Translations under genes and position numbers: made by a program
DNA from: Rhizobiaceae bacterium
GTDB lineage: Bacteria; Pseudomonadota; Alphaproteobacteria; Rhizobiales; Rhizobiaceae
Length of the DNA: 64,000 nucleotides
Reading direction: 5' to 3'
NCBI GenBank assembly: GCA_019635795.1
Contig: JAHBYV010000005.1
Span: 1 to 64,000, forward strand
Part shown: positions 1-64,000 of the stretch, one piece after another
Position numbering within the stretch: position 1 is the stretch's first letter
How the letters are laid out: each line of letters starts with the position of its first letter
The notes under the pieces: model-generated
Told to the model about the DNA's origin: nothing
Databases searched by the model: none
The model's input: the letters and a program-made list of their open reading frames with translations, nothing else

Positions 1-20
1 ATTTGCTAAATAAGTATTTG

Positions 21-41
21 CAACGCGAATGTCTCGCGTTG
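21..41 (-). terminator. hairpin downstream of the maoC-like gene
   Basis: A perfect inverted repeat with 8-bp arms (CAACGCGA / TCGCGTTG, 5-nt loop) lies 24 bases past the stop codon of the maoC-like gene in its reading direction. The bases after it on the minus strand are A/T-rich but contain no clean U-run. It is a possible weak terminator or mRNA-end stabiliser. Confidence 0.35.
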
Positions 42-64
42 CCTCATCCGTGTCTCGGTAGCAC

Positions 65-550
65 TTAGGCCGCTGAAGATTTAGCGGCCTTGCCCCAGCC
101 AGCTGCAGCCGGGCGCTCTCTTCGAAGCAAAACAGTTGCGGAACCCGAGTGGGTCAGCACTCCTTCTTGATTCGGAATTTTCAGATCAAGTTCAACGATT
201 CCACGGTCTTCGTGTTTTACGGGGCGCTTGTTGGTGACTTCAGCCACCACGTGGACTGTGTCCCCAAAACGCACCGGCGCATGAAAATTCCATTTGAGCC
301 CAAGAAGGGCGATCACCGTGCCATCAATGAGATCGATACGGGAAAGCAAGCCGAATGCCACACCAATCCCAAGCGATCCGTGCGCGATGCATTCTCCGAA
401 ATCTGTGACTTCTGCAAATGTGCGGTTCGTGTGAATGGGATTGTAGTCTCCGGTCAGTCCGGCAAACAAAAAGACGTCGCCCTCGGTAATCGTGCGACCG
501 GGCGTAATAAACCGATCTCCGATCTCAAGCTCGGCGTATGTTTTGCCCAT
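65..550 (-). CDS. MaoC-family (R)-specific enoyl-CoA hydratase-like protein
   Basis: A 161-residue single hot-dog-domain protein. Near the N-terminus it carries the MaoC/R-hydratase signature: D35, N37, P38 and H40 (in GDYNPIH) match the Asp/His pair that adds water across an enoyl-CoA double bond, and GS at 58-59 follows as in the family. The length fits a stand-alone hydratase. The gene is transcribed alone toward the left edge, from a promoter containing the same palindrome found before the CoA-ligase and TRAP operons, so it probably supplies the hydration step of that pathway. In steroid side-chain degradation, MaoC proteins work with DUF35 and thiolase-like partners, which are also encoded here. 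The substrate is unknown, and related MaoC proteins include non-catalytic subunits and dehydratases. Confidence 0.85.
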   Translation of the reverse strand: MGKTYAELEIGDRFITPGRTITEGDVFLFAGLTGDYNPIHTNRTFAEVTDFGECIAHGSLGIGVAFGLLSRIDLIDGTVIALLGLKWNFHAPVRFGDTVHVVAEVTNKRPVKHEDRGIVELDLKIPNQEGVLTHSGSATVLLRRERPAAAGWGKAAKSSAA

Positions 551-663
551 CGAAATTCCCTCATCTGCTCGAATGAAACATGCTGTTGCACGCGGTTCAT
601 TCCAATCTGACTGAAGCGATAAATGTTTACTGGTTGACCGCAGTTCACATGATCGCAGATCAA

Positions 664-692
664 ATTATGAATGACCGTTCATTCATAATCAA
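664..692 (-). promoter_or_regulatory. TetR-type operator embedded in the promoter of the maoC-like gene
   Basis: Positions 664-689 form a perfect palindrome with 11-bp arms (ATTATGAATGA and its complement) around CCGT. Read on the minus strand, a -35-like TTGATT (692-687), a 17-base spacer and a -10-like CATAAT (669-664) coincide with the palindrome, so a bound repressor would cover the core promoter. Transcription would begin near 657 and leave a leader of about 107 bases. The rest of the 304-base gap (551-854) shows nothing else recognisable. The binder is inferred to be the TetR protein encoded at 855-1514. Confidence 0.8.
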
Positions 693-854
693 GCTGCTTT
701 TTTGCAATCACGAATTTGAGAATGGAAGTGCAAATATATAGACGGAGGCTTGCAAGCCGTAACTGACCGGGCAAGATGGCACCAGAAAGCACACGCTAAA
801 GAGCGAGGACCTGGTCAGTCGCTTGCTTATTCGATTCCGGAACTGATGTAGAAA

Positions 855-1514
855 CTACGCGGTCGTCTTCTGTTGGCCTGCTTCATTTGCAGGAGATGCC
901 AACGCCGAGGGGAGCAGTATATCCAGCAACCCGTCGATATATTCCTCGATCGACCTCTGCGGAGAAAGACGCCATGCGCTGAGTGGCCAGCTATGGGCGA
1001 GGCATATGCAAGTATAGTTGAACAGGTTCACATCCAGATCCTTGAATACGCCTGCCTTTACGCAGTCTGCTATCGTCTCTTCCAGTATCTTGTTCGTTTC
1101 CAGTTCGCCCATTTTTATGATCTTGAGGCGCTCGGGACTGAGCGATTTTGATTCGCGATAACCGAGAACTGCCGCAGAATGGTTTTTGTTCATCACGATG
1201 CAGTAGGCGGTGAAGCACGCGCGGAAACGCTCAAGCGGATCTGTGATCCCATCAAGCGCTTTGGGAATCTCACGAGAGTATGAATTGATCGCCTCCGCCA
1301 GCGCCAGAAAAAGGAGATCATCCTTGTCCTCAACATACTGGTAAATGAGGCCAATCGATACTTTTGCGGTATCAGCTATGTCGCGAATAGTCGTCGAGTG
1401 AAAACCTTTTGTCGCGAAGAGTTTTGTGGCCGTTTCCGTGATCTGACGCCGCCGCTTGTGAACAAGCTTGGGATTTTCGACGATGCTTCTGATCTCAGTG
1501 ATAATCTGGGTCAT
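855..1514 (-). CDS. TetR/AcrR-family transcriptional regulator
   Basis: A 219-residue protein with a classic TetR N-terminal DNA-binding domain: roughly residues 22-68, with the pattern A..LF..KGF..TTI.DIA..A.VS.G.IY.Y...K..L. The remaining residues form the helical ligand-binding and dimerisation part. It lies between two transcription units whose promoters contain the same palindrome, and a third copy precedes the TRAP operon, so it is the obvious candidate repressor of the cluster. The ligand may be the imported acid or one of its CoA esters, as in many TetR regulators of acyl-CoA pathways, but this is inference. No copy of the palindrome overlaps its own start. The 239-base gap to the divergent ligase gene could carry autoregulation from the ligase-side operator. 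Confidence 0.92.
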   Translation of the reverse strand: MTQIITEIRSIVENPKLVHKRRRQITETATKLFATKGFHSTTIRDIADTAKVSIGLIYQYVEDKDDLLFLALAEAINSYSREIPKALDGITDPLERFRACFTAYCIVMNKNHSAAVLGYRESKSLSPERLKIIKMGELETNKILEETIADCVKAGVFKDLDVNLFNYTCICLAHSWPLSAWRLSPQRSIEEYIDGLLDILLPSALASPANEAGQQKTTA

Positions 1515-1688
1515 ATATTAAATCGTGCCTCTCAGCATACTTCCGATATAAACATAGGAGTATTGCCCCGATCGTGGGCTAGCTTGCCCGCCTCATGTTT
1601 GGCCCAAGATGAATGAACTGGAACAAAGACACAAGCCGGTCGCTCGTCCAGACGGATCATTCGGGAAGAAGAACGCCAAACCTGAAGC

Positions 1689-1717
1689 TTGATTATGAAC
1701 GAACGATCATTCATAAT
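1689..1717 (+). promoter_or_regulatory. TetR-type operator embedded in the promoter of the ligase-reductase-ligase operon
   Basis: Positions 1692-1717 repeat the palindrome seen at 664-689. The arms differ at one base (left arm ATTATGAACGA) and surround ACGA. On the plus strand, TTGATT (1689-1694), a 17-base spacer and CATAAT (1712-1717) form a sigma-70-like promoter with the same geometry as the maoC site. Transcription would start near 1724, about 30 bases before the TTG start at 1754. Confidence 0.8.
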
Positions 1718-1753
1718 CCTTCCCGTTCTTCGTAGCAAATCAGGGAGACGGCC

Positions 1754-3394
1754 TTGCAAACGATGTACGAAGCTTTCCTGGAAACGGTGCGTAACAAGCC
1801 CGATTCCGCTTGCATCTGCGTCCCGGCGGCTCCGGGCAGGGATTATCTGCCAGACGGTGTAGAGTGGAGCTATGGTGAGGTTGAAGCTTCTGTCGCTCGT
1901 CTCATGGAGTTGTATCGCCGCGCCGGATATGGGCACGGGCATGTTGTTGCTCTGATGATGGCGAACCGCCCTGAATTCATGTTGCACTGGTTCGCGCACA
2001 ATGCGCTTGGCATCTGCACGGTCCCGATCAATCCCGATTATCGCGCTCCGGAAATTACGTTCATCCTGAAAAGGTCCGGCACAGACCTTCTGGTTTCACT
2101 ACCGGAATATCTGGATGTGACGACGCAGGCCGCTTCTTCTGCGGAATTACCGCACCCTGTGCCTGTGGTTTCAAGTGCTAACTTCGACGGGTCTTTTGAC
2201 AAGCCACGCAAGGCAATGGAAACCGCGCCTCCGGGACGCGATACGCTTTCGGGTATTCTGTTCACCTCGGGCACCAGCGGTCTGCCGAAAGCCTGTATGC
2301 TCACCAACGAATACATGTTCTTCGCGGGCGAGCGTTACAATGCCACCGGCGGTTTGATGACGATCCAGGACGGGCAGGAGCGTCTCTACAATCCTTTGCC
2401 GTTGTTTTATTCAAACAGCTTCGGGATCTCAAATGCCGCGATGATCCTGACTGGCAACTGCATGATATTTCCTGATCGTTTCCACCCCAAATCGTGGTGG
2501 AAAGAGTTGGCGCAGACGCGCGCCACCATGATCCACTATCTAGGCATCATTCCGCCTGTCTTGCTTTCGCTTCCGCATGATCCGGCCGAGCGGGAGCATC
2601 AGGTACGCTTTGGCGTAGGAGCCGGAACCACCCCGTTGCAGCGCCGTCAGTTCCATGAACGGTTTGGCTTGAGGCTTGTGGAAGTCTGGGGGATGACTGA
2701 GGTCGGCATCTGCATCATCGAGCACAAAGATGCCGAAGTTCTGGACGATGTGAGGACAATTGGCTGGCCGCTGCACGAAACTGAAGTGCGTGTTGCGAAT
2801 GTTAACAATGACAATGATGAAGAAGCACCGCGCGGTGAAGTTGGCGAGTTGCTGATCCGCCGCGCCGGACCTGATCCGCGCAAAGGCTTGTTCGGGGGGT
2901 ACCTCGGTGACGAAGAAACCATGAAGACGGTGTGGCGCAATGATTGGTTCCACACGGGCGATCTGGTGCGCTGGAATGATGACGGTCGTTTGGTTTTCGT
3001 GGATCGTTTGAAAGACATGATCCGCCGTTCCGGCCAAAACATCGCAGCGGCTGAGGTAGAGGTAGGGTTGTTTGGTTTGGAAGGTATCGGAGAAGTGGCA
3101 GTCATAGCCGCGCCCGATGAACTTCGGGATGAGGAAGTGATGGCGTGCATAGTTCCTGCTGCAGGATATGAGCCAAACTCCGACCTTGCGCACAAAATCT
3201 TCGCCGGTGCGGTTGACAGGTTGGCCTATTTCAAGCTTCCGGGTTGGATCGCCTTTGTCGATGAATTGCCGCGCACGAGTACCGAAAAGCTTCGTAAGTC
3301 AGAGCTTTCCAAAAAGATCGATGAACTTCGCAGCAGTGGGAAATGTTTTGACCTTCGCGGGTTGAAAAAGCCGGCAAAAAAATCCGCTGCCTAA
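1754..3394 (+). CDS. Acyl-CoA synthetase (AMP-forming), first ligase of the operon
   Basis: A 546-residue ANL-superfamily ligase that would activate a carboxylic acid to its CoA thioester through an acyl-adenylate. The ATP-binding loop FTSGTSGLPK is at 170-179. The WGMTE motif, the HTGD motif and the hinge region (DRLKDMIRRSGQNI) follow in order. The likely catalytic lysine is K512 (in TEK). It resembles crotonobetaine/carnitine-CoA ligase and medium-chain ligases, but the substrate cannot be read from the motifs. The TTG start at 1754 is chosen because GGGAG at 1743-1747 is well spaced for it; the ATG at 1763 is too far away. It is the first gene of an operon with the Mo reductase (97-base gap containing a run of eight G at 3407-3414) and a second ligase. 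Confidence 0.9.
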   Translation: MQTMYEAFLETVRNKPDSACICVPAAPGRDYLPDGVEWSYGEVEASVARLMELYRRAGYGHGHVVALMMANRPEFMLHWFAHNALGICTVPINPDYRAPEITFILKRSGTDLLVSLPEYLDVTTQAASSAELPHPVPVVSSANFDGSFDKPRKAMETAPPGRDTLSGILFTSGTSGLPKACMLTNEYMFFAGERYNATGGLMTIQDGQERLYNPLPLFYSNSFGISNAAMILTGNCMIFPDRFHPKSWWKELAQTRATMIHYLGIIPPVLLSLPHDPAEREHQVRFGVGAGTTPLQRRQFHERFGLRLVEVWGMTEVGICIIEHKDAEVLDDVRTIGWPLHETEVRVANVNNDNDEEAPRGEVGELLIRRAGPDPRKGLFGGYLGDEETMKTVWRNDWFHTGDLVRWNDDGRLVFVDRLKDMIRRSGQNIAAAEVEVGLFGLEGIGEVAVIAAPDELRDEEVMACIVPAAGYEPNSDLAHKIFAGAVDRLAYFKLPGWIAFVDELPRTSTEKLRKSELSKKIDELRSSGKCFDLRGLKKPAKKSAA

Positions 3395-3491
3395 GTCTGA
3401 GGGTACGGGGGGGGAGTAAGTTTCCGGACGGCGCGGCGGCAGGGATGGTTCTCGCTGGTAATCTATTCAAGCGAGTCCGGAAGGAGGAGAT

Positions 3492-5816
3492 GTGGAGACG
3501 ATCCGGCGGATACCGAACTGCTGCCATTGGGGCGCTTACACCCTCATCATGCGCGGCCAGGAGATCGTGAGCATAGAGCCTGCGGAGGGTGACGAAAACC
3601 CGTCGCCAATTTTGCAGTCTGTGCGTCAGTGGGCTGACCCTTCGCTTCGCGTTTTGCAGCCGATGGTTCGGGAAGGCTGGTTGAAGAAGCGCGAACAGGC
3701 TGATGGCAGCCAGCGCGGCTTGGAAAAGTTTGTTCCGGTTAGCTGGGACATGGCGATTGATCTTGTCGCTTCCGAGATACAGCGCATCCGCGACATTCAC
3801 GGCAATGCGTCCATATTTGCCGGTTCTTATGGATGGGCGAGCGCGGGACGCTTCCATCATGCACCCACATTGCTCAAACGGATGCTCAATCTGTGTGGTG
3901 GCTTTACCGGCCATATGGATACTTACAGCCTCGCAGCTGGACCGGTGATCCTGCGCCACACTGTGGGCTCGGCGGATGTCTGTTACGGCCTGTCGGGAAC
4001 GCTGGACACGATTGCGCAAAACACCAGAACGCTGGTTGTATTCGGCTCGCTTACGCCGAGGACAGCGCAAAATGAGGCGGGAGGCATCGCCAATCATCGC
4101 CTTGAAACCTATCTCAAAAAGGTGGCCGAGCAGGGGATCAGGATAATTGTGGTATCGCCGCTGCGAGACGATGTGCCGGATTGGCTTCAGGCTGAGTGGT
4201 GGCCAATTCGTCCAGGCACCGACACGGCGTTGATGCTTGGCCTTGCTGGCGAAATCCTAAGGGCTGGCGATGCTGATCTCGAATTTCTAGATCGCTGTTG
4301 TAGCGGTTCGGAGCGATATCTTGCCTATCTGGAAGGCAAGGGAGACGGGGTGCAAAAGAATGCCGGATGGGCGGCAGGTATCACCGGTCTCGACGCGAAT
4401 CTGATCAAGTCGCTTGCCAGGAACCTTGTCCAGACCCGTTCCATGTTGATGGTAAGCTGGAGCCTTCAGCGGGCACAGCATGGTGAGCAGCCATTCTGGT
4501 CCGCGCTTGCGCTGGCGGCGATCGTCGGTCAGATAGGTCTGCCGGGTGGCGGCGTAGGGTTTGGTTATAGCGCTGTAGGCGGTGTAGGCGCGCCGGTTTC
4601 GACAACCCGCTCACCAGCAATTTCTCCGCTGCGCAAAGCGCTGAACAGCGCCATCCCTGTGGCACGAATCTCTGACATGTTGCTCAATCCCGGCGCGGAA
4701 TACAGCTATCAGGGAGAAATACGAAACTACCCGGACACAAGGCTGGTTTACTGGGCGGGCGGCAACCCGTTTCATCACCATCAGGACCTGAACCGTCTGA
4801 CAAAAGCCTGGTCTCGCCCTGAGACGATAATCGTGAACGAGCCGATGTGGACCGCGACCGCCCAGCGTGCCGATATAGTGTTGCCCGCAACCACATCCAT
4901 TGAGCGCAACGACATTGCGGGCAACAAGCGCATGGATCGAATGCTTGCGATGGTTCAGGCAATCAATCCGCTCGGGCAGGCGAAATCAGATTTTGATATT
5001 TTCAATCTTGTTTCCGAACGACTGGGCGTTGCGGAAATGTTCAATGAAGGCAGGGATGAGATGATGTGGGTGCGTCATCTCTACGAGGAATGCCGCACGG
5101 ACGCCGCAACGCGCCTTGGCTTCGAAATGCCCGATTTCGATCGGTTCTGGGAAGAGGGGGCGGTTGACCTTCCAAGGAACGACAATCTGAGCTTTCTTTC
5201 CCAATTCCGGGATGATCCTGAACGGTTCAGTTTGAAAACGGAAAGCGGACGCATCGTGCTTGGCAGCGATTTGCTGGCATCCCTCAACTATGATGATTGC
5301 CGCGCGCATCCGGCATGGCTTGAACCGAACGAATGGCTAGGTCGGGCGCGCGACGACGAGTTCCATTTGATCTCGAACCAGCCGGTAGGCCGCTTGCACA
5401 GCCAGATAGACAATGGCGTCAGCAGCAAAGCGCAAAAGCGCAATGGACGCGAACAGGTACGGCTTAATCCGGTAGATGCCGAACGGCTGGGCATTGAGGA
5501 TGGAAGCACCGTGCGCTTGTGGAACGACCGCGGAGAATGTCTGGCAACGGCAACGCTCGACGATGCGGTGCGCCAGCAAGTGGTGACTCTCCCAACCGGG
5601 GCATGGTTCGCGCCGACCAGTAATAGCGGCCTGGATATATCCGGCAATCCTAACGTGCTGACGGCGGATATTCCTTCTTCCAGCTTCGGACAGGGTTGCG
5701 CGGCCTATACCTGTCTGGTGCGCATAGAACCACATGCGACCGGTGCTCCGGATGCGATCTCGTACTATCAAAGCAATATCGCCAAACTGACAGGAAGCGA
5801 CATTGAACGGCACTGA
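3492..5816 (+). CDS. Molybdopterin oxidoreductase, BisC/TorZ (DMSO reductase) type
   Basis: A 774-residue DMSO-reductase-family catalytic subunit that would bind a bis-molybdopterin guanine dinucleotide cofactor. It begins with the HWG motif (12-14) typical of biotin sulfoxide and TMAO reductases. It lacks the N-terminal CxxCxxxC iron-sulfur motif of formate dehydrogenases. SIFAGSYGW (107-115) and TYS (Ser146, inferred Mo ligand) align by eye with E. coli BisC, as do later stretches (WAGGNPFHHHQD; RLHSQ; VNEPMWT). No Tat signal is present, so the enzyme should be cytoplasmic like BisC. The start is GTG at 3492, preceded by AAGGAGG at 3481-3487; the out-of-frame ATG at 3490 is too close to that site. 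An S-oxide or N-oxide substrate is likely from the family. Its place between two CoA ligases is unusual and suggests the substituted acid itself is reduced. Confidence 0.88.
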   Translation: METIRRIPNCCHWGAYTLIMRGQEIVSIEPAEGDENPSPILQSVRQWADPSLRVLQPMVREGWLKKREQADGSQRGLEKFVPVSWDMAIDLVASEIQRIRDIHGNASIFAGSYGWASAGRFHHAPTLLKRMLNLCGGFTGHMDTYSLAAGPVILRHTVGSADVCYGLSGTLDTIAQNTRTLVVFGSLTPRTAQNEAGGIANHRLETYLKKVAEQGIRIIVVSPLRDDVPDWLQAEWWPIRPGTDTALMLGLAGEILRAGDADLEFLDRCCSGSERYLAYLEGKGDGVQKNAGWAAGITGLDANLIKSLARNLVQTRSMLMVSWSLQRAQHGEQPFWSALALAAIVGQIGLPGGGVGFGYSAVGGVGAPVSTTRSPAISPLRKALNSAIPVARISDMLLNPGAEYSYQGEIRNYPDTRLVYWAGGNPFHHHQDLNRLTKAWSRPETIIVNEPMWTATAQRADIVLPATTSIERNDIAGNKRMDRMLAMVQAINPLGQAKSDFDIFNLVSERLGVAEMFNEGRDEMMWVRHLYEECRTDAATRLGFEMPDFDRFWEEGAVDLPRNDNLSFLSQFRDDPERFSLKTESGRIVLGSDLLASLNYDDCRAHPAWLEPNEWLGRARDDEFHLISNQPVGRLHSQIDNGVSSKAQKRNGREQVRLNPVDAERLGIEDGSTVRLWNDRGECLATATLDDAVRQQVVTLPTGAWFAPTSNSGLDISGNPNVLTADIPSSSFGQGCAAYTCLVRIEPHATGAPDAISYYQSNIAKLTGSDIERH

Positions 5817-7437
5817 AACTGCGCTCAATCTTGATCCAAGAATGCCTGCTTTGGAGCGTTGCGTACAACGCTATACACTTGAGAGCTGGGCGGCAAAGCA
5901 GCCGGACAAGGTGTTCGCGGTTTTCCAGAACGATGAGCAGTGGACCTACCGCGACACGCTGCGAGAAGTGATCCGGACAGCCAATGCGCTGAAGGCGCTC
6001 GGCATTCGGCAAGGTGATCGCGTCCTGTGCTGGCTGCCGAACAATTCTGACTGCTTGCGCGTTTGGATGGGGATCAATTTCCTCGGCGCAGCTTACGTTC
6101 CGATCAATCTGGCCTACCGGGGCAATCTGCTTAGCCACGTTATCCGAGTGTCGGGAGCCAGACTTGGGATTATCCATGCGGATTTGCACCAACGGCTTCG
6201 CGATGCAGAGCTTTCCCGGCTTGAAGAGATCGTGGTGCTCGGCGGGGAAGGTGAACCCGTTCCCGGACTCAAAGTGCACTCACAGGAAGCGCTTTCCTCT
6301 ACAGATGAGACGCCGCCAGCGTTGGAGCGGCCAATTGCGCCCTGGGATCTTCAGTCGATAATATTCACGTCCGGGACGACCGGCCCCTCGAAGGGGGTGC
6401 TGTCCTCATATCTCCATCTTTACAGCATGGCGACCGCTGCGCGTTATCTGGGGCAGGACGATCGCTATATGATCAGCCTTCCGCTGTTTCACGCAGGCGG
6501 AGTCATGCCGATTACCGCCATGCTTGTTCACGGCGGATCCATAGCTCTGGTCGATGCTTTCAATACCAATGAGTTTTGGCCGACAGTCAGAAAAAAGGGC
6601 ATTACGACGGCAATGTTGCTGGGTGTCATGGGTGGCTTTCTGCTCAAGCGTCCAGCAGGGCCAGATGACAGAAATCACACCCTGCGGACTTGCACCTATG
6701 TGCCGTTGAATGAGACGGCTACCGAGTTTCGCGAGCGTTTCGGCACGGAGATTCACACTCATTTCAACATGACAGAAATCTCGATGCCGATCGTTTCAAA
6801 GCCAAATCCGACTGCGTTGGGAAGTGCAGGGATTTTGCGACCGGGCGCTGAAGTGCGGATCGTGGATGAGAATGATTGCGAGGTTCCAACCGGGACGATA
6901 GGCCAGCTTATCGTTCGCACAGATTGCCCATGGGCAATGAACAGTGGCTATGCTGACGATGCGCAAGCAACCAATGCAGCATGGCGCAATGGCTGGTTTC
7001 ACACCGGCGATGGGTTCTGGAAAGATGCGGAAGGCAATTATTATTTCGTTGACCGAATGAAGGACGCGATCCGCCGACGCGGCGAGAATATTTCGTCCTT
7101 TGAAGTGGAGTCGGAGGTTTTGTCACACCCGGCAGTTCGGGAAGTGGCTGCCATCGCGGTCAAGAGCGAAATCGCTGAAGACGAGGTTATGGTCGTTGTG
7201 TCGCTCAAGGAAGACACAAGCTTAGACCCGGCGGAACTGATTGAGTTTCTGAGGCCGCGCATGGCACATTTCATGATCCCCCGCTATGTGCGAGTGGTTC
7301 CGGCGCTGCCGCGCACCCCAACTGAAAAGATTGAGAAAGTGAAGCTGCGCGAGCAAGGCATAACTGCCGATACATGGGACCGCGATGCGGCCGGTATCAT
7401 CATAAAGCGCGAGAAAATTGGCGCGCCCACGGCCTAA
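5803..7437 (+). CDS. Acyl-CoA synthetase (AMP-forming), second ligase of the operon
   Basis: A 544-residue ANL ligase clearly different from the first one and nearer to carnitine/crotonobetaine-CoA ligase (CaiC-like) sequences. It contains the ATP loop FTSGTTGPSKG, the NMTE motif, HTGD, a hinge (DRMKDAIRRRGENI) and a C-terminal PRTPTEK with the presumed catalytic lysine. The TTG start at 5803 overlaps the reductase by 14 bases and has AGGAAG five bases upstream, which points to translational coupling; the alternative ATG at 5839 lacks a good ribosome site. Having two ligases in one operon suggests either two related substrates or re-activation of a product after a chain-shortening or reduction step. 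It is convergent with the DUF35 gene, with 28 bases between stops. Confidence 0.9.
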   Translation: MNGTETALNLDPRMPALERCVQRYTLESWAAKQPDKVFAVFQNDEQWTYRDTLREVIRTANALKALGIRQGDRVLCWLPNNSDCLRVWMGINFLGAAYVPINLAYRGNLLSHVIRVSGARLGIIHADLHQRLRDAELSRLEEIVVLGGEGEPVPGLKVHSQEALSSTDETPPALERPIAPWDLQSIIFTSGTTGPSKGVLSSYLHLYSMATAARYLGQDDRYMISLPLFHAGGVMPITAMLVHGGSIALVDAFNTNEFWPTVRKKGITTAMLLGVMGGFLLKRPAGPDDRNHTLRTCTYVPLNETATEFRERFGTEIHTHFNMTEISMPIVSKPNPTALGSAGILRPGAEVRIVDENDCEVPTGTIGQLIVRTDCPWAMNSGYADDAQATNAAWRNGWFHTGDGFWKDAEGNYYFVDRMKDAIRRRGENISSFEVESEVLSHPAVREVAAIAVKSEIAEDEVMVVVSLKEDTSLDPAELIEFLRPRMAHFMIPRYVRVVPALPRTPTEKIEKVKLREQGITADTWDRDAAGIIIKREKIGAPTA

Positions 7438-7465
7438 TTGAGCGGGCAGAAGCCAGGGGTGAACC

Positions 7466-7909
7466 CTAGCTTCCAACCAAAGGACGGAAGGCGATGGATG
7501 CGTTCTCGCCATCTGCGCCAGAAAACACAGCTTTGACCGGCATACCTATGCGAAGCTTGTCTTCGTCCACTTCTACGAGGTTGGTCACAAGCCGAATGCC
7601 CGGTGCGCCTGCAAACGTCACGAGTGCAACGAAGTAGGGAACTTTCTCTTTCAACTTGTCGCCAAAGGGGTGGCAAACTTTCGTATAGCTGTAGAGTTCG
7701 CCTTCCGGTTCCACATCGCTCCACTCGACTGCGCTGGACTGGCAGTGCGGGCATCTGACCATCGGATACCAATGAAATTCACCGCATTCGGTGCAGCGCG
7801 GAAAGCTCAGTCGTGAACGTCCGACAGATTCCCAAAACGGCAGGAATTCAGGCAAAAGCGAGGGCAGGTCGAGGGAGTTTATCATAGTTATCTCTTCGCC
7901 TTTCATCAT
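7466..7909 (-). CDS. DUF35 zinc-ribbon/OB-fold protein (acyl-CoA-binding partner of the thiolase-like protein)
   Basis: A 147-residue protein with a rubredoxin-like zinc ribbon (C39, C42, C53, C56) followed by an OB-fold half (about 65-145). This is the DUF35 architecture found next to SCP2-type thiolases. The ATG at 7909 overlaps the thiolase stop as ATGA, so the two should be translated together. A second ATG at 7885 has GAAGAG before it and could be the true start. DUF35 proteins bind acyl-CoA and form complexes with thiolase-like proteins; in steroid catabolism a DUF35 domain is needed for retro-aldolase activity of Ltp2. A similar role here is inference. Confidence 0.88.
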   Translation of the reverse strand: MMKGEEITMINSLDLPSLLPEFLPFWESVGRSRLSFPRCTECGEFHWYPMVRCPHCQSSAVEWSDVEPEGELYSYTKVCHPFGDKLKEKVPYFVALVTFAGAPGIRLVTNLVEVDEDKLRIGMPVKAVFSGADGENASIAFRPLVGS

Positions 7910-9060
7910 CTGCCCAGAATGGCAACGCCGTAGTCAGGCATTGAGAGCCCACCAACCAGACCAATCCTTGCGTTCTTGACCTGATTGGCGCCGGCCTCGC
8001 CGCGGAGCTGCCTCACGGCTTCGACTACGTGTTCAACACCAAGGCGATAGCTGTAGGACAGCAGACCGCCATGAGTGTTGACCGGAAATCCACCATCTAC
8101 GGTTGTGCCTTTGCTGCGCAGAAAGTCGGCGGCTTCGCCCTTTTTGCAGAAGCCGATGTCTTCTATCTGCATCAGACAGGATATTGTGAAACAGTCATAG
8201 ATCTCGGCGAAATCAACGTCATCAAGACTTATGCCTGACCGCTCGCAGGCTTGTCGGCCAGCCTCCGCGGCTCCGGGTATGTGCATCAGATCGGGCTTTT
8301 GCGTGAATATATCGTCGCCAGTCATGGTCTCCATTGCAAAGCCAACGCCCAGAACATTCACAGGCGGCTTGCGCAGGTCTTTCGCCCTTTCTGCGGAGGT
8401 CATGACGAACGCCCCGGCACCATCGCTGATAAGGCAGCAGTCGGGAACGCGCAGAGGGTCAGAAATCACGCGGCTGTTCATGTAATCTTCGAGCGTAAGC
8501 TCTGAACGCGCCTGGCTACGGCCGGTCAACAGCGCGTTCTTGCGCTGATTGACTGCGATCATTGCCAGGTCTTCTTCCTTGAGACCGTATTCGTGCATGT
8601 ATCGACGGGCCCAAAGCGCAAAATAGGAAGGCTGGCCACTGAATCCAAAAGGCTTCTCATAAGCGGTTTTCGCGGGATAAAGATCGTGGAAGCCATATGG
8701 ACCGGCAGGTATGGAACCCCAGTCAACGCCGAAATAGCAGAGCACGTTCTTTGCTCGACCCGCCCGGATTGCCATTTCTGCAAGCATTGGCGCGCACACG
8801 ATACCAGCACCGCCATAGGACAGGGCAGCGTCAAACGTTCGGTCGATGCCCAATTGCGCGGCCACATACTCATGAGGCACCGAGTTTGGCATGATCACGG
8901 AGTCGGTAACGATCCCGTCAATATCTGATGGAGAAAGGCCCGCATCGGCTATGGCCTCAATGCTGGCGTCGATCACAAGCTGTCGCAGGTTTTTGTCGGA
9001 GCGCCTCACAGGGGGCGTTTCACCAATGCCAACAATGCAAACCGGATCGTGATGCGACAT
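7906..9060 (-). CDS. Thiolase-like protein (SCP2/lipid-transfer family), possible acyl-CoA aldolase
   Basis: A 384-residue thiolase-fold protein of the SCP-x/acetyl-CoA acetyltransferase-like group. The N-terminal half lacks the usual nucleophilic-cysteine context: the equivalent region reads SYGGAG (81-86), with a displaced Cys89. The C-terminal half keeps the YDCFT (Y288) and NTHGG (H330) motifs followed by LLSYSY. Thiolase-like proteins without the first cysteine include Ltp2-type retro-aldolases, whose proposed catalytic tyrosines fall in comparable C-terminal segments. So a carbon-carbon cleavage of a 3-hydroxyacyl-CoA is at least as likely as thiolysis. The start at 9060 has GAAGGAG upstream. 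It sits downstream of dctP and overlaps its DUF35 partner by four bases. Confidence 0.85.
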   Translation of the reverse strand: MSHHDPVCIVGIGETPPVRRSDKNLRQLVIDASIEAIADAGLSPSDIDGIVTDSVIMPNSVPHEYVAAQLGIDRTFDAALSYGGAGIVCAPMLAEMAIRAGRAKNVLCYFGVDWGSIPAGPYGFHDLYPAKTAYEKPFGFSGQPSYFALWARRYMHEYGLKEEDLAMIAVNQRKNALLTGRSQARSELTLEDYMNSRVISDPLRVPDCCLISDGAGAFVMTSAERAKDLRKPPVNVLGVGFAMETMTGDDIFTQKPDLMHIPGAAEAGRQACERSGISLDDVDFAEIYDCFTISCLMQIEDIGFCKKGEAADFLRSKGTTVDGGFPVNTHGGLLSYSYRLGVEHVVEAVRQLRGEAGANQVKNARIGLVGGLSMPDYGVAILGR

Positions 9061-9094
9061 GATGGTGGGCTCCTTCGCCAGGCAGGTTAGGGGG

Positions 9095-9126
9095 CCGTCC
9101 CGCTCGGTATAAACAGAGCGGGACGG
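9095..9126 (-). repeat. strong intercistronic hairpin between dctP and the thiolase gene
   Basis: A perfect inverted repeat with 11-bp G/C-rich arms (CCGTCCCGCTC and its complement) around a 10-nt loop lies 10 bases past the dctP stop. No U-run follows, so it is more likely an mRNA-stabilising or polarity element than a full terminator. Such hairpins behind solute-binding-protein genes often raise the binding protein above its co-transcribed partners. Confidence 0.75.
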
Positions 9127-9135
9127 GTAGTCCGG

Positions 9136-10227
9136 TTACTTGGTTTCCGGGAACTTCTGCTCGTAGATCGAGTTTGGTTCGTACTTGGCAAGTATCTCGC
9201 GGAACTTCGTCATGAATGCAGGAAGGTCAACCTTCGTGAGTTCCTGTCTGCGCTTGTACCAATCGGTTTCGAGCGCGTCGAAGTCAAAGTTCTTCTTCCA
9301 TTCGTCGATTTCTTCAGGCTTGAAGCGATAGAACGAAATGCCCTGCTTCGTAGCTGCGTCAACGGTCAGCTGCTCGCCGTCCATCACCATCTGGATCGAC
9401 TTCTTCGGGAATTCACGCCGCATCTCGGCAAGCACTTTCTTCACGTCGTCGGAAAGGCCCTTGTAAACGTCGCTGTTCATGACCAACCCGCAGGCATAGT
9501 AAGTTCCGATGCCCGGATCGACGATGGTCTTGGTAACAGGGAGCCAGTTTTCCGGATAAGGCATCCAGAGCGGAATAGAGATGTATCCGTCAATGACACC
9601 CGTCTGCATGCTGGTGAAAATTTCTGCTGCGGACAGCGGCACTGGCGTCGCACCACCGCCGCGCTGGACGATATTGCCCATGTCGCCAAGCGCGCGCAGC
9701 TTCATTCCCTTGATGTCAGCGGCGGACTTGATTTCGCGGTTGCCGCCAATGATTGTCGGCGAAGGCGCGTCGAATGCCAGCAACTCAACGTTCAGAGCAC
9801 GAAACTCGTTCTGGAAGTCCTCGTTGTTTTCAAACAGCTCAGTGGCGGCTTGAGCCCACGCATCACCCTTGGTGGTGAGATATGGCAGTTCCAATGTTGA
9901 TGTCAGCGGGAGCAGGGCTGGTGAATAGCCTGCGCAGAAATAGCCCAGATCAGCAACGCCGCGCCCGACGCTGCGCAACATATCAACAGCGCGGATAAGT
10001 GCTTCGCTGTTGTACTTGTCGGTGATTTTGATTGCCCCGCCAGTTCTTTCGGCAAGCTCGGCAAGAAACACGTCATACTGACGGCTGTTGACTGAACCAG
10101 CGCTTACGTGAGTGGCGAAAACCATTTTCGTTTCGGCTGAAGCAGTATGCGAGGCAAACATGCTGAAGCCGAAAGCGGCTGCAGCTATCCCGGTGCCCAA
10201 TCGGGAAATCATGGATCTCAAGTTCAT
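9136..10227 (-). CDS. dctP: TRAP transporter solute-binding protein (DctP family)
   Basis: A 363-residue periplasmic binding protein. The N-terminal signal peptide ends in ASHTASA, with predicted cleavage near residue 31, and is followed by the DctP-type start ETKMVFATHVS. The family features are present: a beta-alpha binding lobe, GGNREIKSAADIKGMKLRA (the conserved substrate-carboxylate-clamping arginine region), SLPL-like internal segments and FTSMQTGVIDG. The reading frame is open further upstream but has no protein-like sequence there. The start is set by GGAGGAA directly before the ATGs at 10230 and 10227. It delivers the substrate, most often a carboxylate in this family, to the DctM/DctQ pair encoded just upstream. 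It resembles binding proteins for aromatic or aliphatic acids, but the ligand is not identifiable. Confidence 0.92.
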   Translation of the reverse strand: MNLRSMISRLGTGIAAAAFGFSMFASHTASAETKMVFATHVSAGSVNSRQYDVFLAELAERTGGAIKITDKYNSEALIRAVDMLRSVGRGVADLGYFCAGYSPALLPLTSTLELPYLTTKGDAWAQAATELFENNEDFQNEFRALNVELLAFDAPSPTIIGGNREIKSAADIKGMKLRALGDMGNIVQRGGGATPVPLSAAEIFTSMQTGVIDGYISIPLWMPYPENWLPVTKTIVDPGIGTYYACGLVMNSDVYKGLSDDVKKVLAEMRREFPKKSIQMVMDGEQLTVDAATKQGISFYRFKPEEIDEWKKNFDFDALETDWYKRRQELTKVDLPAFMTKFREILAKYEPNSIYEQKFPETK

Positions 10228-10256
10228 CATTTCCTCCATTTGATGTCGAATCCGTA

Positions 10257-11561
10257 TTAATTTGCTAGCTGAGGTATAAAGAGCGAGATTGATGGGAACA
10301 TAACAAGTACCAAAAGTATCAGGAGCTCCATGACAACAAATATGGATACGCCTTTGAATACTTTCTCGACAGGAATGTCTTTGTTTATTCCGCGAATAAC
10401 AAAAACATTCAGCCCAAGTGGCGGAGTAATGTTTGATATTTCGCATATCTTCACGATGATTACACCGAACCAGATTGGGTCGAAGCCAAGCGCCATCACC
10501 GCTGGGAAGACAATCGGCAGCGTAATGAGGCACATCGAGATTGGCTCAAGGAACATCCCAAGCGGGATGTATGCCAGCAGGATCAGGAACAGGATCGCAT
10601 AGGGGCTCAGTTCCAGACCCGTCAGGAATCTGGCAAAGTCGGTCGCCAATCCTGCAAGTGCGACGTACTGGCTGAAAAGCCCCGCGCCGATCAGAATCAG
10701 GAAGATCATGGCGCATGTGCCTGCCGCTTCCCGGCTTCCCGAAAGAATGGTGCGCAGATTGGCCTTCCTATAATAGAACATCAGCAAGAGCGCCACTATC
10801 GCGCCGACCGCAGCAGATTCTGTTGCGGTGAATATGCCTGTGTAAATACCGCCAATGATGACAGTGAACAGCACCCAGATTGCCCATGAATCGCGCAGCG
10901 AGGAAAACCGCTCGGACCATGAAAAGCGCTCTGCCGAAGTTGGCATGAGGTGCGGCTTCCACCAGGCAAGCAGGTAAAGCCCGATGGCGAACACGATTGC
11001 GGTTAGAATTCCGGGCAGGATGCCTGCGAGGAACAGCAACGCGATGTTGGTTTGGGTAACGATGCCGTAGACGATCATCATGATGCTTGGCGGGATCATG
11101 ATGCCGAGCAAACCAGCGGATGCGATGGTTCCGGCGCTGATAGCGTCGTCGTAGCGGAAGCGCTTCATTTCCGCCATGGCGATTTTGCCAAGTGTGGCCG
11201 AGGTAGCAACGCTCGAACCGGAGGTGGCGGCGAATGCAGCGCAGGCAAACACGGTTGCAACCGCAAGCCCGCCCTTCAAATGCCCCACCCATCGATAGGC
11301 CATTCGGTAGGCATATTCACTGATGCCGGCAGCCGAGGCCAGATAGCCCATGAGAATGAAGAGCGGGATCACCGCCAGGCTAAGATCAGACGATTTCGCG
11401 TATGGCATTGTCGTCAATGCGGTCAGCGCCACCGCCTCACCGCGCAGGATAAAAATGCCGACGAGCGATGACATGATGAGCACGAATGCTACGGGCATCC
11501 CGATTACCAGCCCCAAGGCAAAGCACCCGGCGACAGCCAGAAGGGAGAAATCCATTATCAA
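10257..11561 (-). CDS. dctM: TRAP transporter large permease subunit (DctM family)
   Basis: A 434-residue inner-membrane protein with about 12 hydrophobic segments, the usual size for DctM. Typical stretches include the early GLVIGMPVAFVL, GSSVATSATLGKIAMAEM, the IPPSIMMIVYG loop and NITPPLGLNVFVI near the end. It would form the sodium-coupled translocation path for the substrate brought by DctP. The gene overlaps dctQ by four bases (ATGA) and precedes dctP by 29 bases, so the three are one unit. The ATG at 11555 is an equally possible start. Confidence 0.95.
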   Translation of the reverse strand: MIMDFSLLAVAGCFALGLVIGMPVAFVLIMSSLVGIFILRGEAVALTALTTMPYAKSSDLSLAVIPLFILMGYLASAAGISEYAYRMAYRWVGHLKGGLAVATVFACAAFAATSGSSVATSATLGKIAMAEMKRFRYDDAISAGTIASAGLLGIMIPPSIMMIVYGIVTQTNIALLFLAGILPGILTAIVFAIGLYLLAWWKPHLMPTSAERFSWSERFSSLRDSWAIWVLFTVIIGGIYTGIFTATESAAVGAIVALLLMFYYRKANLRTILSGSREAAGTCAMIFLILIGAGLFSQYVALAGLATDFARFLTGLELSPYAILFLILLAYIPLGMFLEPISMCLITLPIVFPAVMALGFDPIWFGVIIVKICEISNITPPLGLNVFVIRGINKDIPVEKVFKGVSIFVVMELLILLVLVMFPSISLFIPQLAN

Positions 11562-12052
11562 TTATCCTCGTTTTCGATGACGGGGCGGCCTTGGAGCAGC
11601 GAAACCAACTGAATAATCAGTTCAATGCTGAGCAGGACAAAGCCGATGCCGATCACCAATTTGGCCGGCCAGAGCGCAAAGTGTGTCGTGCCGAATTTGA
11701 ATTCCCCGAGCAGATAGCTGTCATAGGCTTCGACAAGCGTTCCGTAGCTGAGGATCACGGTGATGAGCAGGCAAACCAGCAGCGAAGCAGCGTGGCAGGC
11801 TTTGCGCATCCCGTCCGACATCATGGTTACAACCAGCTCGATGGCGACGTGGTTCTCCCTGCTTTGTGTGTAAGCCAGAGTGAGAAAGACCACCAAAACC
11901 AACAAAATCTCGGCCAGTTCGGCACTGCCTTCGACGGTGTAGCCCATCGATCTCATAATGATTGAGCCGACCACAATAAATGCCAGCAACAGAAGGGCCA
12001 GGGCTCCGATATTGCCCGACGCCTTGATAAGTGAGCGAAGAATGGAGCGCAT
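11558..12052 (-). CDS. dctQ: TRAP transporter small permease subunit (DctQ family)
   Basis: A 164-residue protein with four predicted membrane helices, the size and layout of DctQ. It includes the TQSRENHVAIELV segment that matches the conserved small-subunit motif. The frame stays open upstream to 12241, but the ATG at 12052 is preceded by GGAGG at good spacing and starts the recognisable protein. It is the first gene of dctQ-dctM-dctP-thiolase-DUF35, about 245 bases after a predicted TetR-controlled promoter. It would pair with DctM to form the transporter core. Confidence 0.92.
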   Translation of the reverse strand: MRSILRSLIKASGNIGALALLLLAFIVVGSIIMRSMGYTVEGSAELAEILLVLVVFLTLAYTQSRENHVAIELVVTMMSDGMRKACHAASLLVCLLITVILSYGTLVEAYDSYLLGEFKFGTTHFALWPAKLVIGIGFVLLSIELIIQLVSLLQGRPVIENEDN

Positions 12053-12292
12053 TGCGTTCTTACCTCCCGAGCAAATTCGGCGGGCGCACCGGAATTGAAT
12101 ACACAATGGCTGCTGATTTCCGCGGGTTTGACATCCCACCAAAGCGCTGCCTGCCACTGGGCACGATATTGCAGTCCGATACCAGTTTTCGCGGCGCGCA
12201 CGAAACCGGTCCCGCCAGAGTGTGGCGGGCACTAAGGTCAAGCCTCAAGTTTGTTCCTCCCGGAAAGGGATCGCGCTGACAGCGTGGCCCCG

Positions 12293-12331
12293 AATATGAA
12301 TGAATATTCATTCTTTTTTTGGGGCTGTCAA
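12293..12331 (-). promoter_or_regulatory. promoter and third TetR-type operator before dctQ
   Basis: On the minus strand a consensus -35 TTGACA (12331-12326) is followed after 17 bases by the -10-like AATATT (12308-12303). The palindrome GAATGAATATTCATTC (12298-12313) covers the -10. Aligned with the other two sites, the left arm matches ATTATGAATGA at 10 of 11 bases and the right arm at 8 of 11. This links the TRAP-thiolase operon to the same regulator, with a leader of about 245 bases before dctQ. Confidence 0.72.
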
Positions 12332-12599
12332 TATGGTGCCACCCGCACAATCGAACCAGATTGCGAGATGTGAATTTCAGCGTGTTTGACGGGTAATTAC
12401 ATTATTGAAATTATTGAAGAAAAGCCAGACCACAATAATCTGCAAGAAAGCTGCGTAGCTATATTCCGGCAATTCAATGAGTGCCTGAGTTATCCGGTAC
12501 AGAAAAAATCGACAGCATGCGAAAAGTGTCTCAAGCCTATTCTTTCGGAAGGCCCCCCCGACCCCGTCAAAAACGGGGCCAGCGGGACTTTCCAGCACC
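12332..12599. other. intergenic region without a supported gene
   Basis: A 268-base stretch between the dctQ promoter and the ferritin-like gene. It is A/T-rich around 12390-12430. The open frames in it have no protein-like sequence. A short G/C hairpin (CCCCGT / ACGGGG, 12563-12579) follows the ferritin-like gene in its reading direction but has no U-run, so termination there is only a possibility. Confidence 0.6.
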
Positions 12600-13097
12600 T
12601 CAGGCAGCCTTTGCAGCCTCCTGGTTGGCACCATTCTCGGCCAGATCACTGAGAAGCACGTCCGTTGTCTCTTCTTCTTTCAGGGTCTGTTCCAATAGGG
12701 CCGCAGCGTCTTTCAGCCCAAGTTGAATTGCCCATTGCCGCAAAGTGCCATAGCGAGCAATTTCATAGTGTTCTACAGCCTGCGCCGAAGCGATCAATCC
12801 GGCATCCAGTGCAGGGGCATCCTTGAAGGAGGATATTATTTCTTCGCCCTCTTCAATGATTCCGTCGATCGCAGGACATGTTTTCCCTCGCGCAGCCTTA
12901 CCCATAATCTCGAATACTTGCTGCAGTCTTTCGACGTGGGTTTCGGTCTGTTCGCGGTGCTTTTCAAATGCCTTACGCAGTTTGTCGGAATGCGCATTGC
13001 GCGCCATTTTCGGTAACGCTTTCAGGATTTGGCGCTCTGCGTAATAAATATCCTTCAGCGTATCGTGAAACAGGTCGTCAAGATGCTTATCAGGCAT
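12600..13097 (-). CDS. YciE/YciF-type (DUF892) ferritin-like protein
   Basis: A 165-residue all-helical protein starting with LDDLFHDTLKDIYYAERQILKALPKM, the family's first helix with its acidic and His ligands. Later come KHREQTETHVERL, EHYEIARYGTLRQWA and LKEEETTD, the other helices of the four-helix ferritin-like bundle. Family members are stress-induced and are thought to bind a di-metal centre or act as ferroxidases. AAGGAG sits about ten bases before the ATG. It is a single gene, and whether it belongs with the catabolic cluster is doubtful. Confidence 0.9.
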   Translation of the reverse strand: MPDKHLDDLFHDTLKDIYYAERQILKALPKMARNAHSDKLRKAFEKHREQTETHVERLQQVFEIMGKAARGKTCPAIDGIIEEGEEIISSFKDAPALDAGLIASAQAVEHYEIARYGTLRQWAIQLGLKDAAALLEQTLKEEETTDVLLSDLAENGANQEAAKAA

Positions 13098-13258
13098 CGT
13101 CAGGGTCTCCTTCCTGTTATGAGGCCGGCGCCTCTGCGCACCAGTCTTCGCTTTGGTTTAACAAGCGCCTTTCAAAATGGTTCCCATCTGAAATGGGCCA
13201 AGGGATCCGGTGCGGGCGCACGCGCCTGCAGCCCAGCCCAGCAAAGAGAGGCGTGAGG

Positions 13259-15892
13259 TCAGGGTGTCCAATCCGTCATTGCAAGGACGTTGCCACCAAG
13301 CTTTTGAAAGGCGCGCTGACGGCACGAAAATACAATGATCTGCTGATCGCGGGACTGCCGGTGCAGAGCATCAAACATCTTCTCGATTCGGTCATCATCT
13401 GAATAAACAAGCGCATCGTCCAGAATAACCGGTGCCGGCCTGCCATCGCGCGCAAGAAGTCTGGCGAAAGCGAGCCGGGTCAGGATTGAAACCTGTTCGC
13501 GCATACCGCCGCTCAACCGTTCGACTTCTTCTTCCTGCCCGTTGCGCTTCACGCTTTGCGGCAGGAGCGATTTCTCATCGAACGTGACGGTGATGTCGTC
13601 GAACAAAAGGCCAAGCAATGGCCGCAACTCGTTCATCACCGGCTGAAGATAGAGTTCGCGCGCATTGGAACGGGCAGCCTGCAAAGCGCTGCACAGCCTT
13701 TGAAGAACAGCGGATTCTGTTTCAAAGTTTTCCGCTCGCTTTCTGGCTGTGGAAAGGGCCTCAACCGTTTCGCGCCATTTCTCCTCAACTGCCTCATCAG
13801 AACGGGTTCGTATTTCGGCAATCAACTCTGCAATGGTGACGCGCAGCTTGCTTGCCTCCTTGTCGGCGGCGTCATGCGCAGACCGCAACCTGTCAAGCGT
13901 TGCCTTCGCGGAATCCAGATCGACAGTTGTGGATCGTAGCTGCCTCACATTCTCTGCTCGAAGGGCAAGATCATTTTCAAGGCTGGATAGTTTGTCCGCC
14001 AGCATTTGCATTTTGATCGCACGCTGATCTTCTGGCCCCAGGATGCTTTCGAGTTGTGCGCTCTTTGCGTTCAGCGCTGCAAGTGTGGTTTGCGCCTCAA
14101 AATATTTGTCCGAAGTTGCCTCCCGCATTGGCTCAAGCTCAACAAGACGCAGGCGAGCATGTCGTCTCCTCGCCTCAGCCTCAGCCAGTTCAGCGCGCAA
14201 TTGATCGGGGTTTCCTTTCAATTCCAGATCGGCAGGCGATTCGAAATTGCTCGATGCGATTTCTGCGCGAAGCGTCTCCAACCCTTCGGGAGCTAACAGC
14301 GCGAACTCGGCGCGCATCTGTAACAATTCGGCTTCTGTCTCCTTCGTTTCCGACTGCCTCTTGCGGGCTGCGGCAAGATCAGAAATGCCCATGGACACAA
14401 GCAACTCTTGCCGTTTGGATTTTGCGGCGGCCAAACGGTCATCGGCAGGGGCAACGCGGTTAGAGCGCAATGTGATCGTTCCGATGCCGGGCACGGCTAG
14501 TTCTGCCCGATCGTCGTAGCCGCGCTCCTCACCTGCATTCAGCTCTACCCCATCCATGACAACCAGAGACGGCGTTGATGGGCTATAGCTGACCGAAACG
14601 GAAGGGCGTGCGGCTTCCTGAAGCGCTTTCAATTTTACAATTTTTACAATTTCAATTTCGATGGCTTGCAGATCGTCGACAGCTTTCGGCGAAATTCTGA
14701 GGCTTGCGAGACGCGCCTGTGCTTCTTCGATCCTTCGGCGAGCCGCTTCAGCTTTCTCCAGTTGCGCCTTAAGTTTTGCCAATCGCTCGGCAGCCTCTCT
14801 GGCATGTATTGCGGCGGTCAGGCGGTCGAGCAGTTCTCGAGCAGCTTGCGCGGCAATCTCTGCAGCTTCATTCTCCGCTTTTGCTTGGTGAATGGTCGCC
14901 AACGCGTTGTCACGAGCGGAAAGTGCATCAGCGCGGCGGCGTTCGGCTTCAACAATTTGGGACCGAAATTCTATTGAGCTTTCGAGCGCTTCACGAAAAC
15001 TGCTCAGTTCCCTGCTTGCGGTGGCTTGGCGCTCCTGTGCCAGCCGCAACTCGGCTTCTGCTGCCTTGACCGCCTCGCTTTGTGCTTTTGCTGCATCGAA
15101 CGCCGCTTGCGCCGCCTCAATGTCTTTTAGTCGTTTGGCCCGGTCTTCAGCCTTATCGAGGTCAGACAAGAGCCGAGTCGCGGAAGCTCGCTTGTCCAGA
15201 GCATCGCGCAAAGCTCGAACCTCCGCTTCAAGCCTCTCTGCTTCAGCAGTCAGCCTGTCTCTGGTCTCGATAGCGGCAGCGTATCTACCTCCAGCTTTAG
15301 GTCGCCCGGTTGGCGTTAGTAGCTCGGCGAGCGCCTTTTCGGCGATGCTCTGTATCTCGGTCATTCGCCGACCGCCGGTGATAGCCTCAACTTCGCCCTG
15401 AACAGACTCGAGCAAGCTTGCGCGCACCTGCTTTTCGCTTTCCTCCTCAGATTTTCCGCGCTTCTCGATCCCGGTAATGCCTTGCCTTACCCATAGCAGT
15501 CCGGAGGGCCCGGATGTGCCGCCGCCAATCAGGCCGGAGATGAAGTTTTCAGCTTCATCGGCCTGCGCCACCAACCGTCCGGTTGCTATGTCGGCGATGC
15601 GCGCAAACCGACCACCGTAGTATTGCTTAGTTATGCGGAACCGCCCTGAGGCTGTCGAAACATCAGCTTCGACGAGGGGATTGCCAGCACTATACGGCCG
15701 CAAATTGCGTACCTCGCTTGATGTGCTGGAATGTGGATAGAAAAACAGCGCGTGCAATGCTTCAAAGCTGGTTGATTTTCCGAACTCATTAGGCGCGCTC
15801 AGCACGTTTACGCCCTCACCGATGTCCTCAATGGCTACACCGCGACCGGCAAAGCGCTTTACGTTGAAAAGGCGAAGGGCCTCAATTTTCAC
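13259..15892 (-). CDS. AAA-type SMC-like ATPase, YhaN/SbcC family
   Basis: An 877-residue ATPase with the split nucleotide-binding domain of the SbcC/Rad50 group. Walker A is at 32-41 (SAPNEFGKST), followed by a very long Ala/Glu/Arg-rich coiled coil from about 190 to 740. The ABC signature LSGGMREQ is at 793-800 and Walker B (PVILDDA) near 821-827. The coiled coil shows no CxxC zinc hook, which fits YhaN rather than SbcC/Rad50. The start ATG overlaps the stop of the phosphoesterase gene by four bases. Such pairs form nuclease complexes acting on DNA ends or hairpins; the role of YhaO/YhaN is less well known than that of SbcCD. Confidence 0.88.
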   Translation of the reverse strand: MKIEALRLFNVKRFAGRGVAIEDIGEGVNVLSAPNEFGKSTSFEALHALFFYPHSSTSSEVRNLRPYSAGNPLVEADVSTASGRFRITKQYYGGRFARIADIATGRLVAQADEAENFISGLIGGGTSGPSGLLWVRQGITGIEKRGKSEEESEKQVRASLLESVQGEVEAITGGRRMTEIQSIAEKALAELLTPTGRPKAGGRYAAAIETRDRLTAEAERLEAEVRALRDALDKRASATRLLSDLDKAEDRAKRLKDIEAAQAAFDAAKAQSEAVKAAEAELRLAQERQATASRELSSFREALESSIEFRSQIVEAERRRADALSARDNALATIHQAKAENEAAEIAAQAARELLDRLTAAIHAREAAERLAKLKAQLEKAEAARRRIEEAQARLASLRISPKAVDDLQAIEIEIVKIVKLKALQEAARPSVSVSYSPSTPSLVVMDGVELNAGEERGYDDRAELAVPGIGTITLRSNRVAPADDRLAAAKSKRQELLVSMGISDLAAARKRQSETKETEAELLQMRAEFALLAPEGLETLRAEIASSNFESPADLELKGNPDQLRAELAEAEARRRHARLRLVELEPMREATSDKYFEAQTTLAALNAKSAQLESILGPEDQRAIKMQMLADKLSSLENDLALRAENVRQLRSTTVDLDSAKATLDRLRSAHDAADKEASKLRVTIAELIAEIRTRSDEAVEEKWRETVEALSTARKRAENFETESAVLQRLCSALQAARSNARELYLQPVMNELRPLLGLLFDDITVTFDEKSLLPQSVKRNGQEEEVERLSGGMREQVSILTRLAFARLLARDGRPAPVILDDALVYSDDDRIEKMFDALHRQSRDQQIIVFSCRQRAFQKLGGNVLAMTDWTP

Positions 15893-17013
15893 GATCCCAC
15901 CTCCTGTGCGTAGGAGAAAAGGCGCGTGAGCGCTGCGCGTGCAATGTCTCGCTCAGCGGCTGATCGTGTGTGGTCGCTGGCCTCCGCCAGCAGGGCATTG
16001 GCCGCTTCCCTGAGCGCGCCGCCGCGATCAATCATATCGAGATCGTCGGCCTCGCAATCAGTAAATAAGCCGCTGTCGTCAAAATCAACGAAAGCAAAAT
16101 CGGGTGTCGCGCTCGCTATAGCGGTTGCAAGTCTGGTTCGGTCATTCAGCCGGCAGTGTCCACTTACCACGAGCCTGAGCAGGGTTTGTCGCCGCTCGCG
16201 GCTATCCGGCAGCACATCGCCTAGCGACGTAACGGCGTCTTCTCCAGATAAGAGATGCAGGTTTAGCGTATGCCACGAAAAACTTTGCGTTGGAAATGTT
16301 GTGACCTGCGGCACCGCGCCGGGCCCCGCGATGTTGACCAGCAGCGCCTCACCCGGGCGCTCGTGCTTGAATCGGTCCGGTTCCGGCGCGCCGCTATAGC
16401 GGGTGCGTGGATCAATCTCCAGCGCCCCGTGCCAATCCCCAAGTGCAAGGTAATCGAGACCTGCACGACCGGCGCGGTCGGGAGCTATAATGTCTGCAAA
16501 GGAAGCATTTTCTGAAAAGCTCTGAACGGCACCATGAGCCAGTCCGATCCGTATTGTTTCGGGGGAAGAGGATTGACCGTCCATCCACTCCGTCAAGTCG
16601 CGGCCAGGCCGTCGCGTGGTGCAGGGCGCTGGAAGCAACATGACATCCGGAGCAAGTTGAAGCGGTTGTGCCTCAACGGCGAGCGTCACGTTTTCAGGGG
16701 CTTCGGAGCCTAGCGCGGTCCATAGCTGTGCCGCCTGCAGTGAGTCGTGATTTCCTGGCAGGATGACCCAGCGAATTGTATCATGATGCTTCATTTCAGC
16801 GAGCGCCTGCCGACGCACATGCGCCGCCGGAGTTTCGCTGTCGAACGTATCGCCTGCGAGCAAAATTGTATCTGCACCCGAACGACGCGCCTGTTCGGCA
16901 AGCTTGGCAAGAACGGCATGGCGGGCTTCTCGCAAGCGGCCGGGAAGGTCGCCTTCAAAATTGCCAAAGCCCTTCCCAAGATGCAGATCGCTCGAATGTA
17001 TGAATCGATACAT
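15889..17013 (-). CDS. DNA-repair metallophosphoesterase, YhaO/SbcD family
   Basis: A 374-residue calcineurin-like phosphoesterase. The two-metal motifs are clear: SSDLHLG (D9, H11), GDTFD (D54) and GNHD (N87, H88), followed by GLAHG and LGDWH, the last metal-binding histidines. It is the probable nuclease subunit of a complex with the ATPase encoded directly downstream (four-base overlap). Together they resemble SbcD/SbcC and Mre11/Rad50, and more closely YhaO/YhaN. The gene begins at 17013, and the upstream 155 bases separate it from the copper chaperone gene. Confidence 0.9.
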   Translation of the reverse strand: MYRFIHSSDLHLGKGFGNFEGDLPGRLREARHAVLAKLAEQARRSGADTILLAGDTFDSETPAAHVRRQALAEMKHHDTIRWVILPGNHDSLQAAQLWTALGSEAPENVTLAVEAQPLQLAPDVMLLPAPCTTRRPGRDLTEWMDGQSSSPETIRIGLAHGAVQSFSENASFADIIAPDRAGRAGLDYLALGDWHGALEIDPRTRYSGAPEPDRFKHERPGEALLVNIAGPGAVPQVTTFPTQSFSWHTLNLHLLSGEDAVTSLGDVLPDSRERRQTLLRLVVSGHCRLNDRTRLATAIASATPDFAFVDFDDSGLFTDCEADDLDMIDRGGALREAANALLAEASDHTRSAAERDIARAALTRLFSYAQEVGS

Positions 17014-17168
17014 GGCCAGCCGGAAAATTGTTGTTCATCAAAAAACGAGCGCCGCTATGCGCTGCGAATTGTAGCTTACATACGCTGCAATCCAAGTAAG
17101 AGAGAAGAGAATATCTAGGGTTCAATGCCCAGCGCCGCACCCGACGGTGTGGCGCTGGAGTTCATGTG

Positions 17169-17729
17169 TCAGCCGCCATGTGCTCCATGGGCGTTCTTTT
17201 TCTGGTGCGCTCCGCCCATGGCTTCTACGGAGAATTCGACCTCGATCTTTCCCGCCCTCTCAAAAGTCAGGCTCCCGGAAAACTTGTCGCCCTTCTTTTT
17301 TGGGTCTGTCAGCCCCATGAACATGATGTGATATGAGCCGGGTTTAAGCTCGACTTCTCCGCCTGCGGGAATCTCAACGCTTTCGACAGGACGCATTGTC
17401 ATAACGCCACTGCTATCAACCGACATTTCGTGAATTTCGGTCTTGCTCGCGATTGTCCCGGAGGCAGCGATCAGCTTGTCAGCCTGCTTTCCGTGATTGA
17501 CTATTTTTACATAACCTGCGGCCACCTTCGCGCCATTGGGCGTTTCCCGAGACCAGGGATGGATAATTTCGAGTTCGCCCAGCTTGAACTCGTGTGCATG
17601 GATCTGCTGGTTCATCGCAAAAAGCAGCGCGAAGGTGAATACGGCTATGCCGAGACGCTCTTCCAAAGAACGAAAGCGGGATAGCGCATAGGTCGCTGCA
17701 CCAGCGATTCGTTGAAAATAGAATGTCAT
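17169..17729 (-). CDS. Periplasmic copper chaperone, PCu(A)C family
   Basis: A 186-residue exported protein. The N-terminal hydrophobic segment (about 26-40) ends near IHAHEF, and the cupredoxin-like PCu(A)C domain follows. The copper-binding signature is seen as H100, M112, H134 and M136, with exactly 21 residues between M112 and H134 as in the family consensus. The C-terminal tail is rich in His and Gly and could bind extra metal. The start at 17729 is chosen because CGGAGAA precedes it; an in-frame extension to 17789 lacks a signal-like start. PCu(A)C proteins deliver Cu(I) to cytochrome oxidase. Here the upstream gene is a small Cys/His protein often found beside copper genes. Confidence 0.9.
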
Positions 17730-17801
17730 TTCAGTTCTCCGATCACGTACCGGACTTTCGATTGTCGGGCACGTCTGATTTCTCTGCAAAAATTAAGATG
17801 G

Positions 17802-18161
17802 TCAGATTGTGATCGAAGGCGGCGCACGTGGTGCCCCTGCACCGTGCAAGGGCAGATGTGAGCCGTCATGAATATAGAGCGGCGGGCGAAGTGCCTCACC
17901 GCGGGCTACGCGCGGGTTGGAAAGTGCATGCTTGGAGTCGCTTCCGAAAGCCGCAAAGGCGAAGAGATTGCACGAAGTTGTGCAGCAATCCAGCTTGTTG
18001 GGGTGCTTTGACTGATGGTTTTGGCCGGACGCTGAATCGCCAATGCACAGCGGATTGCCGAACGCGTCCAGTGTTGGCCCCGCACTGGCAGAGGCACCAA
18101 TGACCAGCGCGCCCAGTAAAGCCTGAACGACAAGAAGCACGGCGGCGACATGCGCAACCAT
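17802..18161 (-). CDS. small exported Cys/His protein, DUF2946-like
   Basis: A 119-residue protein with an N-terminal signal or membrane segment (VAAVLLVVQALLGALVIGA). It has the short motif GPTLDAFGNPLC, a DCCTTSC cysteine cluster and scattered histidines, which is the pattern of the DUF2946 family often found next to copper-handling genes. GGAAGA before the ATG at 18161 supports that start; a TTG at 18194 would add 11 residues. It lies 72 bases upstream of the PCu(A)C gene on the same strand and probably shares its mRNA. The function is unknown, and a role in copper handling is inferred from cysteine content and position. Confidence 0.65.
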   Translation of the reverse strand: MVAHVAAVLLVVQALLGALVIGASASAGPTLDAFGNPLCIGDSASGQNHQSKHPNKLDCCTTSCNLFAFAAFGSDSKHALSNPRVARGEALRPPLYIHDGSHLPLHGAGAPRAPPSITI

Positions 18162-18316
18162 TTTCTTCCACTGTTCATGCCTGAAAAGCTGCAATGCCGA
18201 ACCTCGTTTGCCGCACCCTATCAGCCGGGAAAGGCGTGGAGAATAGTCAATAAGCTGACTGCGACGCCACTACGCACGCGAAAATCAATAACGTCGCACT
18301 TCCCGACCGCGATGGC

Positions 18317-19660
18317 TTATACGGCCACCGAATGTCTGGCGTTGCCTTTTGCGAGGTAGGGATCAAAGTGTGCTGCCACCATGCGCGCCAGCGTACGGTC
18401 GGAGACAATGTAGGAATCGCCACAGCGCTCGAATCCATAATTATCGTGCGCCTGCGCGAGCAAACCGGCCTCGGCAAGAACTGGCTTTGCGGCGGGTCCG
18501 AATTGCTCAAGCAAACGGTTGGTATCCAGCGCAAAATCACACATCAAGCGCTCTATTACCCAGCCGCGAATACGGTCGTCCTGCGTTAGTGCAATGCCGC
18601 GCGCTATTGCCAGACTGTTGTCCTGAACAATTCGGCTATATTCGGAGGTTGAGACCGTGTTTTGTGCATAGCCGTCGCGATAACGGCTGACAGATGAAGG
18701 TCCGAGGCCGATGAGCGTCTCGCAGCGGTCGTCGGTGTAACCCTGGAAGTTGCGGCGCAAGCGCCCCTCGCGGGCGGCTATGGCGAGGCTGTCCTCGGGC
18801 AGGGCGAAATGGTCGATGCCGATTACCTCGTATCCATCGCGGGCAATGCGCGCAGCCGCTGTTTGCGCCTGCTCCAATCGCGCGGTGCCTTTTGGCAGCG
18901 CGGATTCGTCAATCATCGTCTGGTGTTTCTTGAACCATGGAACATGCGCATAGCCGAACAGCGCGATTCGATCTGGTCTGAGGGACAAAGCCTGATCCAG
19001 TGTTGAGCCGAGCGTCTCCAGCGTCTGGTGCGGCAAGCCGTAAAGCAGGTCGAGATTGACTGAACAGACACCGCGGTCGCGAAGGCCGTTCACAATGCCA
19101 GCGGTAAGCTCGAATGACTGCATCCGGTTGATCGTCTTTTGCACAAGCGGATCGAAATCCTGAACGCCGAGGCTGGCGCGTGTCATGCCGATTTCGGCAA
19201 GGGCGTCCAGCCTGTCGTCGCCCATATCGTTGGGATCAATCTCGACACTGAATTCAAGATCGACTGATAGTGAAAAACTGGAGTCAATCTCGGCGCGCAA
19301 GGCTTTCATGTCGAGCGGCTTCAGCATGGTGGGGGAGCCGCCACCCCAATGGATTGCGCTAACGCGTCCCCGACTGCCTATAAGTTGGCCAAACAAACGT
19401 ATCTCTGCCTTCAGCGCCTCAAGATAGGTCGCAACCGGCTCATAACGAAGCGTCTGCTTGGTGTGACAGGCACAGAACCAGCAAAGTCTGTCGCAATATG
19501 GAATGTGCAGATAGAGCGAGATTTCCTCGCCTTCAGGCATAGATGTGATCCATCCTTCCACGGTGCTGGAATCAACGCCGGAGTGAAAATGCGGCGCGGT
19601 TGGATAGCTCGTATAGCGCGGAACATTCGTTTCAATTGCGCGGTGCGACGTTGCAGTCAT
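18317..19660 (-). CDS. hemN: Oxygen-independent coproporphyrinogen III oxidase
   Basis: A 447-residue radical SAM enzyme that converts coproporphyrinogen III to protoporphyrinogen IX when oxygen is scarce. The N-terminus has the NVPRYTSYPTAP block typical of HemN. The cluster motif CDRLCWFCAC at 56-65 supplies the [4Fe-4S] cysteines C56, C60 and C63 plus the HemN-type extra C65. GGGSPT and the EIDP motif follow. The ATG at 19660 fits the family N-terminus and has GGGGGTGA before it; the upstream extension is unlikely. An FNR box lies 55 bases upstream and an FnrN-like regulator gene directly before it, so induction under low oxygen is strongly suggested. Confidence 0.95.
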   Translation of the reverse strand: MTATSHRAIETNVPRYTSYPTAPHFHSGVDSSTVEGWITSMPEGEEISLYLHIPYCDRLCWFCACHTKQTLRYEPVATYLEALKAEIRLFGQLIGSRGRVSAIHWGGGSPTMLKPLDMKALRAEIDSSFSLSVDLEFSVEIDPNDMGDDRLDALAEIGMTRASLGVQDFDPLVQKTINRMQSFELTAGIVNGLRDRGVCSVNLDLLYGLPHQTLETLGSTLDQALSLRPDRIALFGYAHVPWFKKHQTMIDESALPKGTARLEQAQTAAARIARDGYEVIGIDHFALPEDSLAIAAREGRLRRNFQGYTDDRCETLIGLGPSSVSRYRDGYAQNTVSTSEYSRIVQDNSLAIARGIALTQDDRIRGWVIERLMCDFALDTNRLLEQFGPAAKPVLAEAGLLAQAHDNYGFERCGDSYIVSDRTLARMVAAHFDPYLAKGNARHSVAV

Positions 19661-19714
19661 GTCACCCCCATTCAAGCGGACGCCATGCTTTGCCACATGC
19701 GCAACTGGTACTCG

Positions 19715-19728
19715 TTGATATAGGTCAA
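19715..19728 (-). promoter_or_regulatory. FNR/FixK-type box upstream of hemN
   Basis: TTGATATAGGTCAA matches TTGAT-N4-ATCAA at nine of ten defined bases. Its centre is about 61 bases before the hemN start codon, leaving room for a class II activated promoter with a short leader. It also sits just after the stop of the FnrN-like gene, which makes that protein the natural candidate to bind it. Confidence 0.85.
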
Positions 19729-19740
19729 TGTGTAAGGAAA

Positions 19741-20463
19741 TCAGTTTCCCGCGCGGTGCGCCAGCCGTTGCAAGTCATCAACAATCACGTGCCGGTTGTT
19801 CTCAATGCGAATTATGCCCTCTGTTCTGAGGCGTGTTATCTGCCGGCTGACGGTCTCTATGGTCAGGCCCAGAAAATCCGCAATATCGGCGCGAGACAAG
19901 GGCAGGTTAAACGAAACGCTTGTCTGTTTGCCGGGATCTATATTGCGTGCGATCATCAGCAGAAAGGTGGCAACCTTCTCAGACGCAGATTTGCGCCCAA
20001 GCATAACCATCCAGTCACGCGCCTGATCGAGCTCCTTCAGCGTCTGTTCCAGCAGGCGATGCTGCAAGTCGGGATATTCGGCCATCATCTTTTCAATGAC
20101 ACGGCGCGGGAAGGAGCAAAGCTCGACATGCGTGGCGGCTTCTGCAGCAAGCGCGCTTTCGGCCTTGAACGGCCTTCCGACAAAGTCCGGCGCGAACTGG
20201 AGACCAACGATTTGCTGGCGACCATCAGAAAGCGTTTTGGTGAGCTTTACGACACCTGCCAGAACGTTGGAGTAACGTTCGACATTCTGCGCATCGCTGA
20301 CCAGCACATCACCTTCTTCCGCGCGATGTTTGAACGACGATTTTGCAAGCGTAACCAGTTGTTCCGGTTCAAGCGCACCGCATACACCGCGATGGCGTGC
20401 TTCGCACGAAACGCAGAGCACGGGGATTCCTGCCGAATGAATATCTTTCCGCATGCTGCTCAT
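19741..20463 (-). CDS. fnrN: Crp/Fnr-family oxygen-responsive regulator, FnrN/FnrL type
   Basis: A 240-residue regulator. N-terminal cysteines C17, C20 and C28, together with C116, match the four cysteines that bind the oxygen-labile [4Fe-4S] cluster in Fnr and FnrN. The cyclic-nucleotide-like beta domain follows. The C-terminal winged helix (about 190-220) contains ETVSRQ, whose Glu, Ser and Arg read TTGAT-type sites. FixK proteins lack the N-terminal cysteines, so FnrN is the better call. It is followed by hemN and an FNR box; this fnrN-hemN linkage is common in rhizobia and Brucella. Confidence 0.92.
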   Translation of the reverse strand: MSSMRKDIHSAGIPVLCVSCEARHRGVCGALEPEQLVTLAKSSFKHRAEEGDVLVSDAQNVERYSNVLAGVVKLTKTLSDGRQQIVGLQFAPDFVGRPFKAESALAAEAATHVELCSFPRRVIEKMMAEYPDLQHRLLEQTLKELDQARDWMVMLGRKSASEKVATFLLMIARNIDPGKQTSVSFNLPLSRADIADFLGLTIETVSRQITRLRTEGIIRIENNRHVIVDDLQRLAHRAGN

Positions 20464-20518
20464 ATTAGCGGCCTATCATCCCGCGATGTACCGCGCCATA
20501 GCGCATTTTGTCCTGCAC

Positions 20519-22501
20519 CTATTGGGGCAGGACATTCATAAGATAGCGATGCTGGCGCAAATAGTAAGCCTGAAGCTCAGGAATTTGATCTTCCAGCGTC
20601 GCAAGGCGCGCAATCGCCTTTTCCGTCCGTCTTTCATACATATCGTCAATGAAAGCTCTGTGCGCTGAAAGAGCCGCATTGCCCACTTCATTGATAAGGA
20701 CGGTCGAGATTGTAGCTGTCTCGGATTTGCCTTTGACCGACACACGATCGAGTTCCAAAATGGGCAGGCGCTCGCCAATTTGCCTTGCCGTTTCCGGTCC
20801 CATCAGGATGGAAACATTGTAGCTCTTCGTCTGGCTTTCGAGCCGCGATGCCAGATTGACGGCATCACCCAGCGCCGAATAGTCGAAGCGTTTCTCCGAT
20901 CCCATATTGCCAACAACGCAATCACCCGTGTTGACGCCAATGCCGATCTTCAGCGCAATTGGCTCTTCGCCCGAAGCGGCAGCTTCTTCGGCCAGTTCCG
21001 CATTGAGCCTGTCCAGAGCCGTCAGCATGTTCTTTGCTGCCTGCACAGCGTGGAGCGCATGGTCCGGGTCGTCCAGCGGCGCGTTCCAGAAAGCCATGAT
21101 GCAATCGCCTATATATTTATCGATCGTGCCGCCGGCATTCATCACTGCATCGGAGAGGGGGTTGAGCAGGCGATTGACCAGATTGGTCAGCTGTTCGGGA
21201 TGGTCTTTCATACGCTCCGAAATCGAAGTGAAGCCGCGCACGTCGCAAAACAGAATTGTAAGAGTGCGGCGTTCTCCACCCAGTTTGAGCCTATCGGGAT
21301 CGTCGGTCAGCTGGCGCACGAGTTCGGGCGAAAGATATTGCGAGAAGGCGCGAGTTATATCGCGTCGCATTCTACGCTCGGATGCAAAATCGCGGGCACT
21401 TTGCGCAAGCGACACAATCGCGAATGCAAATGCTGGCGCAGCGGGCGGCAGATTCACGCGGCCAAATCTCAACAGGAGGAATGAACCCAGCACGATTGCA
21501 ACGACGCCGATCAGCGCGGCAGGAAATGTGCGCCAGCTCGTACCGCGCATGGTCACGGCCGCCGCTGCGGCCGCGGCTGCAAAAACAGAAGCAATTGCGG
21601 CCCATATCGGCGCGCCGCGAATGAACTGACCTGTTGCAAGATTGTCGAAGATAGTGGCCTGTATTTCTGCGCCTGAAACCAGCGTCCCCGTTCGTGCGCT
21701 CCAGGGTGTAGGATAAGCGTCGGCACCGCCAGACTTTGTTGTGGGTGCCGACTGCATCGAAAGCCCCACAATCACAGTCTTATCGCGGAAGATGCCTGGG
21801 GGCAGGAACTGTTCCGGTGCAAGCGCCTGATAATAGGACACGGTCTCATAGCTGCGTGGCGGCCCATAAGCCTGAATGTAGGCTGGTTGGGGCAGCGGAG
21901 CAGGGTGGCCCAAAAGCACCTGCGAAAAGCCGTCCTGATAAGAGGGTATACGGCGCAGCGTTCCATCCCGGTCGAGGCTGATTGAGGCGACGCCAGACCT
22001 CGCCCCTTTATCTGTCAGTTGCGGCAGGGGTTCGGTACGCAGCATCTGGCTGGCCTGCGCTGTTTCTAGAATGGAAATATCCGACGCAAGCACCACATCA
22101 GGGCCCATTGAATCCGCCAGGGCCTCGTCTGCTTGTGGTGTGGACGGTTCGGCAAAAATAATGTCCATTCCTATGGACTTTGCCCCCGCTGCCCGAAGCG
22201 ACTTGATCAATTGCGCATGAAGCTCGCGCGGCCAAGGCCATTGACGATTGATTTCAGCCAGCGACGGTTCGTCTATTGCTACAATGATTGGCCCATCGTC
22301 GGGCCGTTCGACATGATAGGTCGTGGAAAGATAGTCGAATATTCGGGCGTCGATAAGCTGCCATGGCCCGGTGAGAGAAAGCAGCGAAATCAGTATAGCC
22401 GTGAATGTTGCTGTAAGTGCCAGCCCTGCCAGACGCTTGGGGGAGCTTCGCTTGCCATGTGTGACTATAGCAAGTCGTTTCCACCAGGGCCGTTCGCCCA
22501 T
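20519..22501 (-). CDS. CHASE2-domain class III adenylate/guanylate cyclase
   Basis: A 660-residue membrane-bound cyclase. One membrane helix (about 24-43) leads into an extracytoplasmic CHASE2 sensor (about 50-285). Three further helices (about 290-365) are followed by a cytoplasmic class III cyclase domain (about 400-600). Metal-binding aspartates are seen in FCDVRGFTS and YIGDCIMAFW. The Lys in GGTIDKYIGD and the Ser in FDYSALGDAVN occupy purine-reading positions and favour ATP over GTP, by analogy with CyaC-type cyclases. The ATG at 22501 shares one base with the stop of the FecR gene (TGATG), so the two are translationally coupled. FecR plus CHASE2-cyclase pairs recur in alphaproteobacteria. 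The signal sensed is unknown. Confidence 0.92.
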   Translation of the reverse strand: MGERPWWKRLAIVTHGKRSSPKRLAGLALTATFTAILISLLSLTGPWQLIDARIFDYLSTTYHVERPDDGPIIVAIDEPSLAEINRQWPWPRELHAQLIKSLRAAGAKSIGMDIIFAEPSTPQADEALADSMGPDVVLASDISILETAQASQMLRTEPLPQLTDKGARSGVASISLDRDGTLRRIPSYQDGFSQVLLGHPAPLPQPAYIQAYGPPRSYETVSYYQALAPEQFLPPGIFRDKTVIVGLSMQSAPTTKSGGADAYPTPWSARTGTLVSGAEIQATIFDNLATGQFIRGAPIWAAIASVFAAAAAAAAVTMRGTSWRTFPAALIGVVAIVLGSFLLLRFGRVNLPPAAPAFAFAIVSLAQSARDFASERRMRRDITRAFSQYLSPELVRQLTDDPDRLKLGGERRTLTILFCDVRGFTSISERMKDHPEQLTNLVNRLLNPLSDAVMNAGGTIDKYIGDCIMAFWNAPLDDPDHALHAVQAAKNMLTALDRLNAELAEEAAASGEEPIALKIGIGVNTGDCVVGNMGSEKRFDYSALGDAVNLASRLESQTKSYNVSILMGPETARQIGERLPILELDRVSVKGKSETATISTVLINEVGNAALSAHRAFIDDMYERRTEKAIARLATLEDQIPELQAYYLRQHRYLMNVLPQ

Positions 22502-25500
22502 CAGAACCGGACCTTGAACGTGCCTACAAAGGTCTGACCCCAACCGGGAGTGTTTGGCGCGACAAGGAATTCCTCGTCGAGCAGATTATAAGCGCCCAGC
22601 TGGAGTTCAAACCGCTTGTCGAATGGTTCCCACGTCAGGAAAGCATCGGCAGTCCAGTAATCTTCGAGTTCATCACGACCCTGTCCGGACTGCCGCTCGC
22701 CAACATAGGTTGCGGCGAGTGTTAGCTTGATGTTGGCCGGATTCACCCAGGTAATACCTGCCCGACCGGATAGCTCCGGCACATATGGCAGACCAAGCCC
22801 GAAGCCCGGACTTTGCGGGTCTTTATCTTCGGAATCTGCGTAAGAGGCAGTTGCGAACACGCCGAATCCGTGCCCAAGCCACAGGTTAGCTGTTCCGCTG
22901 ACGCGATCAATTTGCCCCTCTGAAACTGCGATAGTGTTGGTCGTGCCCGGAATGGGAATTGAAAGGTCGTGCACTGACTGGTGCTGGTAATCGATCGAAG
23001 TGAAGAAACGGCTCGTCCATTCCGCGTCCCAGCGCGCTGCGAATGTGTCAGAATACCCGCCAACAGCCATTGGCAACTGGTTGGATTGCATCCCGACAAT
23101 GCCGATAGGCGCAAGCGTCATGTCACTGGCCGCTTCCGTTTCCCGAATGTAGCCAGCGCGCAAGGATTGGCCGGGCATGAATTCCCACGCAGCACCGATC
23201 CGTGGCTCGAAACGATCTGCATCGACGGAGTCGTCAAACAGTGTAGCGAACGCGCCTGCTTCCAGTTTCAGGTCAGGCGTGACCTGCATCGTTGCATCGG
23301 CATAAACGCGACCGAAAGTCGTGTCGCTCTCCGCCGATATGCTGTTCTCGAACCCTGTTCCCAACTGCGGGAAGAATACGCTTGCCGAAACCGTTTGATG
23401 AATGTCGATTTTCCCAACCTCGGCGCCATAGCGCCAAACAACATCGCCTGTCTCGACGGTGTGATTTAACGCGGCCAGATATGACTTCTGGTCGTTCGTA
23501 TTCGTTTCGCGCTGCGTGTATATCGTGATGTCGGGTGGTAGCTGGAATACGTATTCGCTTCCCTCGACATTGGTCTGCCGAACGTCGCTCGCAAAGATCG
23601 CCGCGTTCATAACGTTGTGATGACCGAACGTATGGCTCCAGCCAATGCCTCCTGTTGTGGAGCGATAGCTGTCGTTGCGGCTGTAGTTCAATGCGTCAGG
23701 GCCTGCCAGATCAATACGGGAATCGGTCAGATTGTCCTTGATGTCCTGGACATTGAGATAGGTGACGAGGCGGTCATTCGGTGTTGGCTTGGCGGTGAAA
23801 TAGCCGGTGCCAATCAGCGACTCGTAGTCGAGCGTGAAGTCTGTGAACGGGATAGCCGAGCCCGGGGCCGTGTCTTGCCTGTACTCACGCGACGGCTGCC
23901 ATTTTACATCACCGTAGAAGCTCCACGGGAAGGGCGACACCTGAAATGCCTGCAACTCGCCTTGCGCGGTTTGCTTCCAGTCGGTGCCGGTTTTCACGAA
24001 GCCGGTTCCAACTGCTCCTTCAACGAATGGACGGCGCAGGATATTTGCGCTGCGCGAGCGCCCGGAGATCATTTCAGGAGAAAACATCAGGCCCTGAAAC
24101 AAGGCTGAAAAGCCCGCATTATTTATTGTGGGCACGAACGTATTGCCGCCATAGGTGATGCTGTTGGCAAAAGGGTTGGCGCTGCCCGTGACTGCCTGGT
24201 CGACGTAGGATGCGCCGGAGAACGCATTGAATGCGCTGTCAGAATAGAAGCGCCCCCAGGCATCCAGACCCTGAAGGCGAAACGCTTCATTCAATGTCGA
24301 GCCAGCTTCCGTATTCGAGCTTACCGGTGCGTAGTCTCCACCGCGCGCGCGGGATCGTCGCATTGCTTCCTGTGCGTTGGAAATGGCCCGGTCCGAGTCA
24401 TAATCGTCAATTGCGATGGCTGTCGCATGATTTGCCGTCACCGGATCGTTCGGATCGAGTCTGTCGGCGTTTTCCAATGCTTGCGCAGCCGGTTCGCGCT
24501 GGCCGCTCTCGTAATATCCGGCAGACAGCAGTAGCAAACCTTGCGCGTATGCGGGGCTGACAGTTGATGCGGCAAGCAGGTCCTGAACACCCTTTTCAAG
24601 CTCGCCCGTTTGAAGGTGGTAGCGCCCCCTGGCTGTTAAAGCCACGTCGAACGCCGGGTCGAGTTCCAATGCCCGGTCAATAAGCGCTTTTGCTTCGCTT
24701 AGCCGATCCTGATCCAGATAAAGGATTGCCAGATTGGCGTATGAAATAGGGTCCATCGGCTCAAGCTCGATGGCGCGCTTGAAAGCGGCTTCCGCCTCTC
24801 GCGTTGCGTCGCGCGAGCTTTGGATATTGCCCATCGCGTTCCAGATCGAAGATGAACCGGGCGCGATTTCTGCTGCGCGTTCAATATCCGCAAACGCACC
24901 TTTCATGTCGCTCTTGATGCCTGCCAGATAATTGGCGCGCGCTTCCAGCGCGGTTGGATCATCAGGATCGATCGAAAGAGATCGTGAAATTGCTTCCTCT
25001 ACCTGTGGTCTGTCATCGACAAGAATCGCGAGTTGTGCGCGATAGGCGGGCAGGCTCGGATCGTCGGGATATTCCTTTTCCGCCTGTTGTATAATTTCTA
25101 TCGCGGCGGGAATGTCCTTCAGAAATCCGGCTGTCCATGCCTTTGCAAGCGCACCATAAGGGCCGCTGTGTGGAACATTAGGTTCGGCTTCTGTCCTGTC
25201 TGGATCAGCAAGCGAGCGCGAAAAATAGCCGCCATAAAGCGCCATTGCGCGTCGGCGCGCGTCAAGTCCCGGCGCGGAGCGCTGGAAAAGCTTTGCGGCC
25301 AGATCGAACTCGTGACGGGAGCCGGCAACCAGAGCATCAATCAGATCAAGACGCGCCTTCTGGCTGCGTGAAAGGTGCTTGCCGCGAATATTCTTCGCAG
25401 CCTCAAGCGCTGCCGCCTTGCCATCATAGCTGAAGGAAGCCTCGGCAAGATCAAGCCAATCGTCAATGCTGCGCGCGGCTGGCGGCTTCGCACCAATCTC

Positions 25501-26175
25501 GCCCCGGACACGGCGCATTTCGGTCGATGAAAGCGGTGAGGCTGGCATCCAGCCGAATGAATTTCTAACCGACAGATAGTAGAGCATCTGCGCACGGTCA
25601 TCGGGATCAACAATCACGATTTTGGAGGGCTTCTCGCCGATGCGCGCGACCGCGGCTTCGCCCTGGGCGAGACTTACCGAGCCTTGTTCATTGTAGAATT
25701 CGACAAGGCCTTCCAGAACGATGATCGAGGTTTTGTCGCCATCAACGGTCATGGTCCAGTCGGTGCCGCGAATTGCGGCCGTTGCGGCAGGTGTTTCAAC
25801 CGTTAAACCTTGCCCGCCGCGCTCGGCACGCGCCCAGATCGTCCCCGACTCGAGGCCGAATTTTGTTTCCGACGGCGTTCCAATTTGCTTGACCACAAGT
25901 GTGGTGTTGCGGCCAAGGCGAACCTGCGTGCGATCAGAAAACAGCACCGCGAGATTACCAAGCGCATTGGTGCGCAACACATCGCCGGGCAAAAGATCCT
26001 GATTTACATCAACGCCGCGCCATGCGCTCACGTCGATGAACCGGACCTCCTCGCCAATTTTTCGCGCAATAACGGTTCCCGCAGCCGGCTGGTTACGGGG
26101 CAGGATATCCGCATAAGACTGTACGGCGCAGCCGGAAATGGCCAGCGCAAGCATAACGCGCTTCAGTCCACGCAT
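22501..26175 (-). CDS. FecR-domain, TPR and outer-membrane beta-barrel fusion protein
   Basis: A 1224-residue envelope protein. The N-terminal signal could be lipoprotein-type (ISGC at about 13-16) or cleaved after SYA. A FecR-type domain follows (about 40-190; RLGRNTTLVV, ESGTIWARAE, VETPAATAAIRGTDW). A long tetratricopeptide array spans about 330-620 (for example YANLAILYLDQDRLSEAKALI). The last 500 residues are rich in alternating aromatic strands and end in FVGTFKVRF with terminal Phe, like a TonB-receptor or porin barrel. The gene is the first of a pair with the CHASE2 cyclase (TGATG junction). A plausible model is an outer-membrane to periplasm sensor passing information to the cyclase; this is inference. 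Confidence 0.85.
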   Translation of the reverse strand: MRGLKRVMLALAISGCAVQSYADILPRNQPAAGTVIARKIGEEVRFIDVSAWRGVDVNQDLLPGDVLRTNALGNLAVLFSDRTQVRLGRNTTLVVKQIGTPSETKFGLESGTIWARAERGGQGLTVETPAATAAIRGTDWTMTVDGDKTSIIVLEGLVEFYNEQGSVSLAQGEAAVARIGEKPSKIVIVDPDDRAQMLYYLSVRNSFGWMPASPLSSTEMRRVRGEIGAKPPAARSIDDWLDLAEASFSYDGKAAALEAAKNIRGKHLSRSQKARLDLIDALVAGSRHEFDLAAKLFQRSAPGLDARRRAMALYGGYFSRSLADPDRTEAEPNVPHSGPYGALAKAWTAGFLKDIPAAIEIIQQAEKEYPDDPSLPAYRAQLAILVDDRPQVEEAISRSLSIDPDDPTALEARANYLAGIKSDMKGAFADIERAAEIAPGSSSIWNAMGNIQSSRDATREAEAAFKRAIELEPMDPISYANLAILYLDQDRLSEAKALIDRALELDPAFDVALTARGRYHLQTGELEKGVQDLLAASTVSPAYAQGLLLLSAGYYESGQREPAAQALENADRLDPNDPVTANHATAIAIDDYDSDRAISNAQEAMRRSRARGGDYAPVSSNTEAGSTLNEAFRLQGLDAWGRFYSDSAFNAFSGASYVDQAVTGSANPFANSITYGGNTFVPTINNAGFSALFQGLMFSPEMISGRSRSANILRRPFVEGAVGTGFVKTGTDWKQTAQGELQAFQVSPFPWSFYGDVKWQPSREYRQDTAPGSAIPFTDFTLDYESLIGTGYFTAKPTPNDRLVTYLNVQDIKDNLTDSRIDLAGPDALNYSRNDSYRSTTGGIGWSHTFGHHNVMNAAIFASDVRQTNVEGSEYVFQLPPDITIYTQRETNTNDQKSYLAALNHTVETGDVVWRYGAEVGKIDIHQTVSASVFFPQLGTGFENSISAESDTTFGRVYADATMQVTPDLKLEAGAFATLFDDSVDADRFEPRIGAAWEFMPGQSLRAGYIRETEAASDMTLAPIGIVGMQSNQLPMAVGGYSDTFAARWDAEWTSRFFTSIDYQHQSVHDLSIPIPGTTNTIAVSEGQIDRVSGTANLWLGHGFGVFATASYADSEDKDPQSPGFGLGLPYVPELSGRAGITWVNPANIKLTLAATYVGERQSGQGRDELEDYWTADAFLTWEPFDKRFELQLGAYNLLDEEFLVAPNTPGWGQTFVGTFKVRF

Positions 26176-26324
26176 GTTTATTATCTGTTTTGACCCTCAA
26201 AGAAAGAATTAGACGTATACAAAGGCTAGAAGCTGTCAAGTTTTCGTTGCTGAATAAGAAACGTTGCGGCATTCATCGTTCCTGTATTGCTGTAGAATGG
26301 CAACATCTTGCGAGATAAAAGAAT

Positions 26325-26894
26325 ATGCCAGCGCCTGATAATCAGAAAAATAAGCCCCAAAAAGATGGTGCGGTATCAGTGTTGGATCAGGAATATTTGA
26401 AGCATCTAATAAAGATAAACGATATATTTTATAACCAGATCAGCACTGCCGATCAGAAAGCGGCATTCATATTCACCTTTATGATGGCGTTTCTTATCAG
26501 TTCCACTGAAGGTAAAGAGGTTTTCAGCCTGGACAGGTATAAGTCTGGAGAGGTCGTTGCTGTCATACTGTCGGGCTTCATGGCTCTTTCGGTGTTGGTA
26601 TCGGTCGTTTCAGCGGTGCTGGTTGTCCTGCCTCGCCACGTAAAATCATCAACGTCGCTCTATTGGGTGGATTGGTCGAAGAATCGCAAGACCCTGGCCG
26701 AGGCATATGAGGGAAAAGACGCGGGTTATCTATTTACGGAATATCTTGCCAACGCCGATACTCTCGCAGCTATCGCAGGTGCAAAATACAAGTTTGTTTG
26801 GCTGGCGTTTCGGGGGCTTCTCGTCAGCGTCGTGGGCTACGTGCTGCTGTTGATCTGGCAAGTCGGAGGAACGGCTTTGCCTGCTGGGGGATAG
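26325..26894 (+). CDS. membrane protein resembling DUF5706/PycTM Pycsar effectors
   Basis: A 189-residue protein with a short hydrophilic N-terminus and an amphipathic segment ending in STADQKAAFIFTF, close to the ADxKAxxxL motif of DUF5706 proteins. Hydrophobic segments lie at about 45-62, 82-105 and 163-182. Proteins of this type are the membrane effectors of Pycsar anti-phage systems, where cCMP or cUMP made by a dedicated cyclase triggers membrane damage. Here the gene is divergent from the FecR-CHASE2 cyclase pair, not in an operon with a cytoplasmic PycC. The assignment rests on motif resemblance by eye. It could equally be an unrelated small membrane protein. Confidence 0.5.
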   Translation: MPAPDNQKNKPQKDGAVSVLDQEYLKHLIKINDIFYNQISTADQKAAFIFTFMMAFLISSTEGKEVFSLDRYKSGEVVAVILSGFMALSVLVSVVSAVLVVLPRHVKSSTSLYWVDWSKNRKTLAEAYEGKDAGYLFTEYLANADTLAAIAGAKYKFVWLAFRGLLVSVVGYVLLLIWQVGGTALPAGG

Positions 26895-26903
26895 AAATAA
26901 AAA

Positions 26904-26927
26904 GGCCCGTTCCTGTGGGAACGGGCC
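26904..26927. terminator. terminator-like hairpin after the DUF5706-like gene
   Basis: A perfect hairpin with 10-bp arms (GGCCCGTTCC and its complement, TGTG loop) lies ten bases past the stop. An A-run precedes it, giving a U-run only for minus-strand transcription, although the nearest upstream gene is on the plus strand. It may therefore work in both directions or mainly shield the locus from antisense transcription. Confidence 0.7.
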
Positions 26928-27081
26928 ATCGCTTGCGGGCTTGGGGCTTGGGGGGCAAGCGGATGCATTTTGTATATACGATGGTATAAGAATTGTCACC
27001 TACTAATTTTAAGAATTTGCGATTTTGCACATCTGGCCCATCAGCCTTTTGCGAAATGCCGTATTGCTTGGGGTTTGTGAG

Positions 27082-28254
27082 ATGAATACCCCAATGCGCA
27101 TGACGTTTTTTCCTTCAACCGCCGTGCGGCTTGCCTTTGGTGGAATGGCCGCGATGGCCGTTGCAATGGGAATCGGGCGATTCGTGTTCACTCCGATCCT
27201 GCCTTCCATGATGGACGAGTTGGGACTGTCGCCCGCTCAGGCAGGCTGGATCGCCTCGGCGAATTATCTTGGCTATCTCGTGGGTGCGTTTGCGACGATG
27301 GGCGCGTGGGCTGGCGGCCGGGAGCGTTCAATGATGCTTTGTGGCCTCGGTGCCAGCACGATTTTGACCGCTGCAATGGGATTGAGCGAAAGCCTTGCCG
27401 CGTTTTTGCTGATTCGCTTTCTTGCGGGCGTCGCAAGTGCATTCGTCATGGTCTTTCTTGCTTCGATCGTTTTCAGCCATTTGGACGTGGCACGGAAAAC
27501 GCATCTGCAGGCCGTTCATTTCGCCGGCGTCGGGATCGGCATTTCGTTGTCGTCAGTAATGATGGCGCTGATCGGGGCTTTTCGAGCACCCTGGATGGAC
27601 GGTTGGTTTGGCGCGGCGATCCTTTCGGCACTGGGGCTAATTTTCGTCGCGTTTACCATCAGGGAGGGACCCGTCAGATTTGCAGCGACCTATGCGCCGG
27701 AGCCCGCGTTACCGCGTGATCCGGCCTTGTTTCGGGTGATCGCCGCTTACGGGCTGTTTGGGGTAGGCTACATTGTAACTGCCACTTTTCTTGTTGCCAT
27801 CGTGCGGGAGAGCGATGCGGCGCGCAGCTTTGAGGCATTGGTATGGTTCGTAACCGGCATTGCGATTATCCCGTCCACATATTTGTGGAGCGGGTTCGCG
27901 CGCCGAAAGGGGCCCGCCACAGCCTATGCGGCCTGTTGCGTAGTTGAGGCAATTGGCGTGGCTGCCAGCGTCTGGATAGGTGGATGGGTGGGGCCCGTGC
28001 TTGCCGGTATATTGCTCGGGTTGACCTTCGTTGCCATGACAGCGTTTGGCTTGCAGGCAGCGCGCATTCTTGCACCTCAATCTCCGCGCCGTGTTCTGTC
28101 TCTCATGACTGCATGGTTCGGCGTGGGTCAAATAATAGGGCCGGTTATTGCCGGGCTTATTGCCGAGTCGACTGGCAGCTATTTCGTCGCTTCAATGTTG
28201 GCAGCTTTCGTCCTGCTTTTGAGCGGAGCAATTGTGCGACCCTGGTCCCGTTGA
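27082..28254 (+). CDS. YbfB/YjiJ-family MFS transporter
   Basis: A 390-residue major-facilitator protein with about 12 membrane segments. The N-terminal AVAMGIGRFVFTPILPSM motif is typical of the YbfB/YjiJ (MFS_4) subgroup, and the GWIASANYLGYLVGA second helix follows. The frame opens at 27025, but the ATG at 27082 gives a normal MFS N-terminus. The substrate is unknown. It is a single gene with no functional partner nearby and is followed after 117 bases by bacA. Confidence 0.88.
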   Translation: MNTPMRMTFFPSTAVRLAFGGMAAMAVAMGIGRFVFTPILPSMMDELGLSPAQAGWIASANYLGYLVGAFATMGAWAGGRERSMMLCGLGASTILTAAMGLSESLAAFLLIRFLAGVASAFVMVFLASIVFSHLDVARKTHLQAVHFAGVGIGISLSSVMMALIGAFRAPWMDGWFGAAILSALGLIFVAFTIREGPVRFAATYAPEPALPRDPALFRVIAAYGLFGVGYIVTATFLVAIVRESDAARSFEALVWFVTGIAIIPSTYLWSGFARRKGPATAYAACCVVEAIGVAASVWIGGWVGPVLAGILLGLTFVAMTAFGLQAARILAPQSPRRVLSLMTAWFGVGQIIGPVIAGLIAESTGSYFVASMLAAFVLLLSGAIVRPWSR

Positions 28255-28371
28255 ACCTTTCTGACAGAAATGTAACGCGCCATCCCATTCCTTTGTCACA
28301 ATTTATGTGACTTTATGCCGGCGATTTTTCCGACGCCAATGTGGCGGCAACCGTTCTGAAGGAAGCTCGAA

Positions 28372-29628
28372 TTGTTCGTCTCTTTCTTTCCCAAGCCCAA
28401 GATGTTCTTCATCTCAGCCGCTCTGTGGGCACTGTTTGGCATATTGCTCTGGTTTTTTGGCGGGCGCGATCTGGGTGCCGTGTTCGGATTGCCTCCTGCG
28501 CCACAGGGTCAACCCCCGATTTTGGGAATTCCGGTTTTTGTCTCCGCGCCATTCTTATGGTTCTACGTCTATTTCGTGGTGTTCTTGAGCGCGTTCTATC
28601 TGTTTTGGCGGTTTTACTCGCCTCACCCATGGCAGAACTGGTCGATTCTCGGCTCCGCGCTTATTCTGTTCTCGACCTACATTTCGGTTGAGATCTATGT
28701 CGCACTGAACAATTGGCGCGGGCCGTTTTTCGATCTTTTCCAGAAAGCGCTTACGCCGCCGCCGTCGGTTGCCGCTTCAGAGCTTTACAGCATGTTCTGG
28801 ATTTATGCCTGGATCGGCGCAATGTTCGTCACGAACTTCGTGCTGACTCGCTTCTTTGTCAGCCACTATATCTTCCGCTGGCGCACGGCGATGAACGATT
28901 ATTACATGTCGCATTGGCAGCGCCTGCGTCATATTGAAGGCGCGTCTCAGCGTGTGCAGGAAGACACGATGCGCTTTTCAACGACAATGGAAGGCCTTGG
29001 AGTCGCGTTCGCCGACGCAATACTGACCTTGATTGCGTTCTTGCCGGTGCTGGCTGAGCTTTCAAAGCACATAACCGAACTGCCGCTGGTTGGCCCGCTT
29101 CCATATTCACTGGTGATCGCGGCTCTTGTCTGGGCATTTTTCGGAACGGGGCTGCTCGCTCTGGTAGGCATCAAGTTGCCGGGTCTGGAATTCAGGAACC
29201 AACGCGTCGAGGCCGCATATCGCAAGGAGCTCGTTTATGGTGAGGATGACGCCAGCCGCGCCGAACCGATGACAGTTCGCGAATTGTTTGACGATGTGCG
29301 GCGCAACTATTTCCGCCTGTATTTCCACTATGCGTACTTCAATATCTTCCGCTCAGGATTCGGTCAGGCCGACGCGATTTTCTCCAGCTTGATACTGATT
29401 CCAACGATTGCGGCGGGAAAGATCACGCTTGGCATCTGGCAGCAGATTGCGACAGCCTTCAGCCAGGTGTCGTCCTCTTTCCAGTATCTCGTGAATGCAT
29501 GGCCGACAATTGTGGAGCTACTCTCTATATATAAGCGCCTTCGCGCGTTCGAAGCCACGCTTGAGGGAGAGCCCTTGCCGGAGATTGACAAGCGCTTTCT
29601 TGAGCGGCAGGGCGCAGTAAAGGAATGA
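28372..29628 (+). CDS. bacA: SbmA/BacA-family peptide antibiotic transporter
   Basis: A 418-residue inner-membrane protein of the SbmA/BacA family, with about seven or eight hydrophobic helices and the length expected for BacA. Recognisable blocks include [51 protein letters not shown] and [13 protein letters not shown]. BacA imports proline-rich and other peptides, bleomycin-like drugs and thiazole-modified peptides. It is needed for long-term intracellular survival of Brucella and of rhizobia in legume nodules. The start is a TTG at 28372, with GAAGGAAG a few bases before it; the next ATG (28402) would remove ten residues. Confidence 0.92.
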
Positions 29629-29723
29629 AATCTGCGAGAGGAAGAGGCTTTTCCCCTTCCAACGCGGCGAATATCCGCTAAAAGGCGCGCAACAGCCTCA
29701 TTTCGGGGCGCACGGACGATTTG

Positions 29724-30389
29724 ATGACGGACGACAGTTTTTTTCGTGAAGTTCAGGAAGAGATTCGTCAGGAAAAGGCGAAGGCTCTCTGGGATCGCTA
29801 CGGCGCAGTTCTGATAGGGCTTGCGGTTGCAATCGTTCTGGCAACGATTGGCTTCGTTGCCTATGAATACTGGCGCGAAATGCGCTCCGGCAGCGCTGGC
29901 GACGCGTTTGGGCAAGCACTCCAGCTTGCGCGCGATGGCAAAAACGACGAGGCACTGGCCGCGTTAAAGCAGATCGAGGAAAACGCGCATGGTGCGTATC
30001 CTGTACTTGCTCGCATGCGCGCCGCGACAGTGTTGGCCGAAAAGGGTGACGCCGCAGCAGCCGTTGCAGCTTTTGACGCTGTGGCAAAGGATAGTTCTGC
30101 CGATGTCGCGCTGAAGGACATCGCACGGCTGCGTGCCGGTTTGCTGTTGGTCGATAGCGGTTCTTATGCCGATGTTGCTGACCGTGTGCAGACGCTTGCC
30201 GGTGATACCAACCCCATGAGAAGCGCCGCGCGTGAAGCTCTTGGCCTATCGGCCTGGAAAGAGGGGAAGGGCGAAGAGGCAATGAAGCACTTTGAGCAGA
30301 TTGCCAATGATGACGCAGCCCCGCAGGACGCCCGCCAACGCGCCAATCTTATGATAGAGCTGCTGCGCAGTTCTGGCATCAAGTCGTAA
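29724..30389 (+). CDS. YfgM-like TPR membrane protein (DUF2133/ancillary SecYEG type)
   Basis: A 221-residue protein with a short cytoplasmic N-terminus (REVQEEIRQEKAKALWDRYG), one membrane helix (about 27-47) and a periplasmic tetratricopeptide-like region. This is the alphaproteobacterial counterpart of YfgM, a partner of the SecYEG translocon. It lies nine bases upstream of der, the same order as yfgM-bamB-der in enterobacteria but without bamB, which supports the call. The ATG at 29724 is preferred over the TTG just before it. Confidence 0.8.
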   Translation: MTDDSFFREVQEEIRQEKAKALWDRYGAVLIGLAVAIVLATIGFVAYEYWREMRSGSAGDAFGQALQLARDGKNDEALAALKQIEENAHGAYPVLARMRAATVLAEKGDAAAAVAAFDAVAKDSSADVALKDIARLRAGLLLVDSGSYADVADRVQTLAGDTNPMRSAAREALGLSAWKEGKGEEAMKHFEQIANDDAAPQDARQRANLMIELLRSSGIKS

Positions 30390-30398
30390 TGGTGGCGA

Positions 30399-31820
30399 AT
30401 GTCATTCACGGTTGCGATCATAGGCCGTCCAAATGTCGGCAAGTCCACGCTTTTCAACAGGCTGGCGGGCCGCAAACTGGCTTTGGTGGATGACACGCCG
30501 GGGGTAACCCGCGATCGTCGTATCCACCCTGCCAAACTTTATGATCTGACGTTTGAAGTCGTTGACACGGCGGGGTTTGAAGATGCCGCCGCGGCCACCT
30601 TGCAAGGCCGGATGCGTCAGCAGACCGAAATAGCGATCCGCGAAGCTGACGTCATATTTTTCGTGATCGATGCTAAGGCAGGTATTCTGCCTGACGACCG
30701 TACGTTTGCTGAAATTGTACGCCGCGCGTCCAAACCGGTGATTCTTGTTGCCAACAAATCCGAGGCCAGGGGGTCCGACGCGGGCTATCTGGAGTCTTTT
30801 GAGCTGGGTCTAGGTGAGCCTGTTCCGATCTCAGCCGAGCATGGACAAGGTATGCCCGATCTGCGCGATGCAATCATCGCGGCCATTGGCGAAGAACGCG
30901 CGTTTGGCGAAGACGAGGACGAGCTTGCCGAATCTGAACCGCTGATTGGCGAAGATGTTTCGGACGCGGATGAAGAGCCAGCCTATGACGATTCCAAGCC
31001 TCTGCGAATTGCAGTGGTGGGTCGCCCGAACGCGGGAAAGTCGACCCTCATCAATGCGCTGATCGGTGAAGAGCGATTGCTGACAGGCCCGGAGGCCGGA
31101 ATTACACGCGATTCCATTTCGGTTGACTGGACATGGCGAGATCGCCGCATAAAGCTGTTTGATACGGCTGGAATGCGCCGCAAGGCCAAAGTCCAGGAAA
31201 AACTGGAAAAGCTCTCTGTTTCGGACGGGTTGCGCGCTGTCCGGTTTGCCGAAGTCGTCATTATTGTCCTCGATGCGACCATTCCGTTTGAAAAGCAGGA
31301 TTTGCAGATTGCGGACCTGATCATTCGTGAAGGGCGTGCGCCAATCATAGCTTTTTCGAAATGGGATCTCATTGAGAACCGGCAAGAGACGCTTGCCGAA
31401 CTCCATGAAAAGACCGGGCGCTTGTTGCCGCAGGTGCGTGGATTGTTGGCCGTTCCCCTTTCAGCAGAAACCGGTCGCGGTCTGGACCGTCTCATGGAGG
31501 CGGTTGAAAAGGTTCATCGCGTCTGGAACAGGCGCGTTTCGACCGGCAGGCTCAATCGCTGGCTTGAAGGCGTTTTGGCTCATCATCCGCCACCTGCAGT
31601 TGCAGGCAGACGCCTGAAGATAAAATATATAACGCAGGTCAAGACACGCCCGCCTGGGTTCGTGCTTTCCACTTCGCGTCCCGATGCTTTGCCGCAATCC
31701 TATGTACGCTATCTGACGAACAGCCTGCGTGAGAGTTTCGACATGCCCGGTGTGCCTATCAGAATGGCGCTCCGCGCGCCGGACAATCCGTTTGCAGACA
31801 AGGCCAGAAAGAAGCGCTGA
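30399..31820 (+). CDS. der: Ribosome-biogenesis GTPase Der (EngA)
   Basis: A 473-residue protein with two GTPase domains in tandem, the hallmark of Der. The P-loops are GRPNVGKST (9-17) and GRPNAGKST (near 208). Both domains show DTAG and NKSE/SKWD-type base-recognition motifs. A C-terminal KH-like domain (about 380-473) binds RNA (the region with [15 protein letters not shown]). The acidic linker between the domains is typical. Der is required for 50S subunit assembly. The gene follows the YfgM-like gene by nine bases. Confidence 0.97.
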
Positions 31821-31885
31821 ACTCGCCGCGTTAACCGACAATCAAGGTTAATCATTCATTTTCGCCAACGATACAATTGTAGCGT

Positions 31886-33085
31886 GTGGCGAGGGTTGTC
31901 GGGTTGCGTGCGGGTGTGGGTTCTATTCTCGGGCATTGTGCGTCTGTAGCAAGACGTCAGCCGGCCTTGAGATCATCGCTATTGTTGGGTTTTGCATTCT
32001 TGCTCGCCTTCCCCACCGTTGGCGGGCGTCAGGATATTGCAGGGCTGATTGCAGGAGATGATTCGGGCATCGCGCGCTGGGCGGGCTATGTTCAAAAGTC
32101 GGCTGCTGGCTCAGTGCATCAAGCCGAGATGCCCTTTTTCGACCCCTCACTGGCTCCGGACAGTCTTTCTGGTGGAGGTTTGAAAGCACCCGGCTTGGGT
32201 ACGGTTGCCTTGCGCTCCGTGCGCAAGGGTTCAGAAAAAACGCCTGACGAATCACGCGTCAATTCATCTGAAAAAATGGGTCGTGTGCTGCATATCCAGC
32301 CTGTTGCGCCGCCGAAAGCGTTTAGTGCAGGTTCAATTTTTGATCGCACTTCAATGCTTGAGCCGACTTTATCAACACATGAAAAGCTGGCTTTTGCAAA
32401 GCCTGACATCAAGGGAAAAGAGGTTCAGATCGCCTCGGCATTCTACCTGAAAAAGTCGCCCGCAGAAAAATCAAGGGTTCCAAGCTATCTGGCTGAACTG
32501 GTGAACAACGATCGGCCGGACATCCTTGCCTATGCAGCGAATGAGCCGGACTATGCTCGAGCCTCGCCGTTCGCGAGCCTTCTAAAGGAAGAAGCGAATG
32601 ATGGCCGCTTTATTCCGCCTGTCGGTAAAGGCGACCATTCCTGGATGCAGCGAGCGCTCCCTGCATCTGTCTTTTCCGAAAAAGAACAGAAATGCCTCGC
32701 AAACGCTGTTTACTTTGAGGCGAGAGGCGAATCGCTGCGCGGTCAGGCTGCTGTCGCACAAGTTGTGCTGAACCGTGTGCGGAATCCCGCTTACCCCGGT
32801 TCGATTTGCGATGTGGTCTACCAAAACAGCACTTGGCGGAACGCGTGCCAGTTTTCGTTTGCCTGCGATGGGCGCAAGGACGTCATAACAAGCCGCGAGC
32901 ACTACAAAAAGGCGCAAGAAGTTGCGTTCGCAGTGACTGCCGGCAAGATTTTCATCTCCGAGGTCGGTTCGTCGACCCATTATTATGCTCAATACGTTAG
33001 CCCCGGATGGGCACGCTACATGAAACGAATGACGCGCATCGGGCTTCACATATTCTATCGCACAAAGAACGGCGGATGGAGCTGA
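31886..33085 (+). CDS. SleB/CwlJ-family cell-wall hydrolase
   Basis: A 399-residue protein with an N-terminal membrane or signal segment (LLLGFAFLLAFPTVGG, about 32-47), a long low-complexity middle region and a C-terminal Hydrolase_2 (SleB-like) domain from about 265 to the end. The probable catalytic Glu lies in VYFEARGE, and the domain continues with AAVAQVVLNRV, CQFSF and STHYYA. Such enzymes cut glycan strands and in non-sporulating alphaproteobacteria probably act in envelope remodelling. The GTG start at 31886 is not certain. The upstream gap holds an inverted repeat TTAACC-N9-GGTTAA (31832-31852). Confidence 0.85.
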   Translation: MARVVGLRAGVGSILGHCASVARRQPALRSSLLLGFAFLLAFPTVGGRQDIAGLIAGDDSGIARWAGYVQKSAAGSVHQAEMPFFDPSLAPDSLSGGGLKAPGLGTVALRSVRKGSEKTPDESRVNSSEKMGRVLHIQPVAPPKAFSAGSIFDRTSMLEPTLSTHEKLAFAKPDIKGKEVQIASAFYLKKSPAEKSRVPSYLAELVNNDRPDILAYAANEPDYARASPFASLLKEEANDGRFIPPVGKGDHSWMQRALPASVFSEKEQKCLANAVYFEARGESLRGQAAVAQVVLNRVRNPAYPGSICDVVYQNSTWRNACQFSFACDGRKDVITSREHYKKAQEVAFAVTAGKIFISEVGSSTHYYAQYVSPGWARYMKRMTRIGLHIFYRTKNGGWS

Positions 33086-33284
33086 CGGGCGCCGCGACAC
33101 GCCAATTCTTGGGAAAGTTGTCGCGGGCACGATGTCGCATCATTGTAAATAATTGAAAATAAACAGAAAAATCAGTTGCTGTTCAGCGCCTTACCTGTCT
33201 TGACGTGTGGGGCGGCCCTAACTATGTTGCGCGCGACTTTGGAGCGGTAATCCGGACGAGGGTTCGCCGGGCAGGGAGGTCGTT

Positions 33285-33683
33285 ATGGCCCGTGCAGGCA
33301 AGCCGGTAGGGACCGGAACATCCACGCCAGGTGATGCTGAGCAATCAGCCTCTCGCGAGCTGGAGCGTCGGCGGCGTGAACTGGAAGCTTCTCTGGCTTC
33401 GCGGCGTCCGCCGGAGAATGACGGGGATGAGGCATCGAAGTCGAGCAGTGTTGCCGGTTTCGGGAACGCTTTGAAACTATCCAGTGAGTTTATCGCTGGC
33501 GTGGTGGTTGGAGCGGGTCTGGGCTGGGTGATCGACAGTTGGGCGGGGACTTCGCCTTGGGGTTTGATCGTTTTTCTGCTGTTGGGTTTCGGCGCTGGTG
33601 TGCTGAATGTTTTGCGTTCGGCTGGACTTGTTGCCCATGCTGGCATAAGGCAACCTGATAAGGCCGGGAAACCGGAAGATTGA
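33285..33683 (+). CDS. atpI: ATP synthase protein I
   Basis: A 132-residue small membrane protein with a charged N-terminal half and two hydrophobic segments (about 65-85 and 90-112) containing GVVVGAGLGWVIDSW, typical of AtpI. It helps assemble the c-ring or handle magnesium in several bacteria and is not part of the finished enzyme. It leads the F0 operon, and a 199-base upstream gap probably holds the promoter. Confidence 0.93.
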   Translation: MARAGKPVGTGTSTPGDAEQSASRELERRRRELEASLASRRPPENDGDEASKSSSVAGFGNALKLSSEFIAGVVVGAGLGWVIDSWAGTSPWGLIVFLLLGFGAGVLNVLRSAGLVAHAGIRQPDKAGKPED

Positions 33684-33724
33684 AACTGCGCTTCGGCGCA
33701 TGACTTGAACGAGGGGTCACAAGC

Positions 33725-34474
33725 GTGGCGAACGATCCGATCCATCAATTTCAGATTGCCAAATGGATTCCGATTGAGATCGGTGGATATGATCTGTCCT
33801 TCACCAATTCGTCCGCTTTTATGGTGGCGACGGCTGTTGTGGCAGGCGCATTTCTCTTCGTGACGACCTCAAGCCGTGGGCTCATCCCGGGTCGGGCGCA
33901 GTCGGTTGCCGAAATGTCCTATGAGTTTGTGGCGAATATGCTGCGAGATGCTGCGGGTACGCAGGGTATGCGTTTTTTTCCGCTTGTGTTCTCGCTCTTC
34001 ATGTTCGTTCTTGTTGCGAATCTCATTGGTCTGTTTCCTTATTTCTTCACCGTAACAAGCCACATCATTGTGACCTTTGCACTTGCGCTGCTGGTTATTG
34101 GAACGGTGGTTGTCTACGGCTTTGCCAAGCATGGCTTTGGCTTTTTGAAGCTGTTTGTGCCGCATGGCGTGCCGGCAATTCTTGTGCCGCTCGTCGTGTT
34201 GATTGAAGTGATTTCGTTCCTTTCTCGCCCAATCAGCCTCTCTGTTCGTCTTTTTGCGAATATGCTAGCCGGGCACATCACGCTCAAGGTTTTCGCTGGC
34301 TTCGTAACATCGTTGATTGCATTCGGCCCGGTAGGCATAGCCGGTTCGATTTTGCCGTTGATCATGACGGTTGCGATTACTGCACTCGAATTCCTTGTCG
34401 CATTCCTGCAGGCCTATGTTTTCGCAGTGCTGACCTGCATGTATCTCAACGACGCGATCCATCCGGGTCACTGA
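33725..34474 (+). CDS. atpB: ATP synthase F0 subunit a
   Basis: A 249-residue integral membrane protein forming the proton half-channels. The conserved arginine block is [12 protein letters not shown], in which the Arg faces the c-ring. The N-terminal [24 protein letters not shown] is typical of alphaproteobacterial subunit a. The start is GTG at 33725, with a GAGGGG site upstream. It is followed by atpE, 68 bases on. Confidence 0.97.
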
Positions 34475-34542
34475 GTTAAGCGCAGCCTGTCGGCTGCAAT
34501 CCAGAAACGCATAAGAACTTTGAATCCAAAAGGAGTTGGACA

Positions 34543-34767
34543 ATGGAAGTAGAAGCAGCAAAGGCAATCGGCGCTGGTATTGCATGCCTCGGCATGGGTG
34601 GCGCTGGCATCGGCCTTGGCACCATTTTCGGTAACTACCTGTCAGGCGCTCTGCGCAATCCGTCGGCAGCCGATGGCCAGTTCGGCCGCCTGATTTTCGG
34701 CTTCGCCGTTACCGAAGCTCTGGGCATCTTCTCCCTGCTCGTCGCGCTGCTCCTTCTCTTCGCGTAA
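34543..34767 (+). CDS. atpE: ATP synthase F0 subunit c
   Basis: A 74-residue double-helix hairpin proteolipid. The first helix is Gly-rich ([21 protein letters not shown]), the polar loop contains ALRNPSA, and the second helix holds the proton-carrying E58 (FAVTEALG). AAAGGAG precedes the ATG. The absence of the extra glutamine and glutamate pattern of sodium-binding c subunits suggests proton coupling. Confidence 0.97.
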
Positions 34768-34830
34768 GAGAAGGCAACGTTCGCCGGCCGCGCATTAGGC
34801 GGCCGGACTGCAAGGGATTAGGGGATCGAG

Positions 34831-35460
34831 ATGTTCGTGACACCGGCTTATGCCCAACAGGCCGCACCGGCTGAAGGGGAAACGCAGGCTCCGGCTGGGG
34901 AAACTCATGCCGCACCGGCAGACGCTCACGCGGGCGAGACGCATACTGAAACAGGCGCCGAGCACGGGAGCGGAGTGTTCCCGCCGTTCGATCCCAGCAC
35001 ATATCCATCCCAGCTCCTCTGGCTGGCGATCACATTCGGCCTTTTCTACCTCTTCCTGAAGAAGGTAATCGTGCCGCGCATCGGAGGAATCCTCGAAGTG
35101 CGGCGTGACCGCATTGCGCAGGATCTCGATCAGGCCGCGCGCATGAAGGAAGACGCCGACGCTGCGGTCGCCGCCTATGAGCAGGAATTGGCTGAGGCTC
35201 GCGCCAACGCGAATACGATCGGCCAATCCGCACGCGATTCTGCCAAGGCAAACGCCGAAACAGAGCGCAAGAAGGTGGAAGCAGACCTTGAAGCCAAACT
35301 GGCTGAAGCGGAACAGCGCATAGCCGGTATCAAGGCAAAGGCCATGTCGGAAGTCGGCAACATTGCCGAGGAAACCGCAACGGCAATCGTTCAGCAATTG
35401 ACTGGTACGAAGGTTGAGAAGACCGACGTTTCCAGCGCTGTCAAAGCTGTACGGAACTAG
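34831..35460 (+). CDS. atpG: ATP synthase F0 subunit b' (second b-type subunit)
   Basis: A 209-residue b' subunit. A hydrophilic N-terminus rich in Ala, Glu and His (about 1-60) precedes a single membrane helix (about 62-82, [19 protein letters not shown]) and a long charged coiled coil to the end. Having both b' and b is normal in Hyphomicrobiales and photosynthetic bacteria, where they form a heterodimeric peripheral stalk. It lies nine bases before atpF. Confidence 0.93.
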
Positions 35461-35469
35461 GAGGGACCG

Positions 35470-35949
35470 ATGGACGCCACATTCTGGGCACTGGTTGCTC
35501 TGGTAATTTTCCTGGCAATCGTCGTTTTCTTGAAGGTTCCGGGTACAATCGGTTCGGCGCTCGATAAGCGCGCCGCAAAGATTTCGGGTGATCTCGAGGA
35601 TGCGCGTCGCCTGAGGGAAGAAGCGCAGCAACTGCTCGCCGAGTATCAGCGCAAGCGCAAGGAAGCCGAGCAGGAGGCTGCAAGCATAATTGAAGCTGCG
35701 AAGTCTGAAGCTGAGCAACTCGTCAATGAAGCTCGCCAAAAGACGGAAGAGTTCGTCACGCGCCGCAGCGCGATGGCCGAGCAGAAAATTGCCCAGGCTG
35801 AACGTGAAGCGGTGAACGAAGTGCGGTCGACTGCGGTCGATATTGCTACCGAAGCAGCTCGCAAGCTGATTGAGCTCAAAGTAGACGCCAAGGCAGGAGC
35901 CGAGTTCTTCAAGTCGTCGCTGAGTGATCTAAAGGGAAAGCTCAACTGA
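35470..35949 (+). CDS. atpF: ATP synthase F0 subunit b
   Basis: A 159-residue b subunit: an N-terminal membrane helix (FWALVALVIFLAIVVFLKVPG) and a long coiled coil rich in Glu, Ala and Arg that forms the peripheral stalk with b'. AGGAGGGA precedes the ATG. The F0 operon ends here with a strong terminator. The F1 genes are not in this window, the usual split arrangement of this order. Confidence 0.95.
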   Translation: MDATFWALVALVIFLAIVVFLKVPGTIGSALDKRAAKISGDLEDARRLREEAQQLLAEYQRKRKEAEQEAASIIEAAKSEAEQLVNEARQKTEEFVTRRSAMAEQKIAQAEREAVNEVRSTAVDIATEAARKLIELKVDAKAGAEFFKSSLSDLKGKLN

Positions 35950-35970
35950 GCCGACCGGAGATGAGTAGTT

Positions 35971-36000
35971 AAGGCCGCCCGAAGGCGGCCTTTTTTATTT
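35971..36000 (+). terminator. intrinsic terminator of the F0 operon
   Basis: A G/C stem (GGCCGCC / GGCGGCC, four-base CGAA loop) is followed directly by TTTTTTATTT. This is a textbook Rho-independent terminator for the plus strand, 21 bases after the atpF stop. The U-run overlaps the 3' end of the convergent ArsC-like gene. Confidence 0.95.
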
Positions 36001-36360
36001 TTCGGATTTCAGCCCAAGAGCTGCCGAGTACTTGTCGGCGTTGAACCCAAACAGGAGCTGATCGCCTGTGTCCAGCACAGGGCGTTTGATAAGGTTGGAA
36101 TTGGACAGAATAAGAGTTCGCGCCTTGGCTCTGTCCAGATTGGCTTTCTGCGAATCCTCCAGCTCTCTGAAAGTGGTGCTGTTCCTGTTCAGAATCGCGG
36201 TCCACTCGGCCCGCCCGAACCAGTCGTCAACAATCGAGGAGTCGAGCGCCTCCATTCGATAGTCAAAGTATCGGTATTGAACACCGTTTGCATCTAACCA
36301 GGTGCGTGCCTTCCTAACGGTGTCGCATGCTTTGAAGCCGTAAAGTGTTGTCATGTTCAT
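35995..36360 (-). CDS. ArsC/Spx-family (YffB-like) reductase-like protein
   Basis: A 121-residue thioredoxin-fold protein. The N-terminal LYGFKACDTVRKARTWL and the later LIKRPVLDTG match the YffB/ArsC-like branch, in which the single active-site cysteine (C12) is followed by Thr/Val. Family members may use glutathione; arsenate reduction is not implied. No ars genes are nearby. Its stop lies inside the atpF terminator, so the two genes converge tightly. The ATG at 36354 is an alternative start. Confidence 0.85.
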   Translation of the reverse strand: MNMTTLYGFKACDTVRKARTWLDANGVQYRYFDYRMEALDSSIVDDWFGRAEWTAILNRNSTTFRELEDSQKANLDRAKARTLILSNSNLIKRPVLDTGDQLLFGFNADKYSAALGLKSEK

Positions 36361-36507
36361 TCCATCGAGAAGTGGTCCGGCAAGTTAATAGTAGAGTGCT
36401 GATTCTCAAGCGCGTTTCATTTGAATTTGTTCTCAAAATGAATACGAAGCGTGACAATTGACTCACTGGGGCATTATGTGTGTCGCGCTACAAGTGAAAG
36501 GTTTGCC

Positions 36508-37761
36508 ATGTCATCACAATCTGCCGGTTCTCCCCTGCTCGATCCCGTTAAGCTCGATCGACTCGCGCAGGTGGCTGTCTCCGTTGGCCTCGGTCTGCAA
36601 AAAGGGCAAGATCTGATCATGACAGCCCCGATTGTTGCCGCGCCTCTGGCTCGCCGGATTGCGGAACATGCCTATAAGGCCGGCGCGGGCTTGGTGACCA
36701 CTCTCTTCTCAGACGAAGAGTTGACCCTAGCGCGCTACCGCTACGCGGAGGACTTCAGTTTCGATCGCGCCACGGGTTGGCTATATGACGGAATTGCCAA
36801 AGCATTTAGCGAGAACGCGGCTAGGTTGGCCATCTATGCCGAAGACCCAATGCTTTTGGCCAATGAGGACCCGGATAAAGTTGGGCGGGCGAACAAGGCA
36901 AACTCAATTGCCTATACTCCGGTGCGAGAGAAGATCACCGGCTTCGACATAAATTGGACCATCCTGTCCTATCCGAACCCGACCTGGGCGATGAAGGTAT
37001 TTCCGGGAGAGGATGAAGATAAGGCCGTCGCCAAGCTGGCCGATGCCATTTTTGCCGCCACTCGGGTGGACGCGCCCGATCCCGTAGCCGCATGGAAGCA
37101 GCACAACGAAAACCTCCATCGGCGCACGGCGGAATTGAATCGCAAGAGGTTTTACGCACTCCACTTCAAGGGCCCGGGAACTGATCTCACGGTAGGCCTG
37201 GCAGATGACCATGAATGGAAGGGTGGTGCTTCGCTAGCCAAGAATGGCGCGACCTGTAATCCGAACTTGCCAACCGAAGAAGTTTTCACGACGCCACACG
37301 CGCATCGCGTGGATGGTTATGTCCGCTCGACCAAGCCCTTGTCGCATCAGGGAACCTTGATCGACGGGATTGAAATGCGCTTTGAAGGCGGCAAAATCGT
37401 AGAAGCTAAAGCCACCCGTGGAGAGCAGGTTCTCTTGAAGGTGCTGGATACGGATGAAGGCTCCAGACGCCTTGGTGAGGTTGCGCTGGTGCCGCATTCT
37501 TCGCCCATCTCAAAGAGCGGGTTGCTTTTTTACAATACGCTCTATGACGAAAACGCTGCCTGTCACATCGCTCTGGGGCAGTGCTATTCGGACTGCTTCA
37601 TTGATGGTGCAAAGCTCAGCCCGGACGAGATCGCAGCGCGTGGCGGAAACCGGTCGTTCATCCATATCGACTGGATGATTGGGTCCGGGGAGATCGACGT
37701 TGATGGGCTCGATGAACAGGGAAATCGTACGCCTGTCATGCGCAAGGGCGAATGGGTCTAG
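36508..37761 (+). CDS. M29-family aminopeptidase
   Basis: A 417-residue metallo-aminopeptidase of the thermophilic-type M29 family. It begins with LLDPVKLDRLAQVAVSVGLGLQKGQDLIM, as the family does. The C-terminal half has EEVFTTPH, GEVALVPHSSPIS and HIALGQCY, which hold likely metal-binding Glu and His residues, then RSFIHIDWMIGSGEIDVDG. The frame opens at 36451, but the ATG at 36508 with GAAAGG before it gives the family start. It is convergent with rnhB, with three bases between stops. Confidence 0.92.
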   Translation: MSSQSAGSPLLDPVKLDRLAQVAVSVGLGLQKGQDLIMTAPIVAAPLARRIAEHAYKAGAGLVTTLFSDEELTLARYRYAEDFSFDRATGWLYDGIAKAFSENAARLAIYAEDPMLLANEDPDKVGRANKANSIAYTPVREKITGFDINWTILSYPNPTWAMKVFPGEDEDKAVAKLADAIFAATRVDAPDPVAAWKQHNENLHRRTAELNRKRFYALHFKGPGTDLTVGLADDHEWKGGASLAKNGATCNPNLPTEEVFTTPHAHRVDGYVRSTKPLSHQGTLIDGIEMRFEGGKIVEAKATRGEQVLLKVLDTDEGSRRLGEVALVPHSSPISKSGLLFYNTLYDENAACHIALGQCYSDCFIDGAKLSPDEIAARGGNRSFIHIDWMIGSGEIDVDGLDEQGNRTPVMRKGEWV

Positions 37762-37764
37762 TAA

Positions 37765-38439
37765 TCAGATCAATACGACCTCTTCCTCTTCAATCCTGAA
37801 GGGGGAGAAGGTCAGGCGGTGCAGCCGGGCAATGGGTCCGTGCATCTCAATTGCTGCGCGATGGCGCGCTGTCGCGTAGCCTGCATGAAGATTGAAGCCA
37901 TAGCGTTCATTGCGCTCAGTGCAGCAAGACATCATGCGGTCCCGCATAACCTTCGCCACGATGGAAGCTGCGGCAATGGATTGGGACCGTTGGTCGCCTT
38001 TGACCAATGCGCGACCCTCGCATGGCAATCCCGGCGGAACATCACGCCCGTCAGCCAGTGCCAGACGTGGGCGCACGGGCAGGGCGCACAATGAGCGCCG
38101 CATGGCTTCCAGGCTGGCTCTCAATATGTTGATGCGATCAATACCCTCCGCGGAAACCGATGCAAATGCGACGGCTTGCGCGCGAGCGATGATCTGCGTG
38201 AAGAGAATTTCGCGCTCTTGCCGGTCAAGGCGCTTGGAGTCGTCAAGACCGTCCGGAATATTGTCAGGGTCCAGAATAACTGCGGCAGCCACAACAGGGC
38301 CAGCCAGCGGTCCGCGACCTGCTTCGTCCAAACCTGCGACGGGCCACAAGCCTTCTGCGCGCGCTTTCGCTTCAATAGAGAAATCGGGCCTTTCGAGAAT
38401 TTCGAAAAGCGGCGGAGAATCAGAACGAGTTTGAGCCAT
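37765..38439 (-). CDS. rnhB: Ribonuclease HII
   Basis: A 224-residue RNase HII that removes RNA primers and single ribonucleotides from DNA. The catalytic DEDD set is visible: D38 and E39 in [16 protein letters not shown]130 in LALADG and D149 in VKGDQRS. The last is followed by [12 protein letters not shown], the family signature. The length is normal. It lies about 80 bases downstream of the radical SAM gene on the same strand. Confidence 0.96.
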
Positions 38440-38521
38440 GTTGCGGCGATGCTCTCATTCGCTCCGATTCTCCGCAAGACCTTCACTGCCGGGGATGGGG
38501 CAGAAAGGCCAATAGAAGCCA

Positions 38522-39622
38522 TCAAATCAGGATGAGCTGCTCGCCGCCGGAATTGGCGCGCACGAACAAATCGGTGCGCAAACGTCTGCGTTCTACATTC
38601 AGGCCCAGCTTCTTCGACGAAATTTCGAATCGTCGCCCGATCTGCCAGGCATAGGGACCGGACCCGCGCATACGCTTTCCCCATTCCGCATCATAGTCTT
38701 TTCCGTCGCGCATTGATCGCACGAGGGAAATGACATGCCGGTAGCGGTCGGGGTAATGACGAAGCAGCCAGTCCTTGAATATCGGCGCAACTTCCAGAGG
38801 CAGCCGCAAGATGACATATCCGGCTTCACGCGCACCAGCGGCTTGGGCGGAATCGAGTATGCGTTCAATCTCGCTATCATTCAGGCCGGGAATAATAGGC
38901 GCAACCATGACGGATGTCGGTATGCCTGCGTCACTCAATGCCCGAATAGCCTCAAGCCGTCTGGTTGGCGTTGCGGCACGCGGCTCCATTGCGCGCGCGA
39001 GTTTGCGATCCAATGTGGTAATCGACAGTGCAACCTTTGCCAAACCACGTTCTGCCATACGGGCCAGAATATCGATGTCCCGCGTCACAAGCGCTGATTT
39101 GGTGACGATCCCCACCGGGTGCCCACGTGCCTCCAGCACCTCCAGCACTTCCCGCATTATGCGATATTGCTTTTCGATTGGCTGGTAGGGGTCGGTGTTC
39201 GTGCCGATGGCGATCGTACGCGGTTCATAGCCAGGTTTCGACAGCTCCTTTTCAAGCAGCCGCGCTGCGTCTGGCTTCGCAAAAAGCTTGGCTTCAAAAT
39301 CAAGCCCCGGTGAAAGCCCCATATAGGCGTGTGTCGGACGCGCAAAGCAATAAATGCAGCCATGCTCACAGCCGCGATAAGGGTTTATCGAGCGGTCAAA
39401 GGAAATGTCAGGCGATTCGTTGCGGGTAATGATCTGCCGGGGGCGTTCAACCTGAACTTCAGTTTTGAAAGGCGGCAGCTCTTCCAGCGAGTTCCAACCA
39501 TCGTCAAAAACATCCCGGCTGGTTGGTTCATACCGACCACTCGGATTTACCCCGGCGCCGCGCCCACGGCGACGAGCGTGGTCTATCCGCAGCCCGCTCG
39601 ATTCAACGATTGCGTTGGCCAT
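38522..39622 (-). CDS. PA0069-family radical SAM protein
   Basis: A 366-residue radical SAM protein of the PA0069/SplB-like group. The N-terminal RRGRGAGVNPSGRYE block is the family hallmark. The cluster motif CEHGCIYC (C85, C89, C92) is followed by FARPTHAYMG. Later come GTNTDPYQP and TKSALVTRDIDIL. The physiological substrate of the family is not known; distant relatives repair spore photoproducts. The ATG at 39622 is chosen over an in-frame start at 39697 because AAGGAAGG lies seven bases before it. Confidence 0.9.
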   Translation of the reverse strand: MANAIVESSGLRIDHARRRGRGAGVNPSGRYEPTSRDVFDDGWNSLEELPPFKTEVQVERPRQIITRNESPDISFDRSINPYRGCEHGCIYCFARPTHAYMGLSPGLDFEAKLFAKPDAARLLEKELSKPGYEPRTIAIGTNTDPYQPIEKQYRIMREVLEVLEARGHPVGIVTKSALVTRDIDILARMAERGLAKVALSITTLDRKLARAMEPRAATPTRRLEAIRALSDAGIPTSVMVAPIIPGLNDSEIERILDSAQAAGAREAGYVILRLPLEVAPIFKDWLLRHYPDRYRHVISLVRSMRDGKDYDAEWGKRMRGSGPYAWQIGRRFEISSKKLGLNVERRRLRTDLFVRANSGGEQLILI

Positions 39623-39809
39623 CGAGGCACCTTCCTTGCTGAAGGCCGCAACATCCGCGCGCGTGATCTGTTCCATCCCGATTGTCTCCATGCGCAAAAG
39701 CGCGACTCAGGCTCTTAATCAGAATCTAGTGCAATGACAGAACAAAGCAAGAACAATTTAGCCTCATGACGGTCTGGCCTATGCGAAGCGATTCCGTTAT
39801 TTGCCGGAT

Positions 39810-40316
39810 ATGCTTTCGGTTGTGATTGAAGCCAGAAATGACGAAGAGGGCTTGGCGCGCACTTTGGCCTCGCTGGTCAGTGGCGCGGTTGAAGGGGTCG
39901 TGCGCGAAGTCATTGTGTGCGATCTGGGTTCGGCAGACCATTCGCATCACGTGGCGGAAGAGGCGGGTTGCGTGTGGTTGGCGCAAGGCGGCGCAGCCGC
40001 TGGTGTACGCCACGCAAAGTCGGATTGGGTTTTATTGATCGAACCCGGCGCCACCTTGCTGGACGGATGGATGGAGTCAGTGGCGCGTCATGTATCGCGC
40101 GCAGAAATGGCTGGCCGGTTTTCAACTGCGCGCAAGGCGCGAATTCCATTCTTCAAGCGCATATTTTCAGGCAACCGCGCTTTGGTGCAAGGTTTGCTTA
40201 TCACCAAACGGCAAGCCACCTCTCTTTCCAAAACCGGTCAGGGCGGCGAAGCGATAGCGCGAGGCCTTGCGACAAAGCGTCTGGATGGCGAAATAATACC
40301 TGCAGTCAGAAAATAG
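39810..40316 (+). CDS. short glycosyltransferase-family-2-like protein
   Basis: A 168-residue protein whose first 90 residues resemble the nucleotide-sugar half of GT2 enzymes: LSVVIEARNDEEGLARTLASL, then EVIVCDLGSAD in the place of the usual DGSxD, and DWVLLIEPGATL in place of the DxD segment. The acceptor half is missing, as in small family members from rhizobia. The GT2 metal-binding DxD is not evident, so activity is doubtful. It sits between the convergent moaB gene and the divergent radical SAM gene. Confidence 0.65.
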   Translation: MLSVVIEARNDEEGLARTLASLVSGAVEGVVREVIVCDLGSADHSHHVAEEAGCVWLAQGGAAAGVRHAKSDWVLLIEPGATLLDGWMESVARHVSRAEMAGRFSTARKARIPFFKRIFSGNRALVQGLLITKRQATSLSKTGQGGEAIARGLATKRLDGEIIPAVRK

Positions 40317-40318
40317 CT

Positions 40319-40855
40319 TCAGTTTTTTTGCCGCCGCAAATGCTCGTCAAGTCGCGGCATTATTTCCACGAAGTTGCAGGGCTTGTGACGATAGTCCAGC
40401 TGAGCCTTCAAAATCCCGTCCCATGCGTCACGGCAAGCGCCGGGTGATCCAGGCAGCACGAAGACGAATGTGGCGTTGAGTACGCCGCCAGTCGCGCGTG
40501 ATTGAATGGTCGATGTCCCGATCTTGTCATAGGAGATGCGGTGAAAGACCTCAGAGAAGCCATCCATTCGCTTCTCGAAAATGGGTTCCAGAGCCTCGGG
40601 CGTCACATCTCTGCCCGTAAAGCCGGTTCCGCCAGTCGTTATAATGACATCAATGCCCTTGTTGCGCGACCATTCCAGCACCTTTTCGCGGATGCGCTCA
40701 ACATCGTCACGCACAATGTCGCGCGCGGCAAGAATGTGCCCTGCAGTCTCTATTCTTTCGGCAAGGGTTTGGCCGGATTTGTCGTCTTCAAGAGTGCGCG
40801 TGTCCGAGACTGTCAGAACCGCGATATTAACAGGGATGAAGTGGCGCTCGCTCAT
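40319..40855 (-). CDS. moaB: Molybdenum cofactor biosynthesis protein B
   Basis: A 178-residue MoaB/MogA-like protein that adenylylates molybdopterin or acts just before that step. The VLTVSDTRTLEDDKSGQTLAERIE start and the TTGGTGFTGRDVTPEAL loop are diagnostic. Its product is needed by any molybdoenzyme, including the BisC-like reductase at 3492-5816, but the position reflects conserved chromosomal order rather than a link to that cluster. Its stop lies three bases from that of the GT2-like gene. Confidence 0.93.
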   Translation of the reverse strand: MSERHFIPVNIAVLTVSDTRTLEDDKSGQTLAERIETAGHILAARDIVRDDVERIREKVLEWSRNKGIDVIITTGGTGFTGRDVTPEALEPIFEKRMDGFSEVFHRISYDKIGTSTIQSRATGGVLNATFVFVLPGSPGACRDAWDGILKAQLDYRHKPCNFVEIMPRLDEHLRRQKN

Positions 40856-40864
40856 AGTGCGAGG

Positions 40865-41722
40865 TTAAGGCAAGGTCCGTGTCGCCGCAACGAACCATTC
40901 AGGCCTACGCGCTCGAATTGTGGCTGCGGCCCGTTCAGCCGCAGATTGGTTTGGATACAGACCAAAGCATGTGGCTCCCGAACCCGACATACGAGCGAAA
41001 GCCGGTTGCGTGCTGGCTATCGCTGCCATTGCCGTGATGATTTGCGGAGCAAGCGCTTCGGCGGGAATTTGCAGGTCGTTCCGGCTTTCCCGTAACCACT
41101 CGACCAGACTGCTGAAATCTGGATGCGCTGGCATTGGCGGAAGGCTGGCATTGTTGGGGTCGGTAAGCCCCTTGAATACGAGGGGAGTAGCAACATGGAC
41201 GCCCGGATTGACCAGAACCAGCCAAAGGCGCGGGAAGGAAGATATTTGCTCGATGATTTCGCCGATGCCCCTGGCAATGAGCGGTTTTCTGGGGAGACAC
41301 ATTGGCACATCAGCGCCCAGCTTGGCCGCCAGCGGCGAAAGGTCGTCATTCTTACCTGTCAGCCTTGCAAGAGCACGCAGTGTTGCTGCGGCATCGCTTG
41401 ATCCGCCGCCAATACCGGAGGCAATGGGGAGGTTTTTTTCCAGAGTGATCCTGATTTTCGAGCATGGAGTGTGTGCGCGAAAAGCATCGCGTGCGCGCAG
41501 GACGAGGTTGCTCGCATCGCATTCGAGACCTTGCGCAAAGGGGCCTGAAATTTCGAAAGCATCGTGGCTTGCCTCGGCAACGCTGATGCGATCGCCAACC
41601 TCGGTGAATACCACCAGACTTTCAAGCAGGTGATATCCATCCGGTCTTTTGCCAGTCACATGAAGAGCGAGATTTATCTTTGCCGGGGCGTGTTCAACGA
41701 CCGGAACAGTCAATTCAGGCAA
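40865..41722 (-). CDS. ispE: 4-diphosphocytidyl-2-C-methyl-D-erythritol kinase
   Basis: A 285-residue GHMP kinase of the non-mevalonate isoprenoid pathway. It has APAKINLALHVTG (K15), the ATP-binding LPIASGIGGGSSDAAA (about 98-113) and LGADVP with D138, the catalytic pair by analogy with E. coli K10 and D141. The start is TTG at 41722, nine bases past the stop of the upstream small ORF, which suggests coupled translation. It shares the region with the polyprenyl diphosphate synthase gene, a later step of the same pathway. Confidence 0.95.
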   Translation of the reverse strand: MPELTVPVVEHAPAKINLALHVTGKRPDGYHLLESLVVFTEVGDRISVAEASHDAFEISGPFAQGLECDASNLVLRARDAFRAHTPCSKIRITLEKNLPIASGIGGGSSDAAATLRALARLTGKNDDLSPLAAKLGADVPMCLPRKPLIARGIGEIIEQISSFPRLWLVLVNPGVHVATPLVFKGLTDPNNASLPPMPAHPDFSSLVEWLRESRNDLQIPAEALAPQIITAMAAIASTQPAFARMSGSGATCFGLYPNQSAAERAAATIRARRPEWFVAATRTLP

Positions 41723-41731
41723 GGATGAGAT

Positions 41732-41917
41732 TTAATCCTTTGCCAGGCGATATTCGCCGGTCACCGGGTCTTTCACCAGCGTACCATGCGTACCGTTAGC
41801 GGCCTGCTTTTGCTCGCGCTTGACCTTTGCCGTGACGCGCTCGGCCTCACGGACAAAACTGCGATATCCGTAGTAGGCCGCAATGCCTATGACAGCAATA
41901 AATAGAAGTTGCGGCAT
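41732..41917 (-). CDS. small single-helix membrane protein upstream of ispE
   Basis: A 61-residue protein with one N-terminal membrane helix (LLFIAVIGIAAYYGY) and a basic, charged tail ending DPVTGEYRLAKD, a motif repeated in short hypothetical proteins of this order. AAAGGG precedes the ATG. It ends nine bases before ispE and is probably co-transcribed. Its composition and ribosome site support a real gene. The function is unknown. Confidence 0.7.
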   Translation of the reverse strand: MPQLLFIAVIGIAAYYGYRSFVREAERVTAKVKREQKQAANGTHGTLVKDPVTGEYRLAKD

Positions 41918-42007
41918 TTCATTACCCTTTCCCGGCTGAACCGCTCAGCCTCAAGGCGGCCATGACTTTTTTATGGCGAAGTCAGTTTAAGGGCATTCAC
42001 GAATATT

Positions 42008-42871
42008 TCATAGACCAAACCGGGACCAGAGAGCCTTTTCCTCGGCAGCGTCGATCGCAGAACGGACCGCCTCGCCGACGAACGAATTCTTGCTGTGAGA
42101 GCCGAAAAGTCCGAACCCTCGACCGAGAAGGCCGCGCGGCTGTGTAATCAGCTTCATTTGGGTTTTTTCGCCGAACCGGGACTTGAGGAAACTGCGCATA
42201 TCACCCAGCCCGTCAACAAGGCCAAGTTCCAGACCACGCATTCCGCTCCAGAAAAGACCGGTAAAAAGGTCCTCGTTTTCAGAAAGCTTTGCCCGCCGCC
42301 GCTCCTTCACGAGGGCGATAAAGGTTTTATGCACTTCGAGCTGCAGCGCCTTCAGATGCTCCACGTCCTCCTCGCGTTCGGGCCGGAAGGGATCAAGCAC
42401 AGCCTTGTTCCTGCCCGCTGTGTGAACGCGGCGCTCGACACCGATTTTCTTGATGAGATCTGTAAAGCCGAAACCAGCCGACACAACGCCGATTGACCCG
42501 ACAATTGACGAGGGATCGGCGATGATCTCGTCGCCTGCAAGCGCAATCAGGTAGCCACCCGAGGCGGCAATATCTTCGACAAAAACAAAGACCTGTTTGT
42601 TCTTTTCCGTAGCGAGGTCGCGAATACGCTTGTAAATCAGGTGCGCCTGCACTGGTGAGCCGCCCGGCGAGTTTATGGAAAAAGCAACTGCCGGAGCCTC
42701 CTTCATCGCGAAGGCCTTTTCTATAAGGCCTGCGGTTGAGGCGAGAGACAGGGCAGGGCGAAAGGAATTGCCGCCCGAAGCGATGGTGCCGTCCAGACGC
42801 ACGACCGGAATTGTGATCGCGTTCGACCGCATTGATTTCGGCAAAAGGCGAGATAGCTTGATAATTCCCAC
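42008..42871 (-). CDS. S49-family signal-peptide-peptidase-like serine protease (SppA/SohB type)
   Basis: A 287-residue S49 peptidase. It has INSPGGSPVQAHLIY (substrate-binding segment), EDIAASGGYLIALAGDEI with the nucleophilic Ser, and SSIVGSIGVVSAGFGFTDLIKKIGVE holding the usual later family motif. The catalytic Lys is probably in the following stretch (about residue 146-157). The protein lacks a clear membrane anchor, resembling the short SppA variants. GTG is the start at 42871, with CGGAG before it. These enzymes degrade cleaved signal peptides or membrane-protein fragments. Confidence 0.9.
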   Translation of the reverse strand: MGIIKLSRLLPKSMRSNAITIPVVRLDGTIASGGNSFRPALSLASTAGLIEKAFAMKEAPAVAFSINSPGGSPVQAHLIYKRIRDLATEKNKQVFVFVEDIAASGGYLIALAGDEIIADPSSIVGSIGVVSAGFGFTDLIKKIGVERRVHTAGRNKAVLDPFRPEREEDVEHLKALQLEVHKTFIALVKERRRAKLSENEDLFTGLFWSGMRGLELGLVDGLGDMRSFLKSRFGEKTQMKLITQPRGLLGRGFGLFGSHSKNSFVGEAVRSAIDAAEEKALWSRFGL

Positions 42872-42929
42872 GCGGGTCTCCGTTCAGTAGGCATATAATA
42901 CAGGTAATTGGGAACGCCGCGCACCGGCG

Positions 42930-43715
42930 TCAATCGCCAAAAAGCGTCGCTAACCCGTTATTGATGGCATCGGCGCGTTCTGAAAACCGATCAGACCCGT
43001 TATCATGCAAGATGAGAGGCGGGCAAAGGTTAAGCGCGGCACGTGAGCCACGTATGGCCCTGACAATGATGCGTATGGCAGGCCGGTCTGCCCGGGGATG
43101 TATAGGCAGGATTTGCGCGCCGCCAAACCGCCCTCTAAGGGCCGAAAGTAATTCCGGCAAAGCCTGCGGTCGCACGATGATGGATATGCCACCTCGCGGG
43201 CGGACCACCGCGGCGGCACTGCGAAGCCAGCTTTCCAGAAGTCCGTCATGGGCCACATGCGCTGAACGCTTTAATGAATCGGGCGTGGCTCTGTCGTCTG
43301 GCTGGTTGAATGGGGGGTTCATCACCACATAATCAAAGCTGTTATCTGCAAGTCCAGCGGCTTTGCGTGCATTTCCGGTGGCGGAAATATCTGCATCGAG
43401 CACGCAGGCGCGTTTTGCCAAATGGGCATTCCCAGCCTCAGCCAGCGTTTTTTGCGCGCATTCCAACATCTGTGGAGCGTTTTCCACAAGAACAACTTCC
43501 GCCGCAGAGCATCGAGCAGCAACGGCAAGGCCCGCGGCTCCGGCCCCGGCACCGAAATCGGCCAGCCTGCCGGAAAAACTGGAAGGAACGGCGGCAGCCA
43601 GCATCATCGCGTCCATACCGGCCCGGTGCCCGCTGTGCAGCGGTTGAATCAGCCAGAAGCGTCCACGGTGAAAAGCATCGCGCGAAAAGGCAGCTTCAAC
43701 GGTCGCGGATTTCAT
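42930..43715 (-). CDS. TrmN6-type tRNA (adenine-N6)-methyltransferase-like protein
   Basis: A 261-residue Rossmann-fold methyltransferase. The SAM-binding loop ADFGAGAGAAGLAVAAR is followed by the N6-adenine catalytic motif NPPFN (in YVMNPPFNQPDD). This pattern is shared with E. coli TrmN6 (YfiC), which modifies A37 of tRNA-Val. The start at 43715 follows the family form (RDAFHRGRFWLIQP) and has GGATCGGA before it; it overlaps the DUF2007 stop by 20 bases. The target base in this organism is inferred. Confidence 0.88.
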   Translation of the reverse strand: MKSATVEAAFSRDAFHRGRFWLIQPLHSGHRAGMDAMMLAAAVPSSFSGRLADFGAGAGAAGLAVAARCSAAEVVLVENAPQMLECAQKTLAEAGNAHLAKRACVLDADISATGNARKAAGLADNSFDYVVMNPPFNQPDDRATPDSLKRSAHVAHDGLLESWLRSAAAVVRPRGGISIIVRPQALPELLSALRGRFGGAQILPIHPRADRPAIRIIVRAIRGSRAALNLCPPLILHDNGSDRFSERADAINNGLATLFGD

Positions 43716-43920
43716 TTCCGATCCCGGCATCGGACAAAATGCGTCGCGCCTGTTCTGCATCATCGCTGGAAACCATGATTCGCCTTGGCAAAATGCCTAT
43801 GGAGCCGTCAAGAACACTCATATTCTGGTCGGCAAGCAAATATTCTATACCAGCGTCTTTCAAAAGAGACTGTACGAAAGAAAGCACCACGGCGTCGTTG
43901 GTTCTGATAAGTTCTATCAT
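43696..43920 (-). CDS. DUF2007 (putative signal-transducing) protein
   Basis: A 74-residue protein with the DUF2007 pattern: MIELIRTNDAVVLSFVQSLL, ADQNMSVLDGSIGILPRRIMV and an AEQARRIL helix near the end. The frame is open to 43977, but the family begins at the ATG at 43920. It overlaps the methyltransferase start and forms a small operon with it. A ferredoxin-like fold is expected. The function is unknown. Confidence 0.85.
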   Translation of the reverse strand: MIELIRTNDAVVLSFVQSLLKDAGIEYLLADQNMSVLDGSIGILPRRIMVSSDDAEQARRILSDAGIGNEIRDR

Positions 43921-44034
43921 TGCCAAGAATTGGCACCTCGTGGCATGGCTGTAAATACCGCCGCGCCAATTCGCCACCTGTAAGGGCGGATGCGTTGGAC
44001 CTAATATGCCGAGTGGCAGCGTGGAGAAAAATAA

Positions 44035-45048
44035 GTGGGTGTTGTCGTCAATTTGGATAGCGGCAAGCGCGAAGCATCGATCAAGCCGTTAGTCGAGCTG
44101 ACCCGTACCGACATGGGCCGGGTTAACGAGCTGATTCTGTCCAAGGCCGGATCAGACGTTGAAATGATACCGGAAGTCGCCAACCACCTTATATCATCAG
44201 GCGGCAAGCGTTTGCGTCCCATGATCACGCTGGCGGCCGCCGCGATGTTTGGTTACGAAGGCGATGGCCATGTAAAGCTCGCGACCAGCGTTGAGTTTAT
44301 GCACACGGCCACTCTGTTGCACGACGATGTGGTGGACGAGAGCGATCTTCGGCGTGGAAAGAAGACTGCACGCACGATCTGGGGCAATCAGGCCAGCGTT
44401 CTGGTAGGTGATTTCCTTTTGGGTCAGGCGTTTCGCCTGATGGTTGAAGTAGGATCCATCGATTGTCTCGACATTCTTTCAAGCGCAGCCGCAATCATCG
44501 CTGAGGGCGAGGTTATGCAGCTTGCTGCTGCCAATAATCTGGAAACAACCGAGGACGAGCATTTCGCGGTAATCAAGGCCAAAACTGCCGCTCTTTTTTC
44601 AGCCGCTGCCGAAGTTGGGCCGGTCATCGCTAACGCCTCGCGGGCTGATCGCGCGGCATTGAGGTCTTACGGCATCAATCTTGGCCTTGCCTTCCAGCTT
44701 ATTGACGATGCGCTGGACTATGGCGGATCAAGTGCTGATATGGGCAAGAATGTCGGCGATGATTTCCGGGAGGGCAAAATCACCTTGCCGGTGATTCTCA
44801 GCTACCGCCGCGGTACGCCGGAGGAGCGGGAATTCTGGAAGAGTGCAATCGAGCAGGGCTCCAATGGCGACGAGGCGCTGGAGCGCGCAATCAATCTCAT
44901 GGCCCGTCATGGAGCCGTGGCTGACACCATAGCGCGAGCGCGCCATTTTGGTGAGATTGCGCGTGATGCGCTCGCCCCGCTGCCCAATACACCGCAAAAG
45001 TCAGCATTGATTGATGTCATAGACTTTTGTATTCGCCGGATAAATTGA
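44035..45048 (+). CDS. ispB: Polyprenyl diphosphate synthase (octaprenyl/decaprenyl type)
   Basis: A 337-residue trans-prenyltransferase that makes the ubiquinone side chain. The two aspartate-rich motifs are LLHDDVVDESD (D97, D98, D101) and QLIDDALDY (near 223), with GGKRLRP at 57-62. The residues before the first motif (MHTATL) lack the bulky stops of short-chain synthases, which suits a long product, probably decaprenyl in this order. The GTG start is at 44035. It complements ubiA and ispE elsewhere in the window. Confidence 0.93.
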   Translation: MGVVVNLDSGKREASIKPLVELTRTDMGRVNELILSKAGSDVEMIPEVANHLISSGGKRLRPMITLAAAAMFGYEGDGHVKLATSVEFMHTATLLHDDVVDESDLRRGKKTARTIWGNQASVLVGDFLLGQAFRLMVEVGSIDCLDILSSAAAIIAEGEVMQLAAANNLETTEDEHFAVIKAKTAALFSAAAEVGPVIANASRADRAALRSYGINLGLAFQLIDDALDYGGSSADMGKNVGDDFREGKITLPVILSYRRGTPEEREFWKSAIEQGSNGDEALERAINLMARHGAVADTIARARHFGEIARDALAPLPNTPQKSALIDVIDFCIRRIN

Positions 45049-45149
45049 GCTGGATTGAACTTGCCTCTCAAAAAGGCCATGCTTTCCTGAAATATCGCCA
45101 AAGCAAGTGGGCCGGGCGGGCGTTTCCGGTCCTGGTTGAAAGGACGACG

Positions 45150-47138
45150 ATGCAGCTGAGACGTGCTAGCTGGCTGATGAGCCTGGCGGCAATCGTGGCA
45201 TTTGTGCCCACCACCACGGCGGTTTATGCAAAACAGGCTGATGCGCCGGTGCAGGTGCGTTCGCTGTCGGGTTCTTTCCTGGCTGCGCGCGTTGCCGAAG
45301 CTGATGATGATTTGCCGGACGCTATTGCCTACTACCAGAAGGCGCTGACCTTCGAGCCAGACAATCAGGAGATCAAGCAAAGCCTGCTGCTGGCGCTTAT
45401 TTCCGTGGGACGCTTCAATGAGGCGTTGCCTTATGCAAACGCCCTGAAAGAAGTGCCGGAAGCCGAGCGCTTCTCGCGTCTGGCCCTCGCGGTTGATGAA
45501 ATCCGCAAGAAGAACTTCTCCGGCGCTCAAAATATGATGAAGCTCGCGCTTCAGTCGGATGTGGATGCGCTGATTGCCGGGCTGATCACTGCGTGGTCCA
45601 AATTCGGTGCGGGTGATGCCAAGGGCGCGGCGGACTATTTGGAAAAACTTCAAGGCCCGGATTGGTATGCGCTGTTCACGTCCTACCATCAGGCTTTGAT
45701 TGAAGAAGCCGGTGGGCTGGACAAGCAAGCCGAGGAAACGTTTGGCCTGACGCTCGATAATGTGGAGCAAGGGCCGATTGCGCCTGGAACATATCTGCGC
45801 AATGCCGAGGCATATGCCGGGTTTCTGACCCGCAAGGGACGAAAAGCAGAAGCGCTGGCCGTGCTCGACAAGGTGAAAGAGTTTGCGCCCGGCAGACTGC
45901 CGATAGAGGCGCTGCGGCTTCGCATCAACGAGGGCAAGGCTATCCCGCAGATTGCGCCCGATGCCGCGGCGGGAGCAGCAGAAGCCCTTGCCAATATCGG
46001 AACTGCGCTGGATCGCGACGGCGGTGAGCCGCTGGTGCGCCTTTACCTGAATTATGCTCTGGCTCTCACGCCTGAAAATGACATCGTGTTGATGCAGCTT
46101 GCCGAAGGTGCCGAGCAGAAGGAAGACGCGCAGACCGCAATTGATCTTTACAGCCGCGTTCCGGCCACTTCGCCGTTCAAGCGACTGTCAGAAACACAGC
46201 TCGCGCTGAACCTTGCTGACCTCGACAAGCAGGAAGAGGCTGTTTCGCATTTGAAAAAGCTGATCGCTGACGATCCCAATGATCTGCGAACCTATCTCGC
46301 ACTTGGAAGTGTCTATTCGTCCAAGGAGAACTTTCGCGCCGCTGCGGATCTTTACGATCAGGCAGTTGAGCACATCAAAAAGCCCGAGCGCGACGACTGG
46401 AGCATATTCTACCAGCGCGGCATTGCTTACGAGCGCCTGAAAGAGTGGCCAAAGGCAGAGCCGAATTTCCGCAAGGCATTGGATTTGTTCCCCAATCAGC
46501 CCCAAGTGCTGAACTATCTGGGCTATTCCTGGATCGATATGGATATGAACCTTGAGGAGGGGCTAAACCTCATCCGCAGGGCTGTCGATCTGCGGCCAAG
46601 CGATGGATACATCGTAGATTCCCTTGGCTGGGCCTATTACAAGCTCGGGCGATATGAGGAAGCGGTCAACGAGCTTGAGCGCGCTGTCTCTCTCAAGCCG
46701 GAAGATCCGGTGCTGAACGACCATTTGGGTGATGCCTATTGGCGCGCCGGCCGCCAGCTTGAGGCAACTTTCCAATGGCGTCACGCGCGAGACATGAAGC
46801 CTGAGCCTGCCGTGCTCGCTTCCGTCGAGAAGAAGTTGCGCGAGGGCCTGCCTGCTGACGAGAAGAAGGCAGCGGCAAAAGATGCTCCAAAGCCGGCTGA
46901 GCCGCCGGTTTCTCCGCCTTCACCCGACAAGAAGACTGAAGCACCTCTAGCCGAACCGGAAGTCCGCGCCAGCAACACGGAATATGTTGTAAAGCCCGGC
47001 CAATCGCTATGGTCGATAGCGGTAGATCAGCTTGGAAATGGGGAAAGATATCGCGAGATACTCGATCTCAATCCCAACTTGCGCAACCCCGGCCAACTGG
47101 TTCCGGGACAGCAACTGATCTTGCCGGTTTCAGATTGA
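45150..47138 (+). CDS. exported TPR protein with C-terminal LysM domain
   Basis: A 662-residue protein with a signal peptide (LMSLAAIVAFVPTTTAVYA), many tetratricopeptide repeats (clear in the last third: NFRKALDLFPNQPQVLNYLGYSWIDMD and VDSLGWAYYKLGRYEEAV) and a Lys/Ala/Pro linker. It ends in a LysM domain (residues about 612-662, YVVKPGQSLWSIA ... LVPGQQLILP) that should bind peptidoglycan. The fusion of TPR array and LysM points to a periplasmic scaffold tied to the wall. The frame begins at 45027, but the ATG at 45150 gives the signal peptide and has GAAAGGACG before it. Confidence 0.85.
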   Translation: MQLRRASWLMSLAAIVAFVPTTTAVYAKQADAPVQVRSLSGSFLAARVAEADDDLPDAIAYYQKALTFEPDNQEIKQSLLLALISVGRFNEALPYANALKEVPEAERFSRLALAVDEIRKKNFSGAQNMMKLALQSDVDALIAGLITAWSKFGAGDAKGAADYLEKLQGPDWYALFTSYHQALIEEAGGLDKQAEETFGLTLDNVEQGPIAPGTYLRNAEAYAGFLTRKGRKAEALAVLDKVKEFAPGRLPIEALRLRINEGKAIPQIAPDAAAGAAEALANIGTALDRDGGEPLVRLYLNYALALTPENDIVLMQLAEGAEQKEDAQTAIDLYSRVPATSPFKRLSETQLALNLADLDKQEEAVSHLKKLIADDPNDLRTYLALGSVYSSKENFRAAADLYDQAVEHIKKPERDDWSIFYQRGIAYERLKEWPKAEPNFRKALDLFPNQPQVLNYLGYSWIDMDMNLEEGLNLIRRAVDLRPSDGYIVDSLGWAYYKLGRYEEAVNELERAVSLKPEDPVLNDHLGDAYWRAGRQLEATFQWRHARDMKPEPAVLASVEKKLREGLPADEKKAAAKDAPKPAEPPVSPPSPDKKTEAPLAEPEVRASNTEYVVKPGQSLWSIAVDQLGNGERYREILDLNPNLRNPGQLVPGQQLILPVSD

Positions 47139-47175
47139 GGACAGCAGCGCTGTGACGTGCTATTTGTAGCGGTTC

Positions 47176-47991
47176 ATGGCGCAAGCAACCAACCCACGCC
47201 TTCACCCGGCGCTGCGGTTCTTTTCCGCAGCCGTCATTCTTGTGTTGGCCTTTGGCGCTGGCCTGTTCTTTTTCCCGTCTCTGGTGCGTCCTCGCTGGCC
47301 ATGGGAAATCGCACCTTTCAATGCTCGTTTCCTCGGCGGATTCTACACCGCCGAAATGGCAGTCATGGCTTTCCTGCTCGTCTGGAATCGCTGGTCGCCA
47401 GGGCGGCTGATACTCGTCATGGCCTTCGTTTTCACACTCGTCGTGACGGCGACGTCTCTGGTGCACCACGGCATGTTCAACTTTGCGCGTAAAGCACCGT
47501 GGTTATGGTATGCGGTCTATGTCTTGTCCGTGCTTGTTTCTGGATATGCTCTTTGGGCAGGCCGGAAAACGCCGGTGATGAGCGGCGGGCCGGTGCCAGA
47601 GCTGATGCGGCGCTGGCTTGCAATGGAATGGTTGCTGTTGGCACTTTATGGCGCGGCGTTGCTCGCATTGCCGCTTTGGGCTGCATCATTCTGGCCGTGG
47701 CACATCGATATTTTCCACGCGCAGACATATAGCGCCGTGTTTCTTGCCGGGGCTGCGGGCGTACTTCTTGTTTCTCGCGAGGGGACGCGAGAAGATTTTA
47801 TCGTCGTTGCAGTCGCCGATATTTCTGTTGGTTTGCTAGCCATTGCTGGTCTTGCCTGGACGGACATGGCCGCCCAACGCGTTGCGTGGTGCGCGCCGGG
47901 CACAATTGTATGGGTTGCAATATTTGTTCTCATTGCAGCGAGCGGTTGCCAGAAGCTGGTTCATGCGCAAAGCATTGCTCGCATCGCTTGA
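47176..47991 (+). CDS. hypothetical polytopic membrane protein
   Basis: A 271-residue very hydrophobic protein with about seven or eight predicted membrane helices. Short loops contain several Trp, His and Arg residues (RPRWPWEIAPFNARFLGGFY; SFWPWHIDIFHAQTYSA). No known family motif was recognised. It lies between the TPR-LysM gene and glyQ on the same strand, 37 bases after the former, so co-transcription is possible. The ATG at 47176 is the only sensible start. Confidence 0.75.
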   Translation: MAQATNPRLHPALRFFSAAVILVLAFGAGLFFFPSLVRPRWPWEIAPFNARFLGGFYTAEMAVMAFLLVWNRWSPGRLILVMAFVFTLVVTATSLVHHGMFNFARKAPWLWYAVYVLSVLVSGYALWAGRKTPVMSGGPVPELMRRWLAMEWLLLALYGAALLALPLWAASFWPWHIDIFHAQTYSAVFLAGAAGVLLVSREGTREDFIVVAVADISVGLLAIAGLAWTDMAAQRVAWCAPGTIVWVAIFVLIAASGCQKLVHAQSIARIA

Positions 47992-48034
47992 CGCATCGGA
48001 GCGCGCTCACTAGGACAAGCCCACGATTGCGACC

Positions 48035-48985
48035 ATGCACGAGGCTTCCGTGTCAGATGCCATGAACCCGGCCCGTTCTTTTCAGGGCCTTATCCTTACG
48101 CTCCACGCTTACTGGGCGGCGCGCGGCTGTGTCATTCTCCAGCCCTACGACATGGAAGTGGGAGCAGGGACATTCCACCCGGCCACAACGCTCCGCGCGC
48201 TGGGGCCGAAGCCGTGGAACGCTGCGTATGTGCAGCCTTCGCGACGCCCGAAAGATGGTCGGTACGGCGAAAACCCCAACCGTCTCCAGCATTACTATCA
48301 GTATCAGGTTATCCTGAAGCCCAACCCCTCCAACTTGCAGGAGCTTTATCTCGGCTCGCTGGAGGCGATCGGTATTGATCCGCTTTTGCATGACATACGG
48401 TTTGTCGAGGACGATTGGGAAAGCCCGACGCTCGGCGCATGGGGCCTTGGCTGGGAATGCTGGTGCGATGGGATGGAAGTCTCGCAGTTCACCTATTTCC
48501 AGCAGGTTTGCGGCATTGAATGCGCGCCGGTCGCTGGCGAATTGACTTACGGTCTTGAACGCCTGGCCATGTATGTGCAGGGCGTGGACAATGTTTACGA
48601 CCTGAATTTCAACGGCATCGAAGGCGAAGGCAAAGTCACCTATGGCGATGTATTTCTGCAGGCGGAGCAGGAGTATTCGCGTCATAACTTCGAATTCGCG
48701 AATACGAAAACGCTGTTGCAGCACTTCGTTGACGCAGAAGCCGAATGCCGCGATTTGCTGAAAGCAGGCGCACCTGCAGCGGATGGGCAAATTCACCGGC
48801 TGGTGTTTCCTGCCTATGACCAGTGCATCAAAGCCAGCCATATATTCAACCTTCTCGACGCGCGCGGCGTTATTTCTGTGACTGAGCGCCAAAGCTACAT
48901 TCTGCGCGTGCGCGAGCTGGCGAAAGCCTGTGGGGAAGCCTTCCTGCTGACAGAAGCGGGTGGCGCAACCCGCAGCGCCGCCTGA
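48035..48985 (+). CDS. glyQ: Glycyl-tRNA synthetase alpha subunit
   Basis: A 316-residue catalytic subunit of bacterial tetrameric glycyl-tRNA synthetase. It begins [37 protein letters not shown], the class II aminoacylation domain. Motifs [13 protein letters not shown] (ATP binding) and [10 protein letters not shown] are as in the family. The start may be the ATG at 48035 or the one at 48062. It is followed 27 bases on by glyS. Confidence 0.97.
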
Positions 48986-49012
48986 ACTCGCACCGACAGC
49001 CAAGAGCCAGCC

Positions 49013-51127
49013 ATGCCTGATCTTCTTCTTGAACTCCGCTCCGAAGAAATTCCCGCCAGAATGCAGCGCAAGGCGGCGGGCGACCTGCGCAAAATGGTCA
49101 CGGACGGCCTGGTCGAGGCCGGGCTGACCTATGAGGCCGCGCGCGAATATTGGACGCCCCGCCGTCTCGCGCTTGATGTTCGCGGCGTTACTGCGCGCTC
49201 ACGAGACGTGCACGAAGAAATCAAAGGGCCGTCAACAAGCGCGCCTGAACAGGCCGTGCAGGGCTTTCTGCGCAAGGCCGGACTTTCCGACATTTCGCAG
49301 GCGCATATTCATAGCGACCCGAAGAAGGGTGATTTTTACGTCGCGCATCTCTCCAAACCCGGCCGTGCGGCAGAAGACATCATAGCCGAGCTGATCCCGG
49401 CGATAATTCGCAGCTTCCCCTGGCCAAAATCCATGCGTTGGGGCAAGGCGTCCGCAAAGCCCGGCGCGCTTCGCTGGGTGCGCCCGCTGCAATCCATCGT
49501 TTGCACTTTCGGCCCTGAAACAGAAGAACCTGTCGTCGTAGAATTTGAAGTTGACGGCATCCGGTCCGGCAACATCACCTACGGCCATCGCTTCCACGCG
49601 CCGCAAGGTTTTTCGGTTCGTCGCTTCGATGATTACGCCGCAAGACTGGAAGCCGCGAAAGTCATACTCGACGCCGAGCGGCGCAAGGAAATTATCCGCT
49701 CTGATGCGTCCAATCTCGCCTTTGCAAATGGCCTCGAACTGATTGAGGACGAGGGGCTGCTGGAAGAAGTTTCCGGCCTTGTGGAATGGCCGGTTGTGCT
49801 CATGGGAACGTTCGAGAAAGAGTTTCTCACGATCCCAGCCGAAGTTATCCGGTTGACTATCCGTGCCAATCAAAAGTGCTTCGTTACGCGTCCGGCTGAT
49901 GGGCAAGCGGAATTGTCGAACCATTTCATGCTGACCTCGAATATTGAGGCAACAGACGCTGGTGTTGAAATTGCCCATGGCAATGGCAAGGTTGTTCGCT
50001 CGCGCCTTTCAGACGCGCTGTATTTCTGGCAGACAGACCAGCACGACCTTCCTGACCTCGACACGTTGAAAGAGCCCGCAGCGAAGTTCGGTCTCGACCT
50101 TGCCAAGCCGCTCGATCAGCGCATGGCGCGGCTTGAAAAGCTCGGTGTGACCTTCCACGCCAAGATCGGCACGCAGGGTGAACGCGTTGCGCGCATTGCA
50201 AAGCTGGCTGAGGAATTGGCGCCGCTTGTCGGGGCCGACCCGATGCTTGCCCATCGCGCCGCCGTGCTGGCCAAGGCAGATTTGCAGACCGAGGTGGTCG
50301 GCGAGTTTCCTGAACTGCAAGGCGTGATGGGCCGCAAATATGCGCTGCTGCAAGGCGAGCACGAGTCGGTGGCGACGGCGCTCGAAGACCACTACAAACC
50401 GCAAGGACCGTCGGACCGCGTGCCGTCCGATCCGGTCGCGATTGCTGTCGCGCTGGCAGACAAGCTGGATACGCTTGTCGCGTTCTGGGCGATTGACGAA
50501 AAGCCAACCGGCTCGAAAGACCCCTACGCATTGAGAAGAGCAGCGCTTGGCGTTGTGCGCATGGCGCTGGAAAACGACAAGCGATTGCCGTTGCGGCGTT
50601 GGGCTGATGCCGATCTGCTTTCCTTTTTCCATGATCGCTTGAAAGTCTATCTGCGCGATCAGGGTGCGCGGCACGATCTCATTGATGCGGTTATCTCGCC
50701 GCAGGCCGATGACCTGCTTGCCATCGTTCGCCGCGTCGAGGCGCTGGGCGCATTTCTCGATAGCGAGGATGGAAAGAACCTGTTGGCGGGAACGAAGCGC
50801 GCGGCGAACATTCTGGCTGCTGAAGAGAAAAAAGGCACACGGGTTGCAGACGCTGTCGATTCGTCGCTCTTGCAGGAAGAAGCAGAGAAAAAGCTGTTCG
50901 TTGCGGTGAATCAAGCTGAGAGCGAAGCAGGCCAAGCGATTCAAAATGAAGACTATTCCGGCGCAATGCGCGCACTTAGTGCTCTACGTGAACCGGTTGA
51001 TTCATTTTTTGAAGCTGTACTCGTAAACGACCCTGATGAGAATGTACGTGCGAACAGGCTGGCACTGTTGTCGCGCATCCGGGCGGCAACGGATCAGGTC
51101 GCCGATTTCTCCAAAATAGCGGGTTAA
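49013..51127 (+). CDS. glyS: Glycyl-tRNA synthetase beta subunit
   Basis: A 704-residue beta subunit that recognises tRNA-Gly. It starts [18 protein letters not shown], as in the family, and includes [46 protein letters not shown] and the C-terminal anticodon-binding DALR region. Its TAA stop overlaps that of the convergent small gene by three bases. Confidence 0.97.
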
Positions 51128-51522
51128 CTGCCTGTTTCCGGGGTGGCCTCTGGCAGAGGCTCCCCGAACCGTAAGGCTTCACGCGCGGCCCGTCGCTCTG
51201 CGCGTTCCTTGGCTCGCTGGGCCGGGCGGCTCAATGGTTTCTGCTGCACCACCACCTCAATCGGTACGGGAAGCGCCTCACCGGGCACGCCTGCCCGCAG
51301 AACGGTCAGGGCCGAACGCTTGTCGATAGCCGATACTTGCTCAGCGCTGACCGGCATTTGGTCGACAATCGCCATCACTGAACGAGAAGAGGGCGATTGC
51401 TCCACCATCAAGATGGAGGGCGATTGAATTGGGACCGTGCCGTCAACAATCAGAAGCGACGATGCTGAAGCCTGCGAACCGATCAGGCTCGCCGATATCA
51501 GGATAGCAATGTGTAGCCGCAT
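51124..51522 (-). CDS. small exported hypothetical protein
   Basis: A 132-residue protein with an N-terminal signal peptide ([16 protein letters not shown]) and no recognised domain. The middle contains a Pro/Ser/Gln-rich region, and the end is basic ([17 protein letters not shown]). The ATG at 51522 is chosen because it begins the signal peptide; one at 51537 would add five residues. The gene converges on glyS with a shared TTAA stop region. Composition like that of other small exported proteins of this group supports it. Confidence 0.6.
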
Positions 51523-51642
51523 GACGTTGCTCCGCATTCAGCAGCGGTGTTAACCGGTCTCCATTTCAGGCCAATTGAAGAAATAGACCGCAATTGAGCG
51601 AATGGCTTGCGGACGCGCGTTTTGGGCGATAGCAAACGCAGC

Positions 51643-52608
51643 ATGGAAACGCGGATAATCAAGGCACAGTCGGCATTGAATGAGGCGCTTGCCGTTCTGG
51701 AGCGCGGCGGTCTGGTCGCGATCCCGACCGAAACCGTTTACGGGCTTTCGGCGGATGCCAGCAATGGTGCCGGTGTTGCCCGAATTTTCGAGGCGAAGGG
51801 AAGGCCACGCTTCAATCCGCTGATTGCGCATGTCGCGAATATGAATATGGCGCGACAGGTCGCGATATTCGACCCGCTTTCGGAAAAGCTTGCGGCGGCG
51901 TTTTGGCCAGGTCCGCTCACGCTTGTCCTGCCGCTAAAGCCCGGCGCGCCGGTGCATGACCTGCTGACTGCGGGATTGGGAACGGTGGCTGTGAGAATGC
52001 CCAAGGGTTTCGCCTCGGAATTGATCGGGCGTCTCGGAAGGCCGCTGGCTGCGCCGAGCGCCAATACCTCTGGCCGCATAAGCGCGACAACCGCCCAATC
52101 TGTGGCGAGGGAGCTTGGCGGCAAAGTCGATTTGATCGTTGACGGTGGACAGGCCGCCATAGGAGTTGAATCCACAATCGTAAAGGTTGCAGACGGCAAT
52201 GTGCTGCTGCTCCGTCCCGGTGGCGCGGCGACGCGGGATATTGAGCGCGTCATTGGAATGCCGGTCATGCGCGGCACGTCGGGAAAGGTGGAAGCACCGG
52301 GCATGTTGCTGTCGCACTACGCGCCAAATGCGCGAATGCGGCTGAATGCCGATACAGTAAATGCAGGTGAGGCGCTGTTGGCATTTGGGCCCAGGCGCGC
52401 CACAGGCAGTGAAAACGCCAGCTCAACGCTCAATCTTTCGGATGCGGGCGAGCTGACGGTCGCAGCGTCAAACCTTTTTGAATATATGCGCAGGCTCGAT
52501 GCATCGGGTGCTGCCGTGATTGCGGTCGAGCCTATTCCGATGGATGGGCTTGGCGAAGCTATTAATGACAGGCTCAAGCGCGCAGCCGCGCCGCGTGACG
52601 GAGATTGA
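51643..52608 (+). CDS. tsaC: Threonylcarbamoyl-AMP synthase (Sua5/YwlC type)
   Basis: A 321-residue Sua5-type enzyme making the threonylcarbamoyl-AMP used for t6A37 of tRNA. It has the YrdC domain (about 8-195: AIPTETVYGLSADA, KGRPRFNPLIAHV, LAAPSANTSGRIS) followed by a linker and the Sua5 C-terminal domain (PGMLLSHYAPNA ... ). The two-domain form separates it from short TsaC. The ATG at 51643 gives the family start; an open extension upstream is not supported. It lies three bases before the FAD-oxidase gene. Confidence 0.93.
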   Translation: METRIIKAQSALNEALAVLERGGLVAIPTETVYGLSADASNGAGVARIFEAKGRPRFNPLIAHVANMNMARQVAIFDPLSEKLAAAFWPGPLTLVLPLKPGAPVHDLLTAGLGTVAVRMPKGFASELIGRLGRPLAAPSANTSGRISATTAQSVARELGGKVDLIVDGGQAAIGVESTIVKVADGNVLLLRPGGAATRDIERVIGMPVMRGTSGKVEAPGMLLSHYAPNARMRLNADTVNAGEALLAFGPRRATGSENASSTLNLSDAGELTVAASNLFEYMRRLDASGAAVIAVEPIPMDGLGEAINDRLKRAAAPRDGD

Positions 52609-52611
52609 CCT

Positions 52612-54021
52612 ATGGATGAGGCACTGATTGCTCGCTTTGCAGCAATTGTCGGAGAGCGATATGCCTTGCGCGAACCGGAAGACCTCACCCCCTTTACCAG
52701 CGAGCCCCGCGGGCTGTTTGGCGGTGCAACACAATTGGTGCTACGCCCCGGCACTGTAGAAGAGGTCAGCAGAATTATGGTGCTGGCAACGCAGACCGGC
52801 ACGGCAATTGTGCCGCAAGGCGGCAATACCGGACTTGTCGGCGGCCAGATGCCTGACAAATCCGGCAATCAGATCGTGCTGTCGCTGGCTCGGCTCAATC
52901 GAATTCTGGACATTGATACGCATTCAAACACCGCAACAGTTGAGGCGGGCGTTATCCTTGAAAACCTGCAACAAGCCGCTGATGCGGTTGACAGGATGTT
53001 CCCTCTGGCACTGGCCTCGCAAGGTTCATGCGAGATTGGCGGAAACCTTTCCTCAAATGCGGGTGGAGTCGGCGCTTTGGCCTATGGGGTCGCGCGCGAT
53101 CTGTGTCTTGGCGTTCAGGTGGTGTTGCCCACCGGCGAGATTCTGGACGATCTGCGCAAGCTCAAGAAAGACAATACGGGCTATGATCTCAAAAATCTTT
53201 TTGTGGGTGCCGAAGGCACGCTTGGTGTCATAACGGCGGCGGTCGTCAAATTGTTTCCCAAGCCGAAGGGCCGGGAAATCGCCTGGGTTGGCCTTGCTTC
53301 CGCCGAAGCCGCCCTTGACCTTTTCGGACGCGCCAATGATGCGGCCGGCGCGGGGCTGACAATGTTTGAACTGTCGCACCGTGTGCCGTTGGAATTCACC
53401 GCCCGGCACTATCCCTCGCCGCCCTGTCCGGTGCCGCTGGACTATGAATGGTACGTTCTGATGGAGATTTCTTCGGGCCGCTCGTCGGAAGATGCCCGTT
53501 CGTTGATCGAGAATATTCTGGCGACTGCTTTCGAGGACGAGATAGTTCAGGACGCTGCAATTGCGGCAAACCTCTCGCAGGCGCGCGAATTCTGGCAGTT
53601 GCGTGAGAATATTCCCGAGGCACAAAAGCCGGAAGGTGCCTCGATCAAGCACGATATCTCTGTGCCTGTCGCCGCAATGCCAGAGTTCATTGCGCGCGGA
53701 AATGAGGTCGTGCAAGGCGTTTGCCCCGGCGCGCGACCCTGTTGCTTTGGGCACATGGGCGACGGCAACCTGCATTATAATATCAGCAGGCCGGAAAATT
53801 ACGACAACGAAGCGTTTCTTGCTCTCTACAAGCCGATGAACCATGCAGTCCATGAGCTTGTGCGTGAAATGGGAGGCTCATTCTCTGCGGAACACGGCAT
53901 CGGAATTCTCAAGCGCGACGAACTTCTGGCCACCGCGCCGCCCCTCAGTATAGATCTTATGAAGCGTATCAAAGCTGCGTTTGATCCAGCCGGCATCATG
54001 AACCCCGGCAAAGTGATCTGA
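52612..54021 (+). CDS. FAD-binding oxidase (D-2-hydroxyacid dehydrogenase, GlcD-like)
   Basis: A 469-residue FAD-linked oxidase of the vanillyl-alcohol-oxidase-fold group. The FAD-binding 4 domain contains PQGGNTGLVGGQMPDKS and NAGGVGALAYG. The C-terminal FAD-oxidase C domain has GHMGDGNLHYN and SFSAEHGIGILKRDEL, with the histidines expected to hold metal and substrate. The closest matches by eye are D-2-hydroxyglutarate or D-lactate dehydrogenases; the substrate is not certain. It begins three bases after tsaC. The next gene is 197 bases away. Confidence 0.92.
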   Translation: MDEALIARFAAIVGERYALREPEDLTPFTSEPRGLFGGATQLVLRPGTVEEVSRIMVLATQTGTAIVPQGGNTGLVGGQMPDKSGNQIVLSLARLNRILDIDTHSNTATVEAGVILENLQQAADAVDRMFPLALASQGSCEIGGNLSSNAGGVGALAYGVARDLCLGVQVVLPTGEILDDLRKLKKDNTGYDLKNLFVGAEGTLGVITAAVVKLFPKPKGREIAWVGLASAEAALDLFGRANDAAGAGLTMFELSHRVPLEFTARHYPSPPCPVPLDYEWYVLMEISSGRSSEDARSLIENILATAFEDEIVQDAAIAANLSQAREFWQLRENIPEAQKPEGASIKHDISVPVAAMPEFIARGNEVVQGVCPGARPCCFGHMGDGNLHYNISRPENYDNEAFLALYKPMNHAVHELVREMGGSFSAEHGIGILKRDELLATAPPLSIDLMKRIKAAFDPAGIMNPGKVI

Positions 54022-54218
54022 CCTCTGGCTAATTAACCGCAAAGCAATATTTCCTTGGGGTTTCGCTAACCATTGAGCCTGATCAGAAAAATTTAACCGA
54101 CTTTATTAAGCGGTCCGATAAGACCCGCACGATAGCCTTCCACACATAAGAAGCCGGGAAACACCGGCTCGGAGAAGACCGGAAAACCGGCTCTCAGGAT
54201 AAACAGGAAGGCAACACA

Positions 54219-54788
54219 ATGAATACCAGGCTGAAGCCGGTCTGGGCGGGGCGAACCATGCGCCTCGACCCATTTCGCCTTGCGCAAACGGTCAGTTTCC
54301 AGACCGAAGATGATGCGGGCGGAACAACTTATTCCATAAATCATCGCGGCGCTGTCATTCGCCGTGCGCTCGAACGCAGCGGCCTTCCCATGACAATCGC
54401 GCTTCCGGCTCGCGCCTTCCTCGGCGTGGCTGCCAGGGCGATGGAAGACAATATCGGCAATCTCACTGTCACGCTCGAACTCATGCATGAGGACCCGGAT
54501 TTGTCGGTCCCCCTGCTGGTTGCCCGTGATCTTGATGATGTGGCTGCTGACTGGCGCGCATGGTCAACGGAATACAAACTGCCAATGCTTATGGTGGACC
54601 CGGATGGTACACCGCGCACGCTGGAAGAATCGCTTGGCGGTGGTGTCGTTGCCCGCAAGCCTATCGAGCGCCGCAAGCGTCGCAGTCGCACCGCCAAACG
54701 CCGCCCGCGCTTCCTGATGCGCCGGAAGGCCGGAACGCTGGGTGTTCGGCTCGTGGTCAGCGGGCAGGAAATTATCGCCCGCGCCTGA
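54219..54788 (+). CDS. DUF6101-like hypothetical protein
   Basis: A 189-residue cytoplasmic-looking protein without signal or membrane segment. It has WAGRTMRLDPFRLAQTVSFQTEDD near the start, MEDNIGNLTVTLELMHEDPDLSVPLL in the middle and a very basic end (ERRKRRSRTAKRRPRFLMRRKAG). It resembles the DUF6101 family of alphaproteobacteria, for which no function is established. The 197-base upstream gap has two near-repeats of ACCGGCTC (about 54160-54200). Confidence 0.6.
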   Translation: MNTRLKPVWAGRTMRLDPFRLAQTVSFQTEDDAGGTTYSINHRGAVIRRALERSGLPMTIALPARAFLGVAARAMEDNIGNLTVTLELMHEDPDLSVPLLVARDLDDVAADWRAWSTEYKLPMLMVDPDGTPRTLEESLGGGVVARKPIERRKRRSRTAKRRPRFLMRRKAGTLGVRLVVSGQEIIARA

Positions 54789-54794
54789 AGTCGC

Positions 54795-55778
54795 TCAAAA
54801 AAGCGGCTTCACCGCCACCCACAATCCGCCGCCGACAAGACCCAGAAAGATAAGCCAGCCGACGACGCTGTTCGATTTGAACAGGCGCAGGCACTGATCC
54901 GGGTCGTCAATGTCGAGCGAGCGGATTTGGCGGTTCATATGCGCTCCTGCTGCGAGCAGACCCGCCAGCGCGGGCATGGGAACGACTGCGCTGGCAAATG
55001 CGCCTGCAAAGCAGGCTAGCGCACCGCCGTAAAGGCCGTAAAGCCACAGCTTTGTTTTGTCTCCGAACAGTCGTGCCGTGGAGCGAACGCCAACAAGGGC
55101 ATCGTCCTCCTTGTCCTGATGGGCATAGATCGTATCGTAACCGATCACCCACAGGATTGATCCCGCATAGAGCAATAAGGCAGGTGTATCGAGCGAGCCA
55201 AATGTCGCCGCCCAGCCCATCAGCGCACCCCAGGAAAAGGCAAGCCCGAGAACAAGTTGAGGCCAGTTCGTGAATCGCTTCATGAATGGGTAAATGGCAA
55301 CGACCAGCAGCGACGCGATTCCAAGAAGAATGGTGAACCGGTTGAATTGCAGCAGGACAATCAGCCCCACCAGTGCCTGAAACATGAGGAAGGCCCAAGC
55401 CTGCTTGCGGGAAACCTGACCGGCGGGCAGGGGCCGCGAGCGCGTGCGCTCCACCTGCATGTCGATGTTCTCGTCAACAAGATCATTGTAGGTGCACCCG
55501 GCACCGCGCATGACTATGGCACCGATCAGGAAAAGCAGAAGATGCCAAGGGTTCGGCAGAAGGGCCATCAGCGATTCGCTGCCATTAGCATGGGCAGTCG
55601 CAGCCATTGCGGTTGACCACCAGCAGGGCCACAGCAGCAAAATCCAGCCTATGGGGCGGTCCCACCGCGCCAATTGCGCATAAGGCCACAAGCCTCGCGG
55701 CAGGGCGCGATAAACCCAATGGCCGCTTGGTGCATCTGCAACGCGGCCCTGAGCGCCGCGAGACTGTATCGTTTCCAT
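54795..55778 (-). CDS. ubiA: 4-hydroxybenzoate polyprenyltransferase
   Basis: A 327-residue membrane prenyltransferase that attaches the polyprenyl tail to 4-hydroxybenzoate for ubiquinone. The two aspartate motifs are NDLVDENIDMQVERTRSRPL and YDTIYAHQDKEDD, with about eight hydrophobic helices around them. The product of the polyprenyl synthase encoded at 44035-45048 is its co-substrate. The ATG at 55778 gives the usual length; an in-frame ATG at 55814 would add 12 residues. Confidence 0.94.
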   Translation of the reverse strand: METIQSRGAQGRVADAPSGHWVYRALPRGLWPYAQLARWDRPIGWILLLWPCWWSTAMAATAHANGSESLMALLPNPWHLLLFLIGAIVMRGAGCTYNDLVDENIDMQVERTRSRPLPAGQVSRKQAWAFLMFQALVGLIVLLQFNRFTILLGIASLLVVAIYPFMKRFTNWPQLVLGLAFSWGALMGWAATFGSLDTPALLLYAGSILWVIGYDTIYAHQDKEDDALVGVRSTARLFGDKTKLWLYGLYGGALACFAGAFASAVVPMPALAGLLAAGAHMNRQIRSLDIDDPDQCLRLFKSNSVVGWLIFLGLVGGGLWVAVKPLF

Positions 55779-55876
55779 GCTGCGTGGAGTGGCAGGGCGC
55801 GCTTTACACGTCAAGACCTTGACCCGGCGCGATAGTCACAATACCGGAACACAAACATCTGACGCAGGAAATAGCG

Positions 55877-57151
55877 ATGAACATCCTTCTTCTCGGCTCT
55901 GGTGGTCGCGAACACGCGCTGGCCTGGAAGCTTGCAGCCTCGCCTTTACTGAACAAGCTTTATGCCGCGCCCGGTAATCCGGGCATCGGGCAGGAAGCAG
56001 CACTTGTTCCTCTGGATGTTGAGGACCATCAGGCCGTCGCCACATTCTGCAAGCAAAACGATATTGGCCTTGTTGTGGTTGGGCCCGAAGCTCCGCTTGT
56101 GGCGGGCATTTCGGATACTTTGCGAGCGGCAGGCATTCGCGTTTTCGGGCCTTCCAAAGACGCGGCAAGGCTCGAAGGGTCGAAGGCTTTCACCAAGGAA
56201 TTGTGCGCGCGTTTCAATATTCCGACCGGCGCATTCGGTCGCTTCGAAAATGCTGAGGCCGCAAAGGCCTATATCCGCGAGCACGGCGCGCCGATCGTGG
56301 TAAAGGCGGATGGCCTGGCCGCCGGTAAAGGCGTGACTGTCGCAATGACTGAAGCCGAAGCGATAGAGGCAGTCGAGGCTTGCTTTTCGGGCGCGTTTGG
56401 CGGAGCCGGCGCAGAAGTTGTCATTGAAGAATATCTCGAAGGGGAAGAGGCCAGTTTCTTCTGTCTTTGCGATGGAAAGACCGCGCTTCCATTCGGCACG
56501 GCGCAGGATCACAAGCGGGTTGGCGATGGTGATACCGGACCAAATACTGGCGGCATGGGCGCATATTCGCCTGCTCCGGTCATGGATGAGGCGATGGTGG
56601 AACGCACCATGCGCGAAATCATCGAACCAACCATGCGCGGTATGGCTGAAATCGGCAGCCCATTTGCGGGCATCCTGTTCGCAGGACTTATGATTACCAA
56701 GGATGGTCCGAAGCTGATCGAATATAATGTGCGGTTCGGCGACCCTGAATGCCAGGTGATGATGATGCGTTTGAAGGACGATCTTCTCGTTTTGCTCAAC
56801 GCCGCCACCGATGGCCAATTGGAACATATGAGTGTGCGTTGGCAGGACAAACTGGCGCTTACTGTTGTCATGGCTGCAAAGGGCTATCCCGGCTCACCTG
56901 AGAAAGGCAGCGTCATCGGTGGTTTGGACGCTGCGGCTGCAACCGGCGCGCAAATATTCCATGCCGGTACCGCCATGAAAGACGGCGAGATCATTGCCAA
57001 TGGCGGTCGTGTCCTGAATGTGACGGCTATTGGAGATACGGTTCGACAGGCGCAAGCCGCCGCATATCGCGCGGTGGATGCTGTTGAATGGCCGGGCGGT
57101 TTTTGCCGTCGGGACATTGGATGGCAGGCCGTCCAGCGCGAAACGCGCTAG
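55877..57151 (+). CDS. purD: Phosphoribosylamine-glycine ligase
   Basis: A 424-residue ATP-grasp enzyme of purine synthesis, forming glycinamide ribonucleotide. It begins [19 protein letters not shown]. It has [25 protein letters not shown], the long FGDPECQ metal-binding motif and the final GGRVLNVTA block. The length is standard. Its TAG shares the CTAG sequence with the stop of the convergent GH25-like gene. Confidence 0.97.
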
Positions 57152-58368
57152 AAAGCCAGCTGCATTTCGCTATCAGGCACCAGCAAACCGGCAAATTTGT
57201 CTGTCTGCGTGAGCAGGAACACAGGCATTTCTGCACGTCTGAGCGGTGAGGCTTTGATTGAGGCCGTCGAAGTTTTGTCGATCTGCGGCGTTGTGTTGCC
57301 TAACAGCCTGTCGATTGCTGCCTGTCCCGCGTTGAGCGCAGAATCTACGTAAGCCGAGGCAAAAGCCAGCACCGAATCCTCTACGGGCGCGACCTGAGCT
57401 ACAGCAACTTCCGTTGGCCAGTTTTCGCTGGCTGATGGCAAGTTGGTAACTGCTGCGTAGGTTATTTCCACATCACCGGTCAGCGCCTGTTCCCGAGGAA
57501 ACGGCACAGGAACGCTGGCAACAAGCTCGATCCGCTGATCCACCAGCCCGCCAAACGGCCAAGCCTCCCGCAGTTCATCGGGTGCGAGGGTGGAAACGTT
57601 GACATCAATATCACTGCCCGCACCCTTTACGCGATAAGGACAGGCGCGCTTGTTGCAATTTGTCTGCGAGGCAAATTGCCAGAGCGCATAGCTTTGCCAG
57701 TTTCCCTTAGGAAAGTGCATCCCGATCTCGGGCTTGTAGCGCGCGTACCACAAGGGCAACCGTGAAAGCAGCCGATAGCGGCCCGTATTGTCTGCAATAT
57801 GCTTGGCGGTAGTGCCGTTGGTGTAAAGAATGGGGAAACGCCCGGTGCGCCGGTTTATTTCGCGGACAAATATTTCAGCATCGTCCAGCGACATCCATTT
57901 TTCAGGGTCATTGTCTTCAATATCGAGCGCCAGAAGATCGTCAGGCTCAGGATCTGCAAAGTCCAGAAAGTTGCGGGCCTGCTCCAGCGGATTCCCCGGT
58001 CGGGCAAGGTGGTATGCACCCCATTTCAGGCCAAGCGCTTTGGCCAGGGTTCGTCGCGTATGGAAGAGTTCACGCGCGACGGCGTGACGTTTCCACAGCG
58101 CCTTGCAAAGCTTGTACTCGGTCTCCTGACCGGAACAGAAATAGGGCGGGGGAAGCCCATCTGAAGCCTTGTTGATGAAACCGACAATGCGCTTGTCATT
58201 GGCAAGCTCGCGCCAATTGAGCTCATTATATTCATAGGCATCCAGAACGAGGGCCTTGTCGGCGCGCTTCCACGGCTGCGAAAAATCTGTTGCGGCCGCA
58301 GGCAGGCTGAGCGCCATTGCAACCAACATTCCCAATATACCGCTTATGGTGCGCTTTCTTACCGCCAT
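57148..58368 (-). CDS. exported GH25-family lysozyme-like protein
   Basis: A 406-residue protein with a signal peptide ([16 protein letters not shown], cleaved before TDFS). A TIM-barrel-like GH25 domain follows (about 30-250). D43 and the DIE motif (D149, E151 in LALDIEDND) match the catalytic acids of this lysozyme family, and ILYTNG with WARYKPEIG follow. The last 150 residues are a low-complexity Ala/Val/Pro-rich region of unknown role. The ATG at 58368 has AAAGGAAAT before it and is preferred over the open extension to 58470. It probably cuts peptidoglycan. Confidence 0.8.
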
Positions 58369-58584
58369 CCAGATTTCCTTTGAGGTGCTATGGTGGATCA
58401 ACGTGGTTAACGAATTGATTCCATTCCAGACAGATGACGCAAGGTCACTGCGTAAAAGTGCCCATGGCAATTGCGATCAGGATATATTTCTATAGTCGGA
58501 TAGTTCGACCGGCCTTTCGACCAAACGCTATCTGACCGATGAAAATGGCAGATATAGGCCGACGCGATACAGGAGAGTTTGCAA

Positions 58585-60363
58585 ATGACCTACCGCGCCC
58601 CCGTCAACGAAATGGCATTCACGCTAAGACATGTCGCGGGTCTGGATAGCGCGATCGAGCAGGGCAGGCTGGGGGACCTGTCAATTGATCTGGTGGAAGC
58701 CATTCTTGAAGAGGCCGGTCGGTTTGCATCGGAAGAAATGGCACCGCTTGCGGTGAACGGGGACAAGCAAGGCGCTACCTACAGCGACGCGACCGTGAAG
58801 ACGCCGGATGGCTGGAGCGATCTGTATCGCCGTTGGCGGGAAGGCGGATGGAACGCACTCACCGGCCCTGAAGAGTTTGGCGGTCAGGCATTGCCGCAAA
58901 TGTTGGCTGTCGCCGCGATGGAGATGTGGAATTCAGCATCCATGGGCTTTGGTCTTGGCCCGATGCTGACGATGGGCGCTGTCGAGGCCGTGGAAAAGCA
59001 CGCTTCGGAAGACATCAAGCGTTTGTACCTTGAAAAGCTGGTGTCCGGCGAGTGGATGGGCACGATGAACCTGACCGAACCGCAGGCCGGATCGGACCTC
59101 AATGCGTTGCGCGCACGGGCCGAGCGTGCGGGGGATGGAACTTATCGCATCTTCGGCCAGAAGATATTCATCACCTATGGCGAACACGATTTTACCGACA
59201 ACATCGTGCATCTGGTTCTGGCGCGCTTGCCTGACGCACCGGCGGGAACGCGCGGCATTTCGCTGTTTCTGGTGCCGAAATTTCTTGTGAACCCGGATGG
59301 CTCGGCCGGAGCGCGAAACGACGTTTTCTGTTCTTCCATAGAACACAAGCTCGGCATCCATGGTTCACCCACATGCACAATGATATTCGGCGATGGCTTT
59401 GCGAAAGATCGGGAGCCGGGCGCGGTGGGCTATCTCATTGGCGAGGAAAACCGCGGCCTGGCCTGCATGTTCACCATGATGAATAACGCTCGTCTGGCGG
59501 TTGGAATGCAAGGCGTGGCCGTTGCTGAAGCCGCATTTCAGAAGGCGTTGGCCTATGCCAACGAACGCAAGCAGGGAAAGGCTGCTGGCTATGAAGCGGA
59601 GGGCATGGCTCCCATCGTCTACCACCCCGATGTCCAGCGCAATCTGCTCACAATGCAAGCGCTCACTCGCGTTGCGCGCTCGATCAGCTTCTGCTGCGCA
59701 CATGCGACCGATATGGCGCGCTCGGGCGGTGCCGATGCTCTCCACTGGCAGGAGCGGGCCAATTTATTGACGCCGGTGGCAAAAGCGTTCTCAACCGACA
59801 CAGGCGTTGAGGTCGCTTCCATCGGCGTGCAAGTTCACGGAGGCATGGGTTTCATCGAAGAAACCGGCGCTGCGGTCTATTACCGCGATGCACGTATCGC
59901 TCCGATCTATGAGGGCACAAACGGCATTCAGGCCATCGATCTGGTCACGCGCAAACTGCCACAAAGCGCGGGGTCTCATGTGCGTGGTTATATTGATGAA
60001 CTTCGCTCTGAAGTTGTACGTCTAAGGGATTCAAACCGCGAGGGTTTCGGGAATAGCGCTGAAATGTTCGAGCGCGCGCTGGATGATCTGAGCGCCGCGA
60101 CGGAGCACCTGCTCAAAGCCCTTCAGGACGGGCGGATGGAGGATGCGCTGGCAGGCGCGACGCCTTACCTGCGTCTTTTTGCGCTTGCTGCCGGAGGTGC
60201 TTATCTCACTCGCGCGGCGCTGGCCGTCGATGACCCCGCAAGAACCGACCTTTGCCGGTTCTTTGGAGAAAATCTTGTCTCTGAAACCTCTACGTTGAAA
60301 TTGCGGGTTGTCCACGGCGCTGCAAGCCTGCAGGCTGCAGCGAAGGCGCTGATCGGAAGTTGA
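58585..60363 (+). CDS. acyl-CoA dehydrogenase, DmdC-like with C-terminal extension
   Basis: A 592-residue flavin acyl-CoA dehydrogenase. The ACAD N, middle and C domains are present (MNLTEPQAGSDLNALRAR; HKLGIHGSPTCTM; GVQVHGGMGFIEETGAAVYYRDARIAPIYEGTNGIQ with the catalytic Glu near 443). They are preceded by an extra N-terminal segment and followed by a helical C-terminal domain, the layout of DmdC-like enzymes. That family includes methylmercaptopropionyl-CoA dehydrogenase, but most members act on other acyl-CoAs. The ATG at 58585 is preferred to the TTG at 58579. It lies directly before an enoyl-CoA hydratase, so the two carry out successive beta-oxidation steps. Confidence 0.92.
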   Translation: MTYRAPVNEMAFTLRHVAGLDSAIEQGRLGDLSIDLVEAILEEAGRFASEEMAPLAVNGDKQGATYSDATVKTPDGWSDLYRRWREGGWNALTGPEEFGGQALPQMLAVAAMEMWNSASMGFGLGPMLTMGAVEAVEKHASEDIKRLYLEKLVSGEWMGTMNLTEPQAGSDLNALRARAERAGDGTYRIFGQKIFITYGEHDFTDNIVHLVLARLPDAPAGTRGISLFLVPKFLVNPDGSAGARNDVFCSSIEHKLGIHGSPTCTMIFGDGFAKDREPGAVGYLIGEENRGLACMFTMMNNARLAVGMQGVAVAEAAFQKALAYANERKQGKAAGYEAEGMAPIVYHPDVQRNLLTMQALTRVARSISFCCAHATDMARSGGADALHWQERANLLTPVAKAFSTDTGVEVASIGVQVHGGMGFIEETGAAVYYRDARIAPIYEGTNGIQAIDLVTRKLPQSAGSHVRGYIDELRSEVVRLRDSNREGFGNSAEMFERALDDLSAATEHLLKALQDGRMEDALAGATPYLRLFALAAGGAYLTRAALAVDDPARTDLCRFFGENLVSETSTLKLRVVHGAASLQAAAKALIGS

Positions 60364-60368
60364 ATGCA

Positions 60369-61118
60369 ATGAACGAACATATCGACGTTTCGCGGCAGGG
60401 AGCCGTTCAGATCATCCGGATCAACCGGCCAGACAAGAAAAACGCGCTTACGCGTGCAATGTATCGACGCATGGTTGAAGCGTTGCGTGGCGGCGATGCC
60501 GATCCTGAGATCAGATGCCATGTGTTTCTTGGCGTTCCGGGAGCTTTTTCCGCTGGTAACGACCTCAACGATTTCATGACAATAGCGACCGGCGGAGATG
60601 GCGGAACGGAAGTCTGGGATTTCCTCATGGCGCTGGCAACGGCCGAAAAACCTATGATTTCTGGTGCCGACGGGATTGCAGTCGGTATCGGAACCACGTT
60701 GCATTTGCATTGCGATCTAACCTTCGCCACTACGCGCACAATGTTTCACACCCCATTTACAGATTTGGGCCTGGTGCCAGAGGCAGGTTCCAGTTTCCTC
60801 GCGCCAGCATTGTTAGGCCGACAACAGGCATTCGCGCTACTGGCGATGGGCGAGCCGTTTCCGGCACAAAAAGCGGCGGAGCTTGGCATGATCTATCGCG
60901 TTGTGGATGAACATGACCTTGAAAAGGAAGTTCTTTCCGCAGCGGAGAGAGTTGCTGCGAAGCCCCCTCAAGCGCTCAAAATCGCGCGCGACCTTATGCG
61001 CGCGCCGCGCGATCCGTTAATTGCGCGCGTAAAAGAAGAAGGCGCACATTTCCTGCAACGCCTGAATTCCGATGAGGCGCGTGCGGCGCTTTTGGCGTTC
61101 TTGTCCAGAAAAAAGTAG
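60369..61118 (+). CDS. enoyl-CoA hydratase/isomerase family protein
   Basis: A 249-residue crotonase-fold protein. The oxyanion-hole segments GAFSAGNDLNDF and GADGIAVGIGTTLHLHCDL are in the usual places, and LGLVPEAGSSFLAPALLG carries the family's Glu in the active-site turn. It acts on the acyl-CoA dehydrogenase product or isomerises it. The ATG at 60369 begins six bases after the dehydrogenase stop, and a TTG at 60360 is an unlikely alternative. The strongest readings are a beta-oxidation pair with the upstream gene. Confidence 0.92.
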   Translation: MNEHIDVSRQGAVQIIRINRPDKKNALTRAMYRRMVEALRGGDADPEIRCHVFLGVPGAFSAGNDLNDFMTIATGGDGGTEVWDFLMALATAEKPMISGADGIAVGIGTTLHLHCDLTFATTRTMFHTPFTDLGLVPEAGSSFLAPALLGRQQAFALLAMGEPFPAQKAAELGMIYRVVDEHDLEKEVLSAAERVAAKPPQALKIARDLMRAPRDPLIARVKEEGAHFLQRLNSDEARAALLAFLSRKK

Positions 61119-61140
61119 GGCCAGCTCTGAGAGCTGGCCC
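61118..61140 (-). terminator. terminator hairpin between the hydratase and BA14K genes
   Basis: A perfect 10-bp hairpin (GGGCCAGCTC and its complement, three-base loop) starts on the last base of the hydratase stop codon. On the minus strand it is followed by TACTTTTTT, a good U-run, so it should terminate the BA14K gene. On the plus strand it may act as a weak second terminator. Confidence 0.85.
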
Positions 61141-61183
61141 TTGCTGAGCGGTCCGCCAACACTTCCTCAGCATTTTACCCGTT

Positions 61184-61648
61184 TTAATTGTATGGCGAAT
61201 AGCACTGCTGCCGTGGCCCGTTATAAGGCTGGAACGTGTTATCCGAAGCGCGATACGACCGATAGCGGTTATAACACCAGCGCACATGGTCGTTGCCCAT
61301 ATAGACCCGACGGGTTGGCTCGCGGTAAACTGGTGCTGGTGCAGACAACGCACCACCAAGCAAAGCGCCAGCTACGAATGCACCTGCCGGAAACCAGAAG
61401 TCATTATAGCGCCGGTATCCGGGGCGGTAATGCCTGTAACCACGATGCCCATTGTAATAGGCGCGCCCTTCCCGGTGATGGAAGCCCGGACGACGCCAAT
61501 TACGATCTCTGATCTGGATTACATCTGAAGATAGTGCGGCCTGAGCCGGGGCAGGGACAAAGGGAGCAGCTGCCACGGGCGCTGCGGTCGAAACTGCGGT
61601 GCCGATTGAAAGTGCGGCTGCGCAGAGAGTAACCATGAACTTTTTCAT
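61184..61648 (-). CDS. BA14K-family exported protein
   Basis: A 154-residue protein with a signal peptide (VTLCAAALSIGTAVSTAAPVAAA), an Arg/His/Tyr-rich region (about 48-82), a hydrophobic segment (FPAGAFVAGALLGGALSA) and a C-terminal BA14K motif (HVRWCYNRYRSYRASDNTF ... QQCYSPY). The Brucella member is an immunoreactive protein that affects lipopolysaccharide and binds sugars. Here it is a single gene ending at a strong terminator. Confidence 0.92.
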   Translation of the reverse strand: MKKFMVTLCAAALSIGTAVSTAAPVAAAPFVPAPAQAALSSDVIQIRDRNWRRPGFHHREGRAYYNGHRGYRHYRPGYRRYNDFWFPAGAFVAGALLGGALSAPAPVYREPTRRVYMGNDHVRWCYNRYRSYRASDNTFQPYNGPRQQCYSPYN

Positions 61649-61743
61649 CTCGAATCCTTTCAGGTCAAAAACCTATGAAGGCCTTTTGCCTAAATGCTCC
61701 TGAACGCAAGCTGAACGCGCAATTCGCCGATTGGTTGCGCGCA

Positions 61744-62361
61744 TCATGGATATAGACGGGTCTTTGACCAATCATTGCTCTCGTCGCGCGTGAACACAAC
61801 CCTGTCGTGCAGCCTGAAAGGGCGATCGTGCCAAAACTCGATGCTAACCGGTATTATACGAAAGCCTGACCAGTAAGGAGGCCGCGGTATTTCGCCCACG
61901 AGATGCCTGGCAGTATATTCGGCTACGGCTTTTTCAAGCGCGAACCGGCTTTCCAATGGTCTGGATTGTTTTGATGCCCATGCACCGATGCGACTGTTGC
62001 GTGGACGGGACTGAAAATAGGCGTCGGCTTCCGCATCGGTGACAATTTCGACATTTCCTCTGACGCGAACCTGCCTGCGCAATGATTTCCAGTGGAAACA
62101 CAAAGCAGCCTTGCGGCTTGCGAGGATTTCGCGACCCTTTGCGCTTTCAAAATTCGTGTAGAAAACGAATCCCCGCTCATCGAGGCCTTTCAGCAGAACC
62201 ATGCGAACATCTGGCAGCCCATCCGGGTCCACCGTCGCCAGCGCCATCGCGTTCGGGTCATTCGGTTCGCTTGAACCTGCGTCTTCCAGCCACTGCCGAA
62301 ACAGGTTAAAAGGATCAGATTGCTCTGTGAAGTCACTTGTTGTTAAGGATGGTTCGCTCAT
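61744..62361 (-). CDS. pdxH: Pyridoxamine 5'-phosphate oxidase
   Basis: A 205-residue FMN-dependent oxidase forming pyridoxal 5'-phosphate. It has [53 protein letters not shown] and [15 protein letters not shown] with the usual Arg/His residues for FMN and substrate. The ATG at 62361 starts the family; the open frame upstream to 62796 is antisense to the small lipoprotein gene and not protein-like. Confidence 0.95.
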
Positions 62362-62413
62362 AAATGATCCTTGAGGGACGTTATATTTGGGAGTTTGCCG
62401 ATTGGCGCGGTTG

Positions 62414-62869
62414 ATGCAAGCACCACGCCCCGACATCGATGTGATGCCAGCAAAGCGCCGAGCCGGCTTTGCAATGTTCATGCTGTTGGGAATGTTAACT
62501 GCCGGTTGCTCAACTTCCATGCTGGGGTTGGGCGGCAAGGATGATGTTGACTCCAATCTCGTCACTTCAACAGTAGCGCCCGCTGGTGCGGCCTCGGACG
62601 CCGAAACGCAGTCTGATGCGTTGACGGTACGCAATGCAGTTTCTTCCGCTGACCTTTCCGCACTCGATAGCTCGGCCCTTGCCTGGGCAAATGCTGACAC
62701 CGGATCGCGTGGCGCAATCAGCGGCTTGACCGAGTTTAATGAGCAGGGCGTAGTTTGCCGCAAGTTCACGACCACGCGTGAGAGATTCGACGGCATAACG
62801 CTTTATCAGGGGCGTGCATGCATGATTTCGCCAGGCATCTGGCAAATGACTGCATTTGCACCGACCTGA
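62414..62869 (+). CDS. small lipoprotein, RT0821/Lpp0805-like surface protein
   Basis: A 151-residue protein, divergent from pdxH. After a basic start it has a hydrophobic segment and a lipobox (LLGMLTAGC), so it is probably a lipoprotein. The C-terminal part ([20 protein letters not shown] ... [22 protein letters not shown] ... W) matches the conserved end of RT0821/Lpp0805 surface proteins, in which the RxF/Y and paired cysteines recur. The true start may be the ATG at 62414 or 62444, or a TTG at 62387. The function is unknown. Confidence 0.82.
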
Positions 62870-62956
62870 GGATTGTCGCCTCTGGAATTTCGATCCGTCG
62901 CACCGCATATTACCAATCGAGAATACAAATCCCTTTGAAAGGTTGGAAAAGAGACA

Positions 62957-63877
62957 GTGCGCGACCCTTATGAGGTTTTGGGTGTACCAAGGACAGCGTC
63001 TGAAAAGGACATAAAGTCGGCCTTCAGAAAGCTAGCCAAGAAATACCACCCCGACCAAAATCCCGACGATCCAAAGGCCAAGGATAATTTCGCAGCCGCA
63101 AATCAGGCTTATGAAATCCTTGGCGACGAGAAGCAGCGGGCGGCCTTCGATCGCGGAGAGATCGGGCCGGACGGAAAGCCTGCTTTTCACGGCTTTGAAG
63201 GCGCTGGTGGTGCAGACCCGTTTGCGGCTTTTCGCCAGCGGGGCGGAGACTCACATTTCGAGTTTCGCTCTGGTGGCGGGCAATTTGGTGGCGGCGGAAA
63301 CGCAGATGATATCTTCAGCCAGATATTTGGCGATGCATTTGCCGGACGCGGTGCGCAACAGGGCGCGAGACCGCGCAGGGCAGTGAAGGGCGATGACGTT
63401 TCGGCTACACTCGATATTTCTGTTGAGGAAATGGCAACGGCCGCACGCGTCAATGCTATTTTTCCTGACGGCAGAAAGCTGGCGGTCAAATTGCCCGCAT
63501 TCGTTGAAGATGGGCAAACGATTCGGTTGAAGGGTCAGGGGCAGGATGGCCCCGGCGGCAGGGGCGATGCGCTTGTCAAAATCAGGCTGCGGAGCCACCC
63601 GCGCTACCGTGTCGAAGGACGCGATCTGCATGTTGATCTTCCAGTCTCCTTGCAGGACGCAGTTCTCGGCGCGACTGTCACGGTCGAAACGCCGCACGGC
63701 AAACTGGCTGTGAAGGTTCCGGGCTGGTCAAGCTCTGACAAGATCATGCGCTTGAAAGGCAAAGGCTTGCCGCTGAAGAACGGCGGCCACGGCGATCTTT
63801 ACGCGCATGTCCGCATTATGTTGCCCGCTACAGGCGATCCCGAAATAGAAGCAATCATGCGAGCCCGTCGCGGATAG
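62957..63877 (+). CDS. DnaJ-class co-chaperone, CbpA-like (no zinc finger)
   Basis: A 306-residue J-protein. The N-terminal J domain has HPD at 31-33. A Gly/Phe-rich linker (about 75-125) and two C-terminal substrate-binding beta domains follow (LDISVEEMA ... [34 protein letters not shown]). The cysteine-rich zinc-finger region of true DnaJ is absent, so this is a CbpA-type partner of DnaK. The start is a GTG at 62957. Confidence 0.93.
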
Positions 63878-63964
63878 GACTTGTTCTGGCTTTGTGTGCT
63901 TGAAGCTGGCTTGTGCCTGTGCGATAGGCAGCCTTGATCCGCAACCAGTCTGGAGTCTCTTGAA

Positions 63965-64000
63965 ATGGCAGCAGGACAAGGCCTGATGGCCGGCAAGCGC
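63965..64000 (+). CDS. fabI: start of a fabI-like enoyl-ACP reductase gene (partial)
   Basis: Only the first 12 codons are in the window (MAAGQGLMAGKR). The GLMAGKR segment matches the usual N-terminus of FabI in this order, where the next residues form the NAD-binding start. Assignment is from this short match and needs the next bases. Confidence 0.6.
   Translation, partial: MAAGQGLMAGKR

Follow-up and report, generated by a model that had tools for sequence, protein, structure and literature searches.

Within the window, the 64,000-nucleotide stretch of Rhizobiaceae DNA analysed here, three copies of one palindrome overlap the promoters of maoC, of a ligase-reductase-ligase operon and of a TRAP-aldolase-DUF35 operon, with a tetR gene lying among them. 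This layout of a three-site regulon is solid. We consider it probable that, as a whole, it reflects a TetR-type repressor acting from three operators on a gene set for importing an organic acid, activating it with CoA, hydrating the product and splitting it in a retro-aldol reaction. The kind of regulon is ordinary, and the enzyme set is unusual (Table 1).

Table 1. Genes and operators of the proposed TetR regulon, in window coordinates.
Feature	Coordinates	Strand	Supporting detail
maoC, R-hydratase-type enoyl-CoA hydratase	65..550	-	Pfam MaoC_dehydratas 84.1 bits (cut-off 27)
Operator 1 (664-689), filling the maoC promoter	664..692	-	TTGATT-17-CATAAT at 692..664
tetR, TetR-family regulator, proposed repressor	855..1514	-	TetR_N 49.6 bits (Pfam cut-off 24); TetR_C_24 41.3 bits
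Operator 2 (1692-1717), filling the ligase promoter	1689..1717	+	TTGATT-17-CATAAT; tetR/ligase divergent region
Acyl-CoA ligase 1	1754..3394	+	AMP-binding 183.6 bits
Mo-bisMGD oxidoreductase, DMSO/TMAO/biotin-sulfoxide reductase group	3492..5816	+	TIGR00509 (BisC subfamily) 975.3 bits, below the 1017.55 cut-off and so outside the subfamily
Acyl-CoA ligase 2	5803..7437	+	AMP-binding 212.3 bits; 14-base overlap with the reductase ORF
DUF35/ChsH2-type OB-fold partner	7466..7909	-	Pfam; 6ok1_B best solved match; C-x2-C-x10-C-x2-C ribbon
Thiolase-fold, Ltp2/Sal-like putative retro-aldolase	7906..9060	-	YDCF, no nucleophilic Cys
dctP, TRAP solute-binding protein	9136..10239	-	DctP 120.8 bits; start probably near 10239, from a signal-peptide-like stretch
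dctM, TRAP large permease	10257..11561	-	DctM 304.4 bits
dctQ, TRAP small permease	11558..12241	-	DctQ 64.4 bits; likely true start ATG 12052 after GGGAGG
Operator 3 (12297-12314), covering the -10 in the promoter for TRAP-aldolase-DUF35	12297..12331	-	TTGACA-17-AATATT at 12331..12303

Site 1 is a perfect fit to the ATTATGAATGA-N4-TCATTCATAAT palindrome and site 2 carries a single mismatch, for a chance expectation of 0.00 in the window; TTGATTATGAAYGANNNNTCATTCATAAT is common to the two sites with no mismatch and is absent from shuffled sequences. Site 3, TGAATGAATATTCATTCT, differs at one position from the 18-bp core. The window scan thereby bears out the three palindrome copies that the earlier note had placed upstream of the maoC, ligase and TRAP units, and the promoters described there were found again, with an identical build at sites 1 and 2 and a third site lying on the -10 of a TTGACA promoter. 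Taken alone, the promoter-like matches do not greatly exceed chance (3 against a shuffle mean of 1.4, and 2 against a mean of 0.4). That the operators overlap promoters fits repression. A search of the window against Rfam at the gathering threshold returned no known structured RNA.

The motif is also nearly confined to this cluster in the whole genome (G000, 3,256,896 bases), where exact TGAAYGANNNNTCRTTCA occurs at sites 1 and 2 only, and exact GAATGANNNNTCATTC at sites 1 and 3 only. With one mismatch allowed, the 18-bp form is found at six places, namely site 3 and five others, all five lying within ORFs of at least 120 aa (an ORF being no proof of a gene), and the 16-bp form adds two one-mismatch copies, at C23:101088 and C25:100400; the reversed-pattern control for these scans is a weak one, its word composition being different. 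A motif scattered genome-wide can thus be ruled out, and copies at many unrelated promoters, which the earlier note regarded as incompatible with a regulon, did not appear among the exact and one-mismatch 18-bp matches. Chance is likewise ruled out as the source of the motif by the window expectation, the genome scans and the counts at relative loci given below. A literature search for the operator letters yielded no relevant match, and the accessible portions of PMC6449355 and PMC10531765 hold nothing bearing on the operator.

The gene content is as first described, with the reservations that a thiolase function is doubtful and that dctP and dctQ begin within their longest ORFs. The maoC translation contains GDYNPIH, presumably the R-hydratase-type motif of MaoC proteins, while dctP has many matches among solved TRAP proteins, all of low similarity and none pointing to a substrate. 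The reductase finds its best solved match in DMSO reductase 1eu1 (606 bits), and its similarity to the BisC/DMSO reductase group is nearly full-length, with no N-terminal leader visible by eye; it departs from that group in being flanked by two CoA ligase genes, which is not the case for any of its five closest relatives among 151 genomes. A conserved module including the reductase is ruled out, as none of these five loci (64-69% identity) carries tetR, MaoC, aldolase, DUF35 or TRAP genes at E <= 1e-5; one of them, L062, has a ligase of about 25% identity.

The cleavage enzyme, whose label needs changing, matches Pfam Thiolase_C_1 and bears thiolase/acetyltransferase names in NCBIfam. Its closest solved structure is 6ok1 A, the aldolase of the Ltp2-ChsH2 complex, and that of the DUF35 protein is 6ok1_B from the same complex. 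Leu80 occupies the position of the nucleophilic Cys, where the relatives at L036, L084 and L104 have no Cys either; the Y288-D-C-F motif (Tyr288, Cys290) is identical in all four aligned proteins; and Tyr338 aligns both with Tyr344 of Ltp2 and with the His in the GHP stretch of 7yvy. The nucleophilic Cys and the HDCF/GHP motifs of a degradative thiolase are therefore missing, while the traits of the Ltp2/Sal type (no nucleophilic Cys, YDCF, an adjacent DUF35 gene) are present; the accessible text of PMC12329534 describes Ltp2/Sal catalytic residues together with a YDHF or YDCY/YDCF motif. The missing Cys, the YDCF motif and the best match to Ltp2 speak against the thiolase in the chain cleavage previously proposed. 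A genuine beta-ketothiolase working with DUF35, comparable to BbsAB or to the "beta-ketoadipyl-CoA thiolase" predicted for the pJP4 relative in the accessible part of PMC6449761, would agree with the family names and with the near-equal match to 4u4e, an entry named thiolase that 6ok1 narrowly outscores. We regard it as unlikely, since the three residue positions above depart from thiolases, 4u4e itself shows no Cys at the nucleophile position in the alignment, and no 3-hydroxyacyl-CoA dehydrogenase is found among the ten genes of the set. On the basis of these sequence features, a retro-aldol cleavage is the better reading than a thiolytic one.

The tetR product belongs to the TetR family and falls outside the Bacillus FadR type (NF053878, 51.3 bits against a required 200). 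Its structure model (pLDDT 84.2) has predicted structural neighbours that include AibR, PfmR, KstR2 and FadR, some of the high-ranking folds being repressors solved in complex with acyl-CoA (isovaleryl-CoA in AibR, stearoyl-CoA in B. subtilis FadR), although the unrelated TetRs DarR and QacR score nearly as high in the fold search. AibR, PfmR, KstR2 and B. subtilis FadR differ from this TetR in having 18-25% identity to it and another gene set. FadP and LiuQ of betaproteobacteria, as presented in the accessible part of PMC5343134, were considered as further regulators.

In the scan of relatives that the earlier note had proposed, the motif proved to be co-conserved with the regulator, being present at 12 of the 15 loci around TetRs of 37-46% identity and at none of 11 comparison loci. 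The 15 leave out L089 (a 46-residue match) and L038, which has the motif next to a distant TetR; L026, in the same situation, is in neither set, L037 (29% TetR) is among the comparison loci, and short loci repeating the same places, such as L006 and L007, were counted once. The TetR-relative loci hold 24 motif matches, two pairs of which overlap, leaving 22 places; in 100 control sets drawn at random from each locus's own dinucleotide frequencies, the mean was 0.1 and the maximum 2. An operator that overlaps each promoter and is conserved with the regulator is thus what is observed, the exceptions being 3 of the 15 loci and a variant on pJP4. In two genomes of another family (G040 and G144, loci L036 and L084), one motif site separates tetR from the TRAP genes, while a second precedes a ligase-aldolase-DUF35 operon; ligase 1 at these loci is 51-52%, the aldolase 66-69% and DUF35 46-50% identical to the window proteins; maoC and the reductase are absent from these loci. 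Among the matches listed, relatives of ligase 1 (51-53% and 47% identical) lie at loci in G040, G144 and G345, and relatives of the L036/L084 type regroup the genes, ligase 1 going with TRAP and aldolase-DUF35 with another ligase. Gene scans at two further TetR-relative loci, L078 and L080, show CoA ligases, enoyl-CoA hydratases, acyl-CoA dehydrogenases and SDRs, and genes of these kinds also occur on two annotated plasmids. Two of the searches for relatives scored the top few candidates per genome, and their counts are lower bounds. The TetRs tied to ligase/aldolase-like/DUF35 modules, including one beside tfdA on pJP4, form one tree group; its five rows were picked by which loci carry an aldolase-like gene, its support of 89/90 is below the tool's star level, and it represents about three independent lineages because pJP4 and pDB1 are near-copies and one pair is of the same genus.

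The three sites might instead be bound by a different TetR-type protein, for example a genome-wide fatty-acid regulator, with the neighbouring tetR answering something else. The motif type also adjoins the two more distant TetR genes at L026 and L038, so that the motif alone cannot name its protein, and the palindrome has what we take to be a resemblance to the B. subtilis FadR operator. Against this, the exact sites in the genome surround this tetR only, the best five of seven TetR paralogues in G000 (E <= 0.001) have no motif copy within one mismatch alongside, and orthologous TetR loci carry the motif; we judge a different binding protein unlikely. Also improbable, in our view, are a role of the gene set in breaking down the side chains of steroids or bile acids and a TetR that activates: the nearest solved aldolase and DUF35 relatives do stem from steroid side-chain degradation and KstR2 is among the structural neighbours, but the operators overlap promoters as for repression and uptake is via TRAP, which together make a weak counter-argument.

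Control by the neighbouring TetR is favoured because the sites are genome-exclusive, overlap promoters and are co-conserved with it; the regulon proposed in the earlier note is thus supported, with binding, repression, inducer and every reaction inferred. A TetR dimer would bind TGAAYGA-N4-TCRTTCA at the three promoters, take up the -35/-10 space and so block RNA polymerase, thereby controlling maoC, the ligase 1-reductase-ligase 2 operon and the TRAP-aldolase-DUF35 operon, and probably tetR itself via operator 2. The inducer, judging from relatives, is most likely a CoA thioester from one of the two ligases. The TRAP system would import an organic acid that a ligase couples to CoA, MaoC would hydrate the alpha,beta-unsaturated acyl-CoA, and the aldolase and DUF35 would split the beta-hydroxyacyl-CoA into acetyl- or propionyl-CoA and an aldehyde or ketone. 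Ligase 2 may act on a further acid, and the Mo reductase may have as its target the S- or N-oxide of the substrate, or something similar, which it would reduce.

Regarding known systems, Ltp2-ChsH2 (DUF35) and Sal-Shy share with this cluster a thiolase fold without nucleophilic Cys, a YD[HC][FY] motif, a DUF35 partner and a hydratase in the regulon; here, in contrast, DUF35 is free-standing, MaoC is a separate gene, and the setting is TRAP and ligases. The pJP4/pDB1 cluster next to tfdA comprises acyl-CoA synthetase, thiolase-like, OB-fold, TetR and SDR genes. Its TetR, at 43-45% identity, belongs to the tree group described above, and the ligase-thiolase-like-DUF35 order is shared, whereas the thiolase-like protein (34-35%, with a YDDF motif) and the ligase (about 25%) are more distant, ABC transporter genes replace TRAP, and the operator is the variant GAGTGA-N4-TCACTC. 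Tentatively, the regulon could encode a non-steroid, undescribed route: a carboxylate imported by TRAP would undergo activation, hydration and then cleavage by an Ltp2/Sal-like complex of aldolase and DUF35, and an old TetR branch would have travelled with the ligase-aldolase-DUF35 module and reached even pJP4, the 2,4-D plasmid. The carboxylate may be unsaturated, beta-hydroxylated, or an S-/N-oxide first reduced by the Mo reductase. In a literature search for retro-aldol cleavage, DUF35, TRAP transporter and CoA ligase, only PMC12329534 combined at least three of them.

The cluster offers a clean three-promoter regulon for a catabolic pathway and a ready-made inducible reporter for substrate screening. 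Should the cleavage enzyme prove to be a retro-aldolase, steroid side-chain aldolase chemistry may extend to other acids, and "thiolase + OB-fold" pairs may need re-reading, including the pair beside tfdA; if the non-steroid route holds, the pJP4 "thiolase" would also be an aldolase-type enzyme.

Base 1 of the window is a contig end (C26:1); within the window's first 120 bases, matches to other parts of the genome are no longer than about 26 bases. At the right end of contig C4, a gene cluster reads inwards. A maoC unit continuing from the C26 end into C4 was rejected, with no sign of the contigs meeting and with strong hairpins following maoC.

The case for a small TetR regulon at this cluster is well supported; the regulon is of a familiar type, and its set of enzymes is unusual. 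The three operator palindromes described in the earlier note are present and placed as claimed (see table). The pattern ATTATGAATGA-N4-TCATTCATAAT is matched perfectly at site 1 and with one mismatch at site 2, and has zero matches in shuffled windows. Sites 1 and 2 share an identical TTGATTATGAAYGANNNNTCATTCATAAT, including the -35 hexamer, in opposite orientations, and site 3 reads TGAATGAATATTCATTCT. A promoter scan recovered the claimed TTGATT-17-CATAAT at sites 1 and 2, as well as TTGACA-17-AATATT at site 3, where the operator overlies the -10. Promoter-like matches (3 vs a shuffle mean of 1.4, and 2 vs 0.4) taken alone provide slender support.

Features of the window
Feature	Position	Strand	Remark
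Hairpins	1-110	-	around and after maoC stop codon
Site 1	664-689		before maoC
tetR	855-1514	-	proposed repressor
Site 2	1692-1717		before ligase 1-reductase-ligase 2
Ligase 1	1754-3394	+
Mo reductase	3492-5816	+
Ligase 2	5803-7437	+
DUF35 partner	7466-7909	-
Thiolase-fold protein	7906-9060	-	aldolase candidate
dctP/dctM/dctQ	9136-12241	-	TRAP genes
Site 3	12297-12314		before TRAP-aldolase-DUF35
ATPase and phosphoesterase genes	13259-17013
Cyclase, FecR-TPR and PycTM genes	20519-26894

The genome scan proposed in the earlier note confined the exact sites to the cluster. In the genome (3,256,896 bases, 30 contigs, the window being the first 64 kb of contig C26), exact TGAAYGANNNNTCRTTCA occurs at sites 1 and 2 only, and its six one-mismatch copies are site 3 and five others, all five within ORFs of at least 120 aa. 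A shorter 16-bp form adds two further one-mismatch copies, and up to two mismatches there are 48 copies of TGAAYGANNNNTCRTTCA versus 13 of the reversed pattern, a weak control. The genome has eight TetR matches, six of them listed, and no motif copy within one mismatch lies beside any of the five paralogues among the matches listed.

TetR relatives with 37-46% identity occur in the family, the order and on Burkholderiales contigs, where their loci contain distant TRAP genes. GAAYGANNNNTCRTTC is present in 12 of the 15 fetched TetR-relative loci. Across 280,093 bases it matches 24 times, at 22 distinct places (mean 0.1 and maximum 2 in 100 random sets of the same dinucleotide frequencies), versus zero matches in 11 comparison loci totalling 210,510 bases. 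One-mismatch copies are present in two of the three TetR-relative loci that lack it. Most telling are genomes G040 and G144. Besides tetR, each of these loci encodes ligase 1, a second ligase, dctPMQ, the aldolase and DUF35; the stretch separating tetR from the TRAP genes carries one site, and a further site precedes the ligase-aldolase-DUF35 operon. Their gene grouping differs from that of the window in that ligase 1 follows the TRAP genes, and no MaoC or Mo reductase gene was found in these loci. Two other gene-scanned loci, L078 and L080, contain hydratases, acyl-CoA dehydrogenases, SDRs and ligases, and L080 also branched-chain-type permeases. Against specificity counts GAAYGA-N4-TCRTTC beside two more distant TetR genes (L026:1426-1441, L038:7896-7911), so that this operator type extends beyond the subfamily.

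TetR relatives are also found on plasmids pJP4, pDB1, pAZKH and pJE1. On pJP4 and pDB1 the gene order is tfdA (pJP4) or a TauD/TfdA-family gene (pDB1), acyl-CoA synthetase, thiolase-like, OB-fold, Rieske subunit, HTH regulator, TetR, SDR and ABC transporter gene(s). All four plasmids lack motif copies within one mismatch. On pAZKH and pJE1 there is nothing closer than imperfect copies with two mismatches; upstream of the ABC binding-protein gene, pJP4 and pDB1 both carry the perfect palindrome GAGTGAAGCTTCACTC, a variant with the same layout as the window operator. A tree of 21 rows places the five TetRs associated with a ligase/thiolase-like/DUF35 module, about three independent lineages, on one side of a branch (89/90), and 0 of 500 label shuffles scored as low.

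Pfam and NCBIfam assign MaoC, TetR, two AMP-binding ligases, a molybdopterin reductase, a DUF35/ChsH2-type OB-fold protein, a thiolase-fold protein and TRAP DctP/DctM/DctQ. Because their ORFs overlap (by 14 and 4 bases, respectively), reductase with ligase 2 and aldolase with DUF35 each look like one transcript. The top solved-structure matches of the reductase are DMSO and TMAO reductases, and it scores below the TIGR00509 cut-off.

Sites, genes and conservation support the proposed link between uptake, CoA activation and cleavage; the "thiolase" label is doubtful. Among solved structures, the thiolase-fold protein and its DUF35 neighbour best match the two chains of one entry, 6ok1 (Ltp2 and ChsH2-DUF35; 215.7 and 65.2 bits). 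A second entry that bears the name thiolase, 4u4e, matches the former nearly equally (214.6 bits), and in the alignment likewise has no Cys at the nucleophile position, occupied in the window protein by Leu80 (in ALSYGG). The Y288-D-C-F motif of the window protein is conserved without change across four relatives, and its Tyr338 lines up with Tyr344 of Ltp2. Ltp2 catalysis proceeds via Tyr294 and Tyr344, CtSal uses Tyr and Cys of YDCY, and HDCF is the motif of SCP-2 thiolases (PMC12329534). Judged by these residues, the protein is a candidate Ltp2/Sal-like aldolase. Relatives at E <= 1e-120 occur in at least four of 397 genomes of the order (the present one, G040, G144 and G345), and in these four the locus also encodes a relative of ligase 1; in G345, the motif is absent and the ligase/aldolase/DUF35 trio is accompanied by an amidase and an ABC transporter of the oligopeptide type. 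The pJP4 "thiolase" adjoining tfdA (L122:5302-6468) is predicted in PMC6449761 to be a beta-ketoadipyl-CoA thiolase, which appears doubtful since by eye its motif is YDDF and it lacks a Cys at the position of the nucleophile.

The TetR protein probably represses all three units by filling their promoters, and a CoA ester would release it. The enzymes would act in the order uptake, CoA coupling, hydration and retro-aldol cleavage. The lack of an acyl-CoA dehydrogenase among the ten genes favours an unsaturated or beta-hydroxy acid as substrate; a dehydrogenase step may also occur, since the genome has 13 such matches (one inside the window, 46 kb away). The presence of the Mo reductase suggests that an S- or N-oxide may be involved.

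The strong hairpins at the end of maoC (z -3.66, equalled by 1 of 200 shuffles) possibly serve transcript termination or stabilisation at the contig edge. The right end of another contig, C4 (L132/L135), whose adjacency to the window is unproven, reads inwards as a cut ORF resembling an acyl-CoA ligase (by eye), MaoC, an ORF without Pfam match, enoyl-CoA hydratase, an acyl-CoA dehydrogenase split over two frames, a CoA-transferase and another dehydrogenase.

Elsewhere in the window, a CHASE2-adenylate/guanylate cyclase gene and a FecR-TPR gene lie with a divergent PycTM (Pycsar effector-like) gene, and PADLOC models match here (PycC, 99 bits; PycTM, 51 bits); this may be a defence system, although the cyclase is of the CHASE2 sensor type. 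Overlapping SMC/AAA-type ATPase (SMC_N below its cut-off) and calcineurin-like phosphoesterase genes resemble an SbcCD pair.
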